Assembly (NCBI RefSeq): GCF_902459745.1
Contig: NZ_CABPSJ010000007.1
Location: 1 to 64,000, forward strand
Reading direction: 5' to 3'
Length of the DNA: 64,000 nucleotides
From: Pandoraea communis
GTDB taxonomy: Bacteria; Pseudomonadota; Gammaproteobacteria; Burkholderiales; Burkholderiaceae
The notes beneath the pieces are model-generated. The model worked only from the letters and a program-made list of their open reading frames with translations. It was not told the origin of the DNA and made no database searches. Below are positions 1 through 64,000 of the stretch, in pieces (position 1 is the stretch's first letter; each line of letters begins with the position of its first letter). The translations under genes and the position numbers were made by a program.

Positions 1-162
1 GTGTTATTGCCTGAGCAGAAGTTGGCGATGGACAAGCAGTTCTTCTTTGAAGAGCAGGTGCAGAAGTTGGGGGCGATTACGCATATTCGCTTCAACATCA
101 TCCCGGACGGTGGCGTGTCGAGGCTGCGACTGTGGGGACGCCTGAGCGACAAGAAGGCGTAA
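1..162 (+). CDS. alc: allantoicase, C-terminal end (5' truncated by window)
   Basis: The frame is open from base 1 and stops with TAA at 160-162, giving 53 residues. The tail contains [19 protein letters not shown], which matches the conserved C-terminal strand of allantoicases (H-x-R-x-N-x-x-PDGG-x-SRLR). The enzyme hydrolyses allantoate to ureidoglycolate and urea, and the next gene is the enzyme that uses ureidoglycolate. The true start lies left of the window. Codon choice (TTA and TTG leucines, G-rich third positions) is like that of the following gene and unlike most of the window. Confidence 0.85.
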
Positions 163-236
163 GCAGCGAAAGCGGCGTCAGCAAGAAAGACGACCTCTCA
201 CGTCCTTGAAAAAGGAAGGGGACGAGGGAGGCTGCG

Positions 237-263
237 ATGAGCGAAGAAAAAAATGGGGTGTGA
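237..263 (+). other. possible 8-codon leader ORF before allA
   Basis: An ATG at 237 sits a few bases after a good Shine-Dalgarno run (GAGGGAGG, about 224-232) and opens a frame encoding MSEEKNGV that stops with TGA at 261-263. The likely allA start at 265 follows at once and has only a weak ribosome site of its own. Translation of the tiny frame could load ribosomes for allA. It could equally be the accidental result of a start-site change. Confidence 0.3.
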
Positions 264-264
264 C

Positions 265-798
265 ATGGCGGGTCTGGCGTTGAAGATAGAGCGATTGACG
301 CGAGAGGCGTTCAAGCCGTTTGGCGACGTGATTGAGTTGCCGGGGGCGGAGCATTTTGCGATCAATGGCGGGACGACTGAGCGATTTCACGATTTGGCGA
401 CGGTGGATTTGGGTCCGGCGGGGGGAAGAGCGTTGGTGAACGTATTCCGGGGTCAGCCGAGGCAGTTGCCGTATGAGGTGAAGATGTTGGAGCGTCACCC
501 GTTGGGCAGTCAGGCGTTCATACCGTTGAAGACGACGCCGTACTTGGTGGTAGTGGCCCCGGCGGGCGAGTTGGATGTGAGTGGGATGCGGGCCTTCGTC
601 TCGGATGGGTGGCAGGGAGTGAACTATGCGAGAGGGGTATGGCATCACCCGTTGTTGGCGTTGCATGAGGTGAGTGACTTCGTGGTGGTGGATCGGGGTG
701 GAGAGGGGGACAACTGTGACGAGCGGGATTTGCCGGGAGTGTATGTGTTGACGCAGGCGGCGTTGGACGCGGCACAGGCGGCGCAGAAGGCGGCGTAA
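265..798 (+). CDS. allA: ureidoglycolate lyase
   Basis: This 177-residue protein begins [20 protein letters not shown] and has the family hallmarks [19 protein letters not shown], the pair [11 protein letters not shown] and the late [10 protein letters not shown] segment. AllA proteins are cytosolic, cupin-like, usually about 165-175 residues, and cleave ureidoglycolate to glyoxylate and urea. An in-frame ATG at 253 is possible, but 265 fits the family start and follows the stop of a tiny upstream frame. Alc and AllA together complete the end of purine/allantoin breakdown. Codon use is odd: 18 of 19 leucines are TTG, while most genes in the window use mainly CTG or CTC. Confidence 0.92.
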
Positions 799-840
799 AG
801 AGAAGAGGAAAAGAAAGCACGAAGGAAGCAGGACAGCGAA

Positions 841-863
841 AACGCCGGGGACTGCCCGGCGTT
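841..863 (+). terminator. rho-independent terminator after allA
   Basis: AACGCCGGG, a five-base loop, then CCCGGCGTT followed by TT. The stem is nine base pairs and lies 43 bases after the allA stop. Confidence 0.8.
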
Positions 864-943
864 TTGCATTGGAGGGGGGAGAGAAACCGGAGCGGGGAAG
901 AGAACGGGGGGTAAGGGCGGGAAGTATGGAAGGAGTGAGGAGA

Positions 944-1014
944 GACGGACCGGGGCGCCTTTCTGCAGCGAGTTGGGTTTATGTCTGAGAGGCGGAAAGG
1001 GGCTCCGGTCCGTC
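944..1014. repeat. 20-bp inverted repeat in the gap before the Anbu operon
   Basis: The left arm (944-963) and right arm (995-1014) match at 18 of 20 positions around a 31-base loop. This is the clearest structure in the 864-1259 gap, which holds no gene I can support and is unusually rich in G and A on the plus strand. There is no T-run after the right arm, so a simple terminator is unlikely. It may be an RNA fold in the leader of the downstream operon or a relic of a small mobile element. Confidence 0.55.
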
Positions 1015-1259
1015 TGGAGGGCGGTGTTGAGGTGAGAGGTACTGAGGGGCGTTGAAGAAGGCGAAAAGACGAAGCGAAGGGGGGAAGAAACCTAGCGAAA
1101 AGCATAAGAAAAACCCGAAACAGCGCCAACTCCTATACTGCAAATCACCGGCGTGGTGCAGTTGGAGGGGGTGTGCACCGAAAGCGTGCGGTAAGGATGG
1201 AAAAAATGCTCAGGCATGGATATTGCTGGATCTCGACACAGCAATCTGCGGAGAAGCGT

Positions 1260-2684
1260 ATGGTCGAGAGCTATAACGAGATGGCGAGCATCACGGGTGC
1301 GACTCGGGCGCATTACCGTCGGTTTGACGATTGGTTGAAGTGTCAGCCGGAAGATGTTTTGCATCACAAGCGGGCTGAGGCTGATCTGGCGTTCCGGCGA
1401 GTCGGGATTACGTTTGCTGTGTATGGCAATGAAGCGGGTACCGAGCGCCTGATTCCCTTCGATCTGATTCCAAGAATCATCCCGGCGCATGAGTGGCAGA
1501 CCTTGCAAACGGGATTGCGTCAGCGGGTTGAGGCGCTGAACCGATTCATCCATGACGTTTATCACGAGCAGGACATCTTGCGCGCGGGGGTTATTCCGGC
1601 GGATCAGGTGTTAAAGAATGCGCAGTATCGTCCGGAGATGCAGGGTGTGGACGTACCGGGTGACATCTATGCGCATATCGCGGGTGTGGATGTTGTCAGG
1701 GCGGGGACGGGAGACAACGGTGAGTTTTACGTGCTCGAGGACAATCTGAGGGTGCCGTCCGGCGTGTCCTACATGCTGGAGAACCGCAAGATGATGATGC
1801 GGTTGTTCCCGGAATTGTTTGCGAGAAACCGGATCGCGCCGGTAGAGCACTATCCGGATCTCTTGCTTGACAGCTTGCGCGCAGTGGCGCCGATGGGGGT
1901 AGACGACCCGACTGTCGTTGTCATGACCCCGGGCATCTACAACTCTGCGTACTTCGAGCACGCCTTCCTCGCGCAGCAGATGGGTATCGAGCTGGTCGAA
2001 GGGCAAGATCTGTTCGTAGAAGACAACCTCGTCTACATGCGAACCACCAACGGACCCAAGCGAGTTGACGTCATCTACCGCAGAATCGACGACGACTTCC
2101 TCGACCCGCTGGCATTCCGTGCCGACTCCACCCTGGGGGTGCCGGGGTTGCTGAGCGTGTACCGGGCGGGGCGTGTGACCTTGGCGAATGCCATTGGCAC
2201 CGGGGTTGCCGATGACAAGTCCATCTACCCGTTCGTGCCCGACATGATCGAGTTCTATCTCGGCGAAAAACCCATTCTGAACAACGTGCCCACCTACCAG
2301 TGCCGTCGTCCGGATGATCTTGCCTACACCCTTGATAACCTCGCCGAACTTGTCGTCAAAGAAGTGCATGGTGCGGGGGGGTACGGCATGCTCGTTGGCC
2401 CGGCGTCCACCAAAGCCGAGATCGAGGCATTCCGTCAGCGGCTCATCACCAAACCCGACGGTTATATCGCACAACCTACGCTCGCATTGTCCGCGTGCCC
2501 GACCTTCGTCGAGGCGGGGGTCGCGCCAAGACACATCGATCTGCGTCCGTTCGTACTGTCGTCCGGCAAGGGCGTCACTATGGTGCCAGGCGGGCTCACC
2601 CGCGTTGCGTTGAGCGAAGGATCGCTCGTCGTCAACTCCTCGCAGGGTGGGGGGACGAAAGACACCTGGGTGCTGGAGAAATAA
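1260..2684 (+). CDS. circularly permuted type 2 ATP-grasp protein
   Basis: This 474-residue protein belongs to the DUF404/DUF407 circularly permuted ATP-grasp family, predicted to form amide bonds using ATP. Family landmarks seen are FDLIPRIIPAHEW near the N-terminus, FYVLEDNLRVPSGVSYMLENR in the middle, and VVKEVHGAGGYGMLVGP and LRPFVL near the C-terminus. I chose ATG 1260 because GGAG precedes it by a few bases and MVESYNEM fits homologue starts; an in-frame start at 1173 would add 29 unlikely residues. It is the first gene of an operon with alpha-E, transglutaminase and Anbu genes, a set known from comparative genomics as a predicted peptide-tagging and processing system. Base composition changes within the gene: G/A-rich with TTG leucines early, C-rich after roughly 1.9 kb. 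Confidence 0.9.
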   Translation: MVESYNEMASITGATRAHYRRFDDWLKCQPEDVLHHKRAEADLAFRRVGITFAVYGNEAGTERLIPFDLIPRIIPAHEWQTLQTGLRQRVEALNRFIHDVYHEQDILRAGVIPADQVLKNAQYRPEMQGVDVPGDIYAHIAGVDVVRAGTGDNGEFYVLEDNLRVPSGVSYMLENRKMMMRLFPELFARNRIAPVEHYPDLLLDSLRAVAPMGVDDPTVVVMTPGIYNSAYFEHAFLAQQMGIELVEGQDLFVEDNLVYMRTTNGPKRVDVIYRRIDDDFLDPLAFRADSTLGVPGLLSVYRAGRVTLANAIGTGVADDKSIYPFVPDMIEFYLGEKPILNNVPTYQCRRPDDLAYTLDNLAELVVKEVHGAGGYGMLVGPASTKAEIEAFRQRLITKPDGYIAQPTLALSACPTFVEAGVAPRHIDLRPFVLSSGKGVTMVPGGLTRVALSEGSLVVNSSQGGGTKDTWVLEK

Positions 2685-2728
2685 GCCGCGTCAGCCGGAC
2701 ACGACAAACATCATAGCGAGAAGAGATC

Positions 2729-3724
2729 ATGCTCAGCCGTACCGCCGATCACCTGTTCTGGATGGCTCGCTACATGGAGCGGGCCGAAAACACCGCCCGC
2801 CTGCTCGACGTCAACCTGCAAAATCTGCTGCTGCCGCAGGATGCCATCGATGACGAAGAAGACGCCGACACCGCCCGCGCGCATACCGGGGGATTCGACG
2901 ATGAGGGTGGCTGGCGTGCCACCCTGCGTATCTCCGAACTCGAACCCGCCTTCAATCGCAAACATGCGCGTGCCACACGAGCCAACGTGCTCGACTTCGT
3001 CGTGCGCGACCGTGATAACCCATCCAGCATCGCCTGCTGCCTTGCGGCGGCAAGAGAAAATGCACGTGCCGTGCGCGGTACCCTCACCACCGAACTGTGG
3101 GAAACCGTCAACAGCACCTGGCTCGACTTTCCGCGCGTGCTCGACCTGCTCGAGCGAGATCCGGCTCAACTGTTCGAATGGGTCAAAGTGCGGTCCCACC
3201 TCTCGCGCGGCGTGAGCTTCGGGACCTTGTTCCAGGACGATGCCTTCTACTTCACCCGATTGGGCCTCTTCCTCGAACGTGCCGACAACACCGCCCGTAT
3301 CCTCGATGTGCGCTTCCACGAAGCCGTGCGCGTCGACCGGGCAGGGCCGGATTCCCATCCGACCGACTTCTACTACTGGTCTGCCGTGCTGCGTAGCGTG
3401 TCCGGCTTCGAGATCTACCGCAAAGTTTACCGGGACGTCATCACCCCGGAGCGCGTCGTCGAACTGCTCATGCTCAACGCCCACATGCCGCGTTCGTTGC
3501 TCGCATCGCTGACCGGTGTATGCGAAAACCTCGCTACACTGTCCAACGCCCAGTCCGGCGATGTCGAACGCTACGCGGGCAAACTACAGGCCGAACTCAA
3601 GTACACCGATATTCAGCAGGTCCAGCAGCAAGGGCTCCACCCCGTTCTGACGGAGTTCCTCGAGCGAGTGTCCATGCTCGGTAACAAAATCAGCCAGACA
3701 TTCCTGATTCCGCTTGCCGCCTGA
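2729..3724 (+). CDS. alpha-E domain protein (DUF403)
   Basis: This 331-residue protein is all-helical in character and opens MLSRTADHLFWMARYMERAENTARLLDV, the usual start of alpha-E proteins (commonly about 310-320 residues). A second R-A-D-N-T-A-R motif (LERADNTARILDVRF) marks the internal helical repeat. Alpha-E proteins have no established biochemical role but almost always sit with circularly permuted ATP-grasp ligases and transglutaminase-like proteases, and are thought to help the ligase. A GAGAAGAG ribosome site precedes the start. The gene is 44 bases after the ligase gene, and the next gene starts 4 bases after its stop. Confidence 0.9.
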   Translation: MLSRTADHLFWMARYMERAENTARLLDVNLQNLLLPQDAIDDEEDADTARAHTGGFDDEGGWRATLRISELEPAFNRKHARATRANVLDFVVRDRDNPSSIACCLAAARENARAVRGTLTTELWETVNSTWLDFPRVLDLLERDPAQLFEWVKVRSHLSRGVSFGTLFQDDAFYFTRLGLFLERADNTARILDVRFHEAVRVDRAGPDSHPTDFYYWSAVLRSVSGFEIYRKVYRDVITPERVVELLMLNAHMPRSLLASLTGVCENLATLSNAQSGDVERYAGKLQAELKYTDIQQVQQQGLHPVLTEFLERVSMLGNKISQTFLIPLAA

Positions 3725-3728
3725 TGCC

Positions 3729-4535
3729 ATGCGCCTGATCATCCGCCACGAGACCACCTACCGTTACGACACACCGGTGCGCTACACCATCCAGCAGCTT
3801 CGGCTCACGCCGGTGGGTTCCGAAGTGCAGCGCATCGTGCATTGGCGGCTGACCGCTCCGGGCAAGCTTACCGCCTCGCGCGACGCGTATGGCAACGACA
3901 TGCATACCCTCGTGCTCCATCAGCCGCACAGCGAAATCCACTTGCTCGCCGAAGGAGAAGTCGAAACCACCCCCCTCATTGACGGCAAACTCGGAGAGAT
4001 GAGCCATGCCGTACCAGTGTTATGCTTCGCCAGCCCTACACCGCTCACCGCGCGCAGCGATGCCATCGACGCCCTCGCTGGCGACGCCGGTGTGTCGACG
4101 CCGGGTGAGCTGCTGGCGCTCGCAGCGACCATCTGTGAGATAGTCGACTACCAATCCGGTATCACCGCCGTAACCAGCACCGCCGCGCAAGCCTTGGCGC
4201 TGGGGCGAGGAGTCTGTCAGGACCATGCGCACCTCATGCTTGCCGTGTGCCGGGCGCGCGGCATACCGGCGCGATACGTCAGCGGATACATCGATCCGGG
4301 CGACGTGCCGCATGCCGCCAGTCATGCGTGGGTGGACGTGTGGGTCGATGGGGCGGGATGGGTTAGCATCGACGTCACCCACGCCTGCTTTGCCAGCGGC
4401 AACTACTGCCGGCTGGCCGTGGGGCGCGACTACGAGTCTGCGGCGCCGGTCAGAGGTATGCGTAGCGGTGGGGCGACCGAAGCGCTGCACGTATCGGTGA
4501 GTGTCGATACCGTGCCGCTCGCTCAACAACAATAG
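3729..4535 (+). CDS. transglutaminase-like cysteine protease family protein
   Basis: This 268-residue protein starts MRLIIRHETTYRYDTPVRYT, the standard N-terminal beta domain of bacterial transglutaminase-like proteins. The papain-like core follows: GRGVCQDHAHLM (catalytic Cys), SHAWVDVWVDGAGWVSIDVTH (catalytic His, then Asp). All three residues are present, so it should be active, most likely as a peptidase or amidase. A TTG start at 3714 is possible, but ATG 3729 fits the family and lies 4 bases after the alpha-E stop, so translation is probably coupled. It belongs to the same operon as the ATP-grasp ligase and Anbu, where it may cut or remodel ligated peptides. Confidence 0.92.
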   Translation: MRLIIRHETTYRYDTPVRYTIQQLRLTPVGSEVQRIVHWRLTAPGKLTASRDAYGNDMHTLVLHQPHSEIHLLAEGEVETTPLIDGKLGEMSHAVPVLCFASPTPLTARSDAIDALAGDAGVSTPGELLALAATICEIVDYQSGITAVTSTAAQALALGRGVCQDHAHLMLAVCRARGIPARYVSGYIDPGDVPHAASHAWVDVWVDGAGWVSIDVTHACFASGNYCRLAVGRDYESAAPVRGMRSGGATEALHVSVSVDTVPLAQQQ

Positions 4536-4584
4536 CTTTTAGCGTGACGGGGTGGAGTACCCCGCACGGCAAGACAGGAACGAC

Positions 4585-5430
4585 ATGACGTATTGCGTGG
4601 CCATGAAGCTCGATGCCGGGCTCGTATTCCTCTCCGATACCCGTACCAATGCGGGCGTCGATCACGTCAGCACCTTTCGCAAGATGCTCGTGTTCGAGCG
4701 TCCGGGCGAGCGCGTGCTTGTGCTGCTCTCGGCAGGCAACCTCGCGCTCACGCAGGCCGTGCGCCAGCATCTGGTCGAAGCGCGCGACACCGACACCCTG
4801 TGGACCGCCCAGACCATGAGCGACGTGGCACGCGTCGTCGGTCAGGCGATTCGCGACGTCTACGCACGCGATGCCAAGGCGCTCGAAGCCTTCGGGGTCG
4901 ACTTCAATTGCAGCTTCCTGCTCGGTGGTCAGATCGCCGGGGCGCCGAGCCGCCTGTTCCAACTGTATTCGGCGGGTAACTTCATCGAAGCGTCGTCGGT
5001 CAATCCGTACTTCCAGATCGGCGAGTCCAAATACGGCAAACCGATCATCGACCGACTAGTCACGCCGGCCACGTCACTGGACGACGGGGCCAAGTGCGCA
5101 CTCATCTCCATGGATTCCACCCTGCGCTCCAACGTCTCCGTGGGGTTGCCGCTCGACCTGCTTGTGTACGAAGAAGACAGCCTGCGCGTGACGCGCTTCG
5201 CGTCGCTCGACGACGAGAACGTCTACTACAAGATGATTCACGACACGTGGGGTTCGCGTCTGCGTCAGGTGTTCGACGAACTGCCCGAGCCGCAATGGGC
5301 CGCCAGCGACGTTGGCGTGTCCACATTACCGCCGCCGCGCGCGACGCCGCCCGACGGTGCACCGGGTGCCGACGACGCGTCCAGCGTTCAATCGCTCGCG
5401 CAAACCTTCTCGCTGAAGATGCCGAGCTGA
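4585..5430 (+). CDS. Anbu proteasome-type peptidase
   Basis: This 281-residue protein starts MTYCVAMKLDAGLVFLSDTRTNAGVDHVSTFRKM, the hallmark of Anbu, the proposed bacterial ancestor of proteasome beta subunits. Thr2, which would become the N-terminal nucleophile after Met removal, is present, as is the SDTRTNAG strand. Anbu proteins are usually about 240-250 residues; the extra length is a Pro/Ala-rich C-terminal tail. They self-assemble into open rings or spirals in the cytosol. The start at 4585 is preceded by AGGA and gives the required MT N-terminus; a start at 4552 would bury the Thr. Position 50 bases after the transglutaminase gene makes it the last gene of the operon. Confidence 0.93.
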   Translation: MTYCVAMKLDAGLVFLSDTRTNAGVDHVSTFRKMLVFERPGERVLVLLSAGNLALTQAVRQHLVEARDTDTLWTAQTMSDVARVVGQAIRDVYARDAKALEAFGVDFNCSFLLGGQIAGAPSRLFQLYSAGNFIEASSVNPYFQIGESKYGKPIIDRLVTPATSLDDGAKCALISMDSTLRSNVSVGLPLDLLVYEEDSLRVTRFASLDDENVYYKMIHDTWGSRLRQVFDELPEPQWAASDVGVSTLPPPRATPPDGAPGADDASSVQSLAQTFSLKMPS

Positions 5431-5451
5431 GCCTTAGCCACATCGCAATAA

Positions 5452-5483
5452 AAAACGGCGTGACGATGAAGTCACGCCGTTTT
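5452..5483. terminator. bidirectional terminator between Anbu and MATE genes
   Basis: A perfect 13-bp stem (AAAACGGCGTGAC / GTCACGCCGTTTT) with loop GATGAA. The A-run and T-run at its ends suit termination from either strand, and the flanking genes converge here. Confidence 0.9.
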
Positions 5484-5499
5484 GCTTGATGCCTGCGTT

Positions 5500-6879
5500 T
5501 TAGCAAGACGCGGCCGGACCCAGCAACGTTTCACTCCGGACACTGCGCCAGTACAGCCACGCGCTGATGGCCAGCGTCAGCACCTCGGTGATCAGCAGCG
5601 AATACCAGATGGCCGCGCCGCCCAGCCACACGTTGAGCAACCAGAGAATGCCCAGCAACAACACCCAGCTTCGCAGCGTGGCGATGACGGCCGACGGACC
5701 CGGTGCTTCCACGGCGGTCAGGAAACCCGCCACGATCAGATTGCCTGCGGCCGGCAGAAACGCCAACGCGTACCAGATCACTGCCTGCTCGAGAATCGAC
5801 CACGCATGAACGCCCTCGGGCAGAAACAGGAACGTGAGCGGACGAGCGAGCGTCGCCATGGCGAGCGCCACCAGTATCGAGAATCCCGTCACGGCGATGA
5901 CGCCCAACCGGAACGACTCGCGCAGAGCGCTCAGATCGCGAGCGCCCCGATAGAAGCTGATCATCGGCTGCATGCTCTGCACCAGCGCCACCATCGTGAC
6001 CGTGGCGCCCAGCGTCATGTATTCCAGAATGGCGTAAGCCGCCAGTCCCGGTTCGCCAAAGTTCGACAGAATCACGCGATTGAAGGCGAACACCGTCACC
6101 GCAGGCGCGATGGCTCCCAGAAACTCCGAGGCACCGTTGTACATCGCACGCCAGACGTGAACCTCCGCGTTTGCGAACGCGCGCCACGCGGGCACGACCT
6201 GCTTGGCGAGCACGAAGTGATAGGCGAGCATCACGCTGCTGGAGACCATCATCGACAAGCCCGTGGCGAGCGACGCCCCATACATGCCCATCCCGTTGAC
6301 GGCGATGAACCAATAGTCCAGCGCAACATTGGCGAGCGCGCCCAGGAACATCGCGTACAAACCGAAACGGGCTGCCGGGGCACCTTCCACGCGCAGGAAG
6401 AGTTCCAGCGCGTACAAACCATTGGCGAAGAGCACGAACCAGCCCCAGCCCGAGAGATAAGCCACCACGTCTTGCGCGATGGGGCCCTCGGCGCCGAGGG
6501 CAGCAGCGATCTCGTGCCGCAGGCCCAGCACCGCAACGCTCATCGTGATACCGAAGGCAAGCATCACCCAGAGCACCTGCGAGAACGCACGACGTGCTTC
6601 GGCTTCCCGTCCCTCACCCAGCAGACGGGCGATGAGCGTGGCACCGCCCACCCCGGCCATCACACTGAAGGCGTAAGGCACATACAGCAGAGGCACGACG
6701 AGGTTGAGCGCGGCCAGCGCCTGTTCGCCGGCATATCGGCCGATGAAGATCCCGTCGATCAGCGTGTAGACCGTATACACCCAGCCGGAAAGAATCGTCG
6801 GAATCGCGAGTGAAGCGAATTGTTTGAGCAGCGACGTCCTGACGCCCTGCGTGGATTGGCAGAAATTGGAATGAGACAT
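5500..6879 (-). CDS. MATE family multidrug efflux transporter
   Basis: This 459-residue inner-membrane protein has about twelve hydrophobic segments in two similar halves. MATE features include LKQFASLAIPTILSGWVYTVYTLIDGIFIGR in helix 1 and the second-half counterpart beginning near VQSMQPMISFYRGA. MATE proteins export cationic drugs or metabolites using sodium or protons. The start has a GGGGGG run just upstream, an acceptable ribosome site. It is a single gene ending at a shared terminator with the Anbu operon. The substrate cannot be told from sequence. Confidence 0.88.
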   Translation of the reverse strand: MSHSNFCQSTQGVRTSLLKQFASLAIPTILSGWVYTVYTLIDGIFIGRYAGEQALAALNLVVPLLYVPYAFSVMAGVGGATLIARLLGEGREAEARRAFSQVLWVMLAFGITMSVAVLGLRHEIAAALGAEGPIAQDVVAYLSGWGWFVLFANGLYALELFLRVEGAPAARFGLYAMFLGALANVALDYWFIAVNGMGMYGASLATGLSMMVSSSVMLAYHFVLAKQVVPAWRAFANAEVHVWRAMYNGASEFLGAIAPAVTVFAFNRVILSNFGEPGLAAYAILEYMTLGATVTMVALVQSMQPMISFYRGARDLSALRESFRLGVIAVTGFSILVALAMATLARPLTFLFLPEGVHAWSILEQAVIWYALAFLPAAGNLIVAGFLTAVEAPGPSAVIATLRSWVLLLGILWLLNVWLGGAAIWYSLLITEVLTLAISAWLYWRSVRSETLLGPAASC

Positions 6880-7249
6880 GGTCCCCCCGATGACACATCG
6901 CCGCGTCGTGTCGGGACGCAGCTCACCGTGGCTTGCACATCGAAAACGGATGGGAGATCAATCGGGCGCACGCAAGCGATGGCGCCCCCGTCCCGCCCGA
7001 CACATCACGCGCAACTTCAGTGCACGCAGACGTTGTCAGGCAGACAGATCGGACGGCGGGAACATGGCCTGGTGCAAATGCACCCAGACGACGCCTTGCC
7101 GGGAAGCGGAGAAAAGCAGGAAATTCATTGTGTGGTTTGCGTGACGCGCCCGCCGTGGAGGGCATCGCGCCAGTGTTGAACGTCATGGGAAGGTTGGGCG
7201 GATGCCGCCCTCACAACAACGTCACGCCCGGACTGCCGGGCGCGTAATA
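6880..7249. other. intergenic stretch without recognised gene
   Basis: I find no gene with family resemblance on either strand. The only local structure is a 7-bp hairpin (CGCCCGG / CCGGGCG) at 7225-7242, beside a transposase remnant. The MATE promoter must lie near the left end. Confidence 0.5.
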
Positions 7250-7423
7250 CAGACCTGCGTACTTGTGCCGAAGTTCCCAAACGATGCGTCTGGCAAATCA
7301 AGGCACCAGCCAAAGACATGGAGGCCTCATGAACATGTGCATAGCATTCGTAGCGAATCTTGAGCCGTCCAAACGAGTGAAGCCATGCAATCGAGCGCTC
7401 CACCGGCCGGCGCGCTTTCAGAA
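7250..7423 (-). pseudogene. IS5-type transposase remnant (C-terminal piece)
   Basis: Read on the minus strand this encodes RRPVERSIAWLHSFGRLKIR followed by YECYAHVHEASMSLAGALIC, the typical C-terminus of IS5-family (IS427-like) DDE transposases with the catalytic Glu in the VERS segment. The rest of the transposase is absent. The remnant overlaps the last bases of the M50-adaptor gene, whose stop is at 7418-7420, so an old insertion may have set where that protein ends. Confidence 0.75.
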
Positions 7424-9532
7424 CCCGACTTCTCGCTGCAATACCGCCGCCACGAAGCGAATCCCTTCGCCGGCAAAGCTCTGCCGTCCTGCGCCAAGAT
7501 GAACGGTGCCGGTAATCTCACGTCCAAGCCCCATGCCGCCGCTACATTGTCCAAACCGCACCTGCCATGTCGCGGCAAGCGGCACGAGTGCGTGCGTCTT
7601 CGCATTCTGCTCGGCCGGAATAGGCCCACCGTAGGTACTTGCAACCGACGGTGCATCGAGTGTCGCTACGTTGACCTTGTCGATCGCATCGATCACGCAA
7701 CGCCGCGCCCTTGATTCCGGCAGGCTTCCGACGAATGTCGCCGACTGCCCGGCCTCGAGTCGCGCCACGTCGTCTTCGCCCACATAGGCGTCTCCCTTGA
7801 CCGCACCGGGGGCGATCAAGTCGTAGATCCGCTCGCCGCGCGGCAGCCACGTGCCCGCCACTTGCGCATCGTCGTTTGTCTGAACCGTTCCGTCGAAGGG
7901 GGCGGTGATGGTCAATTGAGCGATCTGCGCCTGCAACCCGACCACGGCTTGCTTCGCGGCTTCCCATCGATGCGCAAGCGCCGTCCCTTGCTTTTGCAGC
8001 CGCTCATCGAACGATTGCTGGTCGACCTCCCAATGCAGCAGCGCCTCATTTGCCATCGCGGCCGCCAGTTGCGCCTCGAGATCGGGCGATACCAGCACGG
8101 CGAGCATCTCGCCGGCGCGCACGCGCTGTCCGTCGTGCGCGGGCGTCGGCTTGTCGGCGACATAGCCAGGGGCGATGGTGTAGAGCCCCTGTGCCCGTTG
8201 CGGCGCGAGTACGGCCGGGGCGCTCACGCCGGCATGCCATGGCAGCACGAATATACTGAGGAGCACGGCGGCGAGAATGGCGGTACGTCGCGTCTCCCGG
8301 CACCAGCGCAATTCGTCGCGCCGCGCCCAGGTCGCGCGCGCTTCCTGCCAGACCGGGCGCACGATGAACCAGCCAAATTCGACGCAGAACAGCAGCATGC
8401 CGAGCAGCTTGAAGAAGGCGTGATACACCACGAACGCGATCGACACGAACACCACGACCCGGTACAGCCACGTAGCAAACGAAAATGCGATCAGAAAACG
8501 CCGGCGAGAGGCGCGGCATGGCTCGGGTTGCGGATCGCCGAAGCCAAACAGCCGCTCGCGCAGCCACCAGCGGCCCAACGCGAACGCACGGTCGTGCAGG
8601 TTCGGCATGTCGAGCCAGTCGGAGAGCAGGAAGTAGCCATCGAATCGCATGAACGGACTCGCGTTGATCGCCAGTGTCGCCACCCAGGTCGTCGTGGCAA
8701 GCATGAACGCCCCGGCGCGAAGGGGACCGTCGGGCAACAGGCTCCACGCCAATGTTGCGAACGCCGCGAGCGCCAGCTCGCTGAGCATTCCCGCAGCGCC
8801 GATCCACAGCCGGTCGCGGCGAGCCGGCACTTTCCACGCTTCAGTGGTGTCCGTGTAGAGCACCGGCAACATCACCAGCAACGCCACGCCCATGGTGGGC
8901 ACACGGCAGCCGTGGCGCTGCGCCGTAAATGCATGGGCGAACTCGTGCAGAATCTTCGCGAAGCCCAGCGCGATACCTACGCCGATCAGGCCGCGCCAGT
9001 CGCTGTAGCCATGGAAGGTATGGACGAATTCGTCCCAGCGGCGCGATACCAAAATCAGTCCAGTCAGGGCGACGAGCGCCACAATCGCCCACGACACCGG
9101 GCGAAAGGCGAAGTGTACGTAGCGCTCGGCAGCGCGCAGGAAGGGCATCGGATGCCAGAGCGGAATCCGGATCATCAGGTAGTGCTTGAGCAGCCACATC
9201 GCGCGCGACGTCTGTTGGGCGGCCTTGTGCTGTTCGAGGCGCGCCGTGCCGGATGCCCCCGCGGACACCAGCAGATTCTGATGGCGCAGCATGCGCACCA
9301 GCGCCTCGAGATCGTCGAGCGAGACCGTCAGCGTGGTTTCCCGATTCACGCTGTCGACGATAGCGTGCATGTCGTCGAGTGGCCACCGCGCGAGCAGCTC
9401 GAAAGCGGGCCATCCGATCTGGAAGAAGCGGTTGGCCGCCGGATCGTGCAGCATCCAGGTCGGGGCGCCGTCGGGCGTGGACGCACCGGGCGAGAGCGTC
9501 AGTTCCTGACGAAGTTGCGGAAGTCGGGGCAT
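7418..9532 (-). CDS. PqqD-like / peptidase M50 / HlyD adaptor fusion protein
   Basis: This 704-residue protein has three parts. Residues 1-90 resemble a PqqD-like winged-helix domain. Residues about 110-470 are a polytopic membrane M50 (site-2 protease type) domain with the zinc motif HEFAH at 196-200 and the later NASPFMRFDGY segment that supplies the Asp ligand. The remainder is a HlyD-like periplasmic adaptor with lipoyl halves around GYVADKPTPAHDGQRVRAGE and ITAPFDGTV. I chose ATG 9532 (MPRLPQLRQEL), 20 bases after the upstream stop; in-frame starts up to 9622 overlap that gene. It is the last gene of the operon exporting the giant DUF4347 protein and could link processing to export. The C-terminus ends inside a transposase remnant, so the original tail may have been altered. 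Confidence 0.85.
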   Translation of the reverse strand: MPRLPQLRQELTLSPGASTPDGAPTWMLHDPAANRFFQIGWPAFELLARWPLDDMHAIVDSVNRETTLTVSLDDLEALVRMLRHQNLLVSAGASGTARLEQHKAAQQTSRAMWLLKHYLMIRIPLWHPMPFLRAAERYVHFAFRPVSWAIVALVALTGLILVSRRWDEFVHTFHGYSDWRGLIGVGIALGFAKILHEFAHAFTAQRHGCRVPTMGVALLVMLPVLYTDTTEAWKVPARRDRLWIGAAGMLSELALAAFATLAWSLLPDGPLRAGAFMLATTTWVATLAINASPFMRFDGYFLLSDWLDMPNLHDRAFALGRWWLRERLFGFGDPQPEPCRASRRRFLIAFSFATWLYRVVVFVSIAFVVYHAFFKLLGMLLFCVEFGWFIVRPVWQEARATWARRDELRWCRETRRTAILAAVLLSIFVLPWHAGVSAPAVLAPQRAQGLYTIAPGYVADKPTPAHDGQRVRAGEMLAVLVSPDLEAQLAAAMANEALLHWEVDQQSFDERLQKQGTALAHRWEAAKQAVVGLQAQIAQLTITAPFDGTVQTNDDAQVAGTWLPRGERIYDLIAPGAVKGDAYVGEDDVARLEAGQSATFVGSLPESRARRCVIDAIDKVNVATLDAPSVASTYGGPIPAEQNAKTHALVPLAATWQVRFGQCSGGMGLGREITGTVHLGAGRQSFAGEGIRFVAAVLQREVGF

Positions 9533-9552
9533 GCGTCTCGGTGCACGAAAGG

Positions 9553-11007
9553 TTACCAGCCGAGCCATTGACGCGCGAGCGTCAGCGGGCGGCGCAGAAC
9601 ATAGTAAATGGCGGGTACCCATGGCCCCCGGATGCGCGCCGTGCCCATGGCGCCGAGCGGCGCCTGCGGCATGTCCTTACCGTGCGTGTCGAAGCTCGCA
9701 CGCACGCGGTAGGCCAGCACACCTTCCGGTGTAGGTTCGGCGCGCCACGCAATGGAGTCGATGTGCGCGTCGTAGCTGGTCAGCGGCGAACTCTTGGGAT
9801 ACAGCGTCAGCGCCGCGCCGGGCTGCACATTGATGTTATCGGCCACCGGGAGCCACGCAGTCACTTCCACGTGGGCCGGATCGGCCAGCACCAGAATCTT
9901 CTCGCCTACGGCTACCGCCTTGCCTGTCCATTCGTTCGGATCGCTGAACACGGCCACGCCGGCACGCGTGGCGCTCACGCTCACGCGTGCGAGCTGGCGC
10001 GCGGTGTAGTCGAGCTCGACGCGGCTCTGGTCGAGCTTCCCCTTGCGCTCCGCCATGTCGAGTCGCGTGCGATCGTCGGTGACGGCGAGTTGCGCCGTCT
10101 GGCGAAACTCTTCCTGCGCGGTATCGAAGTTCTTGCGTGCGACGGCATAGCGCGATTGCAGCGTGGTGGCGTCGAGTCCGAGCAGCGCGGTGCCGGCCGT
10201 GACCGGCTGATTCGGCTTCACGTACAGATGATCGATCACGCCGTCGAGCGGCGCGCGCACCACGAAGGGGTCTTTCGGCGTTACCTCCGCCGGGGCGAGG
10301 ACGGTCAGCCGCATCGGAATCAGGCAGACGACGGCGATGGCGATCAGCACACGGCGTTGCAGCCGGCCGGGGCGCAGCACCTCGCGGGCACGCTCTAGCC
10401 AGCTCGCGCGCGGCGCGAACGCTTCGAACGCGTGCGCCCAGACTTGTCCGAGTTCGCTCAGCAGCGCGAAATCGGTGGCGTTCCAGGCGGCCTCGCGCGC
10501 GAACACGACGCCGCCGACGGAATGCCCCGCACGGTCGGTCAGCGGCAACCAGGCACCGTGCGCCGGCCACCACGCCTCCCATTCCGCAGCGACGTGAGGG
10601 GCGTGCGCTGCAAGATCCGCGGCGGTAAACGCCTGCACCCTCGGTTGCGCGGGCAGCACGCTCGCGTTTTGGCCTTCCACGTGGGCGGCGGCGTCTTTCG
10701 GCGGCACGTTGCGCAACCCTTTGGCGAGCGCCTTGCAAAGCGCACCGAGCCATTGCACGTAAGGCGCATTGGGATCGCTTTGCGGCAGACCGGAGACGGC
10801 GGCGACGTGGCCGGGGGTGTCGCCGCGCCACCATGCCGCCTGCCGGTAGGGCATGAGCGCCAGCGTCTCGTTGACGATCGTGAAACCGAGCGTGGTCTCG
10901 CTGGCGGCGCTGCGCGCGCGAACCGAGAGTTGCCACAGCAGCGCGAGTTGCTGGCCGTCGATGCGGACTTGCGGGTCGTCGTCCCCGGCCATCTGCGATT
11001 GCGTCAT
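9553..11007 (-). CDS. HlyD-type membrane adaptor with N-terminal GAF-like domain
   Basis: This 484-residue protein has a cytosolic N-terminal part (about 20-195) that looks like a GAF-type sensory domain, one transmembrane helix at about 219-238 (LIAIAVVCLIPMRLTVLAPA), and a periplasmic membrane-fusion part. The fusion part has the lipoyl half-motif FVVRAPLDGVIDHLYVKPNQ, a coiled-coil region of about 60 residues, and a beta-barrel segment. Adaptors of this kind bridge inner-membrane exporters and TolC. A sensory domain on the cytosolic side is uncommon and could gate secretion by a ligand. The gene follows a smaller adaptor by 4 bases, showing tight operon coupling. Confidence 0.85.
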   Translation of the reverse strand: MTQSQMAGDDDPQVRIDGQQLALLWQLSVRARSAASETTLGFTIVNETLALMPYRQAAWWRGDTPGHVAAVSGLPQSDPNAPYVQWLGALCKALAKGLRNVPPKDAAAHVEGQNASVLPAQPRVQAFTAADLAAHAPHVAAEWEAWWPAHGAWLPLTDRAGHSVGGVVFAREAAWNATDFALLSELGQVWAHAFEAFAPRASWLERAREVLRPGRLQRRVLIAIAVVCLIPMRLTVLAPAEVTPKDPFVVRAPLDGVIDHLYVKPNQPVTAGTALLGLDATTLQSRYAVARKNFDTAQEEFRQTAQLAVTDDRTRLDMAERKGKLDQSRVELDYTARQLARVSVSATRAGVAVFSDPNEWTGKAVAVGEKILVLADPAHVEVTAWLPVADNINVQPGAALTLYPKSSPLTSYDAHIDSIAWRAEPTPEGVLAYRVRASFDTHGKDMPQAPLGAMGTARIRGPWVPAIYYVLRRPLTLARQWLGW

Positions 11008-11011
11008 GACA

Positions 11012-11869
11012 TCACCGCGCGAACGTCGCCCAGCCGCTCATGCCCGGCAAGAGTTCCGGGGCGCTGCCGTTGAGGGCGGCAGTCACATCCACCGTCTGGG
11101 TCACCGGATCGACGCGCGCGCCGATCCGTGCGACCTTGGCAGGGTAGGTCTTGCCCACTTCGTCGACCTGCACGCTCAGCGCATGGCCAGCCTTGAGCCA
11201 GGCGAGCCACTTCGACGGCACGATCATCTTCAGCTCGAGATGACTGGTGTCCACAATCGTCAGCAGCGGCTTGCCGGGCTCGGCGAACTGCTGCGGCGCG
11301 GCGCTGCGCTTCGAAACGCGGCCGTCGAACGGCGCCGTAATGGCGCACTTGCGAACCGTCGCCTGCATGTAGGTCACATCGGCCGCCGTGGCTTTCTGCT
11401 TGGCCTGCGCCTGCTGCACTTCCAGGTCGCCAATCGAGCGCAGCGCCTGGAGCTTGCGGTTCGTTTCGAGCAGCTCGCGTGCACCGTCGGCATCGGCTTG
11501 CGCCTTGCGCAATTGCGCGTTGAAGAGCGAGCAGTCGAGCGTGACGAGCGTCTGCCCGGCACGGAACGCGTCGCCGTCGCGCAACGGCAACGAGGCGATT
11601 TTTGCCGAGATTTCGCTCGACACCTCGACCTGATCGCGCGATACGAGCTGAATGCGGATGCGCGAGTCGCTGCTGTCCGGTGACGCCGCACTCATTGCGG
11701 CCGGCGAGACGGGCGATCCCGGCAACACGGCCGGTGCCGGGGCACCCGCGGCTGGCCGAGCGGGGGCAGGCGCCGCCGCAGCGGTCTGGGGGGATGCTCC
11801 CGAAGCGGCTTGCATTGCCGCGAGCAGCGCGACGGCGAGCGCTGCCCGGTGTTTCCGGAACCCCGTCAT
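11012..11869 (-). CDS. HlyD-type periplasmic adaptor subunit
   Basis: This 285-residue protein has a signal peptide (MTGFRKHRAALAVALLAAMQ), an Ala/Pro-rich linker, then a compact membrane-fusion core: the first lipoyl half near ISAKIASLPLRDGDAFRAGQ, a short helical hairpin with ADADGARELLETNRK, and the second half CAITAPFDGRVSKR. It should be secreted to the periplasm. Its ATG overlaps the stop of the TolC-like gene (ATGA), so the two are translationally coupled. It is one of three adaptors in the operon, which is unusual, and may work as a separate layer between TolC and the membrane-bound adaptors. Confidence 0.88.
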   Translation of the reverse strand: MTGFRKHRAALAVALLAAMQAASGASPQTAAAAPAPARPAAGAPAPAVLPGSPVSPAAMSAASPDSSDSRIRIQLVSRDQVEVSSEISAKIASLPLRDGDAFRAGQTLVTLDCSLFNAQLRKAQADADGARELLETNRKLQALRSIGDLEVQQAQAKQKATAADVTYMQATVRKCAITAPFDGRVSKRSAAPQQFAEPGKPLLTIVDTSHLELKMIVPSKWLAWLKAGHALSVQVDEVGKTYPAKVARIGARVDPVTQTVDVTAALNGSAPELLPGMSGWATFAR

Positions 11870-13512
11870 TTCTGCACCGCCCCTGTGGGCAAAGTTGCTG
11901 CGGCCGCGATGGTCGGACCCGGCCGGGCGCTTGCCGCAACCGGGATACCCTGCGCCGCAACCGCGTCCCAGCGCTTCTGCTCCTCGCTGATCGACTGCGT
12001 GAGCGACGCGATATCGTTGCCGTCGAGCTTGGCCGGCAGCGGGTCGAGGCCCAGCGTGGAGAGCATCTGGCCGTAAGCGCTCTCGAGTTCGCCGTAGCTC
12101 TGGTAGAGGCGCAATTCGGACATCATGGCTGACGTCGCCACGCGAATCTCCTCGAGCTTGCCCTTTGCCTGGGTCTGCGTGGCGTTGTGCGTCTGTTCGA
12201 GGATTTGCTGATCGACGTCGTTGAGTCGCTTGAACAGATTGAACTGGCGGGTCTTGGCACCCAGCTCGCTGCGTGCGACGTGAACCTGCGTGAGCACGGC
12301 CATGCTGAGCGCCATGCGCTGCATTTTCGCCACGTCGAGCTGCGCCTGCGCCGTGCCGCGAATGTTGCCGGCGTTGAGCAGATTGAGCAGGTTCCAGCTC
12401 ACGCTGATGCCGGCCGAGCGCCACGCGTTGTACACGAGGAAGCTGTTGCTGTCGTAGTGCGCGCCGACGTTGAACTCGATACCCGGGAGCAACTTGGCCA
12501 TCGCCTTATGCGTTTCATTGACGCTGATTCGCTCGTTGTAGCTCGCCTCGACGAGTTCCGGGCGGCGCTGCAACGCCATATCTTCCATGGCCGGCATGGC
12601 CATGTCGAAGGCCGGCACGCGAAATGCCCCGGTGGTGGCAAGCGTGAAGTCCTTGCCCGGGTCCAGGTTCATCAACGAGGCCAGACGGGGCTTGGCGACT
12701 TCGAGCTGGTCGCGCACGGCTTCGAGCTGGCGCATCAGATCCAGTAGCGAGCGTTGGTAGTTGAGCGCGTCGACGGGCGAGCGCAACCCCTGTTGCTGCG
12801 TGGTGCGTGAGTCGTCGAGCGCGCTCTGGGCTTCGTCGAGCAGCGGTGCGATGCGATCGCGCAGACGCTGTGCGCCCACCGCTTGCCAATAGGCTTCGCG
12901 CACCTGCTGCATCATCAGTTGCACGACCTTGCGACGGCGCTGTTCGAGCACGAGCAGCCGGTCGGCCTGTTGCGTCGCTTCAAAGTAGCTGACGCCGAAG
13001 TCGAGAATGTTCCACGACAGGTTCAGATCTGCGGTGCGGCTGTTCTTGTCGGTGGAGAACGACGGCACGAGCGATTGCTCACGCGTGTAAAGGCCTTCCG
13101 AAGACGAGGCGAGCTCGTGATTGCGGTTCGTGTAACCGGCCGCCGCGGTCAGCTTGGGCAGCAGGTTGAAGTTCGACAGATCGAGCTGGCGCTGCCCGAG
13201 CGCCTCTTCCATCATCTTGAGGCGATGGTCGAGGTTGTAGCGGATGGCGCGCGCCATTGCCTCGTCGAGCGTAATCGGCCCGGTCACCGGCTGTTGATCC
13301 GCGAACATGGTGGTTCGGTCGGCCTGGGCCGTTTGGGCACGTTCGGCGTCGGAGAACGGTACGGGCTTGATTGCGCAGCCGGACAGCGACACGACGGCGA
13401 GCGCGACCGCGAGCAGGGCGGGACGCGGCATGCGTCCCCGGAACGACATGGTTTTCACTTCGACGGATCTCTTAGGAAGTTGAGCGAGTTGAGTCAGGAA
13501 ACGATGTGTCAT
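11866..13512 (-). CDS. TolC family outer-membrane factor
   Basis: This 548-residue protein has a lipoprotein-type signal ending SLSGC (Cys46 from the first start) and the long helical, internally repeated pattern of TolC proteins: ITLDEAMARAIRYNLDHRL, then a second domain with MALQRRPELVEASYNERI. It would form a trimeric channel across the outer membrane and periplasm. The start at 13512 overlaps the stop of the giant gene (ATGA) and has GGAG upstream, so I used it. Starts at 13449 or 13431 would give a more normal signal-peptide length. Its place between the giant secreted protein and the adaptors identifies it as that protein's exit channel. Confidence 0.9.
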   Translation of the reverse strand: MTHRFLTQLAQLPKRSVEVKTMSFRGRMPRPALLAVALAVVSLSGCAIKPVPFSDAERAQTAQADRTTMFADQQPVTGPITLDEAMARAIRYNLDHRLKMMEEALGQRQLDLSNFNLLPKLTAAAGYTNRNHELASSSEGLYTREQSLVPSFSTDKNSRTADLNLSWNILDFGVSYFEATQQADRLLVLEQRRRKVVQLMMQQVREAYWQAVGAQRLRDRIAPLLDEAQSALDDSRTTQQQGLRSPVDALNYQRSLLDLMRQLEAVRDQLEVAKPRLASLMNLDPGKDFTLATTGAFRVPAFDMAMPAMEDMALQRRPELVEASYNERISVNETHKAMAKLLPGIEFNVGAHYDSNSFLVYNAWRSAGISVSWNLLNLLNAGNIRGTAQAQLDVAKMQRMALSMAVLTQVHVARSELGAKTRQFNLFKRLNDVDQQILEQTHNATQTQAKGKLEEIRVATSAMMSELRLYQSYGELESAYGQMLSTLGLDPLPAKLDGNDIASLTQSISEEQKRWDAVAAQGIPVAASARPGPTIAAAATLPTGAVQK

Positions 13513-16500
13513 GCGCGGCTCCGCGCGGGGCCGAGCGAGCCTTCGGCGGGCGTCGCGACATGCAGCGCCGCGCGGGCATTGGCGAATTGGGTGGCAAGCG
13601 ACGCCTTCGCGGCCGGCAACGCCGCATGCTCCGGTGCCGGGGCGACGTTGCGACCCTGCGGATTCGCGCCGTTCGTTGCGCGATCGGCCTTCTTCGCGTC
13701 GAAATGCAGCGTCACCTCGCGGCGCGTAAGATTGCCTGCCGCGTCACGCACGAGCAGCGTCACCTGTACCGAATGCACGCCCGCCGGCGGGGTGCCCGTG
13801 AGTACGTCGCGCGCTGCGTCGAAATGCAACCACGGCGGCAATGGCGCACCGTCGGCCAACGTGATGACCACCTGATTGTCGTGCGCGGCGGCGCCCGGCG
13901 CCGAAGACGGCACCTGAAGCAGCGGGGCGATCGGTAACGCGAAGCCGTTGCCGGTCTGACGCACGGGGCTCACATCCACGGCCGGCAGCGTGCGCGGGGG
14001 CGGCGTGGTTTGCGCGTCATGCGGCATCACGATCGGGTCCAGGGCGCTCACATGCGTGTTGCCCAGCGACGCGTCGATTGCACCGTGAGCCGCAAACGTG
14101 AACGTCGCGCGCGGCGACACAATACCGATACCCCGCATGGTGTCCAGCGCATTGAGCACAATTGTCGGATTCGAAACGGCGTCGTTCTGTCCGTTCAGGT
14201 CGGAGAGAATCAGCGGATTGCGATGATCGGAAACCGCAGGCGGTGCGACGACATTGGGCACGCCGACAGGCCCCGGCTGTGGCTTCGGCAGGATCGGCGA
14301 GCCGACTGGGTCCTGGCCGGCGTTGATCTGCAACGTGCGCGTGAGCGGTGCGCTGTTGGCGGCGGCGTCGCTCAGCACGAACGTCAAGGTGCGCGTGCCG
14401 TCCTTGTTCGAAATCTGCGTATCGCGATAGGCGACGGCCTGAATGGCGGCTTGCCACTGCGCGAGCGTCGCGGTGCCGCTCGCCGAACGCAGCGTTAGGA
14501 CGCCGCGCACGGCATCGTAGTTGGACGCAATGTCGCCCGTCGCTGCGCCGGGGGCGAAGGTCAGCACGTCATGCGCCGGATCGAAGCCGCCGCTGATGGC
14601 CACCGTGGCCGACGTGGGCGGCGTGTCGTTTCGGTCGACCAGCGTAATGCCCGTGCCGACGGAAACGCTCGAGGTCGGCTTTCCATCGGCGGTATAGCGC
14701 AGCGCCGCGTTGTCGGCGCTGAGGAGCGGCGTCTGGTGCGTGGCCGTGACGCTCACATCGCGACTGAACGAAAGACTGGACTTGGTACCGTCGTTCACGC
14801 TGAAGCCGATGGAGCGGGTTGCCGTGTTGGGCGTGACGGCGGTATCGGTGTACGTCACCGCGCGCAATGCGGCCTGCCACTGGGCGACGGTGGCTGTCGC
14901 ACCGGCCGAGCTCAGCGTAAGCATGCCGGTCGAGGCATTGTATGCGCCCATGATATTGCCCATCGATCCGTCGTTGCGGAAACCGAGCACGTCCTCGCCG
15001 GCATGGAAACCCGTGCCGATCTGCACGACGGCCGAGGCGAGCGTACCGTTGTCGGCGTCCGACAATGCAATGCCCGTGTCGATCGCCACCGGCGTGGAGG
15101 CAACGTTGTCTCCGGCCACGAACGAGGCGGTCCCGGTGCTTCTGCTTGAGATCAGCGGCGCCTGGTCGGGGACGGTAATCCCGACGCTGCGCGAATGGAC
15201 GGCGCTCGTCTTCACGCCGTCGTTGACGGCGAAGCCGATAACGCGCGTGGCCCGATCCGGCGAGCTTGCAGAGTCGGTATAGGTGACCGCGCGCAGGGCG
15301 TTCTGCCATTGCTGCAGCGTGGCGCTGGAACCGACCGACGTCAGCGTCAGCGTGCCGGTAGCGGGGTTGTAGCTGCCCGTAACGTTGCCCATCGTCAGGC
15401 CGTCGTTGAGGAAGCTCAGCGTATCCTCGCCGGCGTGGAACCCGGTGCCGATCTGCACGGTGGCCGAGGCCAGCGTTGTGTTGTCGAGATCGCTGAGGAC
15501 GATGCCCGTATCGACGGCAATCGGCGTGGACGGCCCGGTTTCGGCCGACGTGAAAACGGCCGCACCGCTGTTCGTGGAATGCACGATCGGGGTCTGATCG
15601 GTGTTGGCCACGCTGACGGTTCGCGTAATCGGCGCGCTGGTCTTGGTACCGTCACTGACGGTAAAGCTGACCGTGCGCGATACCAGCGCGGGCGTGATCG
15701 CCGTGTCGGTGTAGGTCACGGCGTGCAGCGCGGCCTGCCACTGTGCGAGCGTGGCGCTCGCACCCGACGAGGTCAGCGTCAGCGTACCGTGCGCGGCGTC
15801 GTACGACGCGGTGATGTTGCCCATCGTGGCCGCGTTGTTGATGAAGCCGAGGACATCCTCGCCTTGATGGAAGCCCGCGCCGAGCTGCACGGTGGCCGAA
15901 CTGAGCGTGGCGTTGTCGAGGTCGGACACCACGATGTTGGTGTCGATCGCCACTGGCGTGGAGACGGTGTTGTCTCCTGCCACGAATGCGGCGCTGCCGG
16001 TGCTGCCGGAGGTCAGCAGCGGGGTCTGGTCGGTCGGCGAGACCGCGATGGAGCGCGTGAGCACGTTGCTGAACTGCGAGCCGGCGTTCAGCGAGAAGCT
16101 GACGGTGCGTGTCGCACTGTTGGGCGTGACGCGCGTGTCGGTATAAGCGACCGTGCGCAACGCGGCCTGCCATTGACCGAGCGTGGCCGAGCCGCCGCTG
16201 GAGGTCAGCGTGAGCACGCCCGTCGACGGGCTATAGCTGCCGGTGATGTTGCCCATCGTCAGGCCGTCGTTGACGAACGACAGCACGTCTTCACCGGTGT
16301 GCAGGTTGCCCGTGATCGCGACCACTGCGCTGTCGACCACGTTGCCGAGCGGGTCCGCGACCGTCAGGTTCGGATCGATCGCCACCGGCAACGCGGCGCT
16401 GTTGTCGCTCGCCACGAAGCTCACGCTGCCGGTACTGGCGCTGGCCAGCGCCGGAGCGGAGCTGATGACGTTCACGCTGTGGTCGAGCGCGGTGCTGGTC

Positions 16501-19500
16501 TTCACGCCGTCGCTGATGACGATGCTGATCGTGCGCGTGCCGAGCGCGGCGTTGACGGGGGCCGAGAACTGCAGGTTGTCGAGCACGGTCTGCCATTGCG
16601 CGAGCGTGCCGCCGGTCGAGGTGATCGTCAATGTGCCGCTGACGCCGTCGAAAGTCATGGTCATGCCGTTGGTCAGCGTCGAGAGCGGCAAGCCGAAGCC
16701 GAGCGTGTCGCCGCTTTGCATTCCTGAGCTGATCCGGGCCGTGATCGACATCGACACCAGCGTCGAGCCGCTCACGTTCAGGTCGGTCAGCGTGATGCCG
16801 CTGTCGATCGACGTGGCCGTCTGGCCCGGCAGGTAGTTCAAGCTGCTGCCCGACGCGCCGAGCACCGGGGTCTGGTGGGTCGCGTTCACCACGATGACCT
16901 TGCTCGAACTGGCGCTGGACTTCGTGCCGTCGTTGGCGATGAAGGTGATGACGCGGTTGGCGGTTTGCGGCACGGCGGCCGTGTCGGTGTAGGTGATCGA
17001 GCGCAGCGCGGCCTGCCACTGCGCGCGGCTCGCGCTACCGGCCGAGGTCAGCGCGAGGGTGCCGGTGCCGGCGTCGAAGTGCGCCTGGATGTCGCCGAAC
17101 GAGCCGCTGCCGAGCGCGAGCACATCCTCGCCGCTCCGATAGTTGCCGGTGATCGCCACCGTGGCCGACGCCAGGGTGGGGCTGTCCGAGTCGGTCAGCG
17201 TCACGCTGGCATCGACCACGATCGGCGTGGACGGGGCATTGTCGGCCGAGGTGAAGGTAGTACTGCCGCCGGAGTTGGTCACGATCGGCGTCTGGTCGGT
17301 CAGCACCACGTCGATGGCGCGCTGGAACGAGGCGCTGACCTTCACGCCGTCGGTGACGACGAAGTTGATGACACGCTGCGTGGTGCCGGGCGTCGCGGCC
17401 GAATCGGTAAACCGGATCGAGCTCAGCGCGGACTGCCATTGCGCGAGCGTGGCCGAGCCGCCCGTCGAGGTCAGCACCAACACGCCGTTCGAGTACGTGC
17501 CCGCGATGTTGCCCATCGTCGAGCCGTCGTTGGCGAACAGCAGCGTGTCGCCAATCGAGTCGTAACCGCTCGCGATCGCGATGTTGGCCTGGGTCAGCGT
17601 GCTGTTGTCGCGGTCCGAGAGCGTGATGCCGGAATCGATGACGATCGGCGTGGCCGGGACGTTGTCGCCCTGCGTGAACGTGGCGCTGCCTGACGAACCG
17701 CGGATGATTGGCGTTTGATCGGTGTCGGCCACGGTCACGGTGGAGGTGACTGCCGCGCTGAGCTTGGTGCCGTCGCTCACCACGAAGCTCACGGTGCGCG
17801 CACCGGTGCCCGGCGTGATGGCCGTCGAACTGTAGGTGACGGCCTGCAGTGCGTTCCGCCACTGCGCGAGCGTGGCTACGTTGCCCGACGAAGTCAGCGT
17901 CAGCACACCACCCGTATAGCTCGCCAGAATATTCCCGTACAGCGCCGCGTTTGTGTTAGTGAACGCGAGCACGTCTGTCGGCTCGTAATGGCTCGTGAGC
18001 GTCACCACGGCCTGCTGAAGCGGCCCGCCATCGAGATCGGAGACGGTGATGGCGTTGTTGACCGGCACCGGCGTCGAGGCGACGTTGTCGCCGGTCACGA
18101 ACGCGGTGGTATTGCCGCCGGCGCCGAGCACAGGCGTCTGGTCGGTGGCCGTGATTGTGATGGAGCGCGTCGCGACGTTGCTCGCCGCGGTGCCATCGTT
18201 GAACGAGAACGACACCGTGCGCGTGGTGGTCGAGAGGGTGGGCGAGGTCTGCGTGCTGAAGAACGTAACCGACTGCAGCGCGGCCTGCCAGTTGGCGATG
18301 CTCGGCGAGCCGGAACCGGTCAAGAGCAGAATGCCGGTCGTGCCGTCGTAGCTGCCGGTGATGCCGTTCTGCGCGACGAACGACAACTGGTCGCCGCTCT
18401 GCACATTGGTGATGCGCACCGTTGCGGTGACCGCCGAGGCCGAGCCGGGATCGGAGATCGTAATGCCCGGATCGACCGCCACCGCGGTGCCGCCCACACC
18501 GTTGTCGCTCGAGGCCCAGGCGGCGATGCCGCCGCTGGTGGTCACGCTCGGGCTGTTGTCGATGTAGGCGAGGTTGTTGAGCGTGGGCTGGAAGGGGCCG
18601 GAGTCGTTCAGGTCGATCAGCGAGAACGAGACGATATTGTTGAAGGCGCTGCCGAGCTGGTTCTGGTTCGACACGGGGCCAGTGAAGTTGCCGATGCCCG
18701 CTGTGGCAAGCGGGATCAGGGCGCTTTTTGAGCCGTTCGCGTAGTTGGCCTGTATGTACAGGTCGCCGTTGAACGAACTGAGGTCGAAGCTCTGCAGGCT
18801 GAACACGTGGCCGTTGGAGAGCGAGATCGTGACGTTGCGGATCGGCGAGGCGCCGTTTGCATTGATTTCCAGCACGCCGTCCGTGGGCGACACGGAGATG
18901 TCGCTCGGGTAAGGCCAGTTCGAGGCGTTGTATGCGAAGGTATTGGTCGGCCGGTCCAACGTGTAGACGAGGCCGTTGAGCGTGAACTGCGACTGGCCGA
19001 TCGCCTGCCAATTGTTGGCGGCCGGGGAGTCGTAGGTTTCCGTCGTCACGCCGAGCAGTTCATTGAACTGCGCCTGGGCGCTGGTCGATTCGTTCAGCGC
19101 GGTGCGGACGTTGCCGACCTGATATTCGAGCGTCCAGTTGCCCCCCAGCGCAGCCGAACCGGTGGCGTCGGTGGAGGCGGCCACATTCAGGTGCGTGAGG
19201 GCGGCGATCTTTTGCACCAGCGCCTGACCGTCGGCCTGTTGGGCGACGTCGCAGCCGTAGATCAGGAAATCGCCGCCGGCTTTCATCGCCGCGCCGATTT
19301 GCGCGAGCTGCGTGCCGTAGCCGGAAAAGTCGCTGTTGGTGAGCCAGGTCGACCCGACTTGAATCATCCCGTCCGAGCCGTGCGAGATCAGGCTGATCGA
19401 TTCGACACGTTGGTGCGCCTGGAGGTACTGGGCGATCTGCGCGAGGCCGTCCGTATTGGCGTCGAGCACCACATACTGCGTGCCTGCGGGCAAGCCTGCG

Positions 19501-19931
19501 ATCAGCACCTGATAGTTGGCCACGCTCGGATCGATGAACACGACCTGCGTTTGCGTAATTTGCGTGGCGTGGACGGCGCTTGGCGCATCGTTCTGTGCGG
19601 CGCCGGTCTGCGACTTGTCCGGCGCGCTCGCCCCGGAAGCGCGGGCGTCGCCTGCAGCGTTCGTCGCGGCCGAGGCGCTCTGGTCGGGCGGCGCACTCGC
19701 CGTCGCGTTGCCGGACGCACGAACCGACGTATCCGTGTGCGTCTCGGTGGCACTGTGACTGTCGGTGTGAGCCGGGTCCTGGGCGTGCGGTTGCGCGGCG
19801 ACAGCCGCTACCGACGCGTCGTAGACCACGCGGGGTTCGAGTGCGAGCAACAACGGGGAAGCCGCAACGCGCGGCCCGGGGCGGTCGGCAATTTGCTGCT
19901 CGCGCGCGAACCACTGTTTGATGATCTTCAT
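13509..19931 (-). CDS. giant LEPR / DUF4347 repeat protein, probable secreted adhesin
   Basis: This 2140-residue protein starts MKIIKQWFAREQQIADRP (AAGGAG upstream of ATG 19931). Residues 31-34 are LEPR within LALEPRVVYDAS, the N-terminal motif of LEPR-type large exported proteins. After a low-complexity Ala/Thr/Ser stretch comes a DUF4347 domain (about 125-290) with SLISHGSDG (His184) and LIYGCDVA (Cys227). Ten cadherin/Ig-like repeats of about 140-144 residues follow, each with the pattern DQTP...GDN...STP...GEDVL...TMGNI...LAQWQAAL. A final Ig-like domain contains LPPWLHFDAARDVLTGTP. There is no classical signal peptide, as expected for one-step export. The operon partners (TolC, three adaptors) should export it. 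A role in adhesion or biofilm is inferred from the architecture. Confidence 0.9.
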   Translation of the reverse strand: MKIIKQWFAREQQIADRPGPRVAASPLLLALEPRVVYDASVAAVAAQPHAQDPAHTDSHSATETHTDTSVRASGNATASAPPDQSASAATNAAGDARASGASAPDKSQTGAAQNDAPSAVHATQITQTQVVFIDPSVANYQVLIAGLPAGTQYVVLDANTDGLAQIAQYLQAHQRVESISLISHGSDGMIQVGSTWLTNSDFSGYGTQLAQIGAAMKAGGDFLIYGCDVAQQADGQALVQKIAALTHLNVAASTDATGSAALGGNWTLEYQVGNVRTALNESTSAQAQFNELLGVTTETYDSPAANNWQAIGQSQFTLNGLVYTLDRPTNTFAYNASNWPYPSDISVSPTDGVLEINANGASPIRNVTISLSNGHVFSLQSFDLSSFNGDLYIQANYANGSKSALIPLATAGIGNFTGPVSNQNQLGSAFNNIVSFSLIDLNDSGPFQPTLNNLAYIDNSPSVTTSGGIAAWASSDNGVGGTAVAVDPGITISDPGSASAVTATVRITNVQSGDQLSFVAQNGITGSYDGTTGILLLTGSGSPSIANWQAALQSVTFFSTQTSPTLSTTTRTVSFSFNDGTAASNVATRSITITATDQTPVLGAGGNTTAFVTGDNVASTPVPVNNAITVSDLDGGPLQQAVVTLTSHYEPTDVLAFTNTNAALYGNILASYTGGVLTLTSSGNVATLAQWRNALQAVTYSSTAITPGTGARTVSFVVSDGTKLSAAVTSTVTVADTDQTPIIRGSSGSATFTQGDNVPATPIVIDSGITLSDRDNSTLTQANIAIASGYDSIGDTLLFANDGSTMGNIAGTYSNGVLVLTSTGGSATLAQWQSALSSIRFTDSAATPGTTQRVINFVVTDGVKVSASFQRAIDVVLTDQTPIVTNSGGSTTFTSADNAPSTPIVVDASVTLTDSDSPTLASATVAITGNYRSGEDVLALGSGSFGDIQAHFDAGTGTLALTSAGSASRAQWQAALRSITYTDTAAVPQTANRVITFIANDGTKSSASSSKVIVVNATHQTPVLGASGSSLNYLPGQTATSIDSGITLTDLNVSGSTLVSMSITARISSGMQSGDTLGFGLPLSTLTNGMTMTFDGVSGTLTITSTGGTLAQWQTVLDNLQFSAPVNAALGTRTISIVISDGVKTSTALDHSVNVISSAPALASASTGSVSFVASDNSAALPVAIDPNLTVADPLGNVVDSAVVAITGNLHTGEDVLSFVNDGLTMGNITGSYSPSTGVLTLTSSGGSATLGQWQAALRTVAYTDTRVTPNSATRTVSFSLNAGSQFSNVLTRSIAVSPTDQTPLLTSGSTGSAAFVAGDNTVSTPVAIDTNIVVSDLDNATLSSATVQLGAGFHQGEDVLGFINNAATMGNITASYDAAHGTLTLTSSGASATLAQWQAALHAVTYTDTAITPALVSRTVSFTVSDGTKTSAPITRTVSVANTDQTPIVHSTNSGAAVFTSAETGPSTPIAVDTGIVLSDLDNTTLASATVQIGTGFHAGEDTLSFLNDGLTMGNVTGSYNPATGTLTLTSVGSSATLQQWQNALRAVTYTDSASSPDRATRVIGFAVNDGVKTSAVHSRSVGITVPDQAPLISSRSTGTASFVAGDNVASTPVAIDTGIALSDADNGTLASAVVQIGTGFHAGEDVLGFRNDGSMGNIMGAYNASTGMLTLSSAGATATVAQWQAALRAVTYTDTAVTPNTATRSIGFSVNDGTKSSLSFSRDVSVTATHQTPLLSADNAALRYTADGKPTSSVSVGTGITLVDRNDTPPTSATVAISGGFDPAHDVLTFAPGAATGDIASNYDAVRGVLTLRSASGTATLAQWQAAIQAVAYRDTQISNKDGTRTLTFVLSDAAANSAPLTRTLQINAGQDPVGSPILPKPQPGPVGVPNVVAPPAVSDHRNPLILSDLNGQNDAVSNPTIVLNALDTMRGIGIVSPRATFTFAAHGAIDASLGNTHVSALDPIVMPHDAQTTPPPRTLPAVDVSPVRQTGNGFALPIAPLLQVPSSAPGAAAHDNQVVITLADGAPLPPWLHFDAARDVLTGTPPAGVHSVQVTLLVRDAAGNLTRREVTLHFDAKKADRATNGANPQGRNVAPAPEHAALPAAKASLATQFANARAALHVATPAEGSLGPARSRA
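14310..18560 (-). repeat. ten tandem coding repeats of about 420-432 bp
   Basis: The motif Asp/His-Gln-Thr-Pro or a close variant recurs at about 18560, 18143, 17721, 17297, 16877, 16457, 16032, 15599, 15167 and 14738, giving a period of 417-433 bases and ending near 14310. Units differ enough at the DNA level to be stable, but the last four or five (about 14300-16050) are visibly closer to each other, which suggests later duplication of that part. Confidence 0.9.
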
Positions 19932-19997
19932 GGCAATGCTCTCCTTACAGTTGCCTGCGCCAGATAACGAGCTATTGATGCTGGAATGGGGGGGGCT

Positions 19998-20019
19998 GCC
20001 GACGCCGGTGTGCGTCGGC
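19998..20019 (-). promoter_or_regulatory. hairpin just upstream of the giant gene start
   Basis: GCCGACGC and GCGTCGGC form a perfect 8-bp stem around a six-base loop, 67 bases before the start codon. It would fold in the mRNA leader; there is no T-run, so termination is unlikely. Confidence 0.5.
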
Positions 20020-20173
20020 GGGCACATGAATTCAGGCGCGCGTAAGTGGGCGTCTTCCTGCGAATGTCGCAGAGGCGCCATCACTTCGGGATCTTCCTGT
20101 TAGCAGATAAGCCGGTGCCGTTTGGCAGGCGAGCCGGCGGATACATGCGGTGCGCCGAAGGCGGGGAGCTAGT

Positions 20174-20257
20174 CCTATCGTCGGTCGGCGAGACGATAGG
20201 CATCTGTCCGGGCGCTGCACTTCGCCCGTCGTGCAGGGTAGAGCTAACACTTTGCGT
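20174..20257 (-). promoter_or_regulatory. structured leader segment of the giant-protein operon
   Basis: On the minus strand this contains, in order, ACGCAAAG (20257-20250), a hairpin CUGCAC/GUGCAG (20236-20231 with 20220-20215), a competing hairpin CGGGCG/CGCCCG (20228-20223 with 20214-20209), and a perfect 9-bp hairpin CCTATCGTC/GACGATAGG (20200-20192 with 20182-20174, given here in plus-strand order). The two middle stems share bases and cannot both form, the layout of a switch. The leader from 19932 to about 20500 is long and has no supported gene. Confidence 0.4.
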
Positions 20258-20443
20258 TTCCCTTGGGCGTTGGCCCCGACGCCCAGTCGTTCGCTCACGC
20301 ATGGCTCGTGGCCGCGTGCGTGGAGCCATTTATCGTTATGTCGTCGGGCTGCGGCCGGTTCCCCCCGTATCGCGCCCTACCCCTTGTTGCAAACGCCACA
20401 GCGGCCGCGTTTTCCCGTGTCGGGTTTAGTTTTGTCCAGACAA

Positions 20444-20459
20444 TCCGAACATGTTCGGA
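20444..20459. promoter_or_regulatory. perfect 16-bp palindrome, candidate operator
   Basis: TCCGAACATGTTCGGA is fully self-complementary and lies about 510 bases upstream of the giant gene start, next to an AT-rich block (20505-20535). A TTGACG hexamer on the minus strand (20486-20481) lies just before it. The regulator is not known to me. Confidence 0.45.
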
Positions 20460-20683
20460 ACTTTCTCTTCTTTGGCAGGTCGTCAATCTAGCCGAATTTA
20501 ATGACATTCGGTAAAAAAACTATAAAAAATGATAGGGTATTTTCCCGCAGTCTGGGGTTGACCGATTTGGCTCCGGCGAACCGTCCGCTGCGACCGGTTC
20601 GGCAATGGTCGAGCGAGACGTGGGTTGGCATGGTCAGCGTGTTTGCGCGGATGTAAAAACGCGACGTCAAGGGTGGTCGAGCA

Positions 20684-21012
20684 AGCATCGCGCCAGAGAA
20701 GCTGATGCGGGCGATGCTGCAAGTACTGTACTCGACTCGCAGCGAACGGATGCTGATGGAGCGGATTTCCTACAACATGCTGTTTCGCTGTTTCGCTGGT
20801 TTGCCGGCTTGGCGATGGACGACGCCGTGCGGGATGCCTCGACCTTCAGCAACAATCGCGACCGCTTGATGGCCCGCGACGTCCTGGTGGCGCTGGTCAA
20901 TGAGACGGTCGAGACGGCGCACCAACGGCTACCTGTCGGGCGAGCATTTCAGTGTGGACGGCCCGCTCATTCACACGTGGGCCGCTCACAAGCCGGACGG
21001 GAGTCATCGTGA
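20684..21012 (+). pseudogene. IS5-type transposase remnant with frameshifts
   Basis: Read in three frames, this gives SIAPEKLMRAMLQVLYSTRS, ERMLMERISYNMLFR, then FAGLAMDDAVRDASTFSNNR, then NGYLSGEHFSVDGPLIHTWA, in the order found in the N-terminal half of IS5-family transposases. The first shift comes from a direct 8-bp duplication, TTTCGCTG at 20783-20790 and again at 20791-20798; removing one copy restores the frame. A second shift lies near 20915. The catalytic C-terminal half and the IS ends are missing, so it is dead. Confidence 0.8.
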
Positions 21013-21016
21013 AATG

Positions 21017-21040
21017 AAAAAAGAGGCGCCGAAGCGCCCC
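21017..21040 (-). terminator. rho-independent terminator after puuD
   Basis: On the minus strand GGGGCGC, TTCG loop, GCGCCTC, then TTTTTT. It lies 35 bases after the puuD stop and abuts the transposase remnant. Confidence 0.9.
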
Positions 21041-21074
21041 AACATGGGTCCAGCAAGACGGCCGGTCGTGGCCG

Positions 21075-22280
21075 TTATTGTTGTGCGCCGCCGTTGAACC
21101 ATGCCGCGATTTTCTGGCGTTCGTCGTCGGTCATCTGGGTCACGTTGCCCAGCGGCATCGACTTGAGCGCCACGGCTTGCTGATAGATACGCTGAGCGTT
21201 CTGAGAGATCTCGGCCGGTGTATCGAACATCACCCCCGCCGGAGCGCTGCCCATCATCGTCGGCTTGGCCGAGTGGCAGGTGGCGCAGCGTTGCGTCAAG
21301 ATCGGCTGGATCTCCGAGAGCTTCACGGCCGGGGCCGCAGCTTCACCGTGCACACCGGCGGCCGGTGCCGGGGCGGGGCGCGGTGCGGCGAAGACGGCAA
21401 CGCCGGCGAGCAGCGCGGCGCCAACCACCGGCAGCGCGTACAGGTTCTTGCCGGAATGACGCAGCACGAAAAACTGACGGATCATCGCGCCTGCGGCCAT
21501 GATGATCGTGAGTATTACCCAGCTGTACGGATTGCTGTACGTGAACGCATAGTGGTTGCTGATCATGATGAACACGACCGGCAGCGTGAAATACGTGTTG
21601 TGCACCGAACGCTGCTTGCCCAGCTTGCCCCAGATCGGGTTTGGGACTTCGCCCTTCGACAGGGCATCGACGCTCTTGCGCTGCCCCGGAATGATCCAGA
21701 AGAACACGTTGGCCGACATCGACGTCGCCATCATGGCGCCCACGATCAGGAACGCGGCACGACCCGCGAAGATATGCGTCGTGGCATAGGTTGCCGCGAC
21801 CACGAACAGCGCAACGCCAATCCCCAGCACGCGCTCGTTCTTGCCCAGCATGCGGCACAGGAAGTCATAGACGAACCAGCCGCCGATCAGGAACGCCACC
21901 GCGAGGCCGACGGCCTGACCCGGTTGCAGATCCATTACATTCTTATCGATCAGGTAAGTCTGCGGTTGCAGCAGATACAGCACACAGAACAGGGCAAAGC
22001 CCGAGAGCCAGGTCGTGTACGACTTCCACTTCGACCAGTGCAGGTCTTCCGGCATCTGCGGCGGTGAGTTCAGATACTTCTGGGCGTGGTAAAAACCGCC
22101 GCCGTGCACCGACCACATCTCACCGAACACGCCTTTTTGCCGGTCTTCCGCCGCCTTGGGCGGCTTCAGACCGTTGTCCAGCATCACGAAATAGAACGAC
22201 TCGCCAATCCAGGCAATGGCTGCCACCACATGCAGCCAGCGCAGCAACAGATTGACCCAGTCGGTAATAAACGCTTCCAT
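21075..22280 (-). CDS. puuD: urate hydroxylase PuuD
   Basis: This 401-residue inner-membrane protein begins MEAFITDWVNLLLRWLHVVA and has about eight hydrophobic helices followed by a C-terminal cytochrome c domain with the haem motif CATCH and a later Met (near KSMPLGNVTQM). PuuD oxidises urate to 5-hydroxyisourate using the membrane electron chain in place of a soluble uricase. A GAGGAG site precedes ATG 22280. The gene lies 41 bases after uraH, whose product uses its reaction product, so the two form an operon. Confidence 0.95.
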   Translation of the reverse strand: MEAFITDWVNLLLRWLHVVAAIAWIGESFYFVMLDNGLKPPKAAEDRQKGVFGEMWSVHGGGFYHAQKYLNSPPQMPEDLHWSKWKSYTTWLSGFALFCVLYLLQPQTYLIDKNVMDLQPGQAVGLAVAFLIGGWFVYDFLCRMLGKNERVLGIGVALFVVAATYATTHIFAGRAAFLIVGAMMATSMSANVFFWIIPGQRKSVDALSKGEVPNPIWGKLGKQRSVHNTYFTLPVVFIMISNHYAFTYSNPYSWVILTIIMAAGAMIRQFFVLRHSGKNLYALPVVGAALLAGVAVFAAPRPAPAPAAGVHGEAAAPAVKLSEIQPILTQRCATCHSAKPTMMGSAPAGVMFDTPAEISQNAQRIYQQAVALKSMPLGNVTQMTDDERQKIAAWFNGGAQQ

Positions 22281-22321
22281 CTTATGTTCTCCTCAACTGC
22301 CTGACGTTCACGGCTCGCGCT

Positions 22322-22672
22322 TCAACTGCCGCGATACGTGGAAAAGCTCCACGGCGAAACCAGAAGGGGCACGTGGTAATGCTGGGCAGGCTCGGCAATG
22401 CCGAAGCGCAGCACAACGCGATCGACAAAGCGCGGCGAAGGAACGTCCACGCCCTGCGCGGCAAAATAGTCGCCCGCGTGAAATACCAATTCATATTCGC
22501 CGGCGACGAACGCTTCGCCTTCGAGCAGTGGCTTGTCGCAGCGGCCGTCGCTGTTGGTTTGCACGTCGCGCAGCAAACGGCGCTCGCCGTCCACGCGCCA
22601 CAACTCGACACGGATGCCCGCGCCGGGCTTGCCGTGAGAGGTATCAAGTACGTGGGTAGTCAGTCGTCCCAT
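22322..22672 (-). CDS. uraH: hydroxyisourate hydrolase (transthyretin-like)
   Basis: The protein is 116 residues, the family size. Both signatures are present: HVLDTSHGKPG at the N-terminus and the C-terminal tetrapeptide YRGS. The tetrameric enzyme hydrolyses 5-hydroxyisourate to OHCU. The start ATG 22672 has AGGAG a few bases upstream. It is first in the uraH-puuD operon, transcribed away from the permease gene. Confidence 0.96.
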   Translation of the reverse strand: MGRLTTHVLDTSHGKPGAGIRVELWRVDGERRLLRDVQTNSDGRCDKPLLEGEAFVAGEYELVFHAGDYFAAQGVDVPSPRFVDRVVLRFGIAEPAQHYHVPLLVSPWSFSTYRGS

Positions 22673-23109
22673 GGTGTCTCCTGTGATGGATGGGTGCATT
22701 GTAGGGAGATGGCGGCCGGACAACGGGCGCAATACCAAAGATAAAAACGCGCACATACCATGTCACGCCAGACAAAAAGCCGACGGCCATCAATAGGGGG
22801 TGCGCGTGTGTGGAGAGTACGCCGCACGCGTCGAATTTGGCATTTTTTTGGACCACTACTTGCTTCTGTTATCCGGGCTATAACAACCGAAATATGAAGT
22901 GCTGTAGCGACGGCAGGCCCATCGCCCGGAAAGCCCAATGGCGACGTGCGTCGTTGGGGAAAACCCGAGACGCATGATAAGCATTCATGCATACGTTCCA
23001 TGGAAAAAACACTATAGCCCCCGGTGGTCTTGTCGCAAAAGGCGTCGACCTGCACCATTGAACCACCCCAAAAATATCAATCAGACAGCCCCCCAGGGAC
23101 GGAGACGCA
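22673..23109. promoter_or_regulatory. divergent promoter region for uraH-puuD and the permease-deaminase pair
   Basis: The 437-base gap separates two divergent purine operons and contains no supported gene. It is AT-richer than its surroundings around 22845-23000. I could not fix promoter hexamers or a convincing operator. The nearby LysR gene (26008-26946) is a plausible regulator. Confidence 0.55.
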
Positions 23110-24477
23110 ATGAGTGTGACAACGAAAGCCGTCGATCCGGTCGACGAACGACTGCCGATCGCAAAATTGTTCATGCTGGGCCTGCAACATGTGCTGGTGA
23201 TGTATGCGGGTGCGGTGGCCGTGCCGCTGATCATCGGCGGCGCCCTTGGCTTGCCCAAGGATCAGATTGCCTTTCTTATTTCCGCCGACCTGATGTGCTG
23301 CGGCATTGCGACGTTGCTGCAAAGCGTAGGCGTGGGCCGGTTCGGTATTCGTATGCCCGTCATCATGGCCGTGACCTTCGCGGCCGTCGGTCCGATGCTC
23401 GCCATCGGCACCAACCCGTCGCTGGGCCTGCCGGGCATCTTCGGGGCGACGATCGCCTCGGGCATCATCGGCACACTCATTGCGCCGGTCATCGGCAAGT
23501 TGTTGCGCTTTTTCCCGCCGATTGTCACCGGGATCGTGATCACGTCCATCGGCCTGACGATCATCGGCGTCGGCATCAACTGGGCCGCAGGTGGGGTGGG
23601 CAACCCCGATTACGGCGACCCCGTCTATCTGGGCGTGTCGTTCGCGGTGCTGATCTTTATCTTGCTGATTACGCGTTTCGTGAAGGGCTTCTTCTCGAAT
23701 ATCGCCGTGCTGCTGGGCATTCTGTTCGGCTTCGCGATCGCGCTGATGCTGCACAAGGTGAATTTCGACGGCCTGGATCACGTGAAGTGGTTCGACGTTG
23801 TGCTGCCGTTCCATTTCGGCATGCCGGTGTTCGATCCGTGGGCAATCGTTACGCTCACTATCGTGATTCTGATTACGTTCATCGAATCGACGGGGATGTT
23901 TCTGGCGCTCGGCGAGATCGTCGGCAAGCCGGTGGACGAGAAGGCGCTGGTGGCCGGTCTGCGTGTCGATGGCGTGGCCACCGTGATCGGAGGTGTGTTC
24001 AACACGTTCCCGCACACCTCGTTTTCGCAGAACATCGGTCTCGTGGGCGTTACGGGCGTGAAGAGCCGCTGGGTCTGCGCTTCAGCCGGTGTCATCCTGC
24101 TGGTTTTCGGACTGATCCCCAAGATGTCGGTGATCGTCGCCTCGATTCCGCAATTCGTGCTGGGCGGGGCGGGCGTGGTCATGTTCGGCATGGTGCTCGC
24201 CACGGGCATCAAGATCCTGTCCAAGGTCGATTACTCGCATAACCGCTACAACCTGTACATTGTGGCCATCAGCATCGGTATGGCGATGATCCCGGTCGCG
24301 TCGAACAAGTTCTTCGCGAAGATGCCCGAGCAACTCGCGCCGCTGCTGCACAGTGGAATTCTGCTCGCCACGCTTTCGGCCGTGATTCTGAACGCTTACT
24401 TCAATGGCTTCAAAGCCCCGGCGGCCAACGCTCATGGTGAGAAGAACGGTACAGGCATGGGGCTGGAGGCGCACTGA
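23110..24477 (+). CDS. NCS2-family purine (urate/xanthine type) permease
   Basis: This 455-residue protein has about 14 hydrophobic segments. NCS2 marks are LGLQHVLVMYAGAVAVPLII near the N-terminus, FIESTGMFLALGEI, and the signature SFSQNIGLVGVTGVKSR (Q-N-x-G-x(4)-T-x(3)-S-R). Members import uracil, xanthine or urate with protons. The next gene overlaps its stop by one base (TGATG) and encodes 8-oxoguanine deaminase, so urate, xanthine or an oxidised purine is the likely substrate. It begins a GGAGACGCA stretch downstream of the divergent promoter region. Confidence 0.9.
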   Translation: MSVTTKAVDPVDERLPIAKLFMLGLQHVLVMYAGAVAVPLIIGGALGLPKDQIAFLISADLMCCGIATLLQSVGVGRFGIRMPVIMAVTFAAVGPMLAIGTNPSLGLPGIFGATIASGIIGTLIAPVIGKLLRFFPPIVTGIVITSIGLTIIGVGINWAAGGVGNPDYGDPVYLGVSFAVLIFILLITRFVKGFFSNIAVLLGILFGFAIALMLHKVNFDGLDHVKWFDVVLPFHFGMPVFDPWAIVTLTIVILITFIESTGMFLALGEIVGKPVDEKALVAGLRVDGVATVIGGVFNTFPHTSFSQNIGLVGVTGVKSRWVCASAGVILLVFGLIPKMSVIVASIPQFVLGGAGVVMFGMVLATGIKILSKVDYSHNRYNLYIVAISIGMAMIPVASNKFFAKMPEQLAPLLHSGILLATLSAVILNAYFNGFKAPAANAHGEKNGTGMGLEAH

Positions 24478-25835
24478 TGAAAACACTGCTGGTCAAGAAT
24501 GCCGAGGTTCTGGTCACGATGGACGCAGGCCGCCGCGAGATTGCGCGCGGCGGACTGTACGTGGAAGACAACCGGATCGTCGCCGTCGGCACGCGCGATA
24601 CGCTTCCAGCCACGGCCGACGAAGTGCTGGATCTGACCGGGCACGTTGTGATTCCCGGCCTCGTCAATACGCATCACCACATGTATCAGAGCCTCACGCG
24701 TGCCATTCCCGCCGCGCAAGATGGCGAGCTGTTCAACTGGCTGACGAACCTGTATCCGGTGTGGGCGAATCTCACACCGGAAATGATCCGCGTCTCGACA
24801 CAGACGGCGATGGCCGAGTTGCTGCTCTCGGGCTGCACGACATCGAGCGATCATCTCTACATCTACCCGAACGGTTGTAAGCTCGACGACAGCATCGAAG
24901 CTGCCGCCGAGATCGGCATGCGCTTTCACGCAAGCCGCGGCAGCATGAGTGTCGGGCAGAGTCAGGGCGGGCTGCCGCCAGATCGCGTCGTCGAGCGCGA
25001 AGACGACATTCTCGAAGACACGCAGCGTCTCATCGAGACGTATCACGACGAAGGCCGCTACGCGATGCTGCGCTTGGTCGTGGCCCCCTGTTCACCCTTC
25101 TCGGTGAGCCGCGAACTGATGCGCGATTCGGCGTCGATGGCGCGTCACTACGGGGTGTCGCTGCATACCCATCTGGCCGAGAACGTCAACGATATTGCCT
25201 ACAGCCGTGAGAAGTTCGGCATGACGCCAGCCGAATACGCTCAGGATCTGGGCTGGGTCGGGCACGACGTCTGGCATGCGCACTGCGTGCAACTTGACGA
25301 CGCAGGCATCGCGCTGTTCGCCAGGACGGGGACCGGCGTGGCGCACTGTCCGTGTTCGAACATGCGGCTCGCCTCGGGCATTGCGCCGATTCGCCGGATG
25401 CGCGATGCGGGCGTGCCGGTCGGGCTGGGCGTAGATGGCTCGGCCTCGAACGATGCGGCCAACATGATCGGCGAAGCGCGTCAGGCGTTGCTCTTGCAGC
25501 GTGTGGGCTTCGGCCCGAGCGCGATGACGGCCCGCGAGGCGCTGGAAATCGCCACGGTAGGCGGCGCGCGCGTGCTGGGTCGAGACGACATCGGCATCCT
25601 CGCGCCCGGCATGGCGGCCGATTTCGTGGCGTTCGACACCCGTAGCGTGGGCATGGCGGGCGGTCTGCACGACCCGGTGGCGGCGCTGGTCTTCTGTAAC
25701 CCTGGACAAGCCGCGTACAGCGTGGTCAACGGACGGGTGGTGGTGCGCGAAGGGCGTCTGGCGACGCTTGACCTGCCGTCGCTCGTCACGCGTCACAACG
25801 CGCTGGCGCGACAACTGGCCGAGGCTTCCCGGTAA
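24477..25835 (+). CDS. 8-oxoguanine deaminase
   Basis: This 452-residue amidohydrolase-family TIM barrel starts MKTLLVKNAEVLVTMD. Metal ligands are seen in HHHMYQ (the H-x-H region after GLVNT), HTHLAEN, WHAHCVQLD and the Asp in GLGVDGSASND. The sequence, including SGCTTSSDHLYIYPNG and GSMSVGQSQGGLPPD, fits the 8-oxoguanine deaminase branch over guanine deaminase or TrzN-like enzymes. The product of 8-oxoguanine deamination is urate, the substrate of the adjacent PuuD pathway. It is translationally coupled to the permease gene. Confidence 0.88.
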   Translation: MKTLLVKNAEVLVTMDAGRREIARGGLYVEDNRIVAVGTRDTLPATADEVLDLTGHVVIPGLVNTHHHMYQSLTRAIPAAQDGELFNWLTNLYPVWANLTPEMIRVSTQTAMAELLLSGCTTSSDHLYIYPNGCKLDDSIEAAAEIGMRFHASRGSMSVGQSQGGLPPDRVVEREDDILEDTQRLIETYHDEGRYAMLRLVVAPCSPFSVSRELMRDSASMARHYGVSLHTHLAENVNDIAYSREKFGMTPAEYAQDLGWVGHDVWHAHCVQLDDAGIALFARTGTGVAHCPCSNMRLASGIAPIRRMRDAGVPVGLGVDGSASNDAANMIGEARQALLLQRVGFGPSAMTAREALEIATVGGARVLGRDDIGILAPGMAADFVAFDTRSVGMAGGLHDPVAALVFCNPGQAAYSVVNGRVVVREGRLATLDLPSLVTRHNALARQLAEASR

Positions 25836-25944
25836 GGCGTTGCCACACCGGCCACCGATTCATGGTGTGTGGCCGAGCGTGGCAGCGGGCAAGCGGGAAA
25901 TCGGGGCGACGTTTCTGTGCATAAGGAACGCCGCCGTTCGGTTC

Positions 25945-25970
25945 GGCGGAGCGGTGGGGGCCGCTCCGCC
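25945..25970. terminator. strong GC hairpin between convergent genes
   Basis: A perfect 10-bp stem GGCGGAGCGG / CCGCTCCGCC with a six-base loop lies between the ends of the deaminase and LysR genes. No T-run follows on either strand, so it may only slow or protect transcript ends. Confidence 0.45.
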
Positions 25971-26007
25971 GGTAAAAACGGCGCGGAACCCCGGCATCCA
26001 CCGAGGA

Positions 26008-26946
26008 TCAGGACTGCGTGTGTGACTCGAGCAGTGTGCGTGTGGCGTCGGAAATGATGCTGCGCAGCCAGCGCACCTCATCCGAATAGTGCGTGCGCTC
26101 GTGCCACAACTGGTAGTACTGCATCGGCGGGAAGTCGATGGGCGTTTCGAGCACGGTGAGCGGCAGGAACTCCGCGTAATGGTCGGCGAACAGACGCGTC
26201 GTCGTGAAGATCAGATCGGATTTCAGCAGAACGTACGGCGCCAGATTGAAATACGGAATTGTCACGACCACATTGCGCTTCAGACGCTCGCGCGCGAGGT
26301 GCATGTCGATGGCGCCGCGTTGGGCGACGGAGTAGGGTGTTGGCGCGAGGTGCGGACTGGCGAGGTATTGCTCGAGGGTGAGGCCGCGTTTGGCATACGG
26401 ATGTGTATTGCGCACCAGGCAGACGATCTGGTCGACGAACAGGTTCGAGAGGTGAAGCTGCTCGGGTGGCTCGGGCCAGTTGCCGATGACGACGTCGACC
26501 TTGCCGTCTTCGAGCGCATGTTCGTAATCGAAGGCAGGGCCGAGCGAATGCAGTTCGAGCTGCGCATTGGGGGCTTGCTGGCGAAAGCGTTCGACGACCG
26601 TGGGGACGAACAGCGTATTCAGATAATCGGGGGAGCCGATGCGAAACGTGCGCACCGTCGTCGCCGGATCGAAACTCGATTGCTGGACCGTGATGCGCTC
26701 GATCTCACGCAGGGCGTTCTGCGTCGGCTCCAGCAGCGATTGACCGTACTCCGTGGGTACCATGCCCGATTTGCCGCGCACCAGCAGCGGATCGCCGGTG
26801 ATATCGCGCAAGCGCCGCAGTGCCGCGCTGATCGCGGGCTGAGACTGGTTCAGCTTGACGGCCGCACGCGTCACGCTGCGCTCGATCAACAAGGTGTGAA
26901 GGACGCGTAGCAAATAGGTGTCGATCGGTTCGCGGTTTTGGCTCAT
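26008..26946 (-). CDS. LysR family transcriptional regulator
   Basis: This 312-residue protein has an N-terminal winged helix-turn-helix (RSVTRAAVKLNQSQPAISAA then LRRLRDITGDPLLVRGKSG) and a C-terminal periplasmic-binding-like effector domain. It lies between the 8-oxoguanine deaminase and the BMP-type ABC transporter, and is divergent from the latter. Regulation of the purine operons is therefore likely, with an intermediate such as urate as a possible effector, but that is inference. The C-terminus resembles the NodD/SyrM-like branch more than the CrgA-like LysR gene at 57.4 kb. Confidence 0.9.
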   Translation of the reverse strand: MSQNREPIDTYLLRVLHTLLIERSVTRAAVKLNQSQPAISAALRRLRDITGDPLLVRGKSGMVPTEYGQSLLEPTQNALREIERITVQQSSFDPATTVRTFRIGSPDYLNTLFVPTVVERFRQQAPNAQLELHSLGPAFDYEHALEDGKVDVVIGNWPEPPEQLHLSNLFVDQIVCLVRNTHPYAKRGLTLEQYLASPHLAPTPYSVAQRGAIDMHLARERLKRNVVVTIPYFNLAPYVLLKSDLIFTTTRLFADHYAEFLPLTVLETPIDFPPMQYYQLWHERTHYSDEVRWLRSIISDATRTLLESHTQS

Positions 26947-27056
26947 GAGAAATATAACAGTCCGAATATGCCGGACCCTGAATTACATAACTAAATCATT
27001 ATGAAGCACAAGCGCCCGACGTCTCCATAGCGGAAAGCCCGTATCACTAAAATAGG

Positions 27057-27088
27057 GGCATGTCGCGCTTCATAAAGCACGACATGCC
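27057..27088. promoter_or_regulatory. 32-bp near-perfect inverted repeat between LysR and ABC transporter genes
   Basis: Left arm 27057-27070 and right arm 27075-27088 match at 13 of 14 positions around CATA. It sits in the divergent gap, 92 bases before the ABC ATPase start. It could be an operator for a dimeric regulator or a leader hairpin. No T-run follows on the plus strand. Confidence 0.55.
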
Positions 27089-27180
27089 ATGTTATTGACG
27101 CACGCTCGACATTTCGCCGCGAATTGGGTATTTTCGTCCCGCCCAAGCTCAGGATCGAGACTTTGCCCGTGACATCCCCA

Positions 27181-28728
27181 ATGCAATCCACACCACGTCT
27201 GGCGCTGACCGGCATCACCAAGCGCTATCCGAGCGTGGTGGCCAACGACGGCATCGCGTTGAGCGTGTTACCCGGCGAAATCCATGCCGTACTAGGTGAG
27301 AACGGTGCAGGCAAGAGCACGTTGATGAAGATCATCTACGGTGCGGTGCGCCCTGACGCGGGCGAAATCCGCTGGGAAGGGCAGCCCACGCGTATCGACA
27401 GTCCGGCCGCGGCCCGCAAGCTCGGCATCGGCATGGTCTTCCAGCACTTCTCGCTGTTTGAGACGCTGACCGTCGCCGAGAACATTTCCCTTGCACTCGA
27501 TGACGCGGGGCACGATCTGAAGGCGCTCGCCGGGCGCATCCGCGATGTGTCGGCGCAGTATGGGCTCGAAGTCGATCCGGCGCGTCACGTGCATAGCCTG
27601 TCGGTGGGCGAGCGCCAGCGTGTGGAGATCGTGCGCTGTCTGTTACAGAATCCGCGTCTGCTCATCATGGACGAGCCCACGTCGGTGCTCACACCGCAAG
27701 CCGTCCAGAAACTCTTCACCACGCTGCGCCGTCTGGCTTCAGAAGGTTGCAGCATCGTCTACATCAGCCACAAACTCGACGAAATACGCGATCTGTGCGA
27801 CCGCGCGACCGTGTTGCGCGCCGGGCGCGTGTCGGGCCACGCCGTGCCGCGCGAGGAGACCGCAGAGACGCTGGCGCAGATGATGATCGGGCGCGCGTTG
27901 CCGCAGATCGAGCGTCGCGAGCACCAGCCGGGCGACGTGCTGCTTTCCTTGCGGCAGTTGTCGATGGCGAGCGAAGACCCATTCGGCACCTCGTTGCACG
28001 ACATCAACCTCGACGTGCATGCGGGCGAGATTGTCGGTATCGCAGGGGTCTCCGGTAACGGACAGGCCGAATTGCTGGCTGCGCTGTCGGGTGAGACTCG
28101 TGCGCCGCAGGCCGAAGCCCTTCATCTGAACGGCCGCGCCGCCGGTCGCATGGGCGCCGCCACCCGGCGCCGTCTCGGGCTGGCCTTCGTGCCGGAAGAG
28201 CGGCTAGGGCGTGGTGCGGTGCCCAGCATGTCGCTTACCGACAACGCGCTGCTTGGCGCGTCCGGCACGGCACACCTCGGATTGCTGCGCGGCGGCTGGA
28301 TTCGCCGGCACACGCTCCGGCGGTTCGCGTCACTGTGCATCGAGCGCTTCAATGTGAAGGCGGGCGGACCGGATGCCGCTGCACAGAGCCTCTCGGGCGG
28401 CAATCTGCAAAAGTTCATCGTCGGACGCGAAATCCTTCAGGAACCCAGGGTGCTCGTGGTGGCTCAGCCGACGTGGGGCGTCGATGTGGGCGCGGCGAGC
28501 TTCATCCGTCAGCAGTTGCTCGACCTTTCGGCTCGTGGCGTCGCGGTGCTGGTGCTGTCCGAAGAACTCGACGAACTTTTCGAAATTTGCGACCGGATCA
28601 CGGTGCTTGCGCAGGGGCGTCTGTCGCCAGTGCGCAAGCCCGAGCAGACCGACGCCCGCGAGATCGGCCTGTGGATGGCGGGGATGTTCCCCGGCGGCCC
28701 GGGCGGTTCAGGAGAGCGCGCGACCTGA
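27181..28728 (+). CDS. ABC transporter ATP-binding protein, nucleoside/purine (BMP) type
   Basis: This 515-residue protein has two ABC cassettes in tandem. The first is canonical: GENGAGKST (Walker A), SVGERQRVEI (signature), LLIMDEPTSVLTP (Walker B). The second has GVSGNGQAEL in place of Walker A, LSGGNLQKF, and VLVVAQPTWGVDVGA, the degenerate form typical of RbsA/YufO-like ATPases. I took ATG 27181; a TTG at 27124 would add 19 residues. With two permeases and a BMP lipoprotein it forms a complete importer for nucleosides or purine bases. Confidence 0.92.
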   Translation: MQSTPRLALTGITKRYPSVVANDGIALSVLPGEIHAVLGENGAGKSTLMKIIYGAVRPDAGEIRWEGQPTRIDSPAAARKLGIGMVFQHFSLFETLTVAENISLALDDAGHDLKALAGRIRDVSAQYGLEVDPARHVHSLSVGERQRVEIVRCLLQNPRLLIMDEPTSVLTPQAVQKLFTTLRRLASEGCSIVYISHKLDEIRDLCDRATVLRAGRVSGHAVPREETAETLAQMMIGRALPQIERREHQPGDVLLSLRQLSMASEDPFGTSLHDINLDVHAGEIVGIAGVSGNGQAELLAALSGETRAPQAEALHLNGRAAGRMGAATRRRLGLAFVPEERLGRGAVPSMSLTDNALLGASGTAHLGLLRGGWIRRHTLRRFASLCIERFNVKAGGPDAAAQSLSGGNLQKFIVGREILQEPRVLVVAQPTWGVDVGAASFIRQQLLDLSARGVAVLVLSEELDELFEICDRITVLAQGRLSPVRKPEQTDAREIGLWMAGMFPGGPGGSGERAT

Positions 28729-28819
28729 CGTATCGGCGAGAGGGGCATGACCTGGATCGTCGGGCCTTCGGTCGTACCGTCGCCGGCACCGTAACGTATT
28801 TCATCGATTTTCAAACACC

Positions 28820-29926
28820 ATGTTCGATTTCACGCTTGAGCCACGGCCAAGTCCTTCCCGCACCATGCGGCTCGCCATGCCGCTGGTGGCCACGCTCATC
28901 ACGCTGGCCGGCGGTGTGCTCATTTTCGGTTTCCTCGGCAAGCATCCGGCGCAGGCGATGGCAGCGTTCTTTCTGGCACCGGTCAGCAGCCTGAACGGCT
29001 GGTCGGAGCTGCTGCTCAAGGCGTCGCCCCTGTGCCTGATTGCGCTGGGACTGGCCATTGGCTATCGCGCCAACGTGTGGAACATCGGTGCGGAAGGCCA
29101 GTTGCTGCTGGGCGGTATTTTCGCCTCGGGTGTCGCGATTCACTTCGATGGTCACGGTGGCCCGTGGCTGTTGCCGTTGATGATGGCGGCAGGCGCGCTG
29201 GGCGGCATGTTGTGGGCCGCTATTCCCGCGCTGTTGCGCGTTCGCTTCAACGCCAACGAGATTCTCGTGAGCCTGATGTTGACGTACGTGGCCACCCAAC
29301 TGCTGATCTATCTCGTGAGCGGCCCCTGGCAGGACCCGCATGGCATGAATTTCCCGCAGTCGATCAGCTTTGGCCGCGACGCGCTGTTCCCTCGCTTTTT
29401 CGGCGACTGGCACTGGACCCCATGGCGGGGCACACGCCTGAACGCGTCGGTGTTCATGGCGATGGTGGCGGTGCCGGCCGCGTGGTTTTTCATGCGCAAG
29501 AGTTTCGCCGGGTACCGGATGGAAGTCGGCGGGCTCGCACCGCTTGCCGCTCGCTATGCAGGCTATTCCGAGCCGCGCGCCGTCTGGCTCGCCCTGCTGA
29601 TCGGCGGGGCCGCCGCCGGGCTGGCGGGCACCGGCGAAGTGGCGGGGCCGGTCGGGCAACTGCAGGCGACCTGGGCGCCGGGGTATGGCTTCACGGCCAT
29701 CATCGTGGCGTTCGTGGGACGTCTGCATCCGGTCGGCATCGTTCTGGCGAGCTTGCTCATGGCGCTGCTGTATCTCGGCGGCGAAGCGGTGCAAACGTCG
29801 CTGCAATTGCCCAAGGCGATCAGCGGCGTGTTTCAGGGGCTGCTTCTGTTCAGCCTGCTGGGTTGCGACGTTTTCGTGAACTACCGTCTGCGCCGTCGTG
29901 CCCGTGCACACGCGCGGGAAGCCTGA
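28820..29926 (+). CDS. ABC transporter permease 1, nucleoside/purine type
   Basis: This 368-residue inner-membrane protein has about ten hydrophobic segments and the BPD_transp_2 hallmark GLAIGYRANVWNIGAEGQLLLGG. It lies 91 bases after the ATPase gene and 10 bases before the second permease gene. YufP-like permeases pair with a YufQ-like partner, which is what is found next. The 91-base gap holds no gene. Confidence 0.92.
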   Translation: MFDFTLEPRPSPSRTMRLAMPLVATLITLAGGVLIFGFLGKHPAQAMAAFFLAPVSSLNGWSELLLKASPLCLIALGLAIGYRANVWNIGAEGQLLLGGIFASGVAIHFDGHGGPWLLPLMMAAGALGGMLWAAIPALLRVRFNANEILVSLMLTYVATQLLIYLVSGPWQDPHGMNFPQSISFGRDALFPRFFGDWHWTPWRGTRLNASVFMAMVAVPAAWFFMRKSFAGYRMEVGGLAPLAARYAGYSEPRAVWLALLIGGAAAGLAGTGEVAGPVGQLQATWAPGYGFTAIIVAFVGRLHPVGIVLASLLMALLYLGGEAVQTSLQLPKAISGVFQGLLLFSLLGCDVFVNYRLRRRARAHAREA

Positions 29927-29936
29927 GGAGCGCCGC

Positions 29937-30866
29937 ATGGACTGGATCAATCTGCTGACGCCGCTGGCGGCAAGTGCCGTGATCGCGGCCATTCCGTTGA
30001 TGCTCGCCGCACTGGGCGAACTGGTGACGGAGAAGTCTGGCGTGCTCAATCTCGGCGTGGAAGGCACGATGCTCATGGGTGCCGTCGGTGCGTTCGCCGT
30101 GACCGTACAGACGGGGAGCCTCTGGCTCGGCGTGCTCGCGGGCATTGCTGCGGGTGTGGTCATGTCGGCCATCTTCGCGTGGCTCACGCTCTCGCTCATG
30201 GCCAATCAGGTGGCAACGGGGCTGGCGCTGACGATCTTCGGCGTAGGGCTTTCGGCCTATGCCGGCCGTCCGTACACAGACGCCACCATCCCGATGCTGC
30301 GCGACCTGCCGATCCCCGGCCTGTCGTCGATTCCCGTATTAGGGCCGTCGGTCTTCTCGCTCAACCCGCTGGGTTATCTCTCGGTGGTGCTGCTGGTGGC
30401 GATCACCTGGTTTTTGTACCGCACGCGAGCCGGGCTGGTGTTGCGCTCGATCGGTGAGGCACCCGCCGTGGCGCATGCCATCGGCTACCCGGTGGTGCGG
30501 ATCCGTTATCTTGCAACGCTTTTCGGCGGCGCGATGTCGGGGCTTGCGGGCGCGTATTACTCGGTTGGCTATCTGCGCCTCTGGCAAGAGAACCTGACGG
30601 CCGGACGCGGCTGGATTGCGCTGGCGCTGGTGGTGTTTGCGACGTGGCGTCCGGGCCGCACGGTGCTCGGCGCGCTGCTCTTCGGCGTGGTCATGGCGCT
30701 GCAATTTCAGGCGCAGGCGATGGGCATTCGCGTTCCGTCGCAGGCGTTGGCCAGTCTGCCGTATCTGGCGACCATCGTGGTGCTGGTGATCATCTCGCGC
30801 AATCGCCAGACGATTCGCCTGAATGCGCCGGCCTCGCTGGGCAAGCCGTTTTTCGCAGGGTCTTGA
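29937..30866 (+). CDS. ABC transporter permease 2, nucleoside/purine type
   Basis: This 309-residue membrane protein has about nine hydrophobic segments and the motif EKSGVLNLGVEGTMLMGAV, typical of the YufQ-like second permease of BMP-dependent importers. ATG 29937 has TGAGGAG just upstream and follows the first permease by 10 bases, so the two are translated together. Confidence 0.93.
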   Translation: MDWINLLTPLAASAVIAAIPLMLAALGELVTEKSGVLNLGVEGTMLMGAVGAFAVTVQTGSLWLGVLAGIAAGVVMSAIFAWLTLSLMANQVATGLALTIFGVGLSAYAGRPYTDATIPMLRDLPIPGLSSIPVLGPSVFSLNPLGYLSVVLLVAITWFLYRTRAGLVLRSIGEAPAVAHAIGYPVVRIRYLATLFGGAMSGLAGAYYSVGYLRLWQENLTAGRGWIALALVVFATWRPGRTVLGALLFGVVMALQFQAQAMGIRVPSQALASLPYLATIVVLVIISRNRQTIRLNAPASLGKPFFAGS

Positions 30867-30950
30867 CGCGTTGCCTGCGGGCAGCGCGAGGGGTTTGGCA
30901 AACGAGAGCATGGAATCAACCTGAAACAATCGATGACGAGGAGAAAATCG

Positions 30951-32099
30951 ATGCGACGTAAAGTCCTGATCACGATGGCAAGCCTGGCGGCGGCCATGCT
31001 GGTTTCTGCCTGCGGCAAGCAGGAGAGCAACACCGCGAGCGCGCCGGCGGCAGCGTCCGACGCGCAGGCATCGGCCGCGCCGGCAGGCAAGGGCCCGATG
31101 GGGGTGGCGTTCGTCTACATCGGCAACCCGGGCGACGCTGGCTGGACCTACGCGCACGAGCAGGGTGCGAAGGCCGTAGAAGCGAAGTACGGCGACAAAG
31201 TGAGCGTGACCCGCGTGGAGAACGTGCCCGAGGGCGCGGACTCGGAGCGCGTGTTCCGCGATCTGGCAGGCAAGGGCAACAAGCTGATTTTCGGCACGTC
31301 GTTCGGCTACATGGACTCGATGGTCAAGACGGCCGCCGATTTCCCGGATGTGACGTTCGAGCACGCCACCGGCTTCAAGACGGCGCCGAACCTCGGCACG
31401 TATGACGTGCGTACGTACGAAGGCGCGCATCTGGCCGGTGTGGTCGGCGGTCATGTTACGAAGTCCAACGTGATCGGCTATGTGGCATCGGTGCCGATCC
31501 CCGAGGTGATCCGCAACATCGACGCGTTCACTATTGCGGCGCGCGAAGTCAATCCGAAAGTCAAGGTGAAGGTTGTCTGGATCAATAGCTGGTTCGATCC
31601 GGGCAAGGAGCGTCAGGCGGCGGAATCGCTCGTCGGACAGGGCGCCGACGTGCTGATGCAGAACGTCGACTCGGCGGTGGTGATGCAAGTGGCCGAAGAG
31701 AAGAAGATCCACGCCTTTGGCTGGGATTCGGACATGAGCAAGTTCGGCCCGAACGCTCATCTCGCATCAGCCGCCATCGACTGGAGCAAGTACTACGTGC
31801 GCACGGTCGACGAAGTCATGCAGGGCTCGTGGAAGAACACGCCGGTCTGGGGGGGTATCAAGGAAGACGAGATCAACCTCGTGGCCATCAACGACAAGAC
31901 CGTGCCGGAAGCGGCGCGCAAGGCCGTGACTGCGCGTCACGACGCCATTCGCGACGGTAAGTACGATCCGTTCACCGGCCCGATCAAGGGGCAGGACGGC
32001 AAGGAAATCGTGCCGGCCGGCAAGACCCTTAACGACGACGAGAAGCACCAGATCAACTGGTTCGTGGAAGGCGTCGAGGGCTCGCTGCCGAAGCAGTAA
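30951..32099 (+). CDS. BMP family lipoprotein, purine/nucleoside-binding
   Basis: This 382-residue protein has a lipoprotein signal ending LVSAC and an Ala/Ser-rich linker, followed by the BMP/PnrA-like binding fold (GVAFVYIGNPGDAGWTYAHE, NKLIFGTSFGYMDS, DVLMQNVDSAVVMQVAEEKK). It is exported and lipid-anchored and delivers ligand to the two permeases. ATG 30951 follows GAGGAG; an upstream ATG at 30933 lacks such a site. The gene ends the ABC operon before a strong terminator. Purine-related ligands are inferred from the neighbouring catabolic genes. Confidence 0.93.
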   Translation: MRRKVLITMASLAAAMLVSACGKQESNTASAPAAASDAQASAAPAGKGPMGVAFVYIGNPGDAGWTYAHEQGAKAVEAKYGDKVSVTRVENVPEGADSERVFRDLAGKGNKLIFGTSFGYMDSMVKTAADFPDVTFEHATGFKTAPNLGTYDVRTYEGAHLAGVVGGHVTKSNVIGYVASVPIPEVIRNIDAFTIAAREVNPKVKVKVVWINSWFDPGKERQAAESLVGQGADVLMQNVDSAVVMQVAEEKKIHAFGWDSDMSKFGPNAHLASAAIDWSKYYVRTVDEVMQGSWKNTPVWGGIKEDEINLVAINDKTVPEAARKAVTARHDAIRDGKYDPFTGPIKGQDGKEIVPAGKTLNDDEKHQINWFVEGVEGSLPKQ

Positions 32100-32141
32100 C
32101 GATGGCTGTACCGCCTCTGTGCGGCATCGCGGTATCAGAAG

Positions 32142-32170
32142 AACCGCCGGTATCTGCCGGCGGTTTTTTT
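32142..32170 (+). terminator. rho-independent terminator after the BMP operon
   Basis: AACCGCCGG, loop TATCTG, CCGGCGGTT then more Ts (seven in a row in total). Confidence 0.95.
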
Positions 32171-32671
32171 GTGCTGGAGGCTCTGAAGGGACGTTAGTCG
32201 CGGGATGTTTTCACGGTCTCGTCCTGCGCGAGTTTTTCCGTGTCGGGGGAGACGGCGGTGCGGCAGTGGCGATCAACAACACGGCGGCAGCAAGGAAGGG
32301 GCCGAGGAGAGGGGGGCAGAGGTTGCGCTGAGGGCGCAGCGCGCATGCATGGGGCGTAGACAGGCGGATAGGGGTCATGAGAAGGCACTGGGGAAGTGAT
32401 AGCGCCCCGGGAGGGCAAGAGAGGCATCTCCATCCGGGGGATGATGGCCGCAAACGGCGTCTGAAGGTCTTCAGGCAACTTCCGCCAAATTCAGCGGCTT
32501 TGGGGGGAGCCTACGGGTCGGCGAGCACCGGCACTCCCTTTAGGCGCCGCATTTCGGAGCCTTCACAAGCGCCGGGGGCGACTCAGGGCGCGTGACACGC
32601 ATCAGTGCTAAAATGTCGGGTTTCGTGGCGCAATTTTGTGCCGCCGCACTTCATTTCCCCGGATACCGCCT
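32171..32671. other. 500-base gap without recognised gene
   Basis: No frame here resembles a known protein and none has a convincing ribosome site. A minus-strand frame near 32250-32350 includes a hydrophobic stretch (FLAAAVLLIATAAPP) but is otherwise low-complexity. The promoter of the ABC-F gene should lie near 32590-32630, where CTAAAAT resembles a -10 element. Confidence 0.5.
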
Positions 32672-34267
32672 GTGCTGTCTACTGCCAATATCACGATGCA
32701 ATTCGGCGCCAAGCCGCTCTTCGAGAACATTTCCGTCAAATTTGGCGGGGGCAACCGTTATGGCCTGATCGGCGCCAACGGCTGCGGCAAATCGACGTTC
32801 ATGAAGATCCTCGGGGGCGATCTGGAGCCGAGCGCCGGCAACGTCATGCTCGAACCCAACGTGCGTCTGGGTAAGCTCAAGCAGGATCAGTTCGCGTATG
32901 AAGACATGCGCGTGCTCGACGTCGTGATGATGGGCCATACCGAAATGTGGGCCGCCATGAGCGAGCGCGATGCCATCTACGCCAATCCGGAAGCGACGGA
33001 CGACGACTACATGCACGCCGCCGAACTCGAAGCGAAGTTCGCCGAGTACGACGGCTATACGGCCGAAGCGCGCGCGGGTGAGCTGCTGCTGGGCGTGGGT
33101 ATTCCGATCGACCAGCATCAGGGGCCGATGAGCAACGTTGCACCGGGCTGGAAGCTGCGTGTGCTGCTCGCACAGGCGCTGTTCTCGAATCCGGACGTGC
33201 TGCTGCTCGACGAGCCGACCAACAACCTGGACATCAACACGATCCGCTGGCTGGAAGACGTGCTCAACGAGCGCAACTCCACCATGATCATCATTTCGCA
33301 CGATCGCCACTTCTTGAACGCCGTGTGCACGCACATGGCGGATATGGACTACGGCACGCTCACGATCTATCCGGGCAACTACGACGACTACATGCTTGCG
33401 TCGGCGCAGGCGCGCGAGCGTCAGATGGCGGCGAACACCAAGGCGAAGGAACGCATCACCGATCTGCAAGACTTCGTGCGCCGCTTCTCGGCGAACAAGT
33501 CCAAGGCGCGTCAGGCGACGAGCCGTCTCAAGCAGATCGACAAGATCAAGGTTGAGGACATCAAGCCTTCGTCACGTCAGAACCCGTTCATCCGCTTCGA
33601 ATTCGAGAAGAAGCTGCACAATCTCGCGTTCGAATTCGAAGGCATTTCCAAGTCGTTCGACCGCCAGATCTTCAAGAACTACTCCGGCGCGGTGCGCGCC
33701 GGTGAGCGTGTGGCCATCATTGGCGAGAACGGCGCGGGCAAGACCACGCTGCTGCGCAGCCTGATGGCGGAACTGCCGGTCGACGCGGGCAACGTGAAGT
33801 GGGCCGAGAACGCCAACATCGGTTACATGCCGCAAGACACCTCGGAGGCCTTCCCGGAAGATTTGTCGCTCACCGACTGGATGACGCAATGGGGCAAGGA
33901 AGGCGACGACGATCAGGTGATTCGTGGCTCGCTGGGCCGCCTGCTGTTCGGTGGCGACGACGTGCGCAAGTCTGTTCGTGTGCTCTCCGGTGGTGAGAAG
34001 GGACGCATGATCTGGGGCAAGCTGATGTTGGGCCGTCACAATGTGATGATGATGGACGAGCCGACCAACCATATGGACATGGAGTCGATCGAGTCGCTTC
34101 AGATCGCCCTCGACAAATATCCGGGCACGCTGATCTTCGTCTCGCACGATCGCGAGTTCGTGTCGGGTCTGGCCACGCGCGTTATCGAAGTGAAGAGTGA
34201 CGGCACGTTGGTCGATTACGCCGGCACTTATGACGAGTACCTGGCCAGCCAGGGCGTGGAAGTCTGA
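32672..34267 (+). CDS. ybiT: ABC-F family ATPase (YbiT type)
   Basis: This 531-residue protein (E. coli YbiT is about 530) has two soluble ABC domains: [20 protein letters not shown] and SHDRHFL in the first; [27 protein letters not shown] and SHDREF in the second, joined by a charged linker. ABC-F proteins bind ribosomes and modulate stalled translation; they do not transport. The start is GTG 32672, giving [17 protein letters not shown], which fits homologues that begin [12 protein letters not shown]. It is monocistronic, with a terminator 43 bases after the stop. Confidence 0.93.
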
Positions 34268-34309
34268 CGGAAGTCTTCGAGACGTCCACGCGACGCACGT
34301 AATACCCGG

Positions 34310-34345
34310 CAGGGCGCTTGCTTGGCAAGCGCCCTGTTTGCGTTT
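34310..34345 (+). terminator. rho-independent terminator after the ABC-F gene
   Basis: Perfect 12-bp stem CAGGGCGCTTGC / GCAAGCGCCCTG with loop TTG, followed by TTTGCGTTT. Confidence 0.85.
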
Positions 34346-34503
34346 ACAGCACGTTGAGGCGGAGCAGGTGTCGTCTTACGGTGTCATGGGAATATCGGAA
34401 GGCGCAGCGCAGAGGCATCCGATTTCACCGAAGGGCTGAGAAGCGCGGAGGCGAGCAGACTACAATGGGCGTTCGACGTTCCTCTGCCAGCAGGAGACAT
34501 TGC

Positions 34504-35937
34504 ATGATTACGTACGATAAATTTTTCATCGGTGGTCAGTGGGTTACGCCGGTTGGGCGCGGCACGCTGGACGTTTTCCACTCGGCCGACGCGAAGCTCA
34601 TGGGCCGCATTCCCGAGGGGGCTGCCGAAGACACGGAAGCGGCCATTTCCGCAGCGTTGAAGGTGCGCGACACCTGGGCGGCCACGCCACCGGCCGAACG
34701 TGCGGCCTATTTGCGGAAGATCGCGGCGGGCCTGAAGGCACGCACGGAGGATCTGGCGAACGTGATGACGGGCGAGACGGGCATGCCGATCAAACTCGTT
34801 CGTGCGATTCAGGTGGGCGGTCCGGTGTATCACTGGAACAAGTACGCTGAACTGGCCGAGACATTCGAATTTGAAGCGCGCGTGGGCAATTCGCTGGTGG
34901 TGCGCGAACCCGTTGGGGTGGTTGGTGCGATTACGCCGTGGAATTACCCGCTGAACCAGATCACCCTGAAGGTTGCGCCGGCGCTGGCCGCCGGATGCAC
35001 GGTGGTGCTCAAGCCGTCGGAGGTGGCACCGTTCAATGCGTTCATTCTGGCGGAGGTGATCGCCGAGGCCGGACTGCCGGCGGGCGTGTTCAATCTGGTT
35101 ACGGGGCTCGGGCCGGTCGCCGGCGAGGTGTTGGCACGCCATCCCGACGTCGACATGGTGTCGTTTACCGGATCGACGCGTGCAGGCAAGCGCGTGTCCG
35201 AAGTGGCGTCGCAAACGGTCAAGCGCGTGGCCTTGGAGTTGGGCGGGAAATCGGCTTCAGTGGTGCTCGACGATGCCGATCTCGCCGCAGCGGTCAAAGG
35301 CACGCTCAACGCGTGTTATCTGAACTCTGGACAGACTTGTTCGGCACACACTCGCATGCTTGTCCCGGCGTCGCGTTATGAGGAAGTCAAGGCGCTGGCA
35401 AAGGAGGCCGTTGCCCGCTTTACGCTGGGTGACCCGCGCGAGGAAACAACGCGTCTCGGACCGCTGGCATCGGCTGCCCAGCGAGAGCGCGTGCAGACAT
35501 ATATTCGCAAGGGCCTCGCGCAAGGGGCCGAATTGATTGCCGGTGGAGATGCCGTACCGGAGGGCTTCGAGTCGGGATTCTTCGTCCAGCCAACGGTGTT
35601 GGGGCGTGTCGCCCCCGACGCTACCGTTGCACAGGAGGAGATTTTCGGCCCAGTGCTCTCGATCATCACCTATGAGGGCGAAGCGGATGCGGTGCGCATT
35701 GCCAACGATTCGATCTACGGATTGGGCGGTGGTGTGTGGTCGGGCGATGAAGCGCACGCGGTACGCGTGGCGCGTCAGATCCGCACGGGGCAAGTCGATA
35801 TCAACGGCGGTGAATTCAACGTGCAGGCACCGTTCGGCGGCTTCAAGCAGTCAGGGCACGGACGGGAGAATGGCGTGTACGGCTTCGAGGAATTCCTCGA
35901 GTACAAGTCGCTGCAATTCAAGTCCGCGAAGTCGTAG
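34504..35937 (+). CDS. NAD(P)-dependent aldehyde dehydrogenase
   Basis: This 477-residue cytosolic enzyme has TPWNYPLNQITLKVAPALAA in the cofactor-binding region, FTGSTRAGKR, the general-base Glu245 in LELGGKS, and the catalytic Cys279 in NSGQTCSAHTR, so it should be active. ATG 34504 has AGGAG nine bases upstream. The natural aldehyde cannot be told; the nearest relatives I recall are broad-specificity aldehyde dehydrogenases. The 3' end overlaps the convergent DUF1289 gene by 20 bases. Confidence 0.93.
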   Translation: MITYDKFFIGGQWVTPVGRGTLDVFHSADAKLMGRIPEGAAEDTEAAISAALKVRDTWAATPPAERAAYLRKIAAGLKARTEDLANVMTGETGMPIKLVRAIQVGGPVYHWNKYAELAETFEFEARVGNSLVVREPVGVVGAITPWNYPLNQITLKVAPALAAGCTVVLKPSEVAPFNAFILAEVIAEAGLPAGVFNLVTGLGPVAGEVLARHPDVDMVSFTGSTRAGKRVSEVASQTVKRVALELGGKSASVVLDDADLAAAVKGTLNACYLNSGQTCSAHTRMLVPASRYEEVKALAKEAVARFTLGDPREETTRLGPLASAAQRERVQTYIRKGLAQGAELIAGGDAVPEGFESGFFVQPTVLGRVAPDATVAQEEIFGPVLSIITYEGEADAVRIANDSIYGLGGGVWSGDEAHAVRVARQIRTGQVDINGGEFNVQAPFGGFKQSGHGRENGVYGFEEFLEYKSLQFKSAKS

Positions 35938-36133
35938 ACCCGTTGTCGCCATAGCGCATCGCTGTGCCTTCGCGGTTGATGCGCTCCCAGACGGCTGCCT
36001 TCTCGTCGTCAGTGAAGAACACCCAGTTCGACACTTCATAAGCCGTACGGCCGCAACCCTTGCAGACGTCGTCGAAGAGCGTCGAGCAAACGCCAATGCA
36101 GGGGCTGTCGGGGCGGTCGTGCAGTTCTGACAT
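35918..36133 (-). CDS. DUF1289 small cysteine-rich protein
   Basis: This 71-residue protein has the DUF1289 pattern SPCIGVCSTLFDDVCKGCGR, four cysteines spaced as for a metal or Fe-S site, then the W-x-x-x-x-D/E-E-K motif (NWVFFTDDEKAAVW). Function is unknown; members are often found near tRNA-modification or dehydrogenase genes. It overlaps the aldehyde dehydrogenase gene end to end. Confidence 0.88.
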   Translation of the reverse strand: MSELHDRPDSPCIGVCSTLFDDVCKGCGRTAYEVSNWVFFTDDEKAAVWERINREGTAMRYGDNGSTTSRT

Positions 36134-36299
36134 GAGAGGGCGAATTCGGCCGGAGGCAGGTCGGTGTCACAGGAAAGCGCCATTATCTCACCGATGGTCA
36201 CACCGGCAGCGATTCCCCTACGGGCGGGGGCAGGCAGTGGACTTTTCAATGCGTTTCAGGTTGGCGGTACTCAAATCTCAATAGCGATGGTGATGCATT

Positions 36300-36722
36300 A
36301 TGCTGCGTAACTGGCAACTATTCGCGCTGGGTTCAGCGTTCTTTGCCGCACTGACGGCCGTGTTCGGCAAACTCGGCGTGGCACAAGTCAACTCCAATAT
36401 GGCTACGCTGATTCGCACGGTCATCATCTTCGCGGTGACGCTGGCGATCGTGGGCATGCGGGGGGAGTGGCAGCGGCCGGCCAGTTTGAGCGCGAATACG
36501 TGGCTGTTCCTCGTGCTTTCCGGGGTGGCAACCGGTTTGTCGTGGCTTTGCTACTTCCGCGCGTTGCAGTTGGGGCCCGTGTCGGGTGTGGCGCCGTTGG
36601 ACAAGCTTAGCGTCGCGATGGCGATGCTGATCGGCTGGGTGGTGCTTGGTGAGCCGTTCTCGCTCAAGGAAGTTCTCGGCGGCGCGCTGATTGTCGCAGG
36701 GGCGCTCGTGCTGGTGTTATGA
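36300..36722 (+). CDS. EamA-family membrane protein, single-domain
   Basis: This 140-residue protein has about five hydrophobic helices and the EamA pattern (LFALGSAFFAALTAVFGKLG at the start, WLCYFRALQLGPVSGVAPLD and LGEPFSLKEVLGGALIVAG near the end). Most EamA/DMT transporters have two such domains; the single-domain form probably dimerises. The substrate is unknown. It is monocistronic and convergent with the phospholipase gene. Confidence 0.88.
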   Translation: MLRNWQLFALGSAFFAALTAVFGKLGVAQVNSNMATLIRTVIIFAVTLAIVGMRGEWQRPASLSANTWLFLVLSGVATGLSWLCYFRALQLGPVSGVAPLDKLSVAMAMLIGWVVLGEPFSLKEVLGGALIVAGALVLVL

Positions 36723-36777
36723 GCTTGTTGGGAACATGGATGGACGTGCTCTTCGCGGTGCGCGCAAGCAAGCGCCG

Positions 36778-38076
36778 TTACCAGCGGAACACGCTATACC
36801 CGACACGCACCTGCGACCGCGAGTGATGGTTGTAGTCGAGCAGGGTTTCGCCGTAGCCTGTGAAGTAGCCGAGCCAGAGGTAGCCACCGGCGCCTGGGAT
36901 CAGCTTGCCGAGCGGGTAGGTCACCTGCACATCGACACTGCCGTAGTTGCGTTTCATCCCTTTGCGCAGCGTCGCCCCGACCTGCCAGCCATTCGGCTTA
37001 CCCCATAGAACCAGCAGGTCCATATAGCCGCGATAGTCCTGAATATCGCGGTTGTCGTTTTTTTCCAGGTAGGCGTAGAGCTTCGGTGCCACCGTCCAGT
37101 GGTATTCGGACGGATCCCCGAATTTCAGGATCGGTTTGACGAAGAGGGTGTTGAGACTGCGGGAATCGTCGCCCGCCTTGCCATTGGACTCATGCTCGAC
37201 ACCTGCCGCGATGCCCAGCGATGTGAACCAGTTGGCGCGCGCGCCAGTATCCGGGGTGTAGTAGAACAGGCTCGGACGGTAGTTCGAGTCACGGAACGGG
37301 GCCGATTCGGCCTGCAGATCCCAGATCGACAATTGCGTATAGCCGAAATACAGGTTGTCGAGGAAGGATTTCGAGGCCGGATTGTCCGGTTTCAGAATGT
37401 GGAACTTGAAGCTGAGTTGAAATCGCGCGTTCGAGCCGCCGTTCCTGCCGAAAGCCATGTACATCGGCTCGTTCGACGAGATGCGGGCGAACTCGGTATC
37501 GGTCGTCGGGGCGATTACGTCGGGTGCGGCGCTGGCCGTCACCCCTGCTGCTGCGGCGGCAGCGGACGCCGGGGTGCCTTTCCCCGCCGCTTGCGCTGCG
37601 CCCGCCCCGGATGGTGCCGGTGCAGCTGCCACCATCGGTTCAGTAGGGGCGGCGCGATCGAGGACGATGGTTGTTGTCGAGACGTCCCAGTCGATCGGCT
37701 CAAGGTGTAGGGTGCCGCGTAGTTCCTTCGGAAGCGCGGCAGCGTACGAGATGCGCCGGAACTGGCCCTTCGAGAGCGTGACTTCAGCGGGAGCCGCCGC
37801 TGCACGCTTCAGATGGAGCAGCGTGGGCCCGAAGTCGTCGTTTGAGATGCGCACGACGATTTCGTCCGGCAGCTTGATGGTTTTGCGGCCCTGCGTGTCC
37901 TGTGTGGCCAGCAGGGTCAGTTGCAAGGGGGCCTCGCCCGTGAGGGCGCGCGGTGCCTGTAAGAGTGCGAGTTCGGCATTTGCCGCAGTACTCAGGACCA
38001 GGCAAAGCGCAGTTGTGCCGATCCGGATGGCACACAACGGTGACGGGGCGAATGTGGCGAGATTCGTCTTGGGCAT
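36778..38076 (-). CDS. pldA: outer-membrane phospholipase A with long N-terminal extension
   Basis: This 432-residue protein has a signal peptide ending near TAANA and a C-terminal OMPLA beta-barrel with the catalytic H-x-S-N in GVEHESNGK (His295, Ser297, Asn298), ending in aromatic W. It would hydrolyse phospholipids that reach the outer leaflet. The usual mature enzyme is about 270 residues. Here residues 35-195 form an extra beta-rich segment (ELALLQAPRALTGEAPLQLT onward) and an Ala/Pro-rich linker before the barrel. ATG 38076 was chosen because it begins a proper signal peptide; the open frame runs further upstream. Confidence 0.9.
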   Translation of the reverse strand: MPKTNLATFAPSPLCAIRIGTTALCLVLSTAANAELALLQAPRALTGEAPLQLTLLATQDTQGRKTIKLPDEIVVRISNDDFGPTLLHLKRAAAAPAEVTLSKGQFRRISYAAALPKELRGTLHLEPIDWDVSTTTIVLDRAAPTEPMVAAAPAPSGAGAAQAAGKGTPASAAAAAAGVTASAAPDVIAPTTDTEFARISSNEPMYMAFGRNGGSNARFQLSFKFHILKPDNPASKSFLDNLYFGYTQLSIWDLQAESAPFRDSNYRPSLFYYTPDTGARANWFTSLGIAAGVEHESNGKAGDDSRSLNTLFVKPILKFGDPSEYHWTVAPKLYAYLEKNDNRDIQDYRGYMDLLVLWGKPNGWQVGATLRKGMKRNYGSVDVQVTYPLGKLIPGAGGYLWLGYFTGYGETLLDYNHHSRSQVRVGYSVFRW

Positions 38077-38123
38077 CGGTCCGGTCTGGGTTTGTGACCC
38101 CGGGCCGGTGAGCCCGACGTCTG

Positions 38124-39800
38124 TTACAACCCGCCTGGGGAGAACCCCCGGAGGTCGGATTCGCGGGCGCAGCGATCGCGTCCGAGAGATTTGGCAAGGT
38201 ACAGTGCCGCGTCGGCGCGTCTTAGCCACGCGTGATCGTCGTCGCCAGCGTGCCATTGGGCTACGCCCGCACTTATCGTGAACTGAAGCGGCCGGCCACC
38301 GACATTGATGCGGGACGTGCGCACGGCATCGCGCAAACGCTCGGCGGCGTCAAAAGCGCGTGCCTCGGCGGCACCACTCGCGATGATAGCGAATTCTTCG
38401 CCTCCCAAACGACCGCAGATGTCATCTTCGCGTAACGATTCGTGACAAAGATGGACGAATGTCGCCAGCACGGTATCGCCGAGCGCATGACCCCACGTGT
38501 CGTTGATCTGCTTGAAGTGGTCCAGGTCGACGAGGATGACGCAGGTCGGTACCCCTGTCGATTCGGCTTGCGCAACCTCGGCGCGCAGGCGTTTGAGAAA
38601 GTGTCCGCGTGACAGCGCACCCGTGAGCGCGTCATATTTGACTTCGCGCTCAAGTGCCGCATTCCTGGCCAAGGTGTCGGTCAACTGAAGTTTTTCGCGG
38701 CGCAGATAGCGAACGAGCAACCAGAGCGCACCCGCTAAGCTGAGCAACAACGCGAAGACCAATACCGCATAACGGCGCCGCTCGATGGACAGGCTGCCCA
38801 GCGTCGGCACTTCGTTCATGGTGTAGACAACCAGTTCGCTGTCCGCAGACGGTTCGGCCTCCAGAAGATATGGCCGATTGCCGGGGCGGACACAAACCAG
38901 ACGAGCGTGCTGCCGACCCTCTTTGTCTTCAGGCGTTTTTTGCATGAACCCCGGCGTGCCGGGCGACGAATCATAGTCATCGATGGGAACGAGGGGGAAG
39001 TCTTCCTGCTGATAGAGGCGTCGTCGTTCCGCTGGCGTCAGTTTGAAGACATCGGCACCGGGAACTGCCATGCCGGTGAATGTCGGGTCGTTGGCGAGCA
39101 CGATGACACCGTTGTTGTCTGTCACGAACGACGCGCCGGAATCGACCCAATGCGCCAGCCGGCGCATGCCGACCTTCACCACCATCACGCCGGCGAGCAG
39201 GCCGTCCCGATAGACGGGGGCCGTGAAGTAGATGCCGGGCAGGCCGGTCTTGCGCCCGATGACATATTGCTGCCCGATACCCCCGAGCACGGCAGTGTTG
39301 TAGTACTCCCGGTCGCCGTAGTTCTCGCCGATCAGCGGATTGGCCGCGTCGGCATCGCTGGAGGCGACGGTGACGCCATCCGGCGTGCCCAGCCATACGA
39401 GATCCGCACCGAAGTAGAGCTGCGCGGCGTGCAGCAACTCGTTGACGGGTTTGAGTATGGGGTTGGCAAGCAGTGTCTGACGGGTTCTTTCCGGTGGCAT
39501 GCCCGTGAGCGGGTGCTTTGCAAGGCTGGCTGCGGCGTCCTGAATCTGCTCGACCTGAGCGAGTACCTGCGGGATGCCGCGAATGAGTATCAGATCCTGA
39601 TTGACCGTGTGAACCGTGCCTTGTGCGAGGCGGGTCGCCACGCTGCGTTCTTCGGAGAGCAGTCGCGCCGCGCGGTTCGCCACCAACTGATCGGCGGCGA
39701 AACGGGCCAGCCCCCAGGCGACGAGGACGCACACGAGAATGACCAGGCTGCTGACGAAGGCAGAAGCGGTGCGGCGACGATTAAACAAGGCGTTGACCAA
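38124..39800 (-). CDS. membrane diguanylate cyclase (Cache-like sensor, GGDEF)
   Basis: This 558-residue protein has one transmembrane helix at about 15-37, a periplasmic double-Cache-like sensor (about 45-290, containing YYNTAVLGGIGQQYVIGRKT), a second helix (YAVLVFALLLSLAGALWLLV) and a GGDEF domain. The active motif is GGEEF, with RxxD (REDD) five residues before it, so product inhibition should work. It makes cyclic-di-GMP in response to an external signal. The start is uncertain: TTG 39800 is used as no ATG precedes the sensor domain. It follows the EAL gene by 24 bases, so opposing activities are co-transcribed. Confidence 0.9.
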   Translation of the reverse strand: MVNALFNRRRTASAFVSSLVILVCVLVAWGLARFAADQLVANRAARLLSEERSVATRLAQGTVHTVNQDLILIRGIPQVLAQVEQIQDAAASLAKHPLTGMPPERTRQTLLANPILKPVNELLHAAQLYFGADLVWLGTPDGVTVASSDADAANPLIGENYGDREYYNTAVLGGIGQQYVIGRKTGLPGIYFTAPVYRDGLLAGVMVVKVGMRRLAHWVDSGASFVTDNNGVIVLANDPTFTGMAVPGADVFKLTPAERRRLYQQEDFPLVPIDDYDSSPGTPGFMQKTPEDKEGRQHARLVCVRPGNRPYLLEAEPSADSELVVYTMNEVPTLGSLSIERRRYAVLVFALLLSLAGALWLLVRYLRREKLQLTDTLARNAALEREVKYDALTGALSRGHFLKRLRAEVAQAESTGVPTCVILVDLDHFKQINDTWGHALGDTVLATFVHLCHESLREDDICGRLGGEEFAIIASGAAEARAFDAAERLRDAVRTSRINVGGRPLQFTISAGVAQWHAGDDDHAWLRRADAALYLAKSLGRDRCARESDLRGFSPGGL

Positions 39801-39824
39801 CGGCAGAGGCGGTTACAGACGCGA

Positions 39825-41159
39825 TTACAGGCGCCCGTGCCAGTCGCGAATGAATGTCTCGATATGCCCGGGCGGCAGGGGGCGTGTGCAATGATACCCC
39901 TGCCAGGCGTGACAACCCAGTGACGCGAGTGCGTCGCGTTGCGCGCTGGTCTCGACACCCTCCGCAACCGTTTCGATCTCCAGCTTGCGCGCGATCGCGA
40001 TGATGGCTCGGATCAGCTCGGTATCGTAGCCGCCAAGCAGCACGCCGGCGACGAACTGATAATCGATCTTGACCGTGCCGAACGGCCAGCGCTTCAGACG
40101 CACGAAACTCGAATAGCCGGTGCCGAAGTCATCGAGCGACAGGCGAACGCCCATCGCGACGAGTTCGTTCATCAGTGTGGCGGCTTCGTCGAGATGGGAG
40201 ATCAGTGACGACTCGGTAATCTCGATCTCAAGCTTGTCCGGCGGCACCCGATGGTGCTTGAGGGCGTAGCGGACCGTCTCAAGTGTCTGCACGCGCATTT
40301 GCTGTGCCGACAGGTTCACGGCCACGCGCGGATATTCCTCACCGTCCGTCTGCCATTGATCGAGTTGACGGCAAGCCTCTTGCAGCGTCCATTCACCGAT
40401 GGGGCCGATGACGTCGCAGCGCTCGGCGGCCGGGATGAATTCGCCCGGCATGATCAGTTCGTCGTCGCGCTGCCAGCGGATCAGCGCTTCGAGACCGGTC
40501 AGCCGGTGCGTACGCATGTCGATCTGCGGCTGGTAATGCAGGCGGAATTCGGACTCCGACAGAGCGCGTCCGATAGTGTTACGCCAATAGTGCTCGTTGC
40601 CCGCTTCGTCCGGCGGCGTGATGCCTTCGGTGGGGGCAGACGGGGCTTCGGTCACGAGAAACCGCGACGCGCTTTCCCGAATGGCCTGATCGGCGACGTC
40701 CGAAGTGTGCTCGAGCAGCGTGGCGGGCCAGACCGGCACTTGCGGCAGGTGGGTTACCCCTGCCGAGAGAATCGGATACAGCAGGCCATTCCCGCACGGC
40801 ACGGGCGATTCGCCGGCCCGGATAAAGCGGCGCGTGATCTGCGAGGCGGCATCGCGGCTGCCCAGGTCGCGCAGCAAGATGGCAATCTGCTGATCGGATA
40901 CGCGACCGATGAGGTCGCGGCGGCGAATGCGCGAGCCAATGCGAAACGCGATGGTGGCGAGCAGGTCGGCATCCGAAATGGCGGCCTGACTGCTTGCCGT
41001 GCGCTGACCACGGCCCACATGCAGTACCACCAGCGCACTGTGGCTGCCAGGTGGACTCGGGGTGCGCAACTCCAGGCTGAGGGCACGTAACAGCCGCTGG
41101 CGATCCAGCAGCAGATCGGCAAGGACGACTTGTCGTCGCAGCGCGTTGGTATCGTTCAT
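39825..41159 (-). CDS. EAL-domain cyclic-di-GMP phosphodiesterase with degenerate GGDEF
   Basis: This 444-residue protein has no membrane segment. Its N-terminal half is a GGDEF-like domain without the motif. The C-terminal EAL domain has GLEALIRW, the Asn in [25 protein letters not shown], the Lys in VKIDYQFV and ETVAEGVET, all residues needed for catalysis. It should hydrolyse cyclic-di-GMP. It is the promoter-proximal gene of the pair with the diguanylate cyclase. Confidence 0.92.
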
Positions 41160-41473
41160 CTCGGCAAACGGGCAGGCGTGCCCCGTACGGTTGAACGTTT
41201 GTCATTGCCGCGTGTAATGCCTGCGGACAGAGGAAGCCCACGCGTCGAACAGGTCGTGCCGCCGGAAAACCCTTGAATCATGTTCAGCATAAGACGCGTA
41301 AATGTGTCGGCCGTCAGGCGAGGAGCGGGTGGGAGACACCGGCCACGGCACCACATCCCTCGCCATCCGGCAGACCGCGCGCAAGGCGTGGCCCGACAGA
41401 AGCTCGTGCCCGGTTGCGACACCGGGTCCTTTGACTTTTAACGGCACCCATCATTGAAAATTGAGTCCGGGTT
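41160..41473. other. gap without recognised gene
   Basis: This 314-base stretch should hold the promoter of the EAL-GGDEF pair near its left end, and the sulfide:quinone reductase-like gene ends at its right. I see no gene, terminator or clear repeat. Confidence 0.5.
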
Positions 41474-42739
41474 TCACCTATGGCCGGCGCGGCTGGGTTG
41501 TGCCAGCCATTCGCGACCGCGGAGCATGAAATCCCAGTAAACCTTTGGCAGCACGTATTTTTTCAATACCCAGGCAAAACGGCTCGCATGCGTACCGTCG
41601 ATGGGGAACGTGGGCAGCAGTTTGCCGCCGTAGCCAAACTCGGCAAGCACGATCTTGCCGTGTTCCACCGTGAGCGGGCAAGCGCCATAGCCATCGTAGT
41701 GCAGGGCGAGCGGGTGGCCGTCCATGGCAGCAAGAAGATTTTCCGCGACGACGACGGCTTGTTTGCGCGCAGCGGCAGCCGTCTTGGCGTTCGGCGCGGA
41801 GATGGCATCGCCCAAGCCGAAAATATTGGCATAGCGCGCGTGGCGCAGGGTTGCCGGATCGACTTCGCACCAACCGGCCGCGTCGGCAAGCGGGCTTGCG
41901 CGCAGCACATCCGGCGCGCTTTGCGGTGGTACCACGTGCAGGAAGTCGAAGGGTTTGTCGATAAACTGCGACTGACCGTCGGCGTCGAAGATTTCAAAAC
42001 GGGCAACGCGCCGTTCGCCGTCCACCGCACGCAAATGCGAGAGGTGATTGAGCGAGATGCCGTATCGCTTCACGTATTCCATGAGCGCGGGGACGTAATC
42101 TTTCACACCGAACAGCGCTGGCGCCACGAGATGGAATTCGATTTTCGTCTTGTCCAGCGCGCCATGCTGACGCCATGTGTCGGCGGACAAGTACATCGCC
42201 TTTTGCGGTGCGCCCGCGCACTTGATCGGCATCGGCGGCTGCGTGAACAGCGCGTTGCCGCCCTTGAATTCGCGAACCAGCGACCATGTATAGGGGGCGA
42301 GATCGAAGCGATAGTTGGATGTGACACCGTTGCGGCCGAGTGTATCGGTCAAGCCATCGATGGCTTCCCAATTCAGTTGAAGGCCCGGCGCGACGATAAG
42401 GTAGCGGTAGCCGAGACGCCGGCCATCCGAGAGCAGGATTTGCTGACGATCCGGCGCGAAAGCCGTTACCGCCGCCTGGACCCACGTCACCCCTTCAGGG
42501 ATGACGCTTGCCATCGGACGCGCGGTGCGCGCGGCGTCGAATTCCCCTGCGCCGACGAGTGTCCACGCTGGCTGATAGTAGTGTGTGTCGGCCGGGTCCA
42601 CGATCGTGATCGAGAGCGACGCACGTCGTCGGCGCAAGCTGGCCGCCACGGAGATCCCCGCAGCGCCAGCGCCCATGATCACGATGTCGGCGCTACTTTC
42701 CGTCGCGGGTGCTGGCGTAGCGGATACGTCGCTGGACAT
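41474..42739 (-). CDS. sulfide:quinone oxidoreductase-like flavoprotein (type II)
   Basis: This 421-residue FAD enzyme has GAGAAGIS at about 23-30, the second nucleotide motif near NIFGLGDAISAPNAKTAAA, and two cysteines placed as in type II SQR: Cys174 in PIKCAGAPQK and Cys354 in YGACPLTVEHGK. Such enzymes oxidise sulfide at the membrane and pass electrons to quinone. ATG 42739 has GGAG six bases upstream; an earlier ATG at 42796 lacks one. No sulfur genes flank it, so a detoxification role is likely. Confidence 0.88.
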   Translation of the reverse strand: MSSDVSATPAPATESSADIVIMGAGAAGISVAASLRRRRASLSITIVDPADTHYYQPAWTLVGAGEFDAARTARPMASVIPEGVTWVQAAVTAFAPDRQQILLSDGRRLGYRYLIVAPGLQLNWEAIDGLTDTLGRNGVTSNYRFDLAPYTWSLVREFKGGNALFTQPPMPIKCAGAPQKAMYLSADTWRQHGALDKTKIEFHLVAPALFGVKDYVPALMEYVKRYGISLNHLSHLRAVDGERRVARFEIFDADGQSQFIDKPFDFLHVVPPQSAPDVLRASPLADAAGWCEVDPATLRHARYANIFGLGDAISAPNAKTAAAARKQAVVVAENLLAAMDGHPLALHYDGYGACPLTVEHGKIVLAEFGYGGKLLPTFPIDGTHASRFAWVLKKYVLPKVYWDFMLRGREWLAQPSRAGHR

Positions 42740-43092
42740 AAGGTCTCCGACAAATGAGCAAAAAATTGGAACGGATTGCGACATATCGATGCGCACTTCC
42801 TGAACGGCACGCCATGGTTGTTCACACGAACAAGTCGCTGCTGGCGCGGCGCGTGCGGGACATTGTATAGAAACTGAGCTGATTTGCCCTTGTTTTCGCG
42901 GGGAGCGCGGGCATTCATCACAATCATCGCGGCGTTCAGCGCAATGCAGGATGAGGAAAGGGTTTGAAAGGCGCGCGCCGGTTCAGTGTTGGCGAACGTG
43001 CGCTTTCTGAAGTGGCGGGCGCTTGCGATTGCCGAGAGGATTTCCAAGAGCGGCGAGAAGGGCGCCACCACTACGGTGACATCCCTTCAAAT
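42740..43092. other. gap without recognised gene
   Basis: This 353-base stretch between the flavoprotein start and the cadR end contains no gene I can support. The flavoprotein promoter should lie near 42780-42880, where the sequence is less GC-rich. Confidence 0.5.
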
Positions 43093-43563
43093 TTACGCGT
43101 GCAGATGATTGTGATCGCAGGCGACTTCGATCGGATCGGTATCGGTATGGCAAGCACAGGCTTCGCCGTGTGCGCCTTGCATGAGTGCACGCAGAATTCC
43201 GCAGTCACTTGTTTCGTGACGGCTATGACATTGCGCCTGAAGATGCAGCAGTTGTTGTTCGAGTGCCTGCAACTCGTGAATGCGCGTGTGCACCCGCTCG
43301 AGGTGCGCTTCGATCAGTTGGTTGGCGTCTTCGCACGTCACGCTCGTGTCGTGAGCGAGTTCACCGAGTCGCTTCGCATCCGCGAGCGGCATATCGAGCG
43401 AGCGGCAATGGCGGATGAAGCGCAGGGCTTCCAGATGGTCTTCACCATAGGTGCGATAACCAGCATCCGTGCGTGGCGGGGCCGACAGCAGGCCGGCCCG
43501 CTCGTAATAGCGAATCGTCTCGACATCGGTGCCCGCTGCCCGGGCCAGTTCTCCGATTTTCAT
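43093..43563 (-). CDS. cadR: Cd(II)/Pb(II)-responsive MerR-family regulator
   Basis: This 156-residue protein has a MerR-type DNA-binding domain (MKIGELARAAGTDVETIRYY) and dimer helix. Metal-site cysteines match CadR: Cys77, Cys112 and Cys121, with a Cys/His-rich tail (ACACH, HNHLHA). It represses and, when metal is bound, activates the divergent cadA promoter by twisting its long spacer. ATG 43563 is the family start; upstream codons are not conserved. Confidence 0.94.
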   Translation of the reverse strand: MKIGELARAAGTDVETIRYYERAGLLSAPPRTDAGYRTYGEDHLEALRFIRHCRSLDMPLADAKRLGELAHDTSVTCEDANQLIEAHLERVHTRIHELQALEQQLLHLQAQCHSRHETSDCGILRALMQGAHGEACACHTDTDPIEVACDHNHLHA

Positions 43564-43565
43564 AC

Positions 43566-43596
43566 TTGACTCCGTAGTCGCTACAGGGTTTTGAAT
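43566..43596 (+). promoter_or_regulatory. MerR-type promoter and operator for cadA
   Basis: A -35 element TTGACT (43566-43571) and -10 TTGAAT (43591-43596) are separated by 19 bases, the long spacing of MerR-family targets. The spacer region holds a dyad (43569-43589) with arms ACTCCGTAG and CTACAGGGT around TCG, matching 7 of 9. Confidence 0.8.
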
Positions 43597-43631
43597 GCAG
43601 GGTAACACGAATCAAGAAACCAGGAGTTCAC

Positions 43632-46064
43632 ATGTCCAACCCCTCGGATTCGGCTCGTCTGGCGGGCTCGACGGCGGCAGATCGCAAGGTACATGACCAC
43701 GGGCAAGATCCGAGTCATGCGCATCGCCACGATCAGGGGCAGCATCACGATCATTCGCATCATCACGATCACAACCACGATTACGGGCATGCTCATGATC
43801 ACGCTCGTGCGCACGATCATGCCGTGCTCCGCGCCTCAGATGCAGCACATGCGCACGAAGGCTCGTCCTGTTGCGCCGGTGACGCAAATCTGGCCCTCGT
43901 CGAGCCAGTGCCTTCGACCGGCGCGCCGCAGGCCCGATTCCGCATCGATCAGATGGATTGCCCGACGGAAGAGCGTCTCATCCGAGACCAACTTGAGCAT
44001 CGGCCGGGCGTCGACGCCCTGTATTTCAATCTTCTCAAGCGGGAATTGACGGTTGTTTTCGACGGTAGCGCGTCGGCCGCCGATGTCGCCCAGCACGGGG
44101 AGGCGGTCGCCGGGACGTTGCGCAAGCTGGGGATGACGCCGGTGCCGCTCGTGGGAGACAACGCGAACGCCGCACCCCCTCCCGCGAGCCATAAGGGCGA
44201 TGTTGCGCGCCTGATGGTGGGGGGCGTGCTGGCCGCGGCAAGCGAAGCTGCCGTCTGGTCGGGCATGCCCGAACACAGCCCTTGGGTGGGGGCCATGGTG
44301 GCCGTCGCCATTCTGGCGTGCGGCCTGCCCACGCTCAAGAAGGGTTGGATCGCGCTGCGACACTTCACGCTGAACATCCATTTCCTGATGTCGCTGGCTG
44401 TGATCGGGGCGGTGTTCATCGGGCAGTGGCCGGAAGCCGCGATGGTGATCGTCCTCTTCGCGCTTTCGGAAAAACTCGAAGCCGCGTCGCTCACGCGCGC
44501 TCGCCGTGCCGTGGAAGCGCTCATGCGTCTGGCACCCGATCAGGCATCGGTCGAACAGGCGGACGGCACGTGGGCAGATGTGCCTGCGGCATCGCTCCCG
44601 ATCGGCGCACGCGTGCGAGCGCGCCCGGGCGAGCGCATTGCCATCGATGGCGTGATCGAGCAAGGCAGCTCCGCACTGAATCAGGCGTCGATCACTGGCG
44701 AAAGCGTGCCTGTCGACAAGACGGTGGGCGACGAAGTCTATGCAGGCAGTATCAACGAGAGCGGTCTCATCGTGTATCGCACGAACGTTGCGCCGGGCGA
44801 TACGACACTCGCCCGCATCGTGCGCATCGTCGAGTCTGCGCAGCAGCAGCGCTCGCCGACGCAGCGCTTCGTCGACAAGTTCTCGCGCGTCTACACGCCG
44901 GCAGTTGTGATCTGCGCGCTGCTCGTCGCGCTGGTACCGCCGCTGGCCTTTGGTCTGGCCTGGTCGCCCTGGATCTACAAGGCGCTCGTGATGCTGGTGA
45001 TCGCGTGCCCGTGTGCCCTGGTGATCTCGACGCCGGTCACGGTCGTGAGCGGTCTGACAGCGGCGGCGCGCGCCGGCATCCTGATCAAGGGCGGCGCATT
45101 TCTGGAGAGTGGTCACCTGATCCGGGCCGTGGCCGTCGACAAGACGGGTACGCTCACACGCGGCGAGCCGCGCCTGACCGATGTCGTGCCGTTGGGCGAA
45201 ACGTCGCACGACGACGTGTTGACGCTCGCCGCCGCGCTCGACGCGCAGACTACGCACCCCATCGCCCGCGCGGTCGTCGACGGCCACACGCAAGCCGGGC
45301 TCGGTGCACTGCCGCCGGTGACAGACTTCGAGGCGCTCGTCGGCATGGGCGTGAAGGGGCGCGTCGGCCAAACGCTGTACTACCTCGGCAATCACCGTCT
45401 GATCGAGTCGCTTGGGGTGTGCAACGCGAACGTGGAGGCTGAGTTGGACCGCCTCGAAGCGCAGGCCCGCACGGCAATTGTGCTGGCCAGCGAAACGCAA
45501 GCGCTTGCGGTGCTGGCTGTGGCGGATACCTTGCGGGAGGAAAGCCGCGAGGCGATTGCGCGACTCACGCAAATGGGCGTTCGCACCGTCATGCTGACGG
45601 GAGATAACCGTGCCACTGCGCGGGTCATCGGTCAGCAGGCGGGTGTGAGCGAAGTGCGTGCGGAAATGCTGCCGGAAGACAAATGGCAGGCGGTATCGGC
45701 GTTGCGAGAGGCGTTTGGGCACGTCGGCATGGTCGGTGACGGCATTAACGACGCCCCCGCGCTTGCTGCCGCAGATGTCGGTTTCGCAATGGGCATGACG
45801 GGGACCGACAGCGCGCTCGAGACGGCCGACGTCACGTTGATGGACGACGATCTTCGCAAGCTGCCGGCCTTCCTCGCGTTATCGAAGCGCTCGGCGACCG
45901 TGCTCAAGCAGAACATCGCTGTGGCGCTCGCCATCAAGGCGGTGTTCTTCGCGCTCGCCATCGCCGGGCTGGCGTCGCTCTGGATGGCGGTGTTCGCCGA
46001 CGTGGGGGCTAGCCTGCTGGTCATCGCCAACGGCATGCGCTTGTTGCGCGCGAAGGTGGCGTGA
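43632..46064 (+). CDS. cadA: heavy-metal P1B-type ATPase (Cd/Zn/Pb exporter)
   Basis: This 810-residue inner-membrane pump has a His-rich N-terminal tail (residues 21-75, many HDH repeats), SSCC at 78-81, a metal-binding domain with MDCPTEE (108-114), the CPC motif at 459-461, phosphorylation site Asp503 in DKTGTLTRG and the hinge GDGINDAPAL. CPC with the DCPTEE motif points to export of Cd, Zn or Pb. It is divergent from cadR with a MerR-type promoter between them. A long poly-His tail may buffer zinc. Confidence 0.95.
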   Translation: MSNPSDSARLAGSTAADRKVHDHGQDPSHAHRHDQGQHHDHSHHHDHNHDYGHAHDHARAHDHAVLRASDAAHAHEGSSCCAGDANLALVEPVPSTGAPQARFRIDQMDCPTEERLIRDQLEHRPGVDALYFNLLKRELTVVFDGSASAADVAQHGEAVAGTLRKLGMTPVPLVGDNANAAPPPASHKGDVARLMVGGVLAAASEAAVWSGMPEHSPWVGAMVAVAILACGLPTLKKGWIALRHFTLNIHFLMSLAVIGAVFIGQWPEAAMVIVLFALSEKLEAASLTRARRAVEALMRLAPDQASVEQADGTWADVPAASLPIGARVRARPGERIAIDGVIEQGSSALNQASITGESVPVDKTVGDEVYAGSINESGLIVYRTNVAPGDTTLARIVRIVESAQQQRSPTQRFVDKFSRVYTPAVVICALLVALVPPLAFGLAWSPWIYKALVMLVIACPCALVISTPVTVVSGLTAAARAGILIKGGAFLESGHLIRAVAVDKTGTLTRGEPRLTDVVPLGETSHDDVLTLAAALDAQTTHPIARAVVDGHTQAGLGALPPVTDFEALVGMGVKGRVGQTLYYLGNHRLIESLGVCNANVEAELDRLEAQARTAIVLASETQALAVLAVADTLREESREAIARLTQMGVRTVMLTGDNRATARVIGQQAGVSEVRAEMLPEDKWQAVSALREAFGHVGMVGDGINDAPALAAADVGFAMGMTGTDSALETADVTLMDDDLRKLPAFLALSKRSATVLKQNIAVALAIKAVFFALAIAGLASLWMAVFADVGASLLVIANGMRLLRAKVA

Positions 46065-46091
46065 GCCCTCGGATTGCCTGCCGCCTGAGGT

Positions 46092-47129
46092 TCAGCCCTC
46101 GCGCATGCCGCGCTCAAGGGTGTGCGCGTCGGGCAATTGACACAGGATATGGGCGGCGCGGCTGGTTGCGTTCACGATGATCGTGTCGAGGCGTCCGATC
46201 AATATGTCGCGCTGCGCAGCCGAAATCGGCATGTCTTCGAAGGCTCGCTGAGCCACAACTGCATCGTTGAGCTGCCCCAGTAAGGATTGGGCGGCGTGCA
46301 GTGTGCCCTGATAGGGCGTGCCGACCGCTTTGCGGAGCCACGGTGTCAAGGCTTCGGCGCTGTAACGGGCTTTCTTGACCTTCACGCGCAACGCGTGCAA
46401 CTGCCCGGTGTCGAGCATCGCCAACTGACGGCAATCCGGAAATAGCGCAACGTAACGGGCACGGAGTATGTTGTGAGCGTGCTTCGCTAGCGCGCGCGGC
46501 CGCTTGCCTGGTGTGCGCGAAGGGCACCGCAACGCCTTCGCGATTCGCAGGTCGGCGTAACCATCTTCTCCGATGCCGAAAGCCTTCAACAGCAATGCAC
46601 GTAATGCTCGCTGACGTTCGCTAGCGAGCGCCTCGGCGGCGTGCGCGCGGGCGTCGCTGCGCAGTTTCGCCACATGAGCGTCAATTGCCGGCCAGTCGAT
46701 ATCGGGATGCTCGGTACGCAATGCGGGCAGCGTCGTTGTCGCCAGCACGTCGGCATCTCGCGCGGGGCCCATCGCTTCCCCCAGCCAGCGCAATTCGGCT
46801 TTCAGCCGACGGTGCCAGCGGGGCTTGAGCCATGGCGAGAAGACGTCGATCAGCGCGCGCAGACGGCGCGTCGCAATGCGCAACTGGTGAATGACTTCGG
46901 GGTCGAAGGCCCCGTGGTGAGCGTCGCTCTCTGGGGTGTCCGGCAATGATGGCCACTGCCTCAGAGGAAACGCGGCGAGCGCGACAAGCAGGCGCGAAGC
47001 CGACATGTGCCGCATGTGTCGGGCGTCGGGCGGCGCGATAGCCTCTTCATCAGCCGGAGCGGCCGCGGGTGAAACTTCACCGGAGGCGGCGATGGCCGCT
47101 GTCGTCACGCGTGTCATGTCACCCAACAT
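46092..47129 (-). CDS. CHAD domain protein
   Basis: This 345-residue helical protein has the CHAD features HQLRIATRRLRALIDVF near the start and HALRVKVKKARYSAEAL later, each rich in conserved His, Arg and Lys. CHAD domains bind inorganic polyphosphate. No triphosphate tunnel (CYTH) domain is attached, unlike many relatives. The first 45 residues are low-complexity; the start could be 47129 or 47117. Confidence 0.88.
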   Translation of the reverse strand: MLGDMTRVTTAAIAASGEVSPAAAPADEEAIAPPDARHMRHMSASRLLVALAAFPLRQWPSLPDTPESDAHHGAFDPEVIHQLRIATRRLRALIDVFSPWLKPRWHRRLKAELRWLGEAMGPARDADVLATTTLPALRTEHPDIDWPAIDAHVAKLRSDARAHAAEALASERQRALRALLLKAFGIGEDGYADLRIAKALRCPSRTPGKRPRALAKHAHNILRARYVALFPDCRQLAMLDTGQLHALRVKVKKARYSAEALTPWLRKAVGTPYQGTLHAAQSLLGQLNDAVVAQRAFEDMPISAAQRDILIGRLDTIIVNATSRAAHILCQLPDAHTLERGMREG

Positions 47130-47462
47130 AGCATAGATGCTTTGGGAAATGATCTGGGGAAAATTGGGTGCGGCGCGATGACGCGCAGGGTCGCGGCGCC
47201 GCGATTTGCGAAGACAAATCGGTCGTGCCAGCCGAAACGGCAGGCCATGACAAGGGGCGCGTTGCCGAAGCGTATCGGCAGGAGAGTGCGGCCGGAAGGA
47301 AAAGCGGGGGTAAAGCTGCCGCGGGCGCCCGGTCTCCGAGGATTCGGCACGCAGGACACCCGCGAGGCGCGCAGCATCACATCAGTCGTGGACCTCGCGA
47401 GAGGATGACGTGACACGCGTCCAATGCCACAAGCCGCAGGACGGCCATGTGAGCAAAAAGAT
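47130..47462. other. gap without recognised gene
   Basis: This stretch between the CHAD start and the HU terminator has several open frames of 80-100 codons on both strands, but none resembles a known protein. Confidence 0.5.
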
Positions 47463-47484
47463 AGGCTGGCCCGAAGGCCAGCCT
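47454..47484 (-). terminator. rho-independent terminator after the HU gene
   Basis: On the minus strand AGGCTGGCC, TTCG loop, GGCCAGCCT, then ATCTTTTT. It begins 15 bases after the HU stop. Confidence 0.92.
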
Positions 47485-47498
47485 GCGCGCAACTGGTG

Positions 47499-47777
47499 TT
47501 ACTTCTTGTTCACGATGTCTTTGAACGCCTTACCAGCCGTGAACTTCACGGTCTTGGCTGCCGGGATATTGATCGTTTCGCCGGTCTTCGGGTTGCGGCC
47601 GGTACGTGCGGCACGCTTGCCCGAACCGAACGAGCCGAAGCCGATCAACTGAACCGTGTCACCCTTGGCAACGGCCTTCTTGACCGCCTCAAGCACGGCG
47701 TCGAGGGTCTCGTTGGTTTGAGCCTTGCTTGCACCCGTAGTACCAGCGACGGCGTCGATCAGTTCCTGTTTGTTCAT
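47499..47777 (-). CDS. HU family DNA-binding protein
   Basis: The protein is 92 residues, the normal HU size, starting [20 protein letters not shown] and carrying the HU signature [20 protein letters not shown] with the DNA-intercalating Pro in RNPKTGE. It bends and compacts DNA as a dimer. AGGGAAA precedes ATG 47777. It is monocistronic. Confidence 0.96.
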
Positions 47778-48351
47778 GTGTGTTTCCCTTGAGAGGTGGT
47801 GAATACCGGCGACAACTCTAACACTTCCGCCATTTGGCGAGTGTCGGTGTTGTATCCGCGCCATAAGGCACGCGGCGCACGCCAGGATATCGCCATCGCG
47901 ATACGTCACGCAAACACGATCCGAAAATTGGGTCAGTCACGTATCGAGAGGGCGCCGGCACTGGCCGGGCAGCCGCATTATAGAGCCTTCGGCGGGCTGT
48001 GGGCCAGTCCTGACAATGGTTTGCGGCGATTTTGTTGTGACATGCCGCGTACTTTCTCGTTTTTGATGATAAAAACCCGGTAACTGCGGGCATCTCCGGT
48101 CACCATCGCGCGCAATCCCTTGCTGGGCGGGCTTTGCAGGTTTCCCCTAACGTAATAGGGGTTGCGTTGCGGGCCGACTTTTGGTTGGCATTGCTGACAC
48201 AGTGTCCGTATTGCCCGGAATTCATTGGCGTGTCATCTGCAATGTCTAGCGTGGCGCCGCACGATCGACTACGTACCGCTGCGTGCGTCCTACACTCGAA
48301 TGGCGACGATCGGTGGGGCGCGTCGCAGTACGCTTTTGAGGAATTGCCTTC
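47778..48351. other. divergent promoter region between HU and phosphodiesterase genes
   Basis: This 574-base gap holds no supported gene. A short hairpin CCCCTA/TAGGGG lies at 48144-48161. The HU promoter should be near 47800-47850. Confidence 0.5.
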
Positions 48352-49179
48352 ATGCTGCTCTGTCAGATCACCGACCTTCATATCACACGGCCCGGTTTGC
48401 TTGCCTGCGGGCGTGTCGATACCGCGCAGGCATTGCGCCGCGCCATTGCCACCATCAATCGCTGGACGCCGCGGCCCGATGCCGTCATTGCCACTGGCGA
48501 TCTGATCGATACGCCGCATCTATCGGAATACGAAGTACTTCGCGAGTGTCTTGCGGAACTCACAATCCCGCTGTATCTGGTGGTCGGGAACCACGATCAC
48601 CGCGAAGGGCTGCGCGCCGCGTTTCCGGAGCATGCCTATCTACATACGGGGCATGAGTTCGTGCAGTACCGAGTCGATCTCGGGCCACTGACCGTGCTCG
48701 CGCTCGATACGCAAGATCCCCCGAATGCCGGTGGTCATTTGTGTGAAGACCGGCTTGCCTGGCTCGATGAGCAACTGCATGCGTGCGCGGGACGCCCGAC
48801 GATCATCGCCATGCATCACCCGCCGTTCGATACGGGCATCGAGTTCATGGATGGATACGGCCTTACGGCGCAAGGGCGCGCAGGTTTCGCGCGTGTGACG
48901 TCACGGCATCGTCACATTGAACGGGTGATCTGCGGTCACTTGCACCGGAGCATTCAGGCGAGCGTCGAGGGGGCGCCCGGCGTCATGGCAAGTACGTGCG
49001 TGTCGACCGCGCACCAGATCACGCTCGGACTCGCGCCCGGTGCGCCAGGGACGATTGCACTCGAGCCGCCGGGCTTCGCGTTGCATCTGTGGCAACCGGG
49101 AGCGGGTGTTCGTACGCATCTGGCTTATGTGGGCCCGCACGATGGACCGTATTCGTTCGACGGTGAATCGGTCTCCTGA
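48352..49179 (+). CDS. class III (metallophosphoesterase) phosphodiesterase
   Basis: This 275-residue enzyme has the calcineurin-like metal motifs in order: DLHIT, ATGDLIDT, GNHDHREG, AMHHPPF and CGHLHRS. Size and motifs match CpdA/GpdQ-type enzymes, which cleave cAMP or glycerophosphodiesters. GAGGAA lies nine bases before ATG 48352. It precedes pelD on the same strand, but a 300-base gap suggests a separate transcript. Confidence 0.88.
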   Translation: MLLCQITDLHITRPGLLACGRVDTAQALRRAIATINRWTPRPDAVIATGDLIDTPHLSEYEVLRECLAELTIPLYLVVGNHDHREGLRAAFPEHAYLHTGHEFVQYRVDLGPLTVLALDTQDPPNAGGHLCEDRLAWLDEQLHACAGRPTIIAMHHPPFDTGIEFMDGYGLTAQGRAGFARVTSRHRHIERVICGHLHRSIQASVEGAPGVMASTCVSTAHQITLGLAPGAPGTIALEPPGFALHLWQPGAGVRTHLAYVGPHDGPYSFDGESVS

Positions 49180-49479
49180 CGGATTCATGCGGGTTTCCGG
49201 CAAGGTGAAAATGGGGACGAAAGTAGGACTGGGCGTGTGTAAAGTTCATTCCCATCAAACATAAGAGATCAGTTCGGATCAGCAGTCACAGGCCGCCCCG
49301 CCGGGGAAGTATCGCGGGACGGGAGCGACGGGTCTTGCCAGGAGACCTGTCGATCCGCCGCCCGAAGCACCGGCCGAAGATGCCGGGCCGGGCACATTCC
49401 GATAACGGGGAATCATGCAAACCGCCATCGCGCAGCGCTTGCGCGAACGCCCGCGTTTCGCGCCGGGCATTTCGATGGC
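49180..49479. promoter_or_regulatory. gap with the probable pel promoter
   Basis: The 300-base gap before pelD is AT-richer around 49190-49280. A 45-codon frame from 49415 (ATG after GGGGAA) runs to TGA at 49550-49552, overlapping the pelD start and meeting an in-frame GTG of pelD at 49549. This might be a coupling ORF or mark 49549 as the real pelD start. Confidence 0.4.
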
Positions 49480-50967
49480 ATGCGACGCCGCGATACCATC
49501 GAATCCGCGCGCGCGCACCCGGTTGATCTCAATTTCCGCGAACACCACGTGACCGCCGCTACGCCCAACGAAGCCGAACCGGCACGCAATGCCCAATCGC
49601 CGGCACGCGTGCGCAGCTCGCAGCCGCTCGGCAATCTCGGGCGGTGGGGGCGCTGGATCGCCCCGGCTATCGCACGTCCCTTTGCCATGCTTGAAGTGCT
49701 GGGCGGCACCGCACTCGCGGTGCTTGTCGCCTGGCGGTTGCGTCCGGACGATCCCTTGCTGCTTGGCACGCAGTTCCCGTGGCTATGGCTGGCGGCACTC
49801 GTCGCAGCATTGCGCTACGGAGCGCTGGCGGGCGCTGCGAGCGGGTTGGTACTCGCGGCGGCCTGGTATGCGCTGTGCGCACCGGCAGGCGGTCCGTTTC
49901 CCATAGTGCACTTTGCGGGCGGCATGACGGCGGTTTTGATCGCCGGACACTTCTGCGACATCTGGTCTCACCGGACAAATCGGGCGCAGGGCATCAATGC
50001 GTACTTCAGCGACCGGCTCGTGGCGATCACACACAACCAATATCTCCTGCGTGTTTCTCACGAACGGCTCGAACGCGACCTGCTGGCACGTCCCGTGACA
50101 TTGCGTGATGCGCTGACGCGCCTGCGTGAGCTTTCCGTGCGGCGAGCCGGGGATGTGCATGGCCACGCGGGTGGCTTGCCGAATGCGCAGCCGATGCTCG
50201 AATTCGCGTCGCTCACCTGCCAGATTGAAGTCGCCTCGTTGTTTCCCGTGCGCGCCGGCCACCTCGTCACGACGCCTATCGCGCGTGTCGGCGAGGGGTT
50301 CGAGCCGGATGCCGACGACCCGCTTGTCCGGCACTGTTTGCAGGAGGGGACGCTCGCGCATGTGCGCGCCGACGACGCCGCTAGCGACACCAGTCCCTAT
50401 CTCGCCTGCGCGCCGCTGCTCGACACCGATGGCACGTTGATCAGCGTATTGATCGTGCGTCGCATGCCGTTCCTCGCGCTCAATCATGACAATCTGCAAT
50501 TGCTGCTGGTGCTGCTTGCCTACTACGCCGATGGCGTGGCGCATCAGCCATTGGTGGCGAGCGTCCGGGAATCGGTGCCCCAGGCGCCTTACGATTTCGC
50601 GCTTGAGCTTGGGCGTCTGGCGCGGCTCAAGCGGGCGAGCGGCATTGAGTCTTCGCTCGTTGCACTGGCGTTCCCGCGGGGTGCACGGGGCGACTCGCTG
50701 TTCGAGCAGACGGTGCGTCAGCGCCGCGCGCTCGACGCGCTATGGACCATCGGCACACCACGCCGGCAGATCGCGATTGCCCTGATGCCGATCACGGACG
50801 AGCACGGTATCGACGGCTATCTGCTGCGTGTGGAGACGCTCTTGCGCCAACAGTACGACGTCGATTTCCAGAGGGGGCACATTGCGGTGCACACGGCACA
50901 TGTGGACGCCGACGCGCCCGGCGCCGGACTTCTCAAGCTGATGGAGCGGTGCGTCGACCATGCCTGA
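49480..50967 (+). CDS. pelD: Pel polysaccharide biosynthesis protein PelD (c-di-GMP receptor)
   Basis: This 495-residue inner-membrane protein has four hydrophobic helices at about 66-160, a short helix, a GAF domain (about 205-350) and a degenerate GGDEF domain (about 365-495). The c-di-GMP site looks intact: RxxD at Arg416-Asp419 and a second Arg (Arg450) at the spacing of the P. aeruginosa PelD binding arginine. PelD switches on the Pel synthase when c-di-GMP binds. The start at 49480 is uncertain (49549 GTG is an alternative). It overlaps pelE by 8 bases. Confidence 0.92.
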   Translation: MRRRDTIESARAHPVDLNFREHHVTAATPNEAEPARNAQSPARVRSSQPLGNLGRWGRWIAPAIARPFAMLEVLGGTALAVLVAWRLRPDDPLLLGTQFPWLWLAALVAALRYGALAGAASGLVLAAAWYALCAPAGGPFPIVHFAGGMTAVLIAGHFCDIWSHRTNRAQGINAYFSDRLVAITHNQYLLRVSHERLERDLLARPVTLRDALTRLRELSVRRAGDVHGHAGGLPNAQPMLEFASLTCQIEVASLFPVRAGHLVTTPIARVGEGFEPDADDPLVRHCLQEGTLAHVRADDAASDTSPYLACAPLLDTDGTLISVLIVRRMPFLALNHDNLQLLLVLLAYYADGVAHQPLVASVRESVPQAPYDFALELGRLARLKRASGIESSLVALAFPRGARGDSLFEQTVRQRRALDALWTIGTPRRQIAIALMPITDEHGIDGYLLRVETLLRQQYDVDFQRGHIAVHTAHVDADAPGAGLLKLMERCVDHA

Positions 50968-52093
50968 GCCCACATCGAAGGACGAGCGCGCGACGAGCGG
51001 CCGGCGGCTGCGTCGAAGCGATGGCGCAAGCGGCCTGTGTCTGCTGCGTTGGGCATGCACGCTTGGCCTTGCCGCGCTTGCCGTGGGGGCGCAAGCACAG
51101 GCGCTGCGCCTCGTCATGCAGAGCGAGGTTTGGGATGCTCAGCCGGGAGGCGTTGCGATGCCACTGGTGTCGATGTCGGCGGTGCTGGGATGGCAAGCCG
51201 TCGCGGCGTTGCTGGCGGGCGGTTTTACGACATGCGTGGTGCCGGCAAGCTATCGCGGGCGGCGCAGCGCGTTCTGGCATATCGCGCTCATCACCTTCTT
51301 TCTACCCGGTGCGGGCCTGAGCGTGGTGCTGGGCGTGCTCCTGATCGGCTACCTGTTTCCGCCGCCGAGCGAGGCAGTGGTGGCTGGCCGGGTGACGCCC
51401 CCTGGTTTCATATCGCATCTGGTGGGGCGCGTACGGCATGGCGCGGGAATGCGGCTGAGGGCGCGCCTGCGCAACCTGCGTGGCGAGCGCGACGATCGCG
51501 TGGCGGCCTTGGTATCGGTTCAGGCGCTGCCGTCGCGGGTGACGAGCGAAATCGCGCGCGACCTGCTGGCCGATCCCGTGGAAGAGGTGCGCTTGCTGGC
51601 GTACGGCATTCTCGACGGGATGGAGAAGCGCATCATGCAGCAGATTTACGCGATGCGCGACCGGCACGCGGCAGCGCAGGACGAAGATGAGCGCGCCCAT
51701 GCGTGCCGGCATCTCGCTCAACTGTACTGGGAGTTGATCTATCAGAATCTGGTGCGTGGCGAAGTGCTGCGCTTCACGATGGAGCGAGTCGAGCAGTTCG
51801 CACGCGACACACTGGAGCAGCACGACGACGACGCCTCGATGTGGTACCTCCTCGGCCGCTGTGCGCTACTGCGTGAGACGCCCGACGTCGCCGAGATGTA
51901 CCTGCGCCAGGCACAGTTTCACAGCTTCCCGACGGAGCGCCTGTTGCCCTGGCTGGCGGAAGCCGCGTTTCAGAAGCGTCGTTATGACCGGGTGGCGCAA
52001 CTGCTTGGCGGGCTGGGGGCGAGTGCGAAGGGCGCCAGAGGCGCGACAGCCTCGCAGGCGGTGCAGCCCGCAGTACGATTCTGGACACGTTAG
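50960..52093 (+). CDS. pelE: Pel biosynthesis protein PelE
   Basis: This 377-residue protein has two or three N-terminal hydrophobic helices (about 28-45, 70-90 and 100-125), then a helical region with TPR-like repeats (DDDASMWYLLGRCALLRETP, DVAEMYLRQAQ). PelE is an inner-membrane scaffold of the PelDEFG synthase. It overlaps pelD by 8 bases and lies 5 bases before pelF. Confidence 0.88.
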   Translation: MPEPTSKDERATSGRRLRRSDGASGLCLLRWACTLGLAALAVGAQAQALRLVMQSEVWDAQPGGVAMPLVSMSAVLGWQAVAALLAGGFTTCVVPASYRGRRSAFWHIALITFFLPGAGLSVVLGVLLIGYLFPPPSEAVVAGRVTPPGFISHLVGRVRHGAGMRLRARLRNLRGERDDRVAALVSVQALPSRVTSEIARDLLADPVEEVRLLAYGILDGMEKRIMQQIYAMRDRHAAAQDEDERAHACRHLAQLYWELIYQNLVRGEVLRFTMERVEQFARDTLEQHDDDASMWYLLGRCALLRETPDVAEMYLRQAQFHSFPTERLLPWLAEAAFQKRRYDRVAQLLGGLGASAKGARGATASQAVQPAVRFWTR

Positions 52094-52098
52094 GGCCC

Positions 52099-53745
52099 AT
52101 GCCAATGCGCCCGCACGGCGATCTTCCGACTTCGCGGCCGTCAGGCGAGGCCGCCGACATCGCGCTGCTCCTCGAAGGCACCTTCCCGTATGTGCGGGGC
52201 GGGGTGTCGGCGTGGGTCGATATGCTCATTCGCGCGTTTCCCGATCTGACCTTCTCGGTGGTGTTCATCGGCAGCCGCCGGGACGACTACGGCGCGCCCG
52301 TCTATCCGATGCCGGCGAACGTCGTCCACTTCGAGGCGCACTATCTGTACGAGACGGCAGACACCCCGGTGGGCGCGGCCGCCAGCCAGGCGCGAACGCG
52401 GCGGGGCTCGGGCGACGTGAGCGCATTCGCGCAGATTGCCCGGATGCACGACCTGTTTCGTCAGCGGCACGAAGCGGGCGATGGGCGCGATGGGCGTGAT
52501 GGCGCGACCGACGACATGGGTGTCGACGATTTGCACGCCATGCTGTCGCGGATTTTGCCGATGCTGGGCAAGGCTCAGGCGCTGGCGCAGCCGGAATTTC
52601 TCCATAGCGAGCGTGCCTGGGATTTCATCACGCAGCGCTACGAAAGCTACTGCCACGACCCGTCGTTTACCGATTACTTCTGGACGATACGTGCGATGCA
52701 CAAGCCGATCTGGCAACTGGCAGGGATCGCCGGGGCCTTGCCGCCGGCTCGCATGTATCACACAGTGTCGACGGGGTATGCCGGGCTGTTGGGGACGATG
52801 CTGAGCAAGCGCACCGGCCGCCCGTTGCTCGTGACCGAACACGGCAGCTACACGAAAGAGCGCAAGCTCGACCTGCTGCAAAGCGAATGGTTGCGTGACA
52901 ATCGCGGTCCGCTCGAGCGCGACATCTCGCGCGTTGGCTATTTCCAGAGCCTGTGGATGCGGTTCTTCGAGGCCATCGGCCGGGTGTGTTACGACACGGC
53001 CAACGAGATCGTCTCGCTGTATGAGGGCAGCCGCCAGCGTCAGGTGAGTGATGGCGCGCCTGCGCACAAGACGCACAGTATTGCGAACGGCGTAGACATC
53101 GCACGCTTTGCGGCGTTGCGTGTCGTGCGGCGTGAGACTGATGCGCAGGCGGACCGCGCGGACATCCCCCCGGTCGTGGCACTGGTGGGGCGCGTGGTGC
53201 CCGTCAAAGACATCAAGACGTTTCTACGCGCCATCTTCATTGCCTACCGGGCACGGCCGGACTTGCAGGGCTGGATCGTCGGGCCGGACACCGAAGATAC
53301 CGCCTATGCACAAGAGTGCCGGGACCTCGCCGCAAGTCTCGGGATGGAGTATCAGGTGCGCTTCATGGGGTATCGCGCCATTGAATCGGTCTTGCCGCAA
53401 ATCGGCGTGCTGGCGTTGTCGTCGGTTTCCGAAGCTTTGCCGCTGGTCATGCTCGAAGCGGCAGCGGCCGGCGTGCCGGTCGTGGCGACCGATGTCGGTG
53501 CGTGCCGTCAGTTGATCGAAGGCAACGGCGCCGAGGACCGCGCGCTTGGCTGCTCGGGGCGCATCGTGCCGATGGCCGACCCAGAGGCACTGGCCGCCGC
53601 CATCGTCGAGGTGCTGGAGCCCGAGGTATGGCACGCCGCGAGCCGCGCCGGCATCGCACGTGTCGAGCGCTACTACCGGCTTGACACCCTGCGCGATGCG
53701 TATCGCACGCTATACGAGCGCTGGATGGACGGAGGGGGTGACTGA
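52099..53745 (+). CDS. pelF: Pel glycosyltransferase PelF
   Basis: This 548-residue cytosolic GT4-family enzyme starts with the PelF hallmark DIALLLEGTFPYVRGGVSAW and has the E-x7-E nucleotide-sugar motif at Glu445-Glu453 (EALPLVMLE). It polymerises the Pel chain from UDP-sugar on the inner face of the membrane. Residues 95-150 include a low-complexity insert (GDGRDGRDG). Its stop overlaps the pelG start (TGATG). Confidence 0.95.
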   Translation: MPMRPHGDLPTSRPSGEAADIALLLEGTFPYVRGGVSAWVDMLIRAFPDLTFSVVFIGSRRDDYGAPVYPMPANVVHFEAHYLYETADTPVGAAASQARTRRGSGDVSAFAQIARMHDLFRQRHEAGDGRDGRDGATDDMGVDDLHAMLSRILPMLGKAQALAQPEFLHSERAWDFITQRYESYCHDPSFTDYFWTIRAMHKPIWQLAGIAGALPPARMYHTVSTGYAGLLGTMLSKRTGRPLLVTEHGSYTKERKLDLLQSEWLRDNRGPLERDISRVGYFQSLWMRFFEAIGRVCYDTANEIVSLYEGSRQRQVSDGAPAHKTHSIANGVDIARFAALRVVRRETDAQADRADIPPVVALVGRVVPVKDIKTFLRAIFIAYRARPDLQGWIVGPDTEDTAYAQECRDLAASLGMEYQVRFMGYRAIESVLPQIGVLALSSVSEALPLVMLEAAAAGVPVVATDVGACRQLIEGNGAEDRALGCSGRIVPMADPEALAAAIVEVLEPEVWHAASRAGIARVERYYRLDTLRDAYRTLYERWMDGGGD

Positions 53746-55121
53746 TGGCGGGTATCGGTTTCGAGTTGCGGCGTTTGCTACGCAGCGACACGCTTTCGGG
53801 CACCTTCGCCGCATACAGCTATGCGGGGATCATCAGCGCCGGTCCGCTGGTGCTGTCGATGCTCGGTGTGGTGCTTGTCGGGCTAATGAGTCTGGCCAGC
53901 GTCCATCCGCACGAGGTGCTGACGCAGTTTCAGGTCTCGGTGACGTATCTGATTGCGTCGAGCGTCATGGTGACGGGACTGATCCAGTTGGCATTCACCC
54001 GTTATCTGAGCGATCGATTGTTCGCGGGCGATCCGCAGGCGGTGATACCGGCGTTCAATGCCGTGACGCTGGTCACCACCGTCGTGCTCGGCGTGATGGG
54101 GCTCGTTCTGTCGCAGACGCTCTTCTCGGCCTTGCCGCTGGCTTATCGCTGGCTGATGTGGATTGGCTTCGTGTTGCTCGGCAATCTGTGGATCGTGGTG
54201 CTGTTCCTCACGAGCGTAAAGCAATATCGCGCGATTCTCGGTGTGTTCTGCCTGGGGTACAGCCTGAGCGTGGTCAGTGCCGTACTGCTCGGGCGCTTCG
54301 GACTTACGGGCCTGCTGGGCGGCTTCGTGATCGGCCACACATGTCTGCTACTGGGGCTGACCGCCATTGTCGTGCGTAACTACCGTACCACCACCTGGCT
54401 GTCGTGGTCGGTCTTCGAGCCGCGCAATCTGCGGCTTTCGCTGGTTGGCGTCGGGGTATGCTTCGGGTTGGGGGCGTGGATCGACAAGTTGATCTTCTGG
54501 GCGTCGCCAGTGACCGGCATCGCTATCATCGGACCGCTGCGCGCTGCCCCCATCTACGATCTGCCGGTGTTCCTGTCGTATCTTTGCGTGATTCCGGGCA
54601 TGGCAGTGTTCCTGCTGCGGATCGAGACGGATTTTGCCGAAGCCTATACCGGTTTTTTCGATGCCGTACGGCATGGCGGCACGCTGCGCCAGATTTCTGC
54701 GTCGCGGGTGTCGATGGTGCGGGCGGTGCGCACCGGGCTCTATGAGATCCTCAAGGTACAGGCCGTGGTGACGCTGCTCGTCTTTGCGTTCGGCGACGAC
54801 ATGTTGCGGTTCGTAGGGGTGCCCGAGACGTGGCAATCGTTGCTGCGCATCGACGTCATCTCGGCAGGTTTGCAGGTGCTGCTGCTCGGTGTGCTCAATG
54901 TGCTGTTCTATCTGGACCGGCGCCGTGACGTACTGGTCCTCGTCTCGCTTCTGGTGGTGCTGAACGCGACCTTCACCTGGGCCAGTCTGCAATACGGGCC
55001 CGCGCTCTACGGCTATGGGTTCGCGCTCGCGCTACTGTGCGTGCTGGCGCTCGGCGCACACCGGCTGACCCGCCGGCTGGCGGCGCTCGAATACGACACT
55101 TACATGGGGCAGAGGGGATAA
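53745..55121 (+). CDS. pelG: Pel inner-membrane transporter PelG
   Basis: This 458-residue protein has about twelve hydrophobic helices and the PelG start MAGIGFELRRLL followed by AYSYAGIISAGPLVLSMLGV. It belongs to the MOP/flippase-like group and is thought to move the growing polymer across the inner membrane with PelD and PelE. It is coupled to pelF by a one-base overlap. Confidence 0.95.
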   Translation: MAGIGFELRRLLRSDTLSGTFAAYSYAGIISAGPLVLSMLGVVLVGLMSLASVHPHEVLTQFQVSVTYLIASSVMVTGLIQLAFTRYLSDRLFAGDPQAVIPAFNAVTLVTTVVLGVMGLVLSQTLFSALPLAYRWLMWIGFVLLGNLWIVVLFLTSVKQYRAILGVFCLGYSLSVVSAVLLGRFGLTGLLGGFVIGHTCLLLGLTAIVVRNYRTTTWLSWSVFEPRNLRLSLVGVGVCFGLGAWIDKLIFWASPVTGIAIIGPLRAAPIYDLPVFLSYLCVIPGMAVFLLRIETDFAEAYTGFFDAVRHGGTLRQISASRVSMVRAVRTGLYEILKVQAVVTLLVFAFGDDMLRFVGVPETWQSLLRIDVISAGLQVLLLGVLNVLFYLDRRRDVLVLVSLLVVLNATFTWASLQYGPALYGYGFALALLCVLALGAHRLTRRLAALEYDTYMGQRG

Positions 55122-55277
55122 CTTACCCGGCCGGGCCGATGTGCCGCGCGAGCGGCCTGGCGTCCCGTTGGCGAGGGAACGACGGCTGGAGTAATATCGC
55201 GGGTCTCGCATGTGTGATCGTGTTGTTCGATCAGTGCGGCATCAAAGGCGCCACACGGGCGTCGCTAAGGTATTGTC

Positions 55278-56309
55278 ATGAATAATCTGGGCACCATTCT
55301 CGTTACCGGCGGTGCCGGCTACATCGGCTCGCATACCTGTGTCGAGCTTCTGGCGGGCGGCTACGATGTCGTCATCGTCGATAACCTGTGCAACAGCCAT
55401 CTCGACGCAGTGGCGCGCATCGAGCGTATTGCCGGTCGTGCGCCCGTGTTCATCGAAGGCGATGCCTGTTCCCCGGCGGTCATGGACAACATCTTCACGC
55501 GCCATCGGATCGACGGCGTGATCCACTTTGCCGCGTTGAAGTCGATCGGCGAATCGATCGAGAAACCATCTCTCTATTACCGCAACAATCTCGGTAGCCT
55601 GCTGACGCTGATCGAGACGATGGAGCGCCACGACGTGCGGCACCTGGTGTTCAGTTCGTCGGCCGCCGTGTATGGCTATCAGACATCGGTGCCGATCGAT
55701 GAGACGGTGCCGCTTTCGACGGGGACTCCGTACGGTCACACCAAGCTGATGGCCGAGCAGATACTTGCCGATACGGTGAAATCCGATGCGCGCTGGCGTG
55801 TCGGGGTGTTGCGTTACTTCAACCCGGTGGGCGCGCATGAGAGCGGGCTGATCGGTGAGGACCCGGGGGGGCTGCCCAACAACCTGATGCCGTACGTTGC
55901 GCAAGTCGCCGTGGGCAAGCTGCCGAAACTCAAGGTCTACGGTGGCGACTGGCCGACCCCCGATGGTACGGGCGTGCGGGACTACCTGCATGTGGTGGAT
56001 CTGGCGCGCGGCCATCTGGCGGCGCTCGCCGGCCTGCACAGGCTGGGCGCGGGTTTCACCGTCAATCTGGGTACCGGGCGAGGGCACAGCGTGCTCGAAA
56101 TCGTGCAGGCGTTCGAGGCCGCCAGCGGCCGCAAAGTGCCGTACGAGATTGTCGAACGCCGCTCGGGCGATGTGGGGACATCGTATGCCAACGCGTCGCG
56201 CGCGCACGCGCTGCTGGGGTGGCGCGCCGAGTACGATCTTGCGCGCATGTGCGCCGATCACTGGCGTTGGCAGCATCAAAACCCCGATGGATATCAATCG
56301 TCACGCTGA
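55278..56309 (+). CDS. galE: UDP-hexose / UDP-N-acetylhexosamine 4-epimerase
   Basis: This 343-residue short-chain epimerase has GGAGYIGSH for NAD, the catalytic triad Ser128 (SSSAAVYG), Tyr152 and Lys156 (YGHTK), and FNPVGAHESG. At the position of E. coli GalE Tyr299, the residue that blocks N-acetylated sugars, this protein has Ser302 (GDVGTSYANAS), suggesting it also uses UDP-GlcNAc/GalNAc. It lies 156 bases after pelG on the same strand and could supply UDP-GalNAc for Pel, as PelX does in some pseudomonads. Confidence 0.92.
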   Translation: MNNLGTILVTGGAGYIGSHTCVELLAGGYDVVIVDNLCNSHLDAVARIERIAGRAPVFIEGDACSPAVMDNIFTRHRIDGVIHFAALKSIGESIEKPSLYYRNNLGSLLTLIETMERHDVRHLVFSSSAAVYGYQTSVPIDETVPLSTGTPYGHTKLMAEQILADTVKSDARWRVGVLRYFNPVGAHESGLIGEDPGGLPNNLMPYVAQVAVGKLPKLKVYGGDWPTPDGTGVRDYLHVVDLARGHLAALAGLHRLGAGFTVNLGTGRGHSVLEIVQAFEAASGRKVPYEIVERRSGDVGTSYANASRAHALLGWRAEYDLARMCADHWRWQHQNPDGYQSSR

Positions 56310-56525
56310 AACCGCCCGCGCCCCTTCACCGGACAAATGAAAGCAATTCCCAATTGGGGTAAAATAACCGGGTTTTCCCGCCCAAAACTGAAAGTGCGTA
56401 CACCTGCACCTGGAGTCCGGGCATCGGGCCATTAAGGATGGCTCGCGCACACGTATTTCGGGCGTTTGGGTCATCCGCCCCGCCGATGCGCCGCGCCGCC
56501 TCCCTTCGTCTAACGTCAAGTCACT

Positions 56526-57296
56526 ATGAGTACTCAGAATCAACAGACCGTGCTGGAAGTCCACCACTGGACTGATACGTTGTTCAGCTTCAAGACCACT
56601 CGCGACGCGTCGTTCCGTTACGTCAATGGTCAGTTCACGATGATCGGGCTGGAAGTGGAAGGCAAACCGCTGCTGCGTGCCTACAGCATGGCAAGCGCGA
56701 ATTACGAGGAAGAGCTGGAGTTCCTGAGCATCAAGGTGCAGGACGGTCCGCTCACCTCGCGTCTGCAACATTTGAAGCCGGGGGACAAGGTCATCGTCGG
56801 CCGCAAGCCGACCGGCACGCTCATCAACGACAACCTGTTGCCGGGCAAGAATCTGTATCTGCTGTCGACGGGCACGGGGCTCGCGCCGTTCATGAGCATC
56901 ATCCGCGATCCGGAAGTCTACGACCGCTATGAGCACATCATTCTGGTGCACGGTTGCCGCTTCGCCAGCGAATTGGCTTACCGTGACCTGATCACGCAGC
57001 ATCTGCCGGAGCATGAATATCTGGGCGAGTACATTCGCGACAAGCTGATCTACTACCCGACGGTCACGCGTGAAGAGTTCGAAAACCAGGGCCGTATCAC
57101 TGAGCTGGTCGAGTCGGGCAAGATGTTCACCGACATCGGTTTGCCGGAATTCTCGCCGGAGAACGATCGCGTCATGCTGTGCGGCAGTCCGGCCATGCTG
57201 AAAGACACCCGTGAACTGCTGGAAAAGCGCGGCTTCGTAGAAGGCCACAACCACGCGCCGGGGCACTACCTCGTTGAACGGGCGTTCGTGGGCTGA
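56526..57296 (+). CDS. fpr: ferredoxin/flavodoxin-NADP+ reductase
   Basis: This 256-residue FAD enzyme fits the bacterial Fpr family: RAYSMAS (FAD binding), STGTGLAPFMSI and HGCR for NADP, CGSPAMLKDT, and the C-terminal ending VERAFVG. It moves electrons between NADPH and ferredoxin or flavodoxin, often in oxidative stress. The 216-base gap upstream includes an AT-rich stretch near 56345-56375 likely to hold its promoter. Confidence 0.95.
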   Translation: MSTQNQQTVLEVHHWTDTLFSFKTTRDASFRYVNGQFTMIGLEVEGKPLLRAYSMASANYEEELEFLSIKVQDGPLTSRLQHLKPGDKVIVGRKPTGTLINDNLLPGKNLYLLSTGTGLAPFMSIIRDPEVYDRYEHIILVHGCRFASELAYRDLITQHLPEHEYLGEYIRDKLIYYPTVTREEFENQGRITELVESGKMFTDIGLPEFSPENDRVMLCGSPAMLKDTRELLEKRGFVEGHNHAPGHYLVERAFVG

Positions 57297-57365
57297 GTCA
57301 TCTGACCCTGCCCCAAGTCGTACACGGGGCGCTGCCGGCGCAATCAGGCCGTGCGCGAAGACGTA

Positions 57366-57413
57366 AAAAAGCCCCCAAGGGCCGGACATCAGTCCAGCGC
57401 TTGGGGGCTTTTT
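57366..57413. terminator. bidirectional terminator between fpr and LysR gene
   Basis: Arms AAAAAGCCCCCAAG and CTTGGGGGCTTTTT form a perfect 14-bp stem around a 20-base loop, with A and T runs at the ends. Confidence 0.92.
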
Positions 57414-57428
57414 GTCGACCTTGCCCGT

Positions 57429-58331
57429 TCAGGTTTTCGTGACGGGGAATACATTCGCGCAGAGAAAATCCACCAAGGCCCGGACTTTAGGCGAAGGATG
57501 TTTGCTCGCCGGCCAAAGCACATAAAAAACGCCGGTGCGTTGTGCATATGTTGCGAGTACGGGTTGGAGGCGGCCGTCGGCAAGTGGCTCCCGGATGGCG
57601 AACTCCGGCAGGTAGGCGATCCCCAGGCCCTGAAGCGCGAAACACAGGCGCGTCTCGATGTTGTTGCAGACCATGGAGGTGGGAATGGGCGGCTCCGGCT
57701 CACCGGGGATTTGCCGCAGCGTCCACGGTTCCAGTTTGCCGCTGTTGGGGAAACGGTAGTGCAGGCAGGTGTGTTGTTGCAGATCGGCCGGAACCATCGG
57801 TGTGCCGCGCCTTGCCAGATACGCAGGTGAAGCAACGAGGTGTGATCGGAACTCCCCGAGCCGCCGGGCGGTGAGGCGAGAGTCCATCGGCTCCCCCGTG
57901 CGGACCACCGCGTCGAATCCTTCTTCGATCACATCAACCATTCGGTCGGTAAAGTCCAGATCCAGCTCGATCTCCGGGTAGTGGCGCATGAAGTCGCCGA
58001 GCACTGGCAGGACCAGGGCGCTGACCATCGGCAAGCTCACGCGCAGCCGTCCGCGCGGTGCCGTGCTGGCCTGCGATAGCTCCAGTTCCGCTGCTTCGAT
58101 CTCCGCGAGAATACGACGGCTGCGCTCCAGAAATAGCGCACCCTCGGCGGTCAGCGTCACGCTGCGTGTGCTGCGATGAAACAGACGCACGCCCAGCTTC
58201 TCTTCCAGCCTCACCACGCTTTTGCCGACCGCCGATGCCGAGATGCCCAGCAGGCGGCCGGCAGCGACAAAGCTGCGTGTCTCCGCCACCTGCACGAAAA
58301 CCACGAAACCGCTCAGGCTTTCCACGTTCAC
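57429..58331 (-). CDS. LysR family regulator (CrgA-like)
   Basis: This 300-residue protein starts with the helix-turn-helix ETRSFVAAGRLLGISASAVG then KSVVRLEEKLGVRLFHRSTR, and has the CrgA-branch signature FTDRMVDVIEEGFDAVVR. It is divergent from the serine hydrolase-MFS pair and probably controls it. A diverged copy of part of this gene lies at 61047-61165. Confidence 0.92.
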   Translation of the reverse strand: MNVESLSGFVVFVQVAETRSFVAAGRLLGISASAVGKSVVRLEEKLGVRLFHRSTRSVTLTAEGALFLERSRRILAEIEAAELELSQASTAPRGRLRVSLPMVSALVLPVLGDFMRHYPEIELDLDFTDRMVDVIEEGFDAVVRTGEPMDSRLTARRLGEFRSHLVASPAYLARRGTPMVPADLQQHTCLHYRFPNSGKLEPWTLRQIPGEPEPPIPTSMVCNNIETRLCFALQGLGIAYLPEFAIREPLADGRLQPVLATYAQRTGVFYVLWPASKHPSPKVRALVDFLCANVFPVTKT

Positions 58332-58451
58332 TCCTGATTACCGTGTGATTGCGGACATAAATATCCGTATAAAAGGGAACTCTAGCCCACTTTTTCTTTA
58401 ATTGCGGACTTTCTATCGTGTGGGACGGTTAACGAATGAAAGGACTTTCCT

Positions 58452-59642
58452 ATGACGATCTCTGCATTTCCGGCACCCGCAGAGGCGATGCCCACGCCTC
58501 AGGTCGCGCCGATTCAGGCCGCCGTCGCCGACGCGCTTGACGACGGGCGATTGGTGGGTGCTGTGGTGCTGGTGGCCCGCAATGGCGAACTGATCCATCA
58601 AGAAGCGGCGGGTTTTGCCGACCGCGAACAGGCTGTGCCGATGGCGCTCGATGCGCTCTTTCGCTTGGCGTCCGTGACCAAGCCAATCGTCACCACCGCC
58701 GCGCTGGTTTTGATCGCACAGGGGCGGTTACAGCTCTGCGACGAGGTCACGCGATGGTTGCCCGAGTTCTCGCCCATGCTGGCCGACGGGACGATCTCGC
58801 GGCTGACGATTCGTCATCTGATGACGCATACGGCGGGGCTGACCTATGGGTTCTTTCAGGTGCCGGATGGCACCTATGCGCGTGCGGGCGTCTCCGACGG
58901 CATGGACGACAGCCGCACGAGTCTACTCGAGAACATTCGGCGTATTGCCAGCGTGCCGTTGCTGTATCCGCCCGGCACCGAGTGGAGATACTCGATAGCG
59001 ACGGACGTGCTTGGCGCCGTCATTGAAGCCGTCACGGGGTTGCCGCTGGATAAGGCCGTCGAGGAACTGGTGACGGCGCCGCTTGGCATGCGCGATACGT
59101 CATTTGCTGCCGTGGACGCGCGCCGTCTGACGACTGCCTATGCCGACGGCAGTCCCGTGCCGCGGCGTCTGGTGGAGCCTGACTTCGTGCCGTTCGTCGA
59201 CGGGACTGCCGGTTTCCGGTTGTCACCGGGGCGTGCGCTGAACGCCGATGCCTATCCTTCAGGCGGCGCCGGTATGGTGGGCTCCGCAGGGGATTTCTTG
59301 CGATTGCTGGAAACGCTGCGTAAAGGCGGCGCACCGCTGTTGCCCGAATCGCTCGTGCGCGAGTTCGCCACCGATCAGATCGGCGGGTTGCCGATGCCAT
59401 TTTGGCCAGGGCGAGGATTCGGCCTCGGCATTACGATCCTGAAAGACCCCGCCGAAGCGCAGTCGCCCGAATCGGTCGGCACCTGGCGCATGGGGGGAAC
59501 CTACGGGCATTCGTGGTTCGTCGATCCCGTACGCGAACTCAGTGTGGTGGCGTTCACGAACACTGCACTGGAAGGCATGTCCGGTCGCCTGGTGACCGAT
59601 CTTCGCGATGCCGTCTACGAGGCGATCGAGGTGCAACGATGA
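58452..59642 (+). CDS. serine hydrolase, class C beta-lactamase/esterase family
   Basis: This 396-residue protein has the S-x-x-K motif SVTK in RLASVTKPIV, the Tyr motif in WRYSIATDVLG, and GGTYGHSWFVDP near the C-terminus, as in EstB-type esterases. There is no clear signal peptide, which favours a cytosolic esterase over a beta-lactamase. Its stop overlaps the MFS start (ATGA), so hydrolase and exporter are made together, under probable control of the divergent LysR. Confidence 0.88.
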   Translation: MTISAFPAPAEAMPTPQVAPIQAAVADALDDGRLVGAVVLVARNGELIHQEAAGFADREQAVPMALDALFRLASVTKPIVTTAALVLIAQGRLQLCDEVTRWLPEFSPMLADGTISRLTIRHLMTHTAGLTYGFFQVPDGTYARAGVSDGMDDSRTSLLENIRRIASVPLLYPPGTEWRYSIATDVLGAVIEAVTGLPLDKAVEELVTAPLGMRDTSFAAVDARRLTTAYADGSPVPRRLVEPDFVPFVDGTAGFRLSPGRALNADAYPSGGAGMVGSAGDFLRLLETLRKGGAPLLPESLVREFATDQIGGLPMPFWPGRGFGLGITILKDPAEAQSPESVGTWRMGGTYGHSWFVDPVRELSVVAFTNTALEGMSGRLVTDLRDAVYEAIEVQR

Positions 59643-60811
59643 ACGCCCGAGCGCAAGAGCGCCTACCGTTGACTTCGTTACTGTCGCTTTCCATGGCGGC
59701 ATTCGTCACCCTCCTGACGGAAGTGTTGCCCGCTGGCTTGCTGCCGCAAATGGCACAAGGTCTCGTCGTCTCGGAGGCATGGGTCGGTCAGACGATCTCG
59801 ATTTACGCCATCGGAGCACTGGTGGCGGCCATTCCGTTGACCGTGATGACGCAGGGAGTGCGACGGCGTACGCTGCTGTTGAGCGTCATGATCGGCTTCG
59901 CGATCGCCAACGGGGTGACCGCGCTGTCGCCGAGCTATGGGTTGACGATGGCGGCGCGCTTTCTGGCAGGCGTGTCGTCCGGACTGCTGTGGGCGCTGTT
60001 GGCAGGATACGCGGCACGCCTGGTGCCTGAAAATCAAAAGGGACGCGCCATCGCCGTCGCCATGGTCGGAACGCCGCTGGCGCTCTCGCTCGGTGTGCCG
60101 GCCGGCACATTCCTTGAGCACTGGACGGGGTGGCGGATGTGCTTCGGCATCATGAGCTTGCTGGCACTGGCGCTCGCGGTGTGGATGCGCGTGAAGGTGC
60201 CCGATTTTGACGGACAACCCGCAGGCAAGCGATTGTCGCTGGCGGGCGTCTTCATTGTGCCGGGCGTCCGTCCGGTGTTGTTCGTCGTATTGGCTTTCGT
60301 GCTCGCGCACAACATCCTCTACACCTATATCGCGCCGTTTCTGGCGCGAGCGAACATGGCACAGCGTATCGACGCCGTGTTGCTGGTGTTCGGCGCCATG
60401 TCGTTGATCGGCATCTGGATCGTTGGTGCCCTGATCGATCGCCATCTGCGCGCACTCACGCTTGCCAGCACGGCGCTGTTTGGTCTGTCTGCGCTGGCAC
60501 TCGGTATGAGAGGCGATACCCCGGTCGTGGTGTACGCATTGGTGGCCGTATGGGGTCTCGCGTTCGGTGGCGCGGCAACGCTGTTTCAGACGGCGATCGC
60601 CAACGCGGCGGCAGATGCGGCTGACGTGGCGCAGTCGATGTTGGTGACGGTCTGGAACATGGCGATTGCCGGGGGTGGCATCGTGGGTGGTGTCTTGCTC
60701 GATCGACTCGGCGTGGCCGCGTTTTCGCCGGCATTGCTTGCGTTGCTGACGGCCACGCTGATTGTCGTATGGATGGCCAGACTTCGCGGGTTCCCGGCAG
60801 TGCAACGGTAG
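59639..60811 (+). CDS. MFS transporter (DHA1 drug/arabinose-type)
   Basis: This 390-residue membrane protein has twelve hydrophobic helices, LLTEVLPAGLLPQMAQGL in helix 1 and RFLAGVSSGLLWALLAGYAARLVP around helices 4-5, as in DHA1 exporters and sugar-efflux relatives. ATG 59639 overlaps the hydrolase stop; the open frame continues upstream but only as antisense-like sequence. The substrate is unknown. Confidence 0.9.
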   Translation: MNARAQERLPLTSLLSLSMAAFVTLLTEVLPAGLLPQMAQGLVVSEAWVGQTISIYAIGALVAAIPLTVMTQGVRRRTLLLSVMIGFAIANGVTALSPSYGLTMAARFLAGVSSGLLWALLAGYAARLVPENQKGRAIAVAMVGTPLALSLGVPAGTFLEHWTGWRMCFGIMSLLALALAVWMRVKVPDFDGQPAGKRLSLAGVFIVPGVRPVLFVVLAFVLAHNILYTYIAPFLARANMAQRIDAVLLVFGAMSLIGIWIVGALIDRHLRALTLASTALFGLSALALGMRGDTPVVVYALVAVWGLAFGGAATLFQTAIANAAADAADVAQSMLVTVWNMAIAGGGIVGGVLLDRLGVAAFSPALLALLTATLIVVWMARLRGFPAVQR

Positions 60812-60825
60812 CGGCTGCCGGGATC

Positions 60826-60849
60826 GCGCTGACGCGAGGGCGTCAGCGC
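60826..60849. terminator. perfect 10-bp hairpin after the MFS gene
   Basis: GCGCTGACGC, GAGG loop, GCGTCAGCGC. No T-run on either strand. It directly abuts the duplicated receptor tail, and may have been the 3' flank of the TonB receptor gene before rearrangement. Confidence 0.5.
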
Positions 60850-61040
60850 GTGTGCGTGTCCGGCGCAGATGCCGATCAGAAGTCCATCGTGGCGCTGGCG
60901 AGGAAGGTACGGGTGGAACCCGGCAGCACGAAGCCGTTGTACGTCGTCGTCCAGTAGTGCTTATCCGTCAGGTTGTTGATGGCGGCGCGCAGCACGACTG
61001 ACTTGCCGGCGATTCGCGTGGCGCACCTGGCCGACAGGTC
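60850..61040 (-). pseudogene. duplicated 3' tail of the TonB receptor gene
   Basis: These 191 bases match 62675-62865 with a single difference (C61024 against T62849). They encode the last residues of the receptor (from DLSAR to FLASATMDF) with Tyr changed to Cys, plus 26 bases beyond the stop. No start or upstream part is present. Confidence 0.92.
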
Positions 61041-61046
61041 TAACAA

Positions 61047-61165
61047 AGTGTGATCGGAACTCCCCGAGTTACCGGGCGGTGAGGCGAGAGTCCGTCGGCT
61101 CACCCGCGCGGATCACTGCGTCGAATCCTTCTTCGATCACATCGATCATTCGGTCGGTGACGTCG
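61047..61165 (-). pseudogene. LysR gene fragment
   Basis: About 119 bases resemble 57839-57957, inside the LysR gene at 57.4 kb, at roughly 90 percent by eye. The minus-strand frame reads DRMIDVIEEGFDAVIRAGEP then TDSRLTAR. It is a remnant of a related regulator, not a recent copy. Confidence 0.8.
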
Positions 61166-61300
61166 ACCCAATGTGTGGAATGGTCTCGGCCAGCGTGTCG
61201 ATCTGGGTAATGTCGAGGCGATTCGCCCCTGTCAGGATGACCGCGAGCAGGACGCTCTGCGCGTCGACGATGAGGTGGTGTGAATCGCCCAGAGGGCGAC
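61166..61300 (-). pseudogene. IS5-type transposase fragment (central part)
   Basis: The minus strand encodes HHLIVDAQSVLLAVILTGAN then RLDITQIDTLAETIP, the central DDE region of IS427-like transposases, with the Asp of IVDA. Both ends are missing. Confidence 0.75.
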
Positions 61301-61323
61301 ACCAGTGCTCTACAATGCACGCA

Positions 61324-61347
61324 CCGCACGGTTAAGTAAACGTGCGG
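61324..61347 (+). promoter_or_regulatory. hairpin upstream of the TIM-barrel protein gene
   Basis: CCGCACG and CGTGCGG form a 7-bp stem around a ten-base AT-rich loop, 77 bases before the start codon. A CTACAAT box at about 61309-61315 resembles a -10 element. Confidence 0.4.
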
Positions 61348-61423
61348 AACGCAGAGGCGGAATACGTACGTAGGGGGCGTTCCCCGTGTCGCAGCATACA
61401 CATCACAGGAAGGAGCGGGCAAT

Positions 61424-62494
61424 ATGAAGTATCGCGGCGTCGTCTATGACGTGGGATTGAAATTCACGGCCGATAACCCATACTCAGTAGAGCATTTTGA
61501 TCCCGAACTGGTCGCTTACGATATCAACTCCATCGCAACCGAATTGCACGCCAATGCTATTCGTATCGAGGGAGAGGAAATTGAACGTCTAGTCGCAGCA
61601 TCGCGCATCGCGCATGCTGCCGGACTGACCGTCTTCTTCAACCCATGGAAGATGAACGTGCCGATCGTTGAGCTGCCCGCCTATTTTGAGCAAGCTGCGC
61701 GTGCAGCTGAGCAAATAAGAATTGAAGGAGCAGATATCGTCTTCGTCGCCGGCTGCGAAATGAGTCTGTTTAACGAAGGTATCTTCAAAGGCTCTACCGT
61801 CACCGAGCGAATACAGGGCCTCATAGAACGGGGTACTGCAGCTCAGGCGAACGAGAGCGAAGCATTGCGCGTTCAAGCAGCCAAGCTAAACGAAGCTCTC
61901 AAGCAAATCGTCGTAGGTGTACGCAAGGAATTCAAAGGGAGGGTCACCTATTCAGCCGGGATGTGGGAAATGGTGGACTGGAGTCTGTTTGACATCGTTG
62001 GGATCGACCACTACCGCAGCAACGAATCGACAAAGGAGTATGTGGGGGCGCTGGACCGCTATCGTCTAAGCAAGCCGCTAGTAGTGATGGAAGTCGGTTC
62101 CTGTGCTTATGAGGGCGCAGGCAAGCTTGGCGCCGGCGGCTTTATGCGCCTAAAAGGGGTAAATCCCGATGGGACAGGGATATTTACCGCCGGCATCGTT
62201 CCCACACGCAGTGAACGCGAGCAGGCGAACTACGTCGAGGAGCAGCTTAACCTTCTCACTGGTGCTGGCATCGATGGCGTGTTCATCTATGTGTTCTCGT
62301 TTCCGACCTTTCCCCATGCGAAGGGAGCGCGAGACTTGGACATGATGAGTTTTTCTCTGGTCAGGACCTATCCGAAAGATAATCCCAAGGGGCAGGAAAT
62401 CCCGCCGTGGGAGCCTAAGGAGGCTTTCCATCGTATCGCCAGCATTTACCGGGATATCGCCTCGCCGTACGTCTTAGATATACCTCAGCAGTGA
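61424..62494 (+). CDS. TIM-barrel glycoside-hydrolase-like protein, 'abortive infection protein'-like
   Basis: This 356-residue protein starts MKYRGVVYDVGLKFTADNPY after a strong GGAAGGAG site. It shows a beta/alpha barrel pattern with two acidic residues placed like clan A glycosidases: Glu112 after a strand (IVFVAGCEMSLF) and Glu223 (PLVVMEVGSCAYEG). I recall related actinobacterial proteins annotated as abortive infection proteins, but know of no experiment, so the function is open. No signal peptide is seen. Codons are more AT-rich (ATA, AGA, GGA, CTA, GTA) than in neighbours, and remnants of mobile DNA lie on the left with a duplicated flank on both sides, all signs of horizontal transfer. 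Confidence 0.7.
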   Translation: MKYRGVVYDVGLKFTADNPYSVEHFDPELVAYDINSIATELHANAIRIEGEEIERLVAASRIAHAAGLTVFFNPWKMNVPIVELPAYFEQAARAAEQIRIEGADIVFVAGCEMSLFNEGIFKGSTVTERIQGLIERGTAAQANESEALRVQAAKLNEALKQIVVGVRKEFKGRVTYSAGMWEMVDWSLFDIVGIDHYRSNESTKEYVGALDRYRLSKPLVVMEVGSCAYEGAGKLGAGGFMRLKGVNPDGTGIFTAGIVPTRSEREQANYVEEQLNLLTGAGIDGVFIYVFSFPTFPHAKGARDLDMMSFSLVRTYPKDNPKGQEIPPWEPKEAFHRIASIYRDIASPYVLDIPQQ

Positions 62495-62674
62495 TCGGCC
62501 ATCTTCACAGATGGCACGGCGCAGACACAACGGCGCCGTCAAAACCAACAATGCCCTGATGTGGCTGCATTCGAGCGGGTTCGATGACCGCTTGGGGTTG
62601 TGGACTCGGCCGGTCGACGCAACACATCAATGAAATCGTTGAAATTGATCGGGATGCCGGCCACGCTGATCGTC

Positions 62675-62865
62675 GTGTGCGTGTCCGGCGCAGATGCCGA
62701 TCAGAAGTCCATCGTGGCGCTGGCGAGGAAGGTACGGGTGGAACCCGGCAGCACGAAGCCGTTGTACGTCGTCGTCCAGTAGTGCTTATCCGTCAGGTTG
62801 TTGATGGCGGCGCGCAGCACGACTGACTTGCCGGCGATTCGCGTGGCGTACCTGGCCGACAGGTC
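62675..62865 (-). repeat. right copy of the 191-bp direct repeat
   Basis: This is the intact copy of the segment found again at 60850-61040, in the same orientation, 1825 bases apart. It covers the 3' end of the TonB receptor gene and 26 bases beyond it. Confidence 0.92.
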
Positions 62866-64000
62866 GATCGTGGTGTACGCGGGAATCGACAACGTGTTGG
62901 CGGCATCGACCTCCTGCTCGCCCGTGACCTTGACGCCGGCCGCGAGCGTCAGGCCGCGCACGAACGGGGTGTCGTACTCGACACGTCCTGTCACGACGTA
63001 GCGCGGCGCGGCAAAGATGCGCTTGCCCGCCACGCTCGGGTCGTCAACGTCCACGGCCTTCGTGTTGAGCAGCAGCACGCCGCCCATCACGCGCCAGTCG
63101 CGGGCGAGACGCACCCAACCGCTGGCATCCAGCCCCTGGAAGCGTTGCGTGCCGTCCTGCACGTAGTAGTTCGCCTGATTGGTGTAGCCATAGCCGCGCT
63201 CGACGCGGAACAGCGCGAGATTCGCCCCCCACGTCTGCTTGTCCGCTTTCCAGCCCACCTCGTACTGTTTGCTGGTGAGCGGCCCGAAGGTCTGCGGGAA
63301 GTTGACGTTCGTGATGCTCGCCGAGCCCCCCGGCTCCAGCGACTCGACGTAGCTGACGTACGCGGTCGAATCGTTGTCGGTCTTGTACATGAGCGCGACC
63401 GTCGGCGAGACGGGTTTCGCGCGGTAGGACGCGCCAGTCTGCCCTGAGATGTCGTACAGATCGTCGTTGAACTGGGTGTAGCGCAGGCCGGCCAGCAACG
63501 AGATACGCGAGGTGATGCCAATCGTGTCGCTGGCATAGATCGCACGCTGCGAGATCTTCTCGCTGCGGTACGGCTGGTAGTTCAGGCCGAAGTCCTGATT
63601 CGGCAGCAGCGACGGGTTGTAAATGTTGCTCGTGCCGAGCGAAATGCCGTTACCCCCATCGCCATTGTCGTTGAGCTTGACCTGGCTCTGATACGCCACG
63701 CCGAACACCACGTCATGCTTGAGCGGACCGGTGGTGAACTTGCCCTGCATCATGGCGTCCCAAGCCTGGTAGTAATAGGCCGTCTTCCACTTGTATTGCG
63801 TGTCGGCATAGTCGCCCGCAGCGTTGAGCACGGAGAGGAAGCTGTCGCCGTTAAGACGATTCAGGCGTGCGAAGCGATATTTGAAGTTTGCCTTCCACTG
63901 ATCGTTGATGCGATAGTCGAGCGACGTGCCTGCCGTCAGCGAATCGGTTTCGTAATAGGTGAACGGCTGGGCCACATTGCGGGCGACCTTGTTCGCGTCG
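62701..64000 (-). CDS. TonB-dependent siderophore receptor, C-terminal part (5' end beyond window)
   Basis: The frame is open to the window edge and covers about 433 residues of the C-terminal beta-barrel: alternating strands such as DYRINDQWKANFKYRFARLN and GLRYTQFNDDLYD, the siderophore-receptor segment SKQYEVGWKAD, then LRAAINNLTDKHYWTTTYNG, and a final aromatic Phe. Plug and signal peptide would lie to the right. It imports a ferric siderophore across the outer membrane with TonB. Its 3' end is the source of the repeat at 60850. Confidence 0.93.
   Translation of the reverse strand, partial: DANKVARNVAQPFTYYETDSLTAGTSLDYRINDQWKANFKYRFARLNRLNGDSFLSVLNAAGDYADTQYKWKTAYYYQAWDAMMQGKFTTGPLKHDVVFGVAYQSQVKLNDNGDGGNGISLGTSNIYNPSLLPNQDFGLNYQPYRSEKISQRAIYASDTIGITSRISLLAGLRYTQFNDDLYDISGQTGASYRAKPVSPTVALMYKTDNDSTAYVSYVESLEPGGSASITNVNFPQTFGPLTSKQYEVGWKADKQTWGANLALFRVERGYGYTNQANYYVQDGTQRFQGLDASGWVRLARDWRVMGGVLLLNTKAVDVDDPSVAGKRIFAAPRYVVTGRVEYDTPFVRGLTLAAGVKVTGEQEVDAANTLSIPAYTTIDLSARYATRIAGKSVVLRAAINNLTDKHYWTTTYNGFVLPGSTRTFLASATMDF

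Follow-up and report, generated by a model that had tools for sequence, protein, structure and literature searches.

A five-gene operon without an ABC transporter in Pandoraea communis as a probable export machine for its own giant LEPR/DUF4347 protein

Five adjacent genes in the 64,000-nucleotide stretch of Pandoraea communis DNA analysed here (the window) form an operon. We take its products, with modest confidence, to be a machine dedicated to exporting the operon's giant surface protein, and this machine to be a sister, without SecA2 and without ABC transporter, of the system of Kamneva, Poudel and Ward (2015; PMC4452313). All five lie on the minus strand: the gene of the giant, the putative export substrate (13509..19931; 2,140 aa with a leader, a DUF4347 domain, ten repeats of ~142 aa and a C-terminal motif), followed by those of a TolC-type outer-membrane factor (11866..13512; 548 aa; Pfam OEP, 7e-30), a small HlyD/RND-type periplasmic adaptor (11012..11869; 285 aa), a GAF-HlyD adaptor (9553..11007; 484 aa) and a PqqD-like/M50/HlyD fusion (7418..9532; 704 aa), with Pfam HlyD_3 matched in all three adaptors and M50 in the fusion. 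Direct reading of the junctions revealed ATGA overlaps between the giant and TolC genes and between the TolC and small HlyD genes, a gap of 4 bases before the GAF-HlyD gene and one of 20 bases before the M50-HlyD gene if the latter starts at 9532 (its longest open reading frame begins at 9622). Coordinates and junctions thus bear out the one-strand operon with ATGA overlaps and gaps of 4-20 bases of the original prediction. The statement that no ABC transporter is present here also held, as the operon contains no ABC gene and the two ABC ATPase genes elsewhere in the window (27124-28728 and 32636-34267) encode part of a Bmp/BPD_transp_2 importer and an ABC-F-like protein. In the operon, none of the five reading frames is interrupted and the catalytic residues are intact.

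The five-gene arrangement is not due to chance, because the same order recurs across classes. A tblastn search with the M50 protein matched 75 plasmid records, and the same order is found on a conjugative plasmid of Burkholderia anthina (M50 81% identical) and on Niveispirillum and Kosakonia plasmids, as well as with a split giant in Azospirillum and with a split adaptor in Citrobacter. When GTDB contigs were scanned by HExxH and NxxPxxRFD patterns and the best 80 of at least 291 relatives were kept, the complete order was seen at 30 of the 59 loci with room for it. Locus L013 of Paraburkholderia kururiensis is an example with all five genes in this order. Taken singly, and again among loci with room, GAF-HlyD immediately precedes M50 at 67/75, the small HlyD is in place at 48/74, TolC at 45/67 and a long open reading frame before TolC at 33/59, the remaining loci having the giant downstream or TolC elsewhere. 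Within the window's genus, a full-length strong M50 match occurs in 5 of 32 genomes, the window's included, and this patchiness, together with the plasmid-borne relatives, suggests transfer of the operon.

The M50 fusions form two groups, clade A (the window's) and clade B, which were first cut by score and then by a tree (quick method, unrooted) in which one branch (SH-aLRT 100) parts 109 clade-A from 20 clade-B proteins among 129. The M50 alignment (A2, from which 12 of 80 loci had been dropped as frameshifted or partial), DUF4347 and SecA_DEAD were run against 299 genomes of the phylum, the M50 search scoring three candidates per genome, so that M50 copies are a lower bound among the matches listed; SecA matches were then listed for the 67 genomes with an M50 fusion. 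A secondary SecA lies within 5 kb of 20 of the 26 clade-B places, at 108 to 1,101 bases, versus none of the 85 clade-A places (Fisher p 4e-17, relatedness ignored), the 85 including a protein of intermediate score (G083:C117) that is left out of the 84 places used below. The six clade-B places without a nearby SecA belong to genomes with a single SecA (G041, G053, G068, G088, G181 and G293). Three clade-B plasmid operons (L224, L225 and L226) carry DUF3467, HlyD, PqqD-M50 and SecA genes, with GAF shown in L225; among the genes listed, a giant precedes the operon in L225 and L226, and HlyD and TolC genes lie behind it in L226. In a Thalassospira operon on the B branch, M50 and the next HlyD gene lie too close together for a SecA2 gene to fit between them.

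In the parts of PMC4452313 available to us, loci with a secondary SecA_DEAD protein, M50/HlyD, GAF-HlyD and HlyD and without ABC are described, SecA is proposed as the ATPase motor and M50 as a possible pore, and no substrate is named; the words 'LEPR' and 'adhesin' are absent from the main text. The GAF-HlyD and M50-HlyD proteins of the operon are homologous to those of the clade-B loci found here, which were the sequences compared, rather than those of the 2015 paper itself. As far as that module is described in these parts, clade A resembles it in GAF-HlyD, M50-HlyD, a further HlyD, sometimes an OEP and no ABC, but differs in having no secondary SecA nearby, a TolC and a small HlyD in the operon, and DUF4347 substrates. 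The novelty is narrowed accordingly: clade A is a branch without SecA2 of a system that was described, solely from genomes, in 2015. The original prediction knew of no experimental description, and we found none in the open-licence literature either, although a genomic description of the sister system thus exists; the same literature did not turn up a prior report of the pairing with LEPR giants, of the peptidase nature of DUF4347 in giants or of the split into two clades.

The M50 part of the fusion has the hallmarks of a site-2 peptidase, HExxH and NxxPxxxxD in a multi-pass membrane protein: the zinc site HEFAH (residues 196-200; 8933..8947, minus strand) was rightly called intact, and the second metal-site element NASPFMRFD (residues 290-298; 8639..8665, minus strand) is likewise intact. 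Its Pfam M50 score is 27.1 bits in the protein scan versus a cut-off of 27.2, and 28.1 in the genome search. HExxH is present at 80/80 loci and NxxPxxxxD at 79/80, an invariance that is partly built in because these loci were chosen by HExxH and NxxPxxRFD patterns, the 40 proteins found by HMM giving the fairer count. Among NCBIfam models the daptide intramembrane metalloprotease comes closest (E 7e-45, 154 bits versus a cut-off of 300); of three clade-B M50 proteins scanned, two match this model from its first position as well as a PqqD model, and all three match YydH/LiaK. Pfam PqqD is passed by three plasmid clade-B proteins and by 0 of 69 clade-A M50 proteins at E 0.01, and clade-A N-termini align to clade-B N-termini with an hhalign probability of 97.8% (E 1e-12). 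The predicted PqqD-M50-HlyD composition therefore stands for M50 and HlyD, while the PqqD-like label of the window's N-terminus is a putative one, by homology to clade B. On the basis of the daptide and YydH/LiaK matches and of this homology, a putative leader-reading domain, leader-cutting protease and duct adaptor in one protein would be the most economical reading. A protease that reads and cuts a leader would also fit the nearest models of M50 better than the 'pulling' of the substrate that had been considered. In the GAF-HlyD adaptor, a hydropathy peak (membrane segment) at ~216-243 lies between the GAF-like N-terminal part and the HlyD part; of its predicted label HlyD was recovered, whereas GAF was detected in 4 of 27 clade-A adaptors, the window's own not among them (46 of 72 adaptors were left out of alignment A4).

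The giant starts with a leader, ALEPRVVYDAS, whose LEPR (residues 31-34; 19830..19841, minus strand) sits within a short hydrophobic stretch; the N-termini of the giants have no classical hydrophobic core. Of the predicted LEPR/DUF4347 label, DUF4347 is clear (Pfam 1.8e-56) and LEPR is marginal, since model NF012209 gives 17.8 bits in the genome search, over its NCBIfam cut-off of 17, and 12.4 bits, below it, in the protein scan. By prediction and homology, the DUF4347 domain (19053..19544, minus strand) is a clan CD (caspase/CPD-like) cysteine peptidase, with the fold and a dyad of His184 (19382-19380) and Cys227 (19253-19251), in a protein with one cysteine in total. The fold was compared via a second look among the folds returned by Foldseek, and alignment A3 was made after truncated domains had been removed and one second DUF4347 copy and L090 dropped. 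As far as the available parts of the sources go, the T6SS effector Tce1 (PDB 9QPE, PMC13323088) and the TcdB-type CPD share this fold and the His-Cys dyad, and by our own count the DUF4347 His and Cys align with Tce1 H186 and C240. Unlike these, the predicted DUF4347 peptidase is part of a giant that has a putative export operon to itself.

Protein comparison delimits ten repeats of ~142 aa each (residues 494-1876; 14304..18452, minus strand); a tandem array at the DNA level was not found in the gene, and the RTX-like motif GGxGxD occurs 0 times in 2,140 aa. The otherwise dissimilar ends of the giants have in common a G[KR]xx[LF]xxQ[LFIV]-like element that starts 19-45 residues from the end, represented in the window by KASLATQF (residues 2109-2116, ~25 residues before the end; 13584..13607, minus strand). 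This pattern is present within the last 70 residues of 35 of 41 giants upstream of TolC (one per locus, from 45 rows including artefact frames), on which it was defined after the data had been seen; the rate among shuffled sequences, internal windows and the ends of other ORFs is 1.6-2.5%. Scored only on giants upstream of TolC, which left 11 from the 40 loci of a second set, the strict pattern recurs in 4/11, and a profile trained on the first set finds its protein-wide best site within the last 70 residues in 8/11, three of the 11 coming from close relatives of training loci (88-95% in M50). We consider the motif probably real, as judged from these sequence comparisons.

The machine is paired with LEPR giants. 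Among the matches listed for the 299 genomes, clade-A M50 is found in 55, DUF4347 in 70 and both in 50; in 16 genomes DUF4347 occurs while none of the scored candidates is an M50 fusion of strong or intermediate score. A DUF4347 domain lies within 25 kb on the same contig at no fewer than 37 of the 84 clade-A places (from a DUF4347 list reaching E ~6e-41), a lower bound because contigs are short and giants long. At the first loci, the leader pattern LE[PQS]Rxx[FY][DS] precedes the domain in 25/25 DUF4347 ORFs. Among the 2,308 remaining ORFs of 200 aa or more, it is found within the first 200 residues of 5, of which four are long proteins from these loci and the fifth is again the window's. A fair test is given by the second set only, because the pattern had been widened after LEQR and LESR variants were seen: at its 40 loci, 12 of 600 ORFs have the pattern, all of 1,060 to 3,125 aa, and the 12 DUF4347 ORFs comprise nine with the exact pattern, two with variants (LEARMMFD and LEPRIMLD) and one with its start cut. 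Similarly, the NCBIfam LEPR model is over cut-off in 12/12 clade-B genomes, 0/4 chosen genomes without the system and 1/14 named control genomes. Of the five clade-A genomes without DUF4347, three clearly carry a LEPR giant on the contig that bears M50, the fourth is marginal by model with LEQRFVFD in a 2,163-aa ORF adjoining M50, and the fifth has no LEPR giant. The genome search for conserved M50-HlyD/DUF4347 neighbourhoods proposed at the outset thus yielded a conserved pairing and no ABC gene inside the operon at 80 loci. We read the M50/HlyD set as the probable machine and the LEPR leader as its putative targeting signal.

Secretion types are defined largely by their motors. The original prediction had named a dedicated ABC transporter in close relatives as the finding that would speak against it; ABC ORFs turned up within 10 kb on either side at 10 of the 80 related loci, none of them inside the operon, and most are housekeeping by eye (branched-chain amino acid, molybdate-like, oligopeptide, sugar and LolD/MacB-like). 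The exceptions are a Serratia locus (L063) with an adjoining LapB-like (type I-like) ABC and an HlyD-like ORF on the opposite strand, and L067, with an ABC-HlyD-TolC set ~5 kb downstream that looks by eye like MacAB-type efflux. SecA was found neither within up to 10 kb on each side of the 80 loci nor at 40 further clade-A loci, with a probe that is sensitive enough because it detects the clade-B paralogues; the 40 loci hold two short ABC-like ORFs (159 and 167 aa) at locus ends or the like. Among the identified neighbours near 85 loci, no ATPase recurs except ABC genes of mixed kind (10 loci).

The window's genome (100% complete according to its table) has one SecA. Four of its ABC_membrane proteins are over cut-off: MsbA, a cyanophycin-associated ABC and a pair for which no cut-off is reached among the 25 models listed. 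None of the four reaches the HlyB, LssB or PrtD cut-off (the PrtD-type model being applied to this genome only), and type I ABC proteins at these cut-offs and SecA2 are absent from it. Among the 55 clade-A genomes, LssB-type ABC is over cut-off in 31 and HlyB-type in 13; a secondary SecA at E 1e-8 is absent from 38 and SecA2 present in 17, counting a split match in G124 as SecA2. All three are missing from 16/55, the window's included. We judged 11 of these 16, by eye among the matches listed, to be free of a full-length sub-cut-off match: in seven the best HlyB-model match starts no earlier than model position 127, G119 has no match, and G054, G185 and G259 were judged by E-value only (1e-101 to 1e-104). 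Because these 16 genomes have none of the three, at least some hosts appear to be without a recognisable type I ABC and without SecA2. The motors that remain are housekeeping Sec, an unrecognised ATPase or no nucleotide-driven motor at all, and the data favour none of them. Of the export route originally proposed, the dedicated ABC-less operon with M50 in the inner-membrane slot stands; the borrowing of an ATPase from elsewhere, be it a type I ABC or a second SecA, is not supported, because the window's genome has neither at the cut-offs used. In clade-A genomes with an LssB-type or HlyB-type ABC such borrowing is possible.

On the reading that we favour, the cytoplasmic PqqD-like domain of M50-HlyD would bind the leader LE[PQS]Rxx[FY][DS] of the giant, by analogy with RiPP recognition domains, and the M50 site, which is related to RiPP proteases that process leaders, would cut the leader in the membrane and so commit or free the chain. 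As their families suggest, the HlyD part of the M50 protein, GAF-HlyD and the small HlyD may form a periplasmic duct to TolC. Energy would come from outside the operon, most likely from housekeeping SecA/SecYEG because a SecA paralogue fills that slot in clade B; this is the weakest step. Outside the cell, the DUF4347 peptidase may cut the giant itself, leading to anchoring, maturation or release. A bolder version, which we put forward tentatively and think doubtful as it stands, is that clade A moves proteins of 1,000 to several thousand residues through both membranes without a dedicated nucleotide-driven motor, with the intramembrane protease and its leader-reading domain as entry gate and the driving force coming either from the housekeeping Sec motor or from folding and self-cleavage outside. 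Several observations count against the export-machine reading: nothing links housekeeping SecA to the operon, the leader is unlike a classical Sec signal peptide, and TolC and the small HlyD lie away from M50 at part of the loci. Also to be weighed against it are the LssB-type (31) and HlyB-type (13) ABC proteins and the SecA2 (17) of the 55 clade-A genomes, a nearby DUF4347 domain listed for 37 of the 84 clade-A places, and the strict C-terminal pattern recurring in 4/11 giants of new loci.

Other explanations make different use of the same parts. SecYEG alone could carry the giant over the inner membrane, HlyD/TolC lifting it from the periplasm and M50 acting as a leader-cleaving site-2 protease; this overlaps with the dedicated machine that we favour and differs from it by a periplasm-fed duct. 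A single SecA in the window's genome, the 38 clade-A genomes without a secondary one and the homology of the clade-B motor to SecA would accord with such two-step export, but we regard it as unlikely in view of N-termini that have no classical hydrophobic core and of PqqD domains, which read leaders in the cytoplasm and so fit an unexported leader. Type I secretion in its ordinary form, with an ABC encoded elsewhere doing the work and M50 as an accessory protease, would explain the HlyD and TolC architecture and could draw on the LssB-type and HlyB-type proteins of 31 and 13 clade-A genomes and on the gene sets at L063 and L067. It is improbable, given that no HlyB, LssB or PrtD cut-off is reached in the window's genome, that 16/55 clade-A genomes have no LssB-type, HlyB-type or SecA2 protein, and that the giant has no GGxGxD motif. 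RTX repeats are common, not universal, in type I substrates.

The pairing with giants across two clades and the missing inner-membrane pump among the five genes make it very improbable that export or sensing by the machine is confined to the cleaved leader or some other small molecule, in the manner of tripartite efflux, with the giant leaving by an unrelated route, even though the nearest M50 models act on small RiPP peptides and the adaptors resemble RND/MFS efflux adaptors. Finally, we give hardly any credence to the operon being a relic or inactive here. Its patchiness in the genus (a full-length strong M50 in 4 of the 31 other genomes), two in-frame stops in one of these four and a transposase-like remnant upstream would agree with decay, but the five frames are open with their catalytic residues, and no interruption is seen in the M50 genes of the 81% and 89% relatives either.

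If the motor-less version were true, LEPR-XLL would be the targeting signal that marks a secretion type in its own right, one that solves its energy supply in two ways, through SecA2 in clade B and with nothing of its own in clade A. A widespread, partly plasmid-borne operon without its own motor, next to a sister with a SecA paralogue, would be a natural test of what drives giant-protein export in Gram-negative bacteria. Proteins annotated 'LEPR-XLL' or 'DUF4347' would gain a candidate machine, LEPR-XLL a candidate role as targeting signal of PqqD-M50-HlyD systems, and DUF4347 one as built-in caspase-type peptidase.

Type I export of giant adhesins (LapA, SiiE and RTX proteins; general knowledge and parts of PMC7730722) is alike in HlyD, TolC and a giant repeat protein, and unlike in that the window's operon has no dedicated ABC, its giant no RTX repeats (GGxGxD), PqqD-M50 is found instead and the N- and C-terminal signals are others. 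The M50 core is shared with RiPP leader-processing peptidases (daptide, NF041824; YydH/LiaK, NF058609), and in clade B the N-terminal PqqD-like part as well; unlike these, the window's M50 is fused to HlyD, has a giant as partner and remains at 154 bits versus the equivalog cut-off of 300. Three candidates for the same kind of system were set aside on the parts of the sources available: the Big proteins RSP/RSP2 of IncHI plasmids, of which RSP2 carries DUF4165 and both leave via a type IV system (PMC8730810), DDxP adhesins, tied to an ordinary T1SS (PMC7730722), and Methylococcus secretome proteins, ordinary T1SS candidates (PMC4257694). A riboswitch 5' of the giant, guessed from sequence, was dropped after an Rfam search of 19700-21100 gave no credible match (best E 0.97). 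Recurrent neighbours at the 85 loci were tail-collar proteins (8 loci), LysR-type regulators (8), a GNAT-like ORF (7) and two further clusters (17 and 7 loci).

A transposase-like remnant of the DUF772 type lies directly upstream of the five-gene operon (window positions 20605-21012), and on the basis of this remnant and the patchy distribution of the operon, we consider that the operon may have been acquired via a mobile element. M50 fusions (37% identity) are also carried on enterobacterial plasmids from Citrobacter, E. coli and Hafnia (plasmid matches H22-H47 and locus L009), and inspection of a single plasmid of this group, a Citrobacter IncHI1B plasmid, revealed tellurite-resistance genes near the operon. 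Among the related loci examined, only that of Serratia marcescens (L063) has a type I-like ABC transporter adjoining the system: a LapB-like type I ABC gene and an HlyD-like ORF are located directly downstream, on the opposite strand.

Within the GAF-HlyD adaptor (window 9553-11007), few stretches are as strongly conserved across the 27 sequences compared as the final 20 residues (RRP....RQWLG), in which R, R, P and R are invariant. In some DUF4347 domains (loci L044, L049, L052 and L074), the His of the predicted catalytic dyad is replaced by Glu; in L052, the Glu-bearing copy also lacks the Cys and is followed by a second DUF4347 copy.

Small tail-collar ('tail fiber') genes, grouped as one recurrent neighbour family, lie near the operon in 8 of the 85 loci compared (e.g. 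L006, L008, L010 and L082), with a run of three in Kosakonia, and a GNAT-like ORF is found nearby in seven loci. Possibly, these neighbours encode co-exported or modifying partners.

On the SecA2-linked sister branch, clade B, all four plasmid operons inspected (L224-L226 and L011) have a gene for a small DUF3467 protein preceding the HlyD gene. Giants with DUF4347 or Ig-type domains reach ~10,900 to 14,900 residues (G037:C1:2731072, G265:C1:2499932 and L225), and the genomes encoding them also possess a SecA2-type system. Elsewhere in the window, genes for circularly permuted ATP-grasp, Alpha-E and transglutaminase proteins are arranged consecutively at 1173-4535.
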